DNA of 29,609 nt from Acidithiobacillus montserratensis (GTDB taxonomy: Bacteria; Pseudomonadota; Gammaproteobacteria; Acidithiobacillales; Acidithiobacillaceae): positions 1 through 29,609 of the forward strand of contig NZ_JABBOU010000060.1 in NCBI RefSeq assembly GCF_018853465.1, read 5' to 3'. Positions 1-29,609 of this stretch are shown here, one piece after another (position 1 is the stretch's first letter; each line of letters starts with the position of its first letter). The notes below the pieces were generated by a model, which worked only from the letters and a program-made list of their open reading frames with translations, did not search any database and was not told the DNA's origin. The position numbers were made by a program, and so were the translations under genes.

Positions 1-616
1 GCAACACTTTTAAATCCTGTGACATCCCGGTCATCATCCCGGGAATATCGTTCAAATTAGGGTTTCTGCGGACTCGCTTTACGGCATTATAATCCGCATC
101 AAAAAAGCTTAGATCAACACTCACCCCACCGCCACGATGGACTAGACAATGACCCAAACTACTGCAGACAGCCATTATCTGTGGACCGCTCAACACCAAG
201 CCAACCAGATCATCATTACCTGCTGATTCACAGAGCTTTTTCACTAATGAGTCAAAATTCTGGGAGACTTGAGCATTACCCGTTTCTTTTTGCTCAGGAG
301 TTTCATTTAAATTTAACCACGGATCTTGAGGGGTAAACTTTAAATCTTCCCGTAGTGACTGAACGAATCTATTAAGTTGTGAAAAAGCAGGCAGCTCCCC
401 TTCAATGGACATACTGACTAATGACAGACCGTTCGAAAGAATCAAGGTTATTTGTTGCTGGAATATGCCCCCGCTTTGATTCACCCGCGACTGTGTCAAT
501 CGTGCATATTGCGTTTCTTCCCCATAAACTTTGGCAAAGAGACGTTCTTTGCCGACCACAATCTGGTCGAGCCAGCCCGGTAATGCTTGAATGTAGGCAT
601 GCAAGCTAGCAATCAT
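1..616 (-). CDS. TldE/PmbA-like metallopeptidase partner subunit (N-terminal part, runs off left edge)
   Basis: An open reading frame starts with ATG at 616 and stays open to position 1, giving 205 codons without a stop. It begins MIASLHAYIQALPGWLDQIV. Its ATG overlaps the TGA of tldD (613-615) in an ATGA arrangement, so the two are probably translationally coupled. TldD and TldE (PmbA) are known to form a heterodimeric protease in which only TldD carries the HExxxH zinc site. The position directly after tldD, the size so far and the absence of an HExxxH motif in the visible part fit the TldE role. The similarity is not strong enough in this N-terminal part to be certain, and the C-terminal half is outside the window. 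The upstream ribosome site is weak (GGTGAT), as expected for a coupled gene. Confidence 0.7.
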   Translation of the reverse strand, partial: MIASLHAYIQALPGWLDQIVVGKERLFAKVYGEETQYARLTQSRVNQSGGIFQQQITLILSNGLSLVSMSIEGELPAFSQLNRFVQSLREDLKFTPQDPWLNLNETPEQKETGNAQVSQNFDSLVKKLCESAGNDDLVGLVLSGPQIMAVCSSLGHCLVHRGGGVSVDLSFFDADYNAVKRVRRNPNLNDIPGMMTGMSQDLKVL

Positions 617-2070
617 ATATCACCACCAAAGGTCTCAATATCACGAAATAAGCAAATCGGAGCGGCATGGCCCACAGTGATGACCTGATTAGGCTCACCT
701 TTCCCACAATAAGGCGTTCCTGAAACACGATAGGTGCTGCGGTCTCCCACAGCCGCCAAGGAATTCCAAAAATTCAAAGTGCGCCCTCGATAGTTGGGAT
801 TTTTAACCCAGCGGCCGACAACTCCATTTTCAATAAGACGTCCCCATTCACAACCAAATTGAAACTTATCGCGACGCTGATCGATAGACCAAGACCTATT
901 GACATCCATCCAGATTCCCTTTTCGATCTGGGACAGCATATCCTGAAAACTACTCCGGCCCGGCTCTAAATTAATATTGGCCATGCGATCGATGGGTTGC
1001 CGCAGAGGGTCACAGACGCGGGCACAGGCTACAGCTTCCATACCCGCTCGCGCGGAAGATCGCGCTCCACCCAGTGGACGCTGCAAAATACCATCCTTAA
1101 TTAGATAGTTAGCTGTGGCCGGAGTACCTTCATCATCATAAGCATACCCGGCAAGCTCCGTTTTTTCTCCAGGATCGAACAAAACATTGAGCAAAGGGCT
1201 ACCATATTGAAGCTTACCGAAGTCTGCGAGCTGGACGAAACTCCATCCTGCGTAATTTCTTTCGTCCCCCAGAATCCGGTCCAACTCTAATGGATGACCT
1301 ATACTTTCATGGATTTGCAGGGTCATTTGTGCTGGTGATAGGAGGATATCCATGACACCGGTTGGGCATTCCGATGCCGACAACAGCTCCAGTGCTTCAC
1401 CGGCGAGCAAGGTTGCCGTCTCTGGAGTGAATGTTAATGCCTTCAGAGTTTCGATATTCAATGCACCCTGCACATAGGGACCATAACTACGAGACTGAAC
1501 TTCATGGCCGTCGCTCGCGGTGACTTCCATAAAAGGCAAACACAAATGCGTTTCTTGGGCCTGTTCGGCTCCTGCGCTGTGAAGTAAAAAACGCTGTCTA
1601 TCCATACTCGTTAAGACAATGTGACGATCTTTGATACGCTCATCTATCATCAGCGCGGCATCCAGCCATTGCATATAGTCAAAACGCTCTTGCAAAGACA
1701 TGATTTCTCCCCCTGGGGATTGCCATTGTCCTTTGCTATGGGATTGAGGCCAATTTGCTGTATCCATGAGACGATAGTTTGCGAGCTGCTCTGCACGCTT
1801 TTTTGCACTGGTGATAGCTCTACGCAAACCCTCGTCGGTAAGATCAGTGGTTGACGCATAACTCACATTATCTTTTGTACCCAAGGTTATCAGCGCAGCT
1901 TTTAGTGTTTCACGCTCAGGAGCAGTAGCGACACCCCGCCGGAGTGAGACGCTCAATTGCGAGCGATCTTCTACCAAAACCGACCAATAAGCACATGACC
2001 TCAGCAAGTCCGCAGCGCGATATGCACTCGCTCGTAAACTTTCCGCCCTCGAAACGCTATGATCCGACAT
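613..2070 (-). CDS. tldD: TldD-family zinc metallopeptidase
   Basis: The 485-residue product has the normal length of TldD. The zinc site is visible as HESIGH at residues 254-259 (HExxxH), and a late Cys in the motif YCGKGEPNQ (about residue 455) matches the third metal ligand described for E. coli TldD. TldD/TldE pairs act in the cytoplasm on peptides, including microcin B17 maturation and CcdA degradation in E. coli. The start ATG at 2070 is preceded by GGAG at good spacing. The gene begins 16 bases after the importer ATPase stop, on the same strand, so it belongs to the peptide transporter operon. That context suggests it processes an imported peptide, which is inference. It is clearly divergent from housekeeping TldD and may be a paralogue. 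Confidence 0.88.
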   Translation of the reverse strand: MSDHSVSRAESLRASAYRAADLLRSCAYWSVLVEDRSQLSVSLRRGVATAPERETLKAALITLGTKDNVSYASTTDLTDEGLRRAITSAKKRAEQLANYRLMDTANWPQSHSKGQWQSPGGEIMSLQERFDYMQWLDAALMIDERIKDRHIVLTSMDRQRFLLHSAGAEQAQETHLCLPFMEVTASDGHEVQSRSYGPYVQGALNIETLKALTFTPETATLLAGEALELLSASECPTGVMDILLSPAQMTLQIHESIGHPLELDRILGDERNYAGWSFVQLADFGKLQYGSPLLNVLFDPGEKTELAGYAYDDEGTPATANYLIKDGILQRPLGGARSSARAGMEAVACARVCDPLRQPIDRMANINLEPGRSSFQDMLSQIEKGIWMDVNRSWSIDQRRDKFQFGCEWGRLIENGVVGRWVKNPNYRGRTLNFWNSLAAVGDRSTYRVSGTPYCGKGEPNQVITVGHAAPICLFRDIETFGGDI

Positions 2071-2086
2071 GAACGCACTCCATATT

Positions 2087-3070
2087 TTACTGCCTTACCA
2101 GCAAAGGAAAATGGCAGGCGACCTGATGGCCCGTGCTCAAGGATTGAAGCGATGGTCTCTCACTACTGCAGCGGGCCTCGGCCTTGGGACAGCGGGTATG
2201 AAAGGCACAACCTGATGGTGGATTGACGGGTGAAGGCGGCTCACCCACGGGCATGGGCAGATGGGTGGCCGTATTTTGTCGCACCATCAGCGGTAAAGCA
2301 TCCATCAAAGAAGCGGTATAGGGATGTGCCGGATTGGCAATGAGGGTAGCTGTCGGGGCCACTTCGACGATGCGCCCCAGGTACAGGACGATAATGCTTT
2401 GTGCCAGGTAGGACACGGCCCCCAGATCGTGGCTGATAAACACATAACTGAGCCCCATTTCTTTCTGCAAATCTTGTAAAAGATTCAAAATACGGGCCTG
2501 CATCGAAACATCCAGCCCGGAGGTCGGCTCATCCAAGACCAGCAGCTGTGGTTCCGTGCTCAACGCTCGGGCGATGGCAATACGCTGGCGCTGCCCACCC
2601 GAATATTGCCCTGGATAGCGATTCATCGCCCGTCGGTCCAAACCCATCCTTTCCAGGAGCGCTTCCGCCTTCTGCCGTCGGGTACTACTGTTGCCCAGCC
2701 TTTGCAGCAACAAGGGTTCCATGATGATCTGCCCTACCGTCATGCGCGCATTCATGGAATCAAAGGGATCCTGAAAAACCATCTGCATCTGCTGACGGTA
2801 AGGCCGCATCTTTTTTTCACTGAGTGTGGTCAAGTTTGTACCATTGAGGCACACCTCCCCGGCACTGGGACGCACCAAGTGCAGAATCGCTCGCCCCAGT
2901 GTACTCTTCCCGGATCCCGATTCCCCAATCAGCCCGACAGTTTGCCCCTGCTCCAAGCCAAAGTGAATATCACTTAAAGCATGAATGGTGCCTTGGCTCT
3001 GTCGGAGGATTCCCCCCTCTCCCAGCTGAAAGCGCACATCCAGATTTTTGACTTCCAGCCAGTGGCTCAT
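2087..3070 (-). CDS. peptide ABC transporter ATP-binding protein (OppF/DppF type)
   Basis: This is one of two ATPases that power a dipeptide/oligopeptide importer at the inner membrane. Visible motifs are Walker A ([12 protein letters not shown]), the ABC signature YSGGQRQRIAIARAL and Walker B with LLVLDEPTSGLDVS. The C-terminal extension with GCAFHTRCP is the typical oligopeptide-transporter tail. The frame extends further upstream, but the start at 3070 ([14 protein letters not shown]) is preferred. It has GGAGGT just upstream, it matches the family N terminus, and it overlaps the stop of the preceding ATPase as ATGA. The product is then 327 residues, a normal length. Substrate specificity cannot be read from an ATPase. 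Confidence 0.93.
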   Translation of the reverse strand: MSHWLEVKNLDVRFQLGEGGILRQSQGTIHALSDIHFGLEQGQTVGLIGESGSGKSTLGRAILHLVRPSAGEVCLNGTNLTTLSEKKMRPYRQQMQMVFQDPFDSMNARMTVGQIIMEPLLLQRLGNSSTRRQKAEALLERMGLDRRAMNRYPGQYSGGQRQRIAIARALSTEPQLLVLDEPTSGLDVSMQARILNLLQDLQKEMGLSYVFISHDLGAVSYLAQSIIVLYLGRIVEVAPTATLIANPAHPYTASLMDALPLMVRQNTATHLPMPVGEPPSPVNPPSGCAFHTRCPKAEARCSSERPSLQSLSTGHQVACHFPLLVRQ

Positions 3071-4140
3071 GCCGCACCTCCCACTGGATGGACACAGAAA
3101 AAATGGTGGGCATCCGTGCCCGTTCGTTCTGGATACACCGTCAAACATTCGGGGGTCATGGCCGGACAGCGCTCCGCAAATCGACAACCCCGGGGAAACT
3201 CCTGGGGACGGGGCGGTAGTCCATCGATATCCGTGAGTCGCTTACCCGCACTTATGAGCCGGGGAATGGCATTCAATAGGGCCTGACTGTAAGGATGGCG
3301 GGGCGCCTGAAAAAATTCCTCCGCCGAACCCTGTTCAACCGTTTTCCCTGCATAAAGCACCATCACCTTCTGCGCATACTCCGCCACCAGTGAAAGATCA
3401 TGGGTGATAAAAATGACGGCCATTCCCTGCTCTTTCTGTATGCGCTGGATCAAACGCAAAATCTGGGCCTGATTGATTACGTCCAGAGCGGTGGTGGGTT
3501 CATCGGCAATGAGCAAACGCGGATTACAGGCCAGGGCCATGGCAATCATCACGCGTTGCCGCATTCCTCCGGAAAACTGATGAGGATAATCATCCAGTCG
3601 TTTTTCGGCATCAGGAACACCGACTTCTTTGAGTAATTTCAGCGCGTGATCACGAGCAGCCGATACCGACGCACCACAATACAAGCGATAAGGTTCGGCA
3701 ATCTGCTGGACAATCGTGAGGCTCGGGTTGAGTGAAGATAAAGGATTCTGAAAAATCATCCCGATTTCTCGACCACGGGCCGTCCGCAAGGCAGCGTTGG
3801 ATAAGCGGGTCATTTCTGTCTCACCCAAACGGACGGAACCACTACTTACGCGCCCACCCCACGGTAACAAACCCATCAGTGCCGCAGCCGTCATGGATTT
3901 GCCAGAGCCTGACTCCCCCACCAATCCCAGGGTTTCACCCGCAGCTATATCAAAACTGAGGTCTTCAATCACCTGAAAAGCTTTACGCCCGCGCCCGAAC
4001 GTCACGCTCAGATTTCGCACCTGCAAGCCTGTCGTTGCGCTTGAATAGGATCGCTCTTCGTGATGATGCACTATTCGGTCACTGCGCATGTCCGTTTCCC
4101 GCAACGGGATATGTGAACGATGGAGCGCTTTGTCTGTCAT
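3067..4140 (-). CDS. peptide ABC transporter ATP-binding protein (OppD/DppD type)
   Basis: This is the second importer ATPase, partner of the OppF/DppF-type protein downstream. Walker A ([12 protein letters not shown]), the signature [15 protein letters not shown] and Walker [14 protein letters not shown] are intact, and the C-terminal GCRFAERCP motif is the OppD/DppD tail. The start at 4140 (MTDKALHRS) is chosen because GGAGGG lies nine bases upstream and it follows the permease stop (4142-4144) after one base. This gives 357 residues. A later Met ([10 protein letters not shown]) is possible. About 35 N-terminal residues precede the ABC domain and look poorly conserved. Confidence 0.93.
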
Positions 4141-4141
4141 G

Positions 4142-5053
4142 TTAACGGCCCTCCAATCGTGCCAGCAGTCCTTGACCCAGCACATTCATGGCGACAATCG
4201 CCAGGAAAATAGCCACCCCAGGAAAGACAATGAGCCACCAGGGGCCAATAATCACCAGTTGCAGTCCATCATTGAGCAAGCCACCCCAGGATGCGTGGGG
4301 GGGCTGTATCCCCAGCCCTAGAAAGGACAACCCGGAAAGCGCCAAGATCAGATCCGCGACCATAAAGGTGGCATTCACAATCAGAATCGGCAACATGGAG
4401 CGCAGCAGATGCACGCGGGCGATATATAAGGTACTCGCCCCGAACTGCCGGGCGGCCAGCACATAGTCTCTTTCTTTATAAGCCAGCGCCTCATTGCGCA
4501 CAATGCGGGCCAGCCCCGGCCAGGACAAACAACCCAGGACCAAGATGAGGCTCAAGGTGTTGAGCGGAATAATCGCCGCGAAAAAAATCATCAAGACAAT
4601 GCCCGGCAGGGCCAGTAATGCATCCAGCAGACGCATCAATACCTTATCCAGCCAGCGTGGACTCATGGCAGCGACCATGCCATACAAAATTCCCAAAAAC
4701 ATGGCAATCACAGCACCCAGCAAACCGACTTCGAGCGTCGCTTTGCCTCCGTCCATCATCCGGGCGAGCATGTTCCTCCCCAGATTATCGGTGCCAAAGG
4801 GATATTGCCAGGAAGGGGCCAACAATAAGTGATTGGCATGAATGGCCAACGGGCTCACCGGGTAAAGTAACGGACCCACCCAGGAAAACAAGAGCAAAAA
4901 AACAAACAAGCCCAGACCGGTCCAGGTCATGGGATGACTGTACTGCCCCACCCAATGACGCAAGGAGTCCGTCCAAATTCGCGTAAACATGCCCGGTATG
5001 GGACGTGCGACCAGGCTGTTATTCACATTCATATCAGTTGGACTACTACTCAT
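4142..5053 (-). CDS. peptide ABC transporter permease (OppC/DppC type)
   Basis: This is an inner-membrane permease subunit with the OppC/DppC layout: an N-terminal segment and first membrane helix (VFLLLFSWVGPLLYPV), a periplasmic loop with PFGTDNLGRNMLARM, then a block of membrane helices. The cytoplasmic ATPase-contact loop reads YKERDYVLAARQFGAS. The start at 5053 (MSSSPTDMN) gives 303 residues and overlaps the end of the preceding permease gene by eight bases. Other starts at 5068 or 5032 are possible, and none has a strong ribosome site, which fits coupled translation. It pairs with the OppB/DppB-type permease to form the channel. Confidence 0.92.
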   Translation of the reverse strand: MSSSPTDMNVNNSLVARPIPGMFTRIWTDSLRHWVGQYSHPMTWTGLGLFVFLLLFSWVGPLLYPVSPLAIHANHLLLAPSWQYPFGTDNLGRNMLARMMDGGKATLEVGLLGAVIAMFLGILYGMVAAMSPRWLDKVLMRLLDALLALPGIVLMIFFAAIIPLNTLSLILVLGCLSWPGLARIVRNEALAYKERDYVLAARQFGASTLYIARVHLLRSMLPILIVNATFMVADLILALSGLSFLGLGIQPPHASWGGLLNDGLQLVIIGPWWLIVFPGVAIFLAIVAMNVLGQGLLARLEGR

Positions 5054-6008
5054 AACGCACCCGTACATCGAGAATACTGTTGGTAAGATCTGCTGCCAGA
5101 TTGCCGAGAATCGTCAGCACGCCGATGAGCAGCACGATGGCGGATAGGGTGGGATAATCCTGTTCCAGCGCCGAACGCCATAACAGCCAGCCCAGACCGG
5201 GGTAATTGAACACACTCTCCGTCAAAATCCCACCGACAAAAATGCCGGGAATCATCATACCGATCACCGTAACCAGAGGTCGGATGGCGTTGCGGAGCAC
5301 ATGATTCACAGCGATGCGCAGGGGCGGCACGCCCCTGGCCCGTGCCGTGCGCACATAGTCCAAGCGATATTCACTCCGGGCCTGATGCCCGAAATAACGG
5401 GATAATCCAGCCGTCAATGGCAAGGCAATCGTGATAGCCGGCAGGACCATATGGTGAAAATAACTGCCAATGTTGAGCGCTCCCCCGGCACTCTGATCGC
5501 CGCCAATACCACCAGGTGGGAACCAACTCACATAAATAGCGAAAAACAGAATCAGCATGACGCCAATAAAAAACGTGGGAATGGAATAGACAATGATCTG
5601 ACCGGCGCCTATCAGCACACCCGGCGTACGTTCTGCCCAGTAGCCCTGAAACATGCCAATCAAGACGGAAAAGAAAATCGCAATCACCGTCGCCAGCACA
5701 TAAAGAATGATGGAATTGGCTAGATAAGATCCCATCAGGGAGGCCACAGGCGCATGCTGGGTGAATGAATACCCCAAATTCCCCTCGAAAAGGTGCTCCC
5801 ACCAGATGGCATACTGCTGCCAGAGGGGATGATCGAGACCCATTTCTTTATTCAAGGCCGCGACCGCTTCCGGTGTGGCATGCATTCCGAGAATACTGTA
5901 AGCCGGACCACCGGGAGTCGCGTGAATCAGAAAAAATACGATCGTCACCAGCAGAATGAGGGACAATGCAGAGGTCCGCAAGCGATTGAAAATCATGCGT
6001 CGCAGCAT
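5046..6008 (-). CDS. peptide ABC transporter permease (OppB/DppB type)
   Basis: This 320-residue permease starts with the usual OppB/DppB helix (LILLVTIVFFLIHATPGGP). It carries the conserved LGLDHPLW-type segment as MGLDHPLWQQYAIWWEHLF, the GNLGYSF motif, and the cytoplasmic coupling loop DYVRTARARGVPPLRIAVNH. It ends VFNYPGLGWLLW followed by a last helix, as in the family. The ATG at 6008 has AGGAG eight bases upstream. It sits 43 bases after the binding-protein gene and overlaps the next permease. The family moves di- and oligopeptides, but some members move nickel, glutathione or metallophores, so the substrate is open. Confidence 0.93.
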   Translation of the reverse strand: MLRRMIFNRLRTSALSLILLVTIVFFLIHATPGGPAYSILGMHATPEAVAALNKEMGLDHPLWQQYAIWWEHLFEGNLGYSFTQHAPVASLMGSYLANSIILYVLATVIAIFFSVLIGMFQGYWAERTPGVLIGAGQIIVYSIPTFFIGVMLILFFAIYVSWFPPGGIGGDQSAGGALNIGSYFHHMVLPAITIALPLTAGLSRYFGHQARSEYRLDYVRTARARGVPPLRIAVNHVLRNAIRPLVTVIGMMIPGIFVGGILTESVFNYPGLGWLLWRSALEQDYPTLSAIVLLIGVLTILGNLAADLTNSILDVRVRYE

Positions 6009-6051
6009 CAGAAATTACTCCTGAGAGTTATTCAGAATGAGCAAAAAACTA

Positions 6052-7695
6052 TTATTTATCATGACTCACCCATAGATATTGAGGATTAAAACCACCAGAA
6101 GGGGTTATGGCGCGACTAACACCATGAATATTTTTAGCAGCCATCACAAAAATTTTCATGTTAGGAAGAACGATAACAGGCTGCTGCTCGGTAAAATAGT
6201 TTTGAAACTTATAGAGGGCACTCAATCCTGGAGTTACCCGAATTTTAGCCATAAGTGAATCCATTTTATGGTTACAATAATGATAACTGTTCTGAACCCC
6301 ACCACATTTGAAAATAGACCCACCCGTGGGAAAACCGGATTGTGACCAAGCCAGATAGACAGCTTGCCATTTTTTATTATGAGGATCGATCATTTGCGCA
6401 TAGACTTCATTAAAAGGCATTTCTCTGAGTCGTACCTGAATGCCCACTTTAGCAAACATGGTTGCCAATAATGTAGGTCCTCGAACCATGGAGGGTGGCA
6501 TATACATGGTGAAAGCCATTTTTTGACCATTTTTTTCACGAATACCATCAGGACCACGATGCCAGCCTGCTTCGTCTAACAGATTGTCAGCCAGTTCCGG
6601 GTTGTAGGCGCCGTGTTTAAGCAGGGACTTAGCCTCAGGAGACAAATAAATGGGTGGATTGCCGGGAATCAGACCGTAAGCACGCGAACCATAACCGTAA
6701 TTCATCACATCAATCATCAAATCTTGATTAACGGCATGCATCATAGCCTGACGAACCAATAGATTATTAGTAAATGCAATTTTTGGGTTCAAAAAGTTGA
6801 ATCCCAGATAGTTAAATCCCCATATCGGACCAACAATCGTTAAATGGTCATTCGTTAACTGTTTACGTGCTGGATACAATGAGGCCGGCAAATTACCCAA
6901 TTGTACCGCATTACTTTTCAATGCAAAAAATACACTGGCATTAGAGTTCAGAAACTGGAAAATCAAACGACTAATATGTGCCTTATCAGGTCCACTATAG
7001 GCTTTGTTAGGAACGAAACTGGCATATCTTCCAGGATGAAAACTTTGTAAACGAAAAGGGCCATCCACGACAGAGTAAAATTGTGGATTGGTCATATTAT
7101 CGTTCATCTGCTTAACCGAATAATGCTCCCAGCTATGTGCTGGATAAGGATTGAAATAGGACAATCCCGACAATTCAAACCAACGGGGATTCACCGATTT
7201 CTTGGTAATCACCCTAAAGGAAAAAGGACCCAACACCTTGAAGGATTCAATATCATTTGGAAAACCACCACTGTCCCATCCTGGATACAATGGACCAAGT
7301 TTCATGAGCATTTTATAGGTATATGATATATCCGCCGTAGTAACCGTTACACCATCAGACCATTTCCAATGCCTGTGCAGATATACGGTAAAGCTTCGGT
7401 GCTTCGGACCCACTACAACCTTTTTGGCAACGCTCAACTTGAAGTTGATCTTGAAATCACGATTCACCCAAAACAGAGACTGGTACATCAAGCCCTCTGC
7501 CTCGGAATCATAGGCAGAAGATGTGAGGAAGGGATTAAAACCATTCATCGCAGCAGGGGGAGCCAATCCCACTCCTGGAACAGTAACAATAGTACCACCA
7601 TTCTGAATCTTTGCCGGAACACTTGCATAGCAGTCAATCGCCACGATGAAGAAGATCAAAAACAGTACCAACTGTTCAACTTTGATTCTCTTCAC
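6052..7695 (-). CDS. periplasmic solute-binding protein, family 5 (peptide/nickel type)
   Basis: This is the substrate-capture protein of the importer, 547 residues. It has a cleavable-looking signal peptide (VLFLIFFIVAIDCYA, cut near CYA-S) and no clear lipobox. The family-5 layout is visible: the segment WKWSDGVTVTTADISYTYK, a long central domain, and the late segment beginning LLDEAGWHRGPDGI. The start is GTG at 7695; in-frame upstream there is a TAA with no ATG in between. The ribosome site is weak. It is more AT-rich than the permease and ATPase genes behind it, so it may have a different history or be under faster change. It is the first gene of the operon that ends with tldD/tldE. The ligand is unknown. 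Confidence 0.9.
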   Translation of the reverse strand: MKRIKVEQLVLFLIFFIVAIDCYASVPAKIQNGGTIVTVPGVGLAPPAAMNGFNPFLTSSAYDSEAEGLMYQSLFWVNRDFKINFKLSVAKKVVVGPKHRSFTVYLHRHWKWSDGVTVTTADISYTYKMLMKLGPLYPGWDSGGFPNDIESFKVLGPFSFRVITKKSVNPRWFELSGLSYFNPYPAHSWEHYSVKQMNDNMTNPQFYSVVDGPFRLQSFHPGRYASFVPNKAYSGPDKAHISRLIFQFLNSNASVFFALKSNAVQLGNLPASLYPARKQLTNDHLTIVGPIWGFNYLGFNFLNPKIAFTNNLLVRQAMMHAVNQDLMIDVMNYGYGSRAYGLIPGNPPIYLSPEAKSLLKHGAYNPELADNLLDEAGWHRGPDGIREKNGQKMAFTMYMPPSMVRGPTLLATMFAKVGIQVRLREMPFNEVYAQMIDPHNKKWQAVYLAWSQSGFPTGGSIFKCGGVQNSYHYCNHKMDSLMAKIRVTPGLSALYKFQNYFTEQQPVIVLPNMKIFVMAAKNIHGVSRAITPSGGFNPQYLWVSHDK

Positions 7696-7823
7696 GAAGA
7701 GGCACTCTCTTCTAACAACAGAAGTGTATTCTTATGGACAAGATCTGCGAAAACCATATACCCATAAAAAATAATGTAATATTTATAGAAACTCTTAATA
7801 ATGAACAATTGACTACTCTCCAT

Positions 7824-7838
7824 GAAACTTCTGTGCCA
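7824..7838 (-). promoter_or_regulatory. candidate sigma-54 promoter for the importer operon
   Basis: On the minus strand the sequence reads TGGCAC-AGAAG-TTTC followed by A. The -24 box is perfect (with the preferred pyrimidine before it). The -12 box has TTTC where TTGC is expected, a mismatch at one of the two nearly invariant bases. A transcript from here would have a leader of roughly 115 bases before the GTG at 7695. The mismatch lowers confidence, but the -24 shares the hexamer and following A with the stronger promoter before the receptor gene. Confidence 0.4.
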
Positions 7839-8029
7839 GACGAAGCATAAAGCAAACTTCATACCTGCAATGGCGGTTGCATGCTTATCAGCACTCAAAC
7901 AAAACCCAACTAACTTTTTTCTTTCAAATGGTTAGAAAAGGTGTTGGGGGCCATAATAAAAAAATACAAAGAATCCCGCTTGCTATTTCAGCCTACTCAA
8001 TGACAGCATTCTGCCCGAATTTTAATTAT

Positions 8030-8046
8030 CGCACCACTATAGTGCG
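8030..8046. promoter_or_regulatory. NtrC-like dyad (candidate enhancer site)
   Basis: The sequence CGCAC-CACTATA-GTGCG is a perfect 5-base dyad with a 7-base centre. It fits the NtrC pattern GCACY-N5-RGTGC, seen here as GCACC-ACTAT-AGTGC. It lies about 190 bases upstream of the candidate -24 box of the importer operon, a normal enhancer distance, and about 470 bases from the receptor promoter. A single match in AT-rich DNA could be chance. Confidence 0.5.
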
Positions 8047-8300
8047 TCTTTTTCGGTCTTTCACAAACTCGGCCCAAAGTGCACAAAATAGTATTATCTT
8101 TAATTATCATGGTAGTATGTTATTTTTAATACCAATAACATATATAGACTTAGTAGATATTTAGGTCTTTCCACTTAACGATACCACCAGCTATCAAAAG
8201 GCTTACATATCATATAGTTATAATATTTCAGTTGGTTGGGAATATTTCTCGGCAATTGATATCTTATTTTTTGATGACTAGCTCACTCGATAAAATACTG

Positions 8301-8340
8301 ATGCACCAATTAAAAGCATCAGCAACTTGGTATGCACCAA
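8301..8340. repeat. direct repeat ATGCACCAA x2, 31-base spacing, second copy inside a dyad
   Basis: ATGCACCAA occurs at 8301-8309 and 8332-8340, 31 bases apart, or about three helical turns. The second copy lies in the inverted repeat TTGGT-ATGC-ACCAA (8327-8340), and the first is flanked by GATGC...GCATC. The block sits about 175-210 bases upstream of the receptor's -24 box, so it is a candidate upstream activator site. It contains GCACC half-sites but not a full NtrC dyad. Confidence 0.4.
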
Positions 8341-8435
8341 AAGAGACAGAAAATCATACAGTCACTCTCATTAGGTATAGCTCGAAAACAGAGAAACTTC
8401 CTTAACAAATACACATACGTAATATTTTTTTCATT

Positions 8436-8480
8436 GTTTATCATAAACATGTTAATTTTTTGATAAAGATTTTCATTCGT
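8436..8480. promoter_or_regulatory. AT-rich palindrome and Fur-like box upstream of receptor promoter
   Basis: GTTTAT-C-ATAAAC (8436-8448) is a perfect 13-base palindrome. Twelve bases later, 8462-8480 (GATAAAGATTTTCATTCGT) matches 13 of 19 positions of the classical Fur box. AT-rich DNA gives such partial matches by chance, so this is only a candidate operator. If real it would point to iron control of the receptor. Confidence 0.3.
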
Positions 8481-8512
8481 TTTTACAACAAAGGACCTAG
8501 CTATTGTCGTAT

Positions 8513-8528
8513 TGGCACAACAGTTGCT
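8513..8528 (+). promoter_or_regulatory. sigma-54 (-24/-12) promoter of the TonB-dependent receptor gene
   Basis: The sequence TGGCAC-AACAG-TTGCT has the invariant GG and GC with exactly ten bases between them, and matches the consensus TGGCAC-N5-TTGCW in full, with T before the first T. The predicted transcript start is near 8540, leaving a leader of about 85 bases before the ATG at 8624. No comparably good sigma-70 promoter was seen nearby. Confidence 0.72.
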
Positions 8529-8623
8529 ATACTCAAGAGTCTAAGTTTATCAGCCTGCAAATTTTCATCGTTTCGCATTCCACTGTTAAACATTAGAAAA
8601 CTCTTATTCATTGGAGAAAAACT

Positions 8624-11095
8624 ATGCATTCAACCCCGAGCAACCTTCAAAGCAAAGTTAGACAGTCTGTAACGCGCAGGCCACAAAGTAGCAAACTGAT
8701 ATTAGTTGCAACTATGTTAGCCCTTTATCCCACCTTGAGCACCGCAGCCTTTGCGGCCACAGATAACGCCACTGTCAGCAGCCCGTCCAAGCAGGATACT
8801 GTTATCAAGCTCAAGGAAATCAAAAAGAAATATGAACGGCTATTAGTTGGCGAACGCAACATAGCCTCAGCCATGTCCGTCATTGGGCCTACCCAAATCA
8901 AGCATTCAAGCTCTGCTGAAAGTATCTATAGTCTTCTGAAGCAAACACCTTCGGTGAACGAATACCAACAGAATGTTGGGCCTGGCACCCCAGTGTTGAC
9001 GGTTCGTGGTGTCCGTATGAGCCAGCTGGCTCAAACCCTGGATGGCATTCCAATGACCGACCTTCTAGCAGGAGGGCAGGGAGCCTATCTCAGCAACAAC
9101 GTTGGAACCATCATCAGTAATGGCCAGATATCGGGCATTCATGTCTACCCCGGGGTTGCCCCCCCCGATCGCAGTGGTTTTGCAACCGTTGGCGGAACAG
9201 TGTCCTACACTACCAAGACCCCGCCCAAAAAACGCTATGCGGACATATTCACCAAGGTGGGGTCCTTTTCCACAGATACCTATGGTTTTGATGCCAGCAC
9301 CGGAAAAATTCCTGGTACGGATGGGTTACGTATCTATACCCGTTTGAGCCAAACCCAGACAGACGGTTATATCCAGAATACACCCGCCCGCTATACGGAT
9401 TTTCTCTTTACCGCTATCAAGCCTTATGACTACGGTTTATCAAAGGTAACCGGTACGGTGATCTACAATACGGCACACGGTTACTTGATCAGTGCACCTA
9501 ATGCGATAGCCCAACTGGATAAATATGGTATTTTTTACAACTACCCCTTGTCTGACGCCAGCACTTTCCAGAGAAACAGCTATCTTACTGCAATACTGGG
9601 TGATAGCACGTATATCAATAGTCATCTGGTCATTGGTGCAAAAGCTTTTTTTATACACAAGCAAAACTACTTGGCAGGATATCTTGCTCCCAAATACATT
9701 TCTCCTGATTATCCCTATCAAGTAAACTTCAATAATCCATACTCAGGATTTGGAAATTTAGTACCTACGACAGCTTCACCTGGTGTTATTCCTCACACAT
9801 ATAACCCTGTTGCTGTATTTGGTAGTTATCCCGCTGGTGAAGCCGCACAAATCAACATTAGTGGGGACACTACAATTGGTATAACGCCTAAAATTAATAT
9901 TTTCATTCCACATAACGATATAACTATCGGTGGTCTAGTAGCGCAGGAGACTGCGGGACCAGGAGGAGGAAACTATTTTTATGGTACATTAGACATGCCA
10001 CAAATTTATGGGTATAACTCCTATGGAAATCCTTTCTCGCCAACCAATGCCAAGCAGCAAAGAACAGTCTACAGCGGATACTTATCTGATAAAATCAATT
10101 TGATTGATAATAAGTTACATATAGAGCCTGGCGTAACGCTAACAGGTGTAAGTACCAGTAATTACGTTCCTGTTAATCAATACGGCACGCCACCCAATGC
10201 TTACACTTTGTCCAACTACGACAAAGAGGTGTTACCCTACCTTGGTTTATCCTATGACATTACGCACAAGATCATTGCTTATGCCAGTTATGGTAAGGGT
10301 GCTCGTTTTGCACCGGTAGACGACTATATTCTCGGTCCATCAGGTAGTACCACGGTTGCACCCGGGCCGGAGACGGTAAACGCTTATGAGGCTGGTCTGC
10401 GCTATGTGGGGAAACATCTCTATCTAAATTTTGATGGTTTCTTGCAAAATATGCATGGGATGTTTTCGTTTTACACCAACTACCTTACTGGCTTTTCGCA
10501 ATATGCCAATGTAGGTGAAGAGCAGATGAAAGGCTTAGAATTTTCCGGAAAATATGAAATCAATCCTGAGTGGACAGTATCAGGCCATGTTTCCTACACC
10601 AATGCCCAATACATGAACAGTTTTTCGGCCAATGTGACCCCATTTGAAGGGCAATATGGTTATGTATTTGCCGGAGACCCGCTCGCTTCTGTGCCCAACT
10701 GGCTGGCGGGGTTGCGCGTTGGATATCATCAGCACAACTTCCACGCGGCTTTGATTGAGTCGTACACCGGGCCGCAAGTAACGACTTATGACCTACCGCC
10801 GACTGAATCGAATCCTCTGTTGCAAGACGCAACCACTCCCAACCCCGGTGTCAAGCTTGCTCCTTATTTCCTCACCAATCTGCAGGCCAGTTATAAAGTG
10901 CCTATCCACAAGGATCATTTGTCGTCAGTGACCGTTAGTTTGAACATTGACAATCTTTTGGACAACCACTACTACCTGCACTACTATCAGGCATACAAGG
11001 AATATGCTTTTGAGGCAGTTGGAAATCCCTATGCCGAAGCTTACCCAGGGATGCCGAGATTTATTGAGTTAGGTCTTTCCGGACGCTTCTCATAA
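8624..11095 (+). CDS. TonB-dependent outer-membrane receptor
   Basis: This 823-residue protein has a signal peptide (ILVATMLALYPTLSTAAFA, cut near residue 45). A plug domain follows with LTVRGVRMSQLAQTLDGIPM and ISGIHVYPGVAPPDRSGFAT. The rest is a long stretch of alternating beta-strand sequence with the late receptor motif VSLNIDNLLDNHYY. It ends GLSGRFS, with one residue after the usual terminal Phe. No clear TonB box was identified; the segment before the plug (residues 55-80) is Lys-rich. The ATG at 8624 has GGAG eight bases upstream. It is divergent from a peptide importer and lies upstream of a tonB-exbB-exbD set, which suggests import of a peptide or peptide-like ligand. A siderophore or other metallophore is an alternative. 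Confidence 0.93.
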   Translation: MHSTPSNLQSKVRQSVTRRPQSSKLILVATMLALYPTLSTAAFAATDNATVSSPSKQDTVIKLKEIKKKYERLLVGERNIASAMSVIGPTQIKHSSSAESIYSLLKQTPSVNEYQQNVGPGTPVLTVRGVRMSQLAQTLDGIPMTDLLAGGQGAYLSNNVGTIISNGQISGIHVYPGVAPPDRSGFATVGGTVSYTTKTPPKKRYADIFTKVGSFSTDTYGFDASTGKIPGTDGLRIYTRLSQTQTDGYIQNTPARYTDFLFTAIKPYDYGLSKVTGTVIYNTAHGYLISAPNAIAQLDKYGIFYNYPLSDASTFQRNSYLTAILGDSTYINSHLVIGAKAFFIHKQNYLAGYLAPKYISPDYPYQVNFNNPYSGFGNLVPTTASPGVIPHTYNPVAVFGSYPAGEAAQINISGDTTIGITPKINIFIPHNDITIGGLVAQETAGPGGGNYFYGTLDMPQIYGYNSYGNPFSPTNAKQQRTVYSGYLSDKINLIDNKLHIEPGVTLTGVSTSNYVPVNQYGTPPNAYTLSNYDKEVLPYLGLSYDITHKIIAYASYGKGARFAPVDDYILGPSGSTTVAPGPETVNAYEAGLRYVGKHLYLNFDGFLQNMHGMFSFYTNYLTGFSQYANVGEEQMKGLEFSGKYEINPEWTVSGHVSYTNAQYMNSFSANVTPFEGQYGYVFAGDPLASVPNWLAGLRVGYHQHNFHAALIESYTGPQVTTYDLPPTESNPLLQDATTPNPGVKLAPYFLTNLQASYKVPIHKDHLSSVTVSLNIDNLLDNHYYLHYYQAYKEYAFEAVGNPYAEAYPGMPRFIELGLSGRFS

Positions 11096-11121
11096 TACGG
11101 CATCCTACTAACATTGCTTTT

Positions 11122-11150
11122 GACCCGGATTTTTATCCGGGTCGATTTTT
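11122..11150 (+). terminator. Rho-independent terminator after receptor gene
   Basis: A perfect 9-base stem GACCCGGAT / ATCCGGGTC with a TTTT loop is followed by GA and a run of five T. It lies 27 bases after the receptor stop codon. Confidence 0.93.
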
Positions 11151-11176
11151 GGTCCCCAAAAATTCGAGTTATAGAT

Positions 11177-11809
11177 GTGAATTCCAGTAATATAGAAATT
11201 TTTATACAAACATTAGTCACTTTGTTTGTGCTAATGGATCCCATTGGTATTGTTCCTATATTTGTGGTACTTACTAAAGACCAAAGCAGCGAACAACAAA
11301 AATCGACAGCTAAACATATTTCTTTGGTTGTAGTTTTAGTATTGATTATAAGCACACTATTTGGTAATGATATTCTTTCATACTTTTATATTGGTATTGC
11401 AGAATTTAAAGTCAGTGGCGGGCTTCTGCTTTTACTCATGTCCATACAGATGTTAACTACTGACAATATCAGCACGGTTTTTGCTAAAGGCGCATCACAA
11501 TCCTATAATAGTGGTCGCTTGGTTACCCCCTTGGGAATCCCTCTACTTGCAGGTCCTGGCGCCATTGGTACAGTGATTATTTATGGTCAAAATGCACACA
11601 GCTCTTTGAGTTACGGATTAATACTGATAGATGTTTTAATTGCTTCATTTACAGCATATATTGCTATGGCAAATGCCCATCATATTGCGCGCTTTTTAGG
11701 AGAGATTGGCATCGAAATTATTACAAAAATAGCAGGGCTTATTCTTGGAGCAATCGCCATACGTTTTATTTGTCAAGGATTAATCCAGTTGCTACCTGGA
11801 CTCAATTAA
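11177..11809 (+). CDS. MarC-family integral membrane protein
   Basis: The product is a small polytopic membrane protein with about six hydrophobic segments and the MarC/UPF0056 motifs: LFVLMDPIGIVPIFVVL near the N terminus, the middle segment PLGIPLLAGPGAIGTVI, and a C-terminal EIGIEIITKIAGLILGAIAI. The frame is open back to 11114, but that would put the start inside the terminator stem. The GTG at 11177 gives 210 residues with a normal family N terminus. Its ribosome site is weak. The function of MarC proteins is not established; the earlier link to multiple antibiotic resistance was withdrawn. It is the first gene of the AT-rich string. Confidence 0.85.
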   Translation: MNSSNIEIFIQTLVTLFVLMDPIGIVPIFVVLTKDQSSEQQKSTAKHISLVVVLVLIISTLFGNDILSYFYIGIAEFKVSGGLLLLLMSIQMLTTDNISTVFAKGASQSYNSGRLVTPLGIPLLAGPGAIGTVIIYGQNAHSSLSYGLILIDVLIASFTAYIAMANAHHIARFLGEIGIEIITKIAGLILGAIAIRFICQGLIQLLPGLN

Positions 11810-11823
11810 CGGGATAATTATTA

Positions 11824-12891
11824 ATGGATATCTCCATCATTGGAGCCAATGGCAGTACTGGTAAACACATAGCCAATCGCATATTATTGGAGCGAATTCT
11901 TCTGCCTACTGATCGATTACAATTAGTAGGTAGGGCAAAAGGATCCAGCGGACAAGCATTGTATGGATTTCGACAGGATCTGAAAGATGCTTTTGCAGAG
12001 CGTTGTCCCATTATTGATATTGCATTACATCCCGAAGAAGTGGTTGCAGATATTATCATCATGACCGCCGGATCGACCATTCAAGCCCATAATAATCCGG
12101 ACGCCCCACCACCAAGCCGAGATGAATTGGCCATATATAATCAACAAATTGCTATTCCTTATGCCGAAGCATTAGCAAAATATGGTCATGGTCATGAGGT
12201 GGTTATAGTCGTCACCAACCCTGTCGAATTGATTGTTGTAATTTTTTCGCAGCGTTATGACCGACACAGAGTGGTTGGAATGGGTGCATATCAAGATAGC
12301 CTACGCTTCCGTCGAGAAGTGGCTCGCTCTGTTAATGTGTCACGTGAAGCCGTTCATGCGATGGTCCTGGGTGAGCATGGTGATGGTATTGTTCCCGTAT
12401 GGAGCGGCGTCACCATTCAGGGTTTCTCCGACAATGAAACGCAGCGTGCAATTCGCACAGTTCGAAGCAGCATCAAAAGTATAGATTTTCCACAGACCTT
12501 ACTTCGAATGCGTAATGAGATCATAAAAATCGCACAAAAAGGCGACTTAGCCGAAGCTTTTCAGTTTTTTGATAAACTCCCTCCAGACATTCGAATTATG
12601 GTAGGTCCATTTCTAACCCTATTTTCTGGCACAAAAACCGATATTGCAACAGCAAATGCTACTATTGATTTTATTAAATCCATGCTCAGTGGTAAAGATA
12701 CTGTGATTGCAGCTCAAGTATCATTGGACAGAGAATTCATGAACGTTACCGCCCCTATAGGTGCCCCGGTAATTATCAGCCCTAAGGGATGGGATGCCGT
12801 TTATCCTATATCTCTGTCTGATGGTGAACAATACCTATTTCTTGAAACCGCACGATCCATACAGGAGAAAATGCAAGTATGGAAAGTCTAG
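11824..12891 (+). CDS. lactate/malate dehydrogenase family protein, probably NADP-dependent
   Basis: The fold is readable: nucleotide-binding loop GANGSTG (residues 7-13), a substrate loop with SRDEL (Arg 99), VTNPVE (Asn 132), Asp 158 and Arg 161 in QDSLRFR, and the catalytic His 185 in GEHGD. The Asp-His pair and the Args needed for a 2-oxoacid reduction are present. At the end of the second strand, where NAD enzymes have an acidic residue, this protein has LVGRAKGSSG. That basic/Ser-rich loop resembles NADP-type malate dehydrogenases. At 355 residues it is longer than usual (about 310), with extra sequence around residues 230-275. Malate is the likelier substrate given the Arg in the mobile loop, but this is inference. 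It overlaps the ACT-domain gene. Confidence 0.82.
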   Translation: MDISIIGANGSTGKHIANRILLERILLPTDRLQLVGRAKGSSGQALYGFRQDLKDAFAERCPIIDIALHPEEVVADIIIMTAGSTIQAHNNPDAPPPSRDELAIYNQQIAIPYAEALAKYGHGHEVVIVVTNPVELIVVIFSQRYDRHRVVGMGAYQDSLRFRREVARSVNVSREAVHAMVLGEHGDGIVPVWSGVTIQGFSDNETQRAIRTVRSSIKSIDFPQTLLRMRNEIIKIAQKGDLAEAFQFFDKLPPDIRIMVGPFLTLFSGTKTDIATANATIDFIKSMLSGKDTVIAAQVSLDREFMNVTAPIGAPVIISPKGWDAVYPISLSDGEQYLFLETARSIQEKMQVWKV

Positions 12892-13151
12892 AAAATGAAC
12901 CACTCCCGGAACAAGTGATCATATTGATCGTTCGCGATCAACCAGGAACCTTGTTCCAGATTTCTGCTGTATTCTCTAATCGTGGCATATCCATGAGTAG
13001 TATTCAGCTCCATGAGGAGTCAATTCCATGCAACGGCAAACGCTGTACTCGCTTGATCATACGTTTCTTCGGTGAAGAGAGTCGAAAAAAAATCATCATT
13101 CGTTTGCTTTCAAGGCTTGACTGTGTGTTAGAATCTGACGATTCTGGTTAG
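12879..13151 (+). CDS. stand-alone ACT-domain protein
   Basis: The 90-residue protein is essentially one ACT domain: strand VIILIVRDQPGTLFQISAVF, then SNRGISMSSIQLHEES, a short Cys-containing loop (IPCNGKRCTR) and a closing strand and helix. ACT domains bind small ligands, usually amino acids, and regulate a partner enzyme. Its ATG at 12879 lies inside the dehydrogenase gene (13-base overlap) with AGGAG upstream, so the two are translationally coupled. The natural inference is that it senses an amino acid and controls the dehydrogenase. The two Cys seven residues apart are unusual and might be redox- or metal-active. Confidence 0.82.
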   Translation: MESLENEPLPEQVIILIVRDQPGTLFQISAVFSNRGISMSSIQLHEESIPCNGKRCTRLIIRFFGEESRKKIIIRLLSRLDCVLESDDSG

Positions 13152-13168
13152 CTGACAAAGTTTACGAA

Positions 13169-13196
13169 TTTCGACTTTTCATTATTTTCATATACT
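13169..13196 (+). promoter_or_regulatory. possible sigma-70 promoter before tonB
   Basis: A good -10 box TATACT (13191-13196) is preceded at 16 bases by TTTCGA, a weak -35. It lies in the 69-base gap before tonB, the largest gap in the string, so a separate start of the tonB-exbB-exbD-ast unit is plausible. Confidence 0.35.
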
Positions 13197-13220
13197 AAAC
13201 AAAACAATAGAGGTGATTAA

Positions 13221-13922
13221 GTGGGTGAAGCTACCCCCCCCCAGGTTCCTGAGAAACCTTCACGCTGGAGCTATCAAGGACAATCCAAAAGTTTCCGATA
13301 TGCCATTATCAGCGCTCTGGCTGTTGAAGTTGCCTTGGTGGCAGGACTCATCTTGCTCTCCCACGAGCAGGTAAAACCCAAGAAACCACCTAAAGTGATT
13401 AGCGTACAGATTGTGCACATTCCACCGCCGCCTCCACCACCCAAGCCTAAAGTGAAGCCTGTGCCGCACCCGCCAAAACCGGTAAAGTTGCCGATTCCGG
13501 TAGTGCATCATCCGGCTCCTTTACCTGTTAAACCGCCGACTCCGCCAACACCTCCGCCTCCGCCAAAGCAGATCGTGAAGACGCCGCCACCGCCGGTTAA
13601 AACACCCCCACCTCCACCACCCCCTGCACCAGTATATAGTGGAGTAGGAGTTTATGGCTCTGGAGCGAGGGCACAGGTGAGAAACAACGTACATGTTTCA
13701 GCCATAATCAAGAGATTAGGGTTGAAGGGAACTGTCATCGTTAGTTTCAAGCTGAATCCGTCCGGTGGCAAAGCTAGGGATGTTCAAGTCGTGGGAGGTT
13801 CACAAAACCCTCTACTGCGGAAAGCCGCTATTGCAGCAGTAGCTAATAGCACCTTTCCGGCCTTTACCAGCCATATGCCTCCACATACCCTATCCTTCAC
13901 TGTCCCAATAGACATTACGTGA
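13221..13922 (+). CDS. tonB: energy transducer TonB
   Basis: TonB spans the periplasm and passes proton-motive energy from ExbB/ExbD to outer-membrane receptors. The 233-residue product has one N-terminal membrane helix (about residues 27-47), a very Pro-rich periplasmic stretch (66-138, with Lys-Pro and Pro-runs) and a C-terminal TonB domain (about 152-232) containing LKGTVIVSFKLNPSGGKARD and KAAIAAVANSTFPAF. The start is GTG at 13221 with AGAGGTGATT upstream. The membrane helix SALAVEVALVAGLILL lacks the His found in E. coli TonB (SxxxH) and carries a Glu one position later. It is followed by exbB after 36 bases. Confidence 0.93.
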   Translation: MGEATPPQVPEKPSRWSYQGQSKSFRYAIISALAVEVALVAGLILLSHEQVKPKKPPKVISVQIVHIPPPPPPPKPKVKPVPHPPKPVKLPIPVVHHPAPLPVKPPTPPTPPPPPKQIVKTPPPPVKTPPPPPPPAPVYSGVGVYGSGARAQVRNNVHVSAIIKRLGLKGTVIVSFKLNPSGGKARDVQVVGGSQNPLLRKAAIAAVANSTFPAFTSHMPPHTLSFTVPIDIT

Positions 13923-13958
13923 ATTTATTGAATTTGCCATTAAGAGGAACTTAATTCC

Positions 13959-14606
13959 ATGTCATTCCAATATATCATCCATCTCGCCAATTACTCTGAT
14001 GGAGTTCTTTATGTACTTGCCATTCTGTTTCTAATCGAATTGGCAGTTATTTTTGATCGCGCCTGGTTTATGCGTTCGGCCTTACGCAAGGGAAAAAGCA
14101 TTATTCATCAACTCTCAGAAGTAGGAAAGCTGAGCAGCGAAAAATTGGAAGAGTTGATGCAGGAAGCCAAAGGCCAACCAGAAGAACAAATTATCACTGC
14201 AGCTTATCGACATATGGATTTGGTGCACCATTATGGAAGTGCCAGAGGCGAAGCCTTTGATAATCGCCTTGATGAAGCTATTTTTATGACCACACCATTT
14301 CTGGATAAACGTTTGTGGATTCTTGACACAACAGTTACGTTAGCTCCTTTGCTAGGGTTGTTTGGTACCATTCTTGGCATGTTCCATGCTTTTTCAATTT
14401 TAGCAGCTCCAGGCCATGCACCCACACAGGTCACTGGTGGTGTCGCAGATGCGCTGATTGCTACAGCCTCAGGCTTGTTTATCGCCATGGTTGGCTTGAT
14501 CACCTTCAATGCATTTAATAATGCTATCGACAAAACCATCCAGCAGCTGGAGTCTATAAAGCTATTACTGATTAACCGCTTGGACGGGGCCCCAAATAAA
14601 AGCTGA
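13959..14606 (+). CDS. exbB: TonB-system motor protein ExbB (MotA/TolQ/ExbB family)
   Basis: The 215-residue inner-membrane protein has three membrane helices: near residues 14-32, 127-150 and 165-190. The conserved second-helix segment is TTVTLAPLLGLFGTILGMFH and the third is GVADALIATASGLFIAMVG, both typical of ExbB/TolQ. ExbB and ExbD form the proton channel that powers TonB. The ATG has AGAGGAAC upstream. TolQ is the alternative, but the tonB neighbour and lack of other tol genes favour ExbB. Confidence 0.93.
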   Translation: MSFQYIIHLANYSDGVLYVLAILFLIELAVIFDRAWFMRSALRKGKSIIHQLSEVGKLSSEKLEELMQEAKGQPEEQIITAAYRHMDLVHHYGSARGEAFDNRLDEAIFMTTPFLDKRLWILDTTVTLAPLLGLFGTILGMFHAFSILAAPGHAPTQVTGGVADALIATASGLFIAMVGLITFNAFNNAIDKTIQQLESIKLLLINRLDGAPNKS

Positions 14607-14636
14607 TCAGTCATTTGAAATATTCAGGAGCTAATC

Positions 14637-15035
14637 ATGATTCCACGTCGAAGAAATAGTAAAAAAGGTCGCGTCGAAATTATTCCAATGATCGACGTTA
14701 TGCTCTTTTTGCTGGTCTTTTTCATTATGATCACTTTACAAATGATCACTGACAAAGGCCTCAAACTTCAGTTACCGACCTCTAGTACGGCAAAAGAGTT
14801 GCCGCACCCGCATTTTGTAATCAATATAGAGAAAAACGGTAAGGTTATTGTCAAAGGTAAAGAGATGCCTCTGGATCAATTGCAGAGTTTTCTTAGTGCT
14901 GATGGTGATGTAGAGCATACCCAGGTGACTATAGCCGCAGACAAAGTGGTGCCTTTCCAGCAATTCGTACATGTGATGGATACTTGTCAAAAGGCTGGCG
15001 TAACACAAATTGGCATAGCCACTAAGGCTACATAG
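14637..15035 (+). CDS. exbD: TonB-system proton-channel protein ExbD
   Basis: The 132-residue product has one N-terminal membrane helix with the essential Asp (Asp 20 in IIPMIDVMLFLLVFFIMIT) and a small periplasmic domain ending in VMDTCQKAGVTQIGIATK, as in ExbD/TolR. The Asp is the proton-carrying residue of the family. AGGAG stands six bases before the ATG. The stop is only five bases before astB, so the motor and the arginine pathway genes appear to share a transcript. Confidence 0.93.
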   Translation: MIPRRRNSKKGRVEIIPMIDVMLFLLVFFIMITLQMITDKGLKLQLPTSSTAKELPHPHFVINIEKNGKVIVKGKEMPLDQLQSFLSADGDVEHTQVTIAADKVVPFQQFVHVMDTCQKAGVTQIGIATKAT

Positions 15036-15040
15036 TCAAT

Positions 15041-16378
15041 ATGCCCATGGTCGAAATGAACATGGACGGATTAGTAGGGCCCAGCCATCACTATGCTGGG
15101 CTCAGTCATGGAAATCTCGCCTCTACCCACAATGCTTATCAAATAGCCAATCCCAGGGCTGCTGCATTACAGGGTTTGGACAAGATGCGCTACTTGTTCG
15201 ACTTAGGTTTGGTCCAGTGTGTGTTACCTCCTTCCTCAGCACCTAGACTCTCTTTACTCAAAGCTCTGGGATTTTCAGGATCAAACACTAAAATCATTGG
15301 AGACTGCGCGCGAACTTTACCTGAATTACTTAGCTCAATTTATTCATCATCTGCGATGTGGGCGGCAAATGCGGCATGCGTCTCATCATCAATAGACACC
15401 AGGGATCGAAAAACTCACTTTACACCAGCCAACCTCAACAGCACATTTCATAGATCATTAGAAACAATAGATACTTCAAGATTTCTTAAAATGTTTTTTT
15501 CTAGCGAAGATTTTTTTATACATCATTCAAGCCTGCCAAATCACCCTAATTTCGCAGATGAAGGTGCGGCTAATCATTGTCGATTATGGTTTGAAAATGA
15601 TGCGCCAGGAATATCTCTTTTTATTTATGGACGTTCTTCGTTTAATCAGTCAACAAGTCAGCCACAAAAATTTCCTGCTCGCCAGACTCTAGAAGCTTCC
15701 CAGGCTATTGCCAGATCACATTGCCTAAATCCAGACCTGTGTTTTTTTGTTCAACAAAATCCAGAAGCTATCGATCAGGGCGCATTTCATAACGATGTAG
15801 TCTCTGTTACTCATAAAAATATTATGTTTTGTCATGAACAGGCGTTTCAGGGGCAAAGCAATCTACGGCAACAGCTCACGGATATTTTTGCTACTCGTGA
15901 AGAGCACTTGTATTGGATTGAGGTTCCAGCAATTCGTATCACTCTAGCAGAAGCCATTAAAAGTTATATATTTAATAGTCAAATAATTACAGCAGATAAT
16001 AAAATCATTTTAATTGTACCGAATGAGTGCCGTGAAAACATTAAAGTCTGGAATTATCTTAACGAACTAATTTTAGACCACCACTGTCCTTTTACTGAAC
16101 TTAAAACTATTGACTTGAGTCAATCCATGCGAAATGGAGGAGGACCCGCCTGCTTGAGACTCCGAATACCCTTAACTACCGAAGCCTTAAAAACAGTACA
16201 TCCTGGGATACTTTTTAGCGCGCAACTTGATAAAAAATTAAGATCATGGGTAAATCAATACTATCGTGATCGACTTCATATCGAAGATCTTGCTGATCCT
16301 TTATTGCTTAAAGAAACGCAAGAAGCGCTCTTTTCCCTAGGAACCATACTGCAAACAAATGCACTTTATGATTTTTAA
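15041..16378 (+). CDS. astB: N-succinylarginine dihydrolase
   Basis: AstB hydrolyses N2-succinylarginine to succinylornithine, CO2 and two ammonia, the second step of the AST pathway. The 445-residue protein (E. coli 447) has the family N terminus (VEMNMDGLVGPSHHYAG) and all three catalytic residues: Glu 174 in FADEGAANH, His 250 in GAFHND, and Cys 371 in GGGPACLRLR. The segments PARQTLEASQAIAR and IEVPAIRITLAEAIKSY also match. The start at 15041 aligns residue for residue with the E. coli N terminus. The ribosome site is weak, which fits coupling to exbD. It is AT-rich, unlike the dap genes downstream. Confidence 0.95.
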   Translation: MPMVEMNMDGLVGPSHHYAGLSHGNLASTHNAYQIANPRAAALQGLDKMRYLFDLGLVQCVLPPSSAPRLSLLKALGFSGSNTKIIGDCARTLPELLSSIYSSSAMWAANAACVSSSIDTRDRKTHFTPANLNSTFHRSLETIDTSRFLKMFFSSEDFFIHHSSLPNHPNFADEGAANHCRLWFENDAPGISLFIYGRSSFNQSTSQPQKFPARQTLEASQAIARSHCLNPDLCFFVQQNPEAIDQGAFHNDVVSVTHKNIMFCHEQAFQGQSNLRQQLTDIFATREEHLYWIEVPAIRITLAEAIKSYIFNSQIITADNKIILIVPNECRENIKVWNYLNELILDHHCPFTELKTIDLSQSMRNGGGPACLRLRIPLTTEALKTVHPGILFSAQLDKKLRSWVNQYYRDRLHIEDLADPLLLKETQEALFSLGTILQTNALYDF

Positions 16379-16404
16379 TATTTATTTTTAACTTACAATA
16401 TTTT

Positions 16405-17388
16405 ATGTATATACGTCCCGTGAAAGAAAACGACTTAGATGCGCTTTTTTTATTCTTGCGCCAATCAAAAACTGAGCTTACCAGCCTTCCAAAAAACAAA
16501 AATTCTCTTGCAGAAAAAATAGCGCAATCCAGCGCCAGTGAAAATTTTCAGGAGTTAGCCGATTGGCATCGATGTTTAATGGTTCTTTATGATCCTGTAA
16601 ACGATACTATAGCTGGTATTAGCGGTCTTGAGCGTGAGAAATCATGTGCGCCACATTATATTATAGATCAAACTAATAAATGCCTCAGATTTTCAACAGC
16701 AGCAGTCAGCCCCATAAAACTAGGATCTTTGCTAATTCATGAAGAATATCGTAATTATGGACTTGGTGGATTACTTTCAAAAGCTCGTTTCTTGTATCTT
16801 GCCAACTTTTCACATCCTATTGCTGACCACATTCATGCTGAACTTAGAGGTTGGGTAGACAATAATGGTAGAAGCCTTTTTTGGGAAAAAATCAGCAGTT
16901 CATTTTACGATGGAAGCTTCTCAAGCATAGATCAATATCGCGGGACTCATCCAGAAATATTTTTTGAAAGCCATATTGCCGCGCATAACATTCCTTTTTT
17001 TCTTATTGAAGATGATGTGAAACAAGTGATAGGTACGGTACATAAAGATACTGAAAATGCCAAAAGAATGTTGGAAAAAGAGGGTTTTACACACACAGAT
17101 TGTGTAGACATACTTGATGGAGGACCTATCCTGAAGTCCACCTTAAAAAATGTCTTTACCATTAAAAAAAGCAGCCTTTTTTCTGTAAGCACCAACCGCG
17201 AAAATGAAAAAATATCTGAAACATGGATGATATCCAATATTAAGGTAAACGGATTTCGCGCTGGTATATATCCAGCCGCACATCGCTCTGGTCATCTATA
17301 TGTTCACCCACAGACACTTGCTGCTTTAGAATTAGATCCAGATGATCTTGTTCGCGCGGTTCCCAAAAACGCTGCTCATCAGAGGTAA
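16405..17388 (+). CDS. astA: arginine N-succinyltransferase
   Basis: AstA transfers succinyl from succinyl-CoA to arginine, the first step of the AST pathway. The 327-residue product (E. coli 344) begins MYIRPVKENDLDALF and contains LTSLP, SKARFLYLANF, AELRGWVDNNGRSLFWEKI, VHKDTENAKRMLEKEGF and the sequence VDILDGGPILK, all at the expected places. The gene lies 26 bases after astB. The order is astB-astA, the reverse of the E. coli astCADBE order, and astC, astD and astE are not in the window. No good ribosome site precedes the ATG at 16405; the leader is AT-rich. Confidence 0.93.
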   Translation: MYIRPVKENDLDALFLFLRQSKTELTSLPKNKNSLAEKIAQSSASENFQELADWHRCLMVLYDPVNDTIAGISGLEREKSCAPHYIIDQTNKCLRFSTAAVSPIKLGSLLIHEEYRNYGLGGLLSKARFLYLANFSHPIADHIHAELRGWVDNNGRSLFWEKISSSFYDGSFSSIDQYRGTHPEIFFESHIAAHNIPFFLIEDDVKQVIGTVHKDTENAKRMLEKEGFTHTDCVDILDGGPILKSTLKNVFTIKKSSLFSVSTNRENEKISETWMISNIKVNGFRAGIYPAAHRSGHLYVHPQTLAALELDPDDLVRAVPKNAAHQR

Positions 17389-17392
17389 AATC

Positions 17393-17875
17393 ATGATTGA
17401 AATCTGCCTTGCAGATTACCACAACCCACATCATTGTTTAGCTATTCGCAAGCTCATTGATCAATATGCCAGAGATGATATGGGACAAGGATCCCCCCTA
17501 CGCCAAGAAGTCTATGATAATTTGATAGAGAACCTTGCGATTCGTTCGTGGATTCATATTTTCATGGCAGTTGATGGACAAGCAATAGTCGGCATCGCTG
17601 TTTGTATTGAGGGCTTTTCCACTTTCAATGGCGCACCCTTGTTGAATATCCATGATGTTTATGTAATCCCGGAGTTTCGCCGTCACGGTATAGCCCGCAA
17701 ACTCTTTACCCATATTGAAAACCATGCGTGCAAACAAGGATTTTGTAAGTTAACACTTGAAGTTTTGGAGGGTAACTTGCCTGCACAAGAAACCTATCGA
17801 TCTTTCGGATTCAAGCCTTACACTATCAATGAAAGTGGTGGTGTCGCCCAATTCTGGCAAAAATATCTCATTTGA
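17393..17875 (+). CDS. GNAT-family N-acetyltransferase
   Basis: This 160-residue acyltransferase has the acetyl-CoA binding motif A (DVYVIPEFRRHGIARKLF, with RxxGxA) and the late motif EGNLPAQETYRSFGFKPY. The start at 17393 (MIEICLADYHN) is preferred over an upstream frame extension because AGAGGT stands seven bases before it and it follows the astA stop after four bases. The substrate is unknown. Its place directly after astA suggests modification of an amine derived from arginine or ornithine, but GNAT enzymes are too diverse to say. It is the last gene of the AT-rich string. Confidence 0.87.
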   Translation: MIEICLADYHNPHHCLAIRKLIDQYARDDMGQGSPLRQEVYDNLIENLAIRSWIHIFMAVDGQAIVGIAVCIEGFSTFNGAPLLNIHDVYVIPEFRRHGIARKLFTHIENHACKQGFCKLTLEVLEGNLPAQETYRSFGFKPYTINESGGVAQFWQKYLI

Positions 17876-17937
17876 CCCTTGGACTTGTCATCACCGCCAT
17901 CCATGCCCCAGAATCAAATCCCATGACGACCACGACC

Positions 17938-19140
17938 ATGAATCCATTGCTGGATACCCTGCAGGCTTACCCTTTTGAGCGGCTGCGGCACTTGCTTGCT
18001 CGCATCACGCCTCCAGACAGGGAGCCCATTGATTTTTCCATCGGCGAACCACGCCATCCCGCGCCGGCTATGGTCAGTGAGGCGATCATTGCCCATCTCC
18101 ACGGTCTGGCCGAGTATCCCAAGGTGCTGGGGGATTTGCGTCTGCGTCAGGCCATTGCCCAATGGGCAACCCGGCGCTTTCATCTGCCCACAGGTTTTCT
18201 GAATCCTGAAACCCAGGTCATACCGGCCAACGGCAGTCGTGAAGCATTATTCAGTATCGCCCAAGCCGTGCTGTCTGCCTGTGCCAAGCCGCAAGCGCTG
18301 GTGTTGCTGCCCAATCCCTTTTATCAGATTTATGAAGGTGCGGCCTTGCTGGCCGGGGCAGAACCCTATTATCTGAACTGCGGGGAAAGCGGCCAGCCGA
18401 ACTTCCAGGATATTGACGAAGCCGTCTGGTCACGATGTGTGCTGCTCTATATCAACTCGCCCCATAATCCCACCGGGGCCACCCTCTCTCTTGACACATT
18501 GCGCTGGCTGATCGATAAAGCGCGCCAGCATGGATTTGTTTTGGCAGCGGACGAGTGCTACAGCGAATTATATACCGGAAATGAAGCCCCTGCCGGGATT
18601 CTGGAGGCAGCCGCCCAGACCGGCAGCCTCGCCAATGTGCTGGCTTTTCACAGTCTTTCCAAACGTTCCAGCATTCCGGGGGCACGTAGTGGTTTTGTGG
18701 CCGGAGATCCCGACATTCTCAAAGCCTTTGTACTGTATCGGACTTACCTGGGTGCGGCCATGCCGCCTTTTATTCAGGCGGCCTCCATCAGTGCCTGGCA
18801 GGATGAAAGCCATGTCATTCAAACCCGTGCCAGCTATGCCCAAAAATTTGCAGCCGCCCAGAGTATTCTCGGTGGGCACATGCCTATAGAGATTCCTGCA
18901 GGCGGATTTTACCTGTGGCCGCATGTGGGTAACGGCGAAACTTTTGTGCAAGCCCTCTACGCCGCAGAACATGTGCGCTGTCTGCCCGGCGCCTATTTAT
19001 CCCGGGACGCCCAAGGCTGCCACCCGGGTCAGGAGCGGGTGCGGATAGCCCTGGTGGGCAGTCTTGAAGATTGTGTGGAAGGGCTGCAGAGAATTCGCCA
19101 TTTTCTGGAAACCCATCCACTATCCTCATTTTCTATTTGA
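17938..19140 (+). CDS. dapC: succinyldiaminopimelate transaminase (class I/II aminotransferase)
   Basis: DapC makes N-succinyl-L,L-diaminopimelate from the keto acid and glutamate in lysine and peptidoglycan synthesis. PLP-enzyme marks are present: Asn in NSPHNPTGA (about 177), Asp 206 in AADECYSEL, and the PLP lysine 242 in HSLSKRSSIPG. The start MNPLLDTLQAYPFERLRHLL at 17938 matches the family N terminus (400 residues); ATG at 17923 is also possible and neither has a good ribosome site. The call rests on family resemblance plus dapD and dapE directly downstream. Base composition is clearly higher in GC than the preceding genes. Confidence 0.9.
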   Translation: MNPLLDTLQAYPFERLRHLLARITPPDREPIDFSIGEPRHPAPAMVSEAIIAHLHGLAEYPKVLGDLRLRQAIAQWATRRFHLPTGFLNPETQVIPANGSREALFSIAQAVLSACAKPQALVLLPNPFYQIYEGAALLAGAEPYYLNCGESGQPNFQDIDEAVWSRCVLLYINSPHNPTGATLSLDTLRWLIDKARQHGFVLAADECYSELYTGNEAPAGILEAAAQTGSLANVLAFHSLSKRSSIPGARSGFVAGDPDILKAFVLYRTYLGAAMPPFIQAASISAWQDESHVIQTRASYAQKFAAAQSILGGHMPIEIPAGGFYLWPHVGNGETFVQALYAAEHVRCLPGAYLSRDAQGCHPGQERVRIALVGSLEDCVEGLQRIRHFLETHPLSSFSI

Positions 19141-19161
19141 ATCACTTATGAAGGAGTTGTC

Positions 19162-19986
<825 letters not shown>

Positions 19987-20000
19987 AGGAAGTTTTATCC

Positions 20001-21149
20001 ATGACCAAAAGCACTGTGCTGGCTCTGGCCGAGGACCTGATCTCCAGGCCTTCCGTCACCCCCGAAGATGCGGGCTGTCAGGACCTGATGATCGCCCGTC
20101 TGGAAGCCTTGGGTTTTCGTATCACTCGCCTGCCAGCAGGTGGGGTACAGAATTTCTGGGCCGAGCGCGGCACTTCCGGCCCCTGCCTCTGCTTTGCGGG
20201 CCATACTGATGTTGTCCCCACCGGCCCCCTGGACGCTTGGCACAGCCACCCATTCAGCCCGAGTATTCGCGATGGCATGCTTTACGGGCGTGGCGCCGCT
20301 GACATGAAAGGCAGCCTCGCAGCCATGATCGTGGCTGCTGAAGCTTTTGTAAATGCTCATCCCGACCATACCGGGCGGCTGGCTTTTCTGATTACTTCCG
20401 ACGAAGAAGGCATAGCCACCCATGGTACCCGCCATGTCGTGGACTGGCTCCGGGATCAGGGCACGAACATTGACTGGTGCGTCGTCGGGGAACCCTCCTC
20501 CGAGGAACAGCTAGGCGATGTCATTAAAAACGGGCGGCGCGGCTCCCTCAATGGACGCCTGACCGTACAGGGTATCCAAGGGCATGTGGCCTATCCCGAC
20601 AAGGCCGACAACCCTATTCATCGTGCCTTTCGCCCTCTCGCAGACCTGGTCGACCAGTCCTGGGATGCTGGAAATGACTTTTTTCCGCCGACCCGCCTGC
20701 AATTCTCCAATATTCATGCGGGCACCGGTGCGAATAATGTGATCCCGGGACAGCTCAGCGCCGACTTCAATTTTCGTTTTTCCACAGAATCGACGCCTGA
20801 ATCCTTGCAGACCGGTGTCCATCAGATTCTGGATGCTGCGCAGATCCATTATCAGATTGACTGGCAGCTATCCGGCCCCCCCTTTTTTACGGTTCCTGGC
20901 CGGCTGGTCGCGGCCACTCAACAGGCCTTGCAAACAGTCCTTGGACATGAAGCCAAACTATCCACCGGCGGCGGCACTTCCGACGGTCGTTTTATTGCCC
21001 AACTGGGTGGGCAGGTGGTCGAGTTGGGTCCCCTCAACAGCACCATTCACAAGCTCAATGAATGTGTAGCAGTCAGCGATCTGGAAGACATATCCCGGAT
21101 TTACACGGAAATCATGCAGAATTTGCTCGACGCAGGCATTGCTGAATGA
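20001..21149 (+). CDS. dapE: succinyl-diaminopimelate desuccinylase
   Basis: DapE removes succinate from N-succinyl-L,L-diaminopimelate with two zinc ions. The 382-residue sequence has all expected ligands: His 68 (GHTDVVP), Asp 101 (GAADMKG), Glu 135 and Glu 136 (TSDEEG), Glu 164 (VVGEPS) and His 350 (STIHKLNE). The ATG at 20001 is preceded by GAAGGAAG. Its end overlaps the next gene as ATGA. Confidence 0.96.
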
Positions 21150-21961
21150 GTAAATCCGTTAAAAGCAGCTGTTATGCTCTCCTGAGTGCTGGCACGTTGT
21201 TGATGGGTGGCTGTGCGGGAGTCAACCAGGCTCCTTCCATTGCTGTATCTCCTTCCGCCGCACCCAGCTGCAATGCCGCCGCGCCCAACCTGCGGGCCGC
21301 TTACAATCGCCCTTATCAGATTCATGGGCGCTTTTATCATCCACTGCAAAGTGCCGCTGGCTATCATGTGCGGGGACTGGCTTCCTGGTATGGCTGGGAG
21401 TCTGGATCCACAACATCCATGGGCACAACATTTCGACCGAGAGCTTATACTGCTGCCAGTCGCGTCCTGCCTCTGCCTACCTGTGCCCGGGTGACCAATC
21501 TCAGCAATGGCCGCAGCATTATCGTGCTGGTCAATGATCGCGGACCTTTTGTGGATGGCCGCAGCATGGACCTTTCCTACGGTGCTGCTGCCGCTCTGGG
21601 TATGACCAAACAAGGTACGGCGCCGGTAGAAATCGTTGCCCTAGCCCCTTCCTCCGGCTCCGTCACCGGGCCGACCGTTTCCTCACCGGCGTCCGGCAAC
21701 CAGGCTCCGAACGGCCAGGAACAACCGACCCAAACCTATTTACAAACCGGGGCCTTCCAGTCCCTGAATCACGCCACTGTAGAACGCAACCGGCTCCATG
21801 CAGCAGGTTTCCGGGATGTACTGATCGTGCCCGGGCTGGTCAAAGGTCAGACCTATTACAAAGTACAGGTAGGCCCGCTTCCCGATAACATTGCTGCTGT
21901 CAAAGCGGTTGCTGCCATGAAAAAAATGGGATTCCATGATTTTTATCCGGTGGAACAATAG
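21146..21961 (+). CDS. rlpA: RlpA-type septal lipoprotein (lytic transglycosylase family, SPOR domain)
   Basis: The protein is a 271-residue outer-membrane lipoprotein candidate, with lipobox LMGGC and acylated Cys 23. A double-psi beta-barrel (about 70-155) has the RlpA signatures [34 protein letters not shown] and [15 protein letters not shown]-terminal SPOR domain (about 195-268, [13 protein letters not shown] ... YYKVQVGPL) binds denuded septal peptidoglycan. RlpA cleaves naked glycan strands in some bacteria. The ATGA overlap with dapE links it to peptidoglycan-precursor genes. The usual partners mrdB and dacA are not here. Confidence 0.9.
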
Positions 21962-21972
21962 GGCGTTTGTTC

Positions 21973-22893
21973 ATGTCTGACTTCATCTGGCCGAATTTTT
22001 ATATTGTCGGTGCGGTGAAAAGCGGTACCACCTCTCTTTATGCGTATTTGAAACAGCATCCCCAGGTTTTTCTGCCGGAGACGAAAGAACCGCATTATTT
22101 TACCCGGGTCAAACCTGCTCCCGAACAGGATCACCTCATTCAGCGTGTTTCCAGCCAGCAGGCTTATCAACATTTGTACCGGGGATCTGAAAAATTTTCC
22201 TGCGTAGGCGATGCCAGCCCTTCCTATCTCTGGTGCCCCGAAGCCGCTGAACGTATTTATCAGGTCCGGCCTGATGCACGTATTATCGTCATTCTGCGCG
22301 ATCCGGTGCAGCGCGCCTACGCCCAATACCTTATGGATCATAGTGAAGGCGTCATCGACCTGCCCTTTTTAGAAGCACTGAAAAAAGACTGGACTCGCCC
22401 TGCCAAGGGTTGGGGAATATCCCAGTTGTATCTGGAACTCGGCCAATACGCCGGGCAAATTGCCAGATACCAGCAACGCTTTGGCACAGAGAACGTACTT
22501 GTCTGCCTGCTGGAAGATCTCCACAAAAATCCGGAGCAGACTCTCATGGTCATCACTCGATTTTTGGGCATTGATTCACAGGCCATTCATACCATGGATC
22601 TACAATCCATCCATAATGCCTATCGTTTGCCGCGTGGAAACTGGGCACGCCGACTCGCCAGCCACCCTCTCAGCCGCCGTATTGGTGAACACTTTTTTCC
22701 CCGGCGCTGGGGGGATTATATCTGGCGTCACTATTTCCTGATGGAAAGTCCCAAACCCCCTATGGACCCCGAAGCGCGCCAGTTTTTACAGACTTTTTAC
22801 GAACCGGAAATCCAGCAACTGGAACAGTTACTGGGTCGGGCGCTTCCCGAACTCAGAAAATCATGGAAAATAGACACCCAAACTGTACCCTGA
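21973..22893 (+). CDS. PAPS-dependent sulfotransferase family protein
   Basis: The product (306 residues from the ATG at 21973; a TTG two codons earlier is less likely) has the 5'-phosphosulfate loop IVGAVKSGTTSLYAYLKQHP with the expected Lys and Ser/Thr near residues 13-22. The 3'-phosphate motif RDPVQRAYAQYLMD follows near 109-122. The early PETKEPHYF segment is typical of heparan-sulfate-type and bacterial glycan/lipid sulfotransferases. It would move sulfate from PAPS to a hydroxyl or amine on a glycan or small molecule; the acceptor is unknown. It begins 11 bases after rlpA, so it may be co-transcribed with cell-wall genes. Confidence 0.87.
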   Translation: MSDFIWPNFYIVGAVKSGTTSLYAYLKQHPQVFLPETKEPHYFTRVKPAPEQDHLIQRVSSQQAYQHLYRGSEKFSCVGDASPSYLWCPEAAERIYQVRPDARIIVILRDPVQRAYAQYLMDHSEGVIDLPFLEALKKDWTRPAKGWGISQLYLELGQYAGQIARYQQRFGTENVLVCLLEDLHKNPEQTLMVITRFLGIDSQAIHTMDLQSIHNAYRLPRGNWARRLASHPLSRRIGEHFFPRRWGDYIWRHYFLMESPKPPMDPEARQFLQTFYEPEIQQLEQLLGRALPELRKSWKIDTQTVP

Positions 22894-23041
22894 CAGCTCC
22901 TTGATGAAAAAAAGCTCCTCCCATCCAGCATTACTGCAGCGCGAGAATAACCGGAACTAATGCGCTTAGCAGGATGACTAAACCAAGAAGAGGATTAAAA
23001 TCGCACTATAAGCAAAGCACCGAGGACGGAAAAAGACCATT

Positions 23042-24040
23042 ATGCTGATATCGGCTCCCCCCAGCACCGCTGCAACAATATCCAGTGCACCGCAAGTATT
23101 ACTACACGCCCGGGAAACCCGAAAAATCCTGATACGTCTGCACTATCTTCCCCTCATCCCGCTGGATTTTCTGGGTTTGCATGGTCATATTCACCGCAAC
23201 TATGTCTGGCGCTTCAAAATTCCCCGGGCACTTCAGACATTGGCGGCTTCCGACTCCTGGCAGGACCCCTGGAACCCGCTGGTCCTGGGAGCATTATACC
23301 AGTTTGAGGCGGTCCATAATTTACCCGTGGTTCCAGGAAGCATGGGCATACGCGGCTTGCCACTCAACATTGAAAAAGCCCTGCTCCATGCTCGCAAAAA
23401 GGATCCTGATCCCTGGACCTGGATATTGGTGACCAAATTTCCACGACCGGAAGAAATTCATCTATTCATGGGTGGCCATGGCTGGATTTTTCAGAGCAAG
23501 GCCAATACCGGGGTCATGCATGCTACGCCTGACGGGACCTGGCCGGTTTATGCCCGGGATACCCATACTGCCATGATCGGCCGCTTTCCCATTCCTGTTC
23601 CCAAGGCACAGGTGCGGCTTTATGAAGCTGCCAAGTCGGCAGGCTACGCCCTGCAATCCGTGCATTACGCACGTTATCATCATCACTGGGTGCAGTATCA
23701 GCATTATGATGATCCGGATATTCGCTGGGTCAATTATTTTGATCGAGGACGTGCCGTGCATTTTTATCCCCGGGCAAGTTATGGATTTCCACAAAGTGCG
23801 GGGTGCGTGGAACTTCCCAAAAGTGCCGCCCGGAAAATATACGGACTTATTCACTATGGAACCCCGGTTACCGTCAGCCATGCTGCCATTGGTCCCTGGG
23901 ATCCGGCCGGCAGCGCCTATCTGCATGCGCCGCTGAATATCAAACACCTGCATCTGACTTACCGGGAAGTACCCGGCAAATCCACGGCACGCAGTGTCGA
24001 TCTGCAATTAGTGGAAACTGCTGTCCCCCCTCAACCCTGA
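23042..24040 (+). CDS. L,D-transpeptidase-like protein (YkuD domain, variant active site)
   Basis: The 332-residue sequence shows a peptidoglycan-binding-like region (about 30-120, with LHYLPLIPLDFLGL and VLGALYQFEAVHNLPVVPGS) followed by a YkuD-type catalytic domain (about 126-279). The domain has the TGVMHATPDGTWPV strand-turn segment, and its active site reads VHFYPRASYGFPQSAGCVEL with Cys 255 and His 240. The usual SHGCIR is SAGCVE here, so the His and Arg are replaced while the Cys is kept; GCVEL-type variants resemble actinobacterial members as I remember them. A stop lies in frame 33 bases upstream, so the ATG at 23042 is the only likely start. The ribosome site is weak. No clear signal peptide was seen, which is odd for a cell-wall enzyme. 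Confidence 0.75.
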   Translation: MLISAPPSTAATISSAPQVLLHARETRKILIRLHYLPLIPLDFLGLHGHIHRNYVWRFKIPRALQTLAASDSWQDPWNPLVLGALYQFEAVHNLPVVPGSMGIRGLPLNIEKALLHARKKDPDPWTWILVTKFPRPEEIHLFMGGHGWIFQSKANTGVMHATPDGTWPVYARDTHTAMIGRFPIPVPKAQVRLYEAAKSAGYALQSVHYARYHHHWVQYQHYDDPDIRWVNYFDRGRAVHFYPRASYGFPQSAGCVELPKSAARKIYGLIHYGTPVTVSHAAIGPWDPAGSAYLHAPLNIKHLHLTYREVPGKSTARSVDLQLVETAVPPQP

Positions 24041-24049
24041 GATCCTGAG

Positions 24050-24094
24050 CGCTATAGCGAGATAAGTATCATTCTTCCAGAGCCATATAGGCTC
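24050..24094. repeat. two small palindromes between convergent genes
   Basis: CGCTATAGCG (24050-24059) is a perfect palindrome, and GAGCC-ATATA-GGCTC (24080-24094) is a 5-base stem. They lie between the converging L,D-transpeptidase-like and ppiD genes. No T run follows, so a terminator role is only a possibility. Confidence 0.3.
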
Positions 24095-24147
24095 AGGTCA
24101 TCTGCAAGCTGGCGACAGACACAGCAAGGCAGCAGCAGCTTCCGGCA

Positions 24148-25704
24148 TCACTGGCGGGCTGCCTGAGCAAGCTGCGTAGCATTGATTTTCACCTTGGCAT
24201 GTTGGCGCAGGTCACTCAAGTAGGCCGCAGACAACAATCTACCCCTTTGTTCTTCCAGAGAAGCACGAATTTCTGCGGTCACCTTGGGATTAATGGCGGC
24301 AGGAGCCGGCGCCATGACCCGGGTCACCGCGTAAAGGATATAAGCGTTGTCTCCGCGAATCATACCCATAGAAGGTACTTGATGCTGCGGTGCCGGCGCC
24401 AAAAAGGCCGCATTCAACAATGCCGGGGATAAACCCTGAGCATCTTTTCGGGTGACATTCAAATGCACCTGAAGCGGATACTGACCATCATCACTTAAAA
24501 CCCCAACCTTAGCGGCTTTCTGCGCCTGGGCAAGAAGTGTTTGCGCCCGGGCCTTGGCTAACTGCAGCGCTTTTTCGTCCGTCAAGCGGGCAATGATCTG
24601 ATCCTCAACAGCATGCAGGGCTTGTACCGTTCCAGGATGATAGTGCAACAAATGAACAGCGAGCAGATTACCATTCTTCAAGGTCAGGACCTTACTGTTT
24701 TTGCCCGCCAGCACAGCTTTACTGAAGGCCAGTTCCAGCGCTTTGGGATCGGCAAAGGGGCCACTGGCAAGTACCTTCCCTTCGGTCAACAAGCCACTGT
24801 TGGTTATCTGCAGATGATAGGCCTTGGCGACGGACTGCAGGCCATCCGGACTACTGAAAAGCCGATCCTTGAAATTTTCCACCTGTGCCTGAAAGGCATT
24901 TTCAGCCGCTTGATTATGGACCCCGGAAGCCGTATCCGCAGTGGCGGCAGCACTCTCGGGAGCCGCAGCTCCTCCCACAAAATCCTGGGGCCCAAGAACA
25001 ATATATTGCACTTCCACCTGGGTAGGTAATTTGAACTCGGTTAAATGCTGTTGATAAAAAGCTTTTACCGCTGCCTCATCGGGCTTGGCCTGCTGCGCAA
25101 AATGGGCATCAGCTATCGTAACTGTGCTGATGTCGCGGTATTCCTGAGACCACCCCCACACTTCTTGAGCGGCCTGGTTAGAAGCATGGGCAACAATCTG
25201 TGGAATCACTTGTATTTGCTGTAGTCGCAGACTTTCCCGTAACATACTTTCAAATTGAGCCGGCGTCATACCATGGCTTGTCAAGACAGCCTGATATTGG
25301 GCCTTGGAAAATTCCCCTTTTTTCTGAAAGGCAGGAATGGCTTCAATTTTCTTCGCCAATGCAGAATCAGGGACTTGCAAACTCAGTCTGGCTGCTTCGG
25401 TGCCCAATAAAATATTTCCAATCAATCCATTGAGCACGTCTTCGGAAAAACCCGGGTGTGCTGCCATTTTAGACGCTGTAGCAGCACCGAAAACCTGACT
25501 ATAACGCTCCTGGGTTTCCTGCAGGCGTTTTTGAAAAACCGCAGCGGTAATTTTATGACCATTTACGGAGGCTACCACAGTGGGGCCGGAGCTCCCTGAC
25601 ATAAAATATCCGCTTACTCCCCAGAGGACAAAAGACAATGCAATAAGTGCCATGATTATTTTAGCTACAAATGATTGTCCCATATTACGGAATACATCCA
25701 TCAT
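24148..25704 (-). CDS. ppiD: periplasmic chaperone/PPIase PpiD family protein
   Basis: PpiD is an inner-membrane anchored periplasmic chaperone at the Sec exit. The N terminus (MMDVFRNMGQSFVAKIIMAL then a membrane helix ending VSGYF) closely follows the E. coli pattern. A SurA-N-like domain is visible (VNGHKITAAVFQKRLQETQE ... GLIGNILLGTEAARL). The parvulin region is poorly conserved and the protein is shorter (518 residues; E. coli 623), so isomerase activity may be lacking. The start at 25704 has GAGGAT eight bases upstream; a GTG at 25719 is less likely. Its place after hupB and two tRNA genes fits the common lon-hupB-ppiD order. Confidence 0.9.
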   Translation of the reverse strand: MMDVFRNMGQSFVAKIIMALIALSFVLWGVSGYFMSGSSGPTVVASVNGHKITAAVFQKRLQETQERYSQVFGAATASKMAAHPGFSEDVLNGLIGNILLGTEAARLSLQVPDSALAKKIEAIPAFQKKGEFSKAQYQAVLTSHGMTPAQFESMLRESLRLQQIQVIPQIVAHASNQAAQEVWGWSQEYRDISTVTIADAHFAQQAKPDEAAVKAFYQQHLTEFKLPTQVEVQYIVLGPQDFVGGAAAPESAAATADTASGVHNQAAENAFQAQVENFKDRLFSSPDGLQSVAKAYHLQITNSGLLTEGKVLASGPFADPKALELAFSKAVLAGKNSKVLTLKNGNLLAVHLLHYHPGTVQALHAVEDQIIARLTDEKALQLAKARAQTLLAQAQKAAKVGVLSDDGQYPLQVHLNVTRKDAQGLSPALLNAAFLAPAPQHQVPSMGMIRGDNAYILYAVTRVMAPAPAAINPKVTAEIRASLEEQRGRLLSAAYLSDLRQHAKVKINATQLAQAARQ

Positions 25705-25808
25705 GATTACAATCCTCACAAAAAAGGAGCGGCGGGCATGAGTTTACCGGGCCGGATTCTTTCTCAAAAAATTCACTGGAATAGTTCCCAACTTCAAAAA
25801 TGACACAT

Positions 25809-25835
25809 AAAAAAAGCACCCACTTGCGAGGGCGC
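25809..25835 (-). terminator. Rho-independent terminator after the tRNA genes
   Basis: On the minus strand the stem GCGCCC / GGGTGC (six pairs, one G-U) with an 8-base loop is followed by a run of seven T. It ends the hupB-tRNA transcript 12 bases after the tRNA-Asp CCA. It implies that ppiD has its own promoter or depends on read-through. Confidence 0.8.
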
Positions 25836-25846
25836 CTTTTTTCATT

Positions 25847-25923
25847 TGGCGGGGCGGACGGGGCTCGAACCCGCGACCTCCGGCGTGACAGGCCGGCATT
25901 CTAACCAACTGAACTACCACCCC
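25847..25923 (-). tRNA. tRNA-Asp (anticodon GTC)
   Basis: The minus strand folds as a standard 77-base tRNA with encoded CCA. It has acceptor GGGGTGG / CCGCCCC, D arm GTTCAGTTGGTTAGAA, anticodon loop CTGTCAC and T arm GCGGGTTCGAGCCCCGT. The discriminator base is G, as expected for tRNA-Asp. Confidence 0.97.
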
Positions 25924-25933
25924 AATAAATTGG

Positions 25934-26009
25934 TGGTGGGCGGTGAGGGGCTCGAACCCCCGACATTCGGCGTGTAAAGCCGACGCTCTACCAACTGAGC
26001 TAACCGCCC
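25934..26009 (-). tRNA. tRNA-Val (anticodon TAC)
   Basis: A 76-base cloverleaf with encoded CCA is visible: acceptor GGGCGGT / ACCGCCC-type pairing, D arm AGCTCAGTTGGTAGAGC, anticodon loop TTTACAC and T arm GGGGGTTCGAGCCCCTC. The discriminator is A. It starts 12 bases after the hupB stop and 10 bases before tRNA-Asp. Confidence 0.97.
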
Positions 26010-26021
26010 TAACCAGACGCG

Positions 26022-26294
26022 CTAGTTTACTGCATCACGCAGCGCTTTACCAGCTTTAAATTTGGGGGTACGACTGGCAGCAATCATGATTTCTGCGCCA
26101 GTAGCGGGATTCCGCCCCTTGCGTGCTTCGCGTTCAGCAACCATAAAGGAGCCGAAGCCTACCAGAGTGACCTGATCACCGGCTTTCAGGGCTTCGGTAA
26201 CCACCTTGATGGCAGCATCCAGTGTATGGCCTGCGGCAGCGCGGGTAACACCTGCTTCTTCGGCAATTTTTTCGATCATTTCAGATTTGTTCAT
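26022..26294 (-). CDS. hupB: DNA-binding protein HU
   Basis: HU is a small histone-like protein that bends DNA as a dimer. The 90-residue sequence is full length: [20 protein letters not shown] at the N terminus, the core [20 protein letters not shown], the DNA-inserting Pro in the RNPATG arm, and the end [18 protein letters not shown] precedes the ATG at 26294. It has its own consensus sigma-70 promoter and is followed closely by two tRNA genes. Confidence 0.97.
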
Positions 26295-26363
26295 AATTTC
26301 TTTCTCCTGTTATAGACCAAGTCACTTTTGTTAAAACCACTTATCTGCTGTGCACCTGCAAAG

Positions 26364-26393
26364 GTTATAGCAGGGTAAAAAAACATTTGTCAA
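26364..26393 (-). promoter_or_regulatory. sigma-70 promoter of hupB and the downstream tRNAs
   Basis: On the minus strand a perfect -35 box TTGACA (26393-26388) is followed after 18 bases by TATAAC (26369-26364). The expected transcript start is near 26357, leaving about 60 bases of leader before the ATG. Confidence 0.85.
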
Positions 26394-26480
26394 GAACGCT
26401 CAAAATTTCACAACATATATCGATTGTTAAAGCCTAAATTTTTCACAATATTCGTCGTGATTTAGCGACGGTATAACATT

Positions 26481-26519
26481 AAAAATTGCCTCTGACGATC
26501 AGGTCCGCATCAGAGGCAA
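26481..26519 (-). terminator. Rho-independent terminator after lon
   Basis: On the minus strand the 10-base stem TTGCCTCTGA / TCAGAGGCAA closes a 14-base loop and is followed by TTTTTAA. It begins 12 bases past the lon stop codon. Confidence 0.92.
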
Positions 26520-26530
26520 GCTAAAAGAAC

Positions 26531-28966
26531 CTAATGTGCCGTAGCCTTATCTTCGGCAGTATCACCCACCACCGGCGGAACAACGCCGGGAATGGCTTCA
26601 CCATCATCCGGCAAAGGGGTGGGTGAAGACTCCAGAGCAATAGCCAGAACCTCGTCAATCCAACGTACCGGCTTGATCGTCAGGGCATCTCGCACGTTTT
26701 TTGGAATCTCCTGCAGATCCTTTTCATTTTCAGCCGGGATCATTACCGTACTGATACCGCCACGATGGGCTGCCAGCAATTTTTCTTTCAATCCACCAAT
26801 CGGTAGAACCTCTCCACGCAAGGTGATTTCTCCGGTCATGGCCACCGTGGCTTTGACCGGAATATTGGTTAGCGCAGAAACCAGGGCCGTGGCCATGCCA
26901 ATACCGGCACTGGGTCCATCCTTGGGGGTCGCCCCCTCAGGAACATGAATATGCACATCACGATTCTGATAGAAGTCAGCAGGAATGCCCAGAGCACGCG
27001 ATCGCGCCCGCACCACACTCATCGCCGCCTGAATGGATTCCTGCATGACATCGCCCAGCTTACCGGTAATCAGCAGCTTGCCCCGACCCGGTACCACCAC
27101 TGCTTCAATACTCAGCAGTTCTCCGCCCACTTCTGTCCAGGCCAAACCAGTGACTTCACCAATGCGATTTTCTTTTTCCGCCTTGCCAAAATCAAAACGT
27201 CGTACCCCCAGATATTTATCCAGATTGCGATCAGATACCTGAATTTTAGTACGTTTTTTGTCCAGCAAAAGCTCCTTGACGACCTTGCGACAAATACGCG
27301 CCAGTTCCCGTTCCAGATTCCGCACACCCGCTTCGCGGGTATAGTAGCGGATAATATCCCGTATGACGGTTTGGGAAACCTGCATTTCTCCTTCTTTCAA
27401 ACCGGCCTTCTCGATTTGCTTGGGGAGCAGGTATTTGCTGGCAATATGGATTTTCTCATCTTCCGTATAACCGGAAATGCGGATAACCTCCATACGATCC
27501 ATCAGTGGCGCCGGTATATTCAAGGTGTTGGCCGTGGTTACGAACATCACCTCGGACAAATTGAAATCCACTTCCAGATAATGATCATTGAAAGTTGCAT
27601 TCTGCTCCGGATCCAGCACTTCGAGCAGAGCGGAAGCCGGATCACCGCGAAAATCCATGGCCATCTTGTCCACTTCATCTAGCAGCATCAACGGATTACG
27701 AGTAGCCACCTTGGCCAGACTCTGCACAATTTTGCCCGGCAAGGCGCCAATGTAGGTCCGCCGGTGACCACGAATTTCGGCTTCGTCGCGCACGCCACCC
27801 AAGGACATCCGCACAAATTTACGATTGGTCGCTTCAGCAATGGACCGGCCCAGGCTGGTTTTACCCACGCCGGGGGGACCTACCAAGCACAGTATAGGCC
27901 CACGGCTGTTACCCACCCGTTCCTGAACGGCAAGGTATTCCAGAATCCGTTCCTTGACGTCTTCCAATCCGTAATGATCCGCGTCCAGGATAGCTTTGGC
28001 GCGCTTGAGGTCTTTGGTAATTTTACTGCGTTTACGCCAAGGCACCCCCACCAGCCAGTCGATGTAATTGCGCACGACTGTGGCTTCGGCAGACATCGGA
28101 CTCATCATCCGCAACTTTTTCAGTTCAGCATCGGCTTTGGCGCGGACATCTTTGGGCATGCCGGCTTTTTCAATTTTCCGGCCAAGTTCATCCAGTTCAC
28201 TGCCGCCTTCTTCCGAGAGGTCACCCAGTTCTTTTTGAATGGCTTTCATCTGCTCATTCAGATAATACTCACGCTGGCTTTTTTCCATCTGCCGTTTGAC
28301 GCGGCCGCGAATCCGCTTTTCGACCTGAAGGAGATCAATTTCCGACTCCATCATGCCGAGCAGATGTTCCAGCCGTAACCGGGTATCGGCTTTTTCGAGA
28401 ATATCCTGCTTTTCTTCCAGCTTGAGGCTGAGATGGGCGGCCACGGTATCGGCGAGCCGGGCCGGATCATCCATGCTGGCCAAGGTAGACAGGATTTCGG
28501 GCGGAATTTTCTTGTTGAGCTTTACATAAGACTCAAACTGGGCACTTACCGAACGCATCAGCGCTTCCAGTTCACGATCATTGGCAGCGCCGCTCGCGAC
28601 CACCTGAACCTGGGCACGCAGATATTCATCGGCAGGTAGGAAGGAAACGATCTTAGCCCGGTCTGTGCCTTCTACCAGCACTTTTACCGTACCATCCGGC
28701 AATTTGAGTAACTGCAAAATGGTTGCCAGAGTCCCGATACGGTATATATTTTCAGGCTGAGGATCATCATCCGCCGCATTTTTCTGGGAAACCAGCAGTA
28801 TCTGCTTTTCTCCGGACATGGCTTCTTCCAACGCACGGATGGATTTCGCACGACCCACAAAGAGCGGAATCACCATATAAGGAAAAACTACCACATCCCG
28901 CAACGGTAATACTGGAACCATTTGAGATTCTTCTTCTATCAGGAGACTTTTATCGATTTGCGCCAC
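26531..28966 (-). CDS. lon: ATP-dependent protease Lon
   Basis: Lon degrades misfolded and regulatory proteins in the cytoplasm. The 811-residue product (E. coli 784) has the N-terminal substrate domain beginning [17 protein letters not shown], a coiled middle (about 210-260), the AAA domain with Walker [10 protein letters not shown] (about 363-371) and Walker [10 protein letters not shown]. The protease domain has the catalytic Ser 686 (PKDGPSAG) and Lys 729 (GGLKEKL). The start is GTG at 28966 with GGAG eight bases upstream. The C-terminal tail is longer and Pro/acid-rich. It follows clpX with a gap of 86 bases. Confidence 0.97.
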
Positions 28967-29012
28967 AGTTCACTCCAGAAATTCGATGATAACCATCATT
29001 AGATAGTCAGAT

Positions 29013-29045
29013 GGGGGCGCGCTGAGGGGATTTCAACGCACCCCC
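29013..29045 (-). promoter_or_regulatory. GC-rich hairpin between clpX and lon
   Basis: On the minus strand GGGGGTGCG and CGCGCCCCC form a 9-base stem (one G-U) with a 15-base loop. No T run follows, so it is more likely an attenuating, processing or stabilising structure than a full terminator. It lies just after the clpX stop and about 45 bases before the lon GTG. Confidence 0.45.
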
Positions 29046-29052
29046 TCTTGTT

Positions 29053-29609
29053 TCAGGCAGGGTGGGACATATCCACCTTGATGGCATCGTCATACACCAG
29101 CAGCGGTTTACCACTGCTGTCCACTACGGCAGCGTCCACCACCACTTTTTTGACCCCAGTCATGGACGGCAACTCGTACATGGTATCCAGCAGAATCTGC
29201 TCCAGGATAGAACGTAACCCGCGTGCACCGGTTTTTCTGGCCAACGCTTTTTTGGCAATAGACTTGAGGGCTTCCGGGCGGAACTCCAAAGTCACACCTT
29301 CCAGTGAAAACATTTTCTGATATTGCTTGATCAAGGCGTTTTTGGGTTCGGTGAGGATGGACATCAGGGCTTCCTCATCCAACTCCTCCAAGAGCGCCAA
29401 TATGGGCAAGCGGCCGACAAATTCGGGAATCAGCCCATAGCGCACCAGATCTTCGGGTTCCAGATTCTGCATCAGCATGGCCGCCGTCGCGTCCTTGTCC
29501 TGTTTTTTCAGGGGAGCGTTGAAACCCATACCACCTTTTTCCAATCGTGAAGAAACGGATTTTTCAAGGCCCGCAAAAGCACCGCCACAGATGAACAGAA
29601 TATGGCGGG
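29053..29609 (-). CDS. clpX: ATP-dependent Clp protease ATP-binding subunit ClpX (C-terminal part)
   Basis: The frame is open from the right edge to the stop at 29053, giving 185 residues. The visible part starts at [13 protein letters not shown] (just after Walker B), then has [40 protein letters not shown] (sensor 2 with GARGLR) and [10 protein letters not shown], all ClpX signatures. ClpX unfolds substrates for ClpP. The N-terminal zinc domain and Walker motifs lie outside the window. Confidence 0.96.

What the first reader, a model, noticed from the sequence alone, without database searches (positions are those of the whole stretch)
1..11095. Outer-membrane-to-cytosol peptide route: TonB-dependent receptor divergent from an ABC peptide importer operon that ends in tldD-tldE
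The genes for a binding protein, two permeases, two ATPases, TldD and a TldE-like partner lie in one direction with overlaps or gaps of at most 43 bases, and a TonB-dependent receptor is divergent from them. TldD/TldE are known to act on peptides, including modified ones such as microcin B17. An importer operon ending in this peptidase pair suggests a dedicated system to take up and open a particular peptide class that ordinary peptidases cannot handle, or to disarm a peptide toxin. The gene order is seen; the joint function is inference.
Basis: partly seen in the sequence, partly recalled or inferred. Interest (0 to 1): 0.75.

Follow-up and report, generated by a model that had tools for sequence, protein, structure and literature searches.

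The report
Acidophile peptide importer with TldD/E protease
A sulfur-oxidising acid-loving bacterium carries, side by side, the parts for pulling small peptides through both of its membranes and a protease pair that could cut them up; the same set recurs in other acid-loving bacteria, but what it imports is not known.

Summary
The gene order is real. The window is a whole contig of an Acidithiobacillus genome. A TonB-dependent receptor (TBDR) stands divergent from a family-5 binding protein, OppBCDF and a non-canonical TldD/TldE pair. tldE is cut by the contig end but continues on contig C119 (114-base overlap), followed by a second binding protein, a GNAT and an ABC half-transporter. tonB-exbB-exbD lie on the receptor's strand.

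It is not strain-specific. Of 56 genomes searched, nine in two families carry the importer: TldD/E is in the operon in 6 of 9, the receptor within about 8 kb in 8 of 9. In two Acidihalobacter genomes exbB-exbD-tonB-TBDR-SBP-oppBCDF-tldDE-SBP2 run in one direction. A probable A. ferrooxidans genome lost tldDE and keeps a deletion scar; an A. ferrooxydans genome has a D-Ala-D-Ala dipeptidase instead. TldD keeps its zinc ligands. The binding protein is nearest the oligopeptide binder AppA. No Fur box exceeds chance.

Best reading: a TonB-powered oligopeptide uptake route with an exchangeable cytosolic peptidase slot. The substrate is unknown, and the peptide-toxin idea has no support. The probable A. 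ferrooxidans counterpart is annotated as a siderophore receptor, so the reading is testable against an old puzzle.

The parts
2..616 (-). TldE/PmbA-like partner, N-terminal 205 aa; gene cut by the contig end, remainder on contig C119
   Evidence: ORF; orthologs L114 71%, L115 41%; no Pfam or NCBIfam hit for this N-terminal piece; C-terminal part L120:17044-17793; 114-base contig overlap; no HExxxH
613..2070 (-). Non-canonical TldD metalloprotease, HESIGHPLELD at residue 254, CGK with Cys455
   Evidence: PF19289 104 bits, PF01523 22.1 bits; aligned with E. coli TldD 5nj5; motif check
2087..3070 (-). OppF-type ATPase (longest ORF to 3187)
   Evidence: PF00005, PF08352; 96% in A. marinus
3067..4185 (-). 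OppD-type ATPase
   Evidence: PF00005, PF08352
4142..5068 (-). OppC-type permease
   Evidence: PF00528; Opp4C best NCBIfam model, under its cut-off
5046..6008 (-). OppB-type permease
   Evidence: PF00528, PF19300; ortholog in 6 of 29 family genomes
6052..7695 (-). Family-5 solute-binding protein, AppA-like
7696..8623 (.). AT-rich divergent intergenic region; best Fur-box-like match 13/19, not above chance
8624..11095 (+). TonB-dependent receptor; the named relatives (18 of 108) are all from acidophile genera
   Evidence: PF00593, PF07715; relatives; orthologs
11114..11809 (+). MarC-family membrane protein, conserved in the neighbourhood
   Evidence: PF01914
11824..12891 (+). Lactate/malate-dehydrogenase-like protein
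   Evidence: PF00056/PF02866; below the NCBIfam cut-offs
12879..13151 (+). ACT-domain protein
   Evidence: PF01842
13221..13922 (+). TonB
   Evidence: PF03544
13959..14606 (+). ExbB-like protein (label by resemblance, recalled; not profile-tested)
   Evidence: ORF; orthologs in G011, G016, G019
14637..15035 (+). ExbD-like protein (label by resemblance, recalled; not profile-tested)
   Evidence: ORF; orthologs in G011, G016, G019
15041..16378 (+). AstB, N-succinylarginine dihydrolase
   Evidence: TIGR03241 568.7 bits over cut-off 538.3; neighbour also in G016, G006, G019; remnant in G011; G014 stretch not fetched that far
16405..17388 (+). AstA-like succinyltransferase, below the AstA equivalog cut-off
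   Evidence: TIGR03244 207.1 of 391

Best explanation
The locus encodes a TonB-energised route for oligopeptides. The TBDR, powered by the neighbouring TonB-ExbB-ExbD, would move a peptide across the outer membrane; the AppA-like binding protein and OppBCDF would move it into the cytosol. There a non-canonical TldD/TldE heterodimer would cut it, probably to supply amino acids or nitrogen. The cytosolic peptidase slot is exchangeable: TldD/E in most members, a D-Ala-D-Ala dipeptidase in one, nothing recognised in two. Shown here: gene order, conservation across genera, intact catalytic motif, loss scar, nearest structural relative of the binding protein. Inferred: that the receptor and importer share a ligand, that the ligand is a peptide, that TldD/E acts on it, and the nutritional purpose.
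For: (1) Conservation: the importer (OppB query) occurs in 6 of 29 genomes of the family, with tldD after oppF in 4 of those 6. The binding protein also occurs in 3 of 27 genomes searched around G671, G671 included, where tldDE is in 2 of 3. (2) In G671 and G771 exbB-exbD-tonB-TBDR-SBP-oppBCDF-tldDE-SBP2-M20 hydrolase run in one direction (M20 profile-tested in G771). (3) The TBDR lies within about 8 kb of the importer in 8 of 9 such genomes. 18 of 108 TBDR hits and 11 of 66 SBP hits carry organism names; all 18 and 9 of the 11 are acidophile genera. Six longest-contig lengths are shared between the two lists. (4) HExxxH, Glu, Asp, Cys and Lys positions of TldD are conserved and TldE lacks the motif, as in E. 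coli TldD/E (PMC5810440, passages). (5) The SBP is nearest AppA by sequence and structure; App is said to import 5-10-residue peptides (PMC10569065, passages). (6) Other hydrolases of peptide-type bonds sit at the homologous loci: DdpX-type dipeptidase over cut-off, M20, C26. (7) Operon-linked TldD sequences group together, support 90/85. (8) No Fur box above chance in 9 regions. (9) A different Opp lineage (OppB 27% identical) is next to TldD/E in one direction in Noviherbaspirillum.
Against: TldD/E is absent in 3 of 9 genomes with the importer, so it is not needed for whatever the importer does. TldD relatives are common without an importer: only 5 of 115 loci have OppB and OppC within the fetched flanks, some of them short, and one of the five is A. 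marinus. The SBP fold also matches nickel-binding proteins at close Z. The TBDR model matches PqqU, Fiu and FecA about equally, so its ligand is undetermined. The TBDR family also occurs in G002, where no importer ortholog was found, and as further copies in G006. No TBDR was found near the importer of G761, and G770, of G671's genus, has no binding-protein match. The clade support is moderate. M20 and C26 enzymes have many substrates besides peptides (recalled). No expression data.
Confidence: 0.6

Rival explanations
1. Iron or metallophore uptake: the receptor takes a ferric siderophore or metal chelate and the family-5 importer carries it, as in NikA- or opine-type systems; TldD/E would trim a peptide part of the ligand.
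For: The A. ferrooxidans genome paper lists the probable counterpart receptor (tdrF, AFE2998, assigned by me from gene order) among siderophore receptors (PMC2621215, passages). SBP_bac_5 includes NikA, and NikA/NikZ structures are close to the SBP model. Most of the listed structural matches of the TBDR are iron receptors.
Against: No Fur box above chance in 9 upstream regions, tested with one consensus only. TonB-siderophor model 92.9 of 223.5 bits. SBP nearest AppA. Peptide hydrolases at homologous loci. No siderophore biosynthesis gene recognised among the window proteins scanned.
Confidence: 0.17
2. TldD/E is a passenger: a receptor plus importer pair works alone, and the protease genes sit in the operon without sharing its substrate.
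For: Loss in G014 with a scar and absence in G006 and G761; the TldD family is usually not near importers.
Against: Retained in the operon across two families with a start-stop overlap of tldD and tldE; all four close TldD orthologs among the 25 family genomes searched with TldD are in this operon; a different peptidase is in the operon of G761.
Confidence: 0.17
3. Self-protection: the locus imports and destroys, acetylates or expels a toxic peptide (Trojan-horse type).
For: TldD/E degrades unfolded and modified peptides in E. coli (PMC5810440, passages); a GNAT and an ABC half-transporter follow in the operon.
Against: An importer brings a toxin in rather than keeping it out; importer and receptor persist where TldD/E was lost; no peptide-maturation enzyme was recognised among the proteins scanned, though small precursor peptides were not searched for.
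Confidence: 0.05

Closest known systems
E. coli TldD/TldE (PmbA) heterodimeric metalloprotease
   Same: HExxxH, Glu, Asp, Cys and Lys positions in TldD; partner without the motif (PMC5810440 passages)
   Different: Far below the canonical TldD cut-off (66.5 of 513 bits); the same genome has two other loci of the family elsewhere; here in an importer operon
App/Opp/Dpp peptide ABC importers
   Same: Family-5 binding protein, two BPD permeases, two ATPases with oligo_HPY tails; SBP nearest B. subtilis AppA
   Different: The NCBIfam cut-offs of the best Opp/Dpp models are missed; two binding proteins and a TBDR with its own TonB-ExbB-ExbD
E. coli ddpXABCDF (D,D-dipeptide importer with its dipeptidase; recalled)
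   Same: Importer operon with a cytosolic peptidase; the A. ferrooxydans genome has a DdpX-type enzyme over the cut-off
   Different: TldD/E in place of DdpX in most members; a TBDR is added
P. aeruginosa SppR-SppABCD (seen only as a title in a reference list)
   Same: A TBDR (SppR) beside a Dpp-like importer (recalled)
   Different: No TldD/E (recalled); described as a putative xenosiderophore transporter; not compared by sequence here

Membership tests
PmbA/TldD superfamily | PmbA_TldD domains over Pfam cut-off | tested here: met
   PF19289 104/22 and PF01523 22.1/20.9 bits for TldD; TldE ortholog L114 PF19289 73.5/22; the window's TldE piece itself has no hit
Catalytic TldD/TldE heterodimer | HExxxH plus distal Cys in TldD, absent in TldE | tested here: met
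Catalytic TldD/TldE heterodimer | Heterodimer formation and peptide cleavage | not testable with these tools
   needs purified proteins
Canonical TldD (NF008006 / PRK10735) | Equivalog cut-off 513 bits | tested here: not met
   66.5 bits
Oligopeptide ABC importer (Opp/App/Dpp type) | SBP_bac_5, two BPD_transp_1 permeases, two ABC_tran/oligo_HPY ATPases | tested here: met
Oligopeptide ABC importer (Opp/App/Dpp type) | Over a named equivalog cut-off | tested here: not met
   e.g. Opp4A 127.1/650, Opp4B 236/450, Opp4C 226.3/350
Oligopeptide ABC importer (Opp/App/Dpp type) | Binds and transports peptides | not testable with these tools
   fold nearest AppA, but NikA/NikZ close
TonB-dependent transporter | Plug and beta-barrel domains | tested here: met
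   PF07715, PF00593
TonB-dependent siderophore receptor (TIGR01783) | Subfamily cut-off 223.5 bits | tested here: not met
   92.9 bits
Fur-regulated iron uptake locus | Fur box upstream | tested here: inconclusive
   9 regions, none better than first-order Markov shuffles (window best 13/19, P 0.27), but with a single recalled consensus and no trained matrix

The most novel reading that the evidence does not exclude
The locus is an acidophile-specific salvage route for peptides with non-standard bonds, such as peptidoglycan or other D-amino-acid or gamma-linked peptides shed in acid biofilms. One TonB-driven entry pathway would feed interchangeable specialist peptidases (TldD/E, DdpX-type, C26 and M20 hydrolases), and some of the many 'siderophore receptors' of acidithiobacilli would really be peptide receptors.
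Probability: 0.15. Interest if true: 0.8.

Novelty: new variant of a known kind. Interest (0 to 1): 0.52.

Why it matters
PMC2631029 (section 6 read) notes that acidithiobacilli carry many predicted Fe(III)-siderophore receptors despite abundant soluble iron, some of them similar only to receptors of Acidiphilium. If this receptor imports peptides, part of that paradox goes away, and these chemolithoautotrophs gain a dedicated organic-nitrogen route. It would also give TldD/E, known mainly from microcin and RiPP maturation, a nutritional partner, and a concrete set of genes in which to test substrate and receptor together.

Tried and rejected
Fur-box idea: noted early at about 8463-8481; dropped, since the match is no better than chance and the orthologous regions have none either.

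Single-strain artefact: rejected.

OppF-TldD or TldE-SBP2 fusions in Acidihalobacter suggested by long ORFs: rejected as high-GC frame artefacts; translation shows separate genes, tldD and tldE of G771 overlapping by ATGA.

Plasmid-borne spread: no SBP or TBDR hit in 72,556 plasmid records at the limits used (1e-40 and 1e-60).

Acidiphilium context: not reached; the draw of 385 genomes of G223's class held no close SBP (9 genomes with a match at 1e-30, 27-31% identity). Evidence there is indirect (names and shared contig lengths).

PQQ link: the TBDR model's best Foldseek hit is PqqU, and TldD/TldE are implicated in PQQ supply in Gluconobacter (PMC8602642, passages), but Fiu and FecA score about the same, so not pursued.

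Burkholderiales association: loose. Of the 26 genomes, all fetched (some contigs short), 3 have OppB/OppC, at 3.8 kb or more from TldD or on the other strand (L142, L145, L148). L066 is separate and close-set.

Internal promoters or terminators in 1900-6200: at chance level (2 found, 3.2 expected; 5 found, 4.9 expected).

Literature: eight searches. In the listings shown I saw no paper on a TBDR-Opp-TldD/E locus; only open-licence PMC papers are held, and supplements could not be read.
Full report
What was checked. The window is the complete contig C136 of a 2.83-Mb genome in 178 contigs. Its nearest named relatives at this locus are Acidithiobacillus marinus SH (L034; 84-98% identity over nine shared genes) and Acidithiobacillus sp. 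M4-SHS-6 (TldD 90%, TBDR 89%). The genes named in the finding are present on the stated strands with the gaps given. The TldE piece has no profile hit of its own and is identified by its orthologs. The genome has two further loci of the PmbA/TldD family, on C144 and C99, so the pair in the window is an additional, divergent one (66.5 of 513 bits to the canonical TldD model).

The operon is longer than the window. The first 114 bases of the window are identical to the last 114 of contig C119. C119 carries the rest of tldE, a second family-5 binding protein, a GNAT and an ABC protein; the ABC ortholog in G011 has ABC_membrane and ABC_tran domains. On the receptor side the same strand continues with MarC, an LDH-like protein, an ACT protein, TonB, ExbB- and ExbD-like proteins, AstB and an AstA-like protein.

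Conservation within the family. OppB orthologs (E <= 1e-110) are in 6 of 29 family genomes: G000, G006, G011, G014, G016 and G019. A close TldD ortholog is in 4 of these (G000, G011, G016, G019) and in no other of the 25 family genomes searched with TldD; the remaining four were not searched with it. It stands after oppF in all four. The receptor is near the importer in all 6. It is divergent and adjacent in G000, G016 and G006. In G011 and G014 two DUF3857 genes lie between. In G019 it lies about 7.6 kb away, beyond tonB-exbBD-astBA (79% identity).

Conservation outside the family. Among 27 genomes searched around G671, 3 have the binding protein, G671 included; another genome of its genus, G770, does not. 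G671 and G771 have exbB-exbD-tonB, TBDR, SBP, oppB, oppC, oppD, oppF, tldD, tldE, SBP2 and an M20 hydrolase in one direction (M20 profile-tested in G771). tldD and tldE overlap by ATGA in G771 and by four bases in the window. G761 has no TldD/E and no TBDR hit in the 30 kb fetched, but a D-alanyl-D-alanine dipeptidase over its cut-off (235.3 of 176 bits) between binding-protein genes. In all: TldD/E in 6 of 9, TBDR within about 8 kb in 8 of 9.

Acidophile distribution. Of 108 TBDR relatives, 18 carry organism names, all Acidithiobacillus, Acidihalobacter, Acidiphilium or Acidocella (which scored only the 7993 candidates sharing most words). Of 66 SBP relatives, 11 carry names: 9 from Acidithiobacillus, Acidihalobacter, Acidiferrobacter or Acidiphilium, and two metagenome bins labelled Planctomycetia and Janthinobacterium. 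Six longest-contig lengths are shared between the two lists (19157, 19454, 57059, 3363634, 7509, 8454). This is indirect evidence of linkage; equal lengths can also coincide. That these genera are acidophiles is general knowledge.

Loss of tldDE. The first runs through the end of oppF to about codon 12 of tldD, the second is 62 bases inside tldE (codons 374-393 by tblastn), and the third begins at the end of tldE. This is a deletion scar, so the pair was once there. No such remnant was recognised in G006. The A. ferrooxidans genome paper lists a dipeptide ABC system AFE2987-92, receptor tdrF AFE2998 and tonB/exbB/exbD numbers including AFE3002-04 (PMC2621215, passages). The numbering fits the order found in L118, but the assignment is mine by gene order.

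Protease. The window TldD has HESIGHPLELD at residue 254 and Cys455 in CGK. G011 and G019 have the same HExxxH pattern and CGK, and so does G671; none of the five TldE pieces tested has HExxxH. In E. coli the two His and Cys454 bind the metal, Lys456, Glu270 and Asp272 brace the cleft, and activity needs both subunits (PMC5810440, passages). In a 59-row tree the operon-linked TldD of Acidithiobacillaceae and Acidihalobacter fall together with relatives from the protein search (16 rows, 90/85, below the starred level), apart from the group of 21 mostly Pseudomonas rows (97/99).

How specific is the link? TldD relatives are common: one search listed 120 of 7930 hits, and one search found them in 12 of 398 phylum genomes, the window's own included. 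In 115 fetched loci OppB and OppC are in the flanks of 5: A. marinus, Noviherbaspirillum (two binding proteins, one further gene, then OppB-OppC-OppDF-TldD-TldE close-set in one direction), L142, L145 and L148. The link is therefore typical of the acidophile operon and rare elsewhere, with one clear case of another importer lineage.

Binding protein and receptor. AppA (1xoc) is the best solved match for the SBP by sequence (2.6e-27), Foldseek E-value and Z (36.1), but AapF, DppA, NikZ and NikA follow closely. The SBP model has mean pLDDT 89.5. App is reported to import 5-10-residue peptides (PMC10569065, passages). The receptor model (pLDDT 78.3) matches PqqU, Fiu and FecA about equally, with FhuA and others close behind, so its ligand is open. 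No PDB sequence match to the receptor was found at 1e-3.

Regulation. In 9 upstream regions the best match to a 19-base Fur consensus never beat first-order Markov shuffles (P 0.27 or worse). This speaks against, but does not exclude, iron control. Promoter-like sites in the divergent region are at a chance level (5 found, 3.9 expected).

Judgement. The interpretation as an outer-membrane-to-cytosol peptide route is the best available (0.6). The specialised substrate and the toxin idea are unproven. The system is a new variant of known kinds; the one paper found that lists its probable A. ferrooxidans genes treats receptor and importer separately, as iron uptake and dipeptide uptake.

Noticed in passing
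window 15041-17388: AstB over its equivalog cut-off next to an AstA-like succinyltransferase; also neighbours of the receptor locus in G006, G016 and G019, with only a 49-codon astB remnant matched in G011. Whether the rest of the AST pathway exists was not tested.
   Followed up: partly
L114:16669-18510 and L118:13078-15021: Two DUF3857 proteins (one with a marginal transglutaminase-core match, one with DUF3858) lie between the receptor and the binding protein in G011 and G014 but not in the window.
   Followed up: partly
L136:15330-15884: DdpX-type D-alanyl-D-alanine dipeptidase inside the importer operon of an Acidihalobacter ferrooxydans genome.
   Followed up: yes
L127:1342-2100 and L136:6711-7583: Peptidase C26 (gamma-glutamyl hydrolase-like) genes beside the importer in Acidihalobacter; below NCBIfam equivalog cut-offs.
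   Followed up: partly
window 11824-12891: LDH-like protein far below the malate/lactate dehydrogenase cut-offs, in the neighbourhood in 6 of 6 family genomes with the importer; the ACT protein in the 5 of 6 whose fetched stretch reaches it.
   Followed up: partly
G006:C29:162599-167933: G006 has two more close receptor paralogs (68% and 60%) about 15.5 and 12.6 kb from the first, and a further binding-protein paralog at 160412-161956.
   Followed up: no
L066:67-12711: Noviherbaspirillum operon: two family-5 binding proteins, a further gene, OppB, OppC, fused OppDF, TldD, TldE, followed by efflux-pump-like genes (efflux label by resemblance, recalled).
   Followed up: partly
window 17872-21149: dapC-dapD-dapE of lysine/diaminopimelate synthesis directly downstream of the astBA-GNAT genes.
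   Followed up: no
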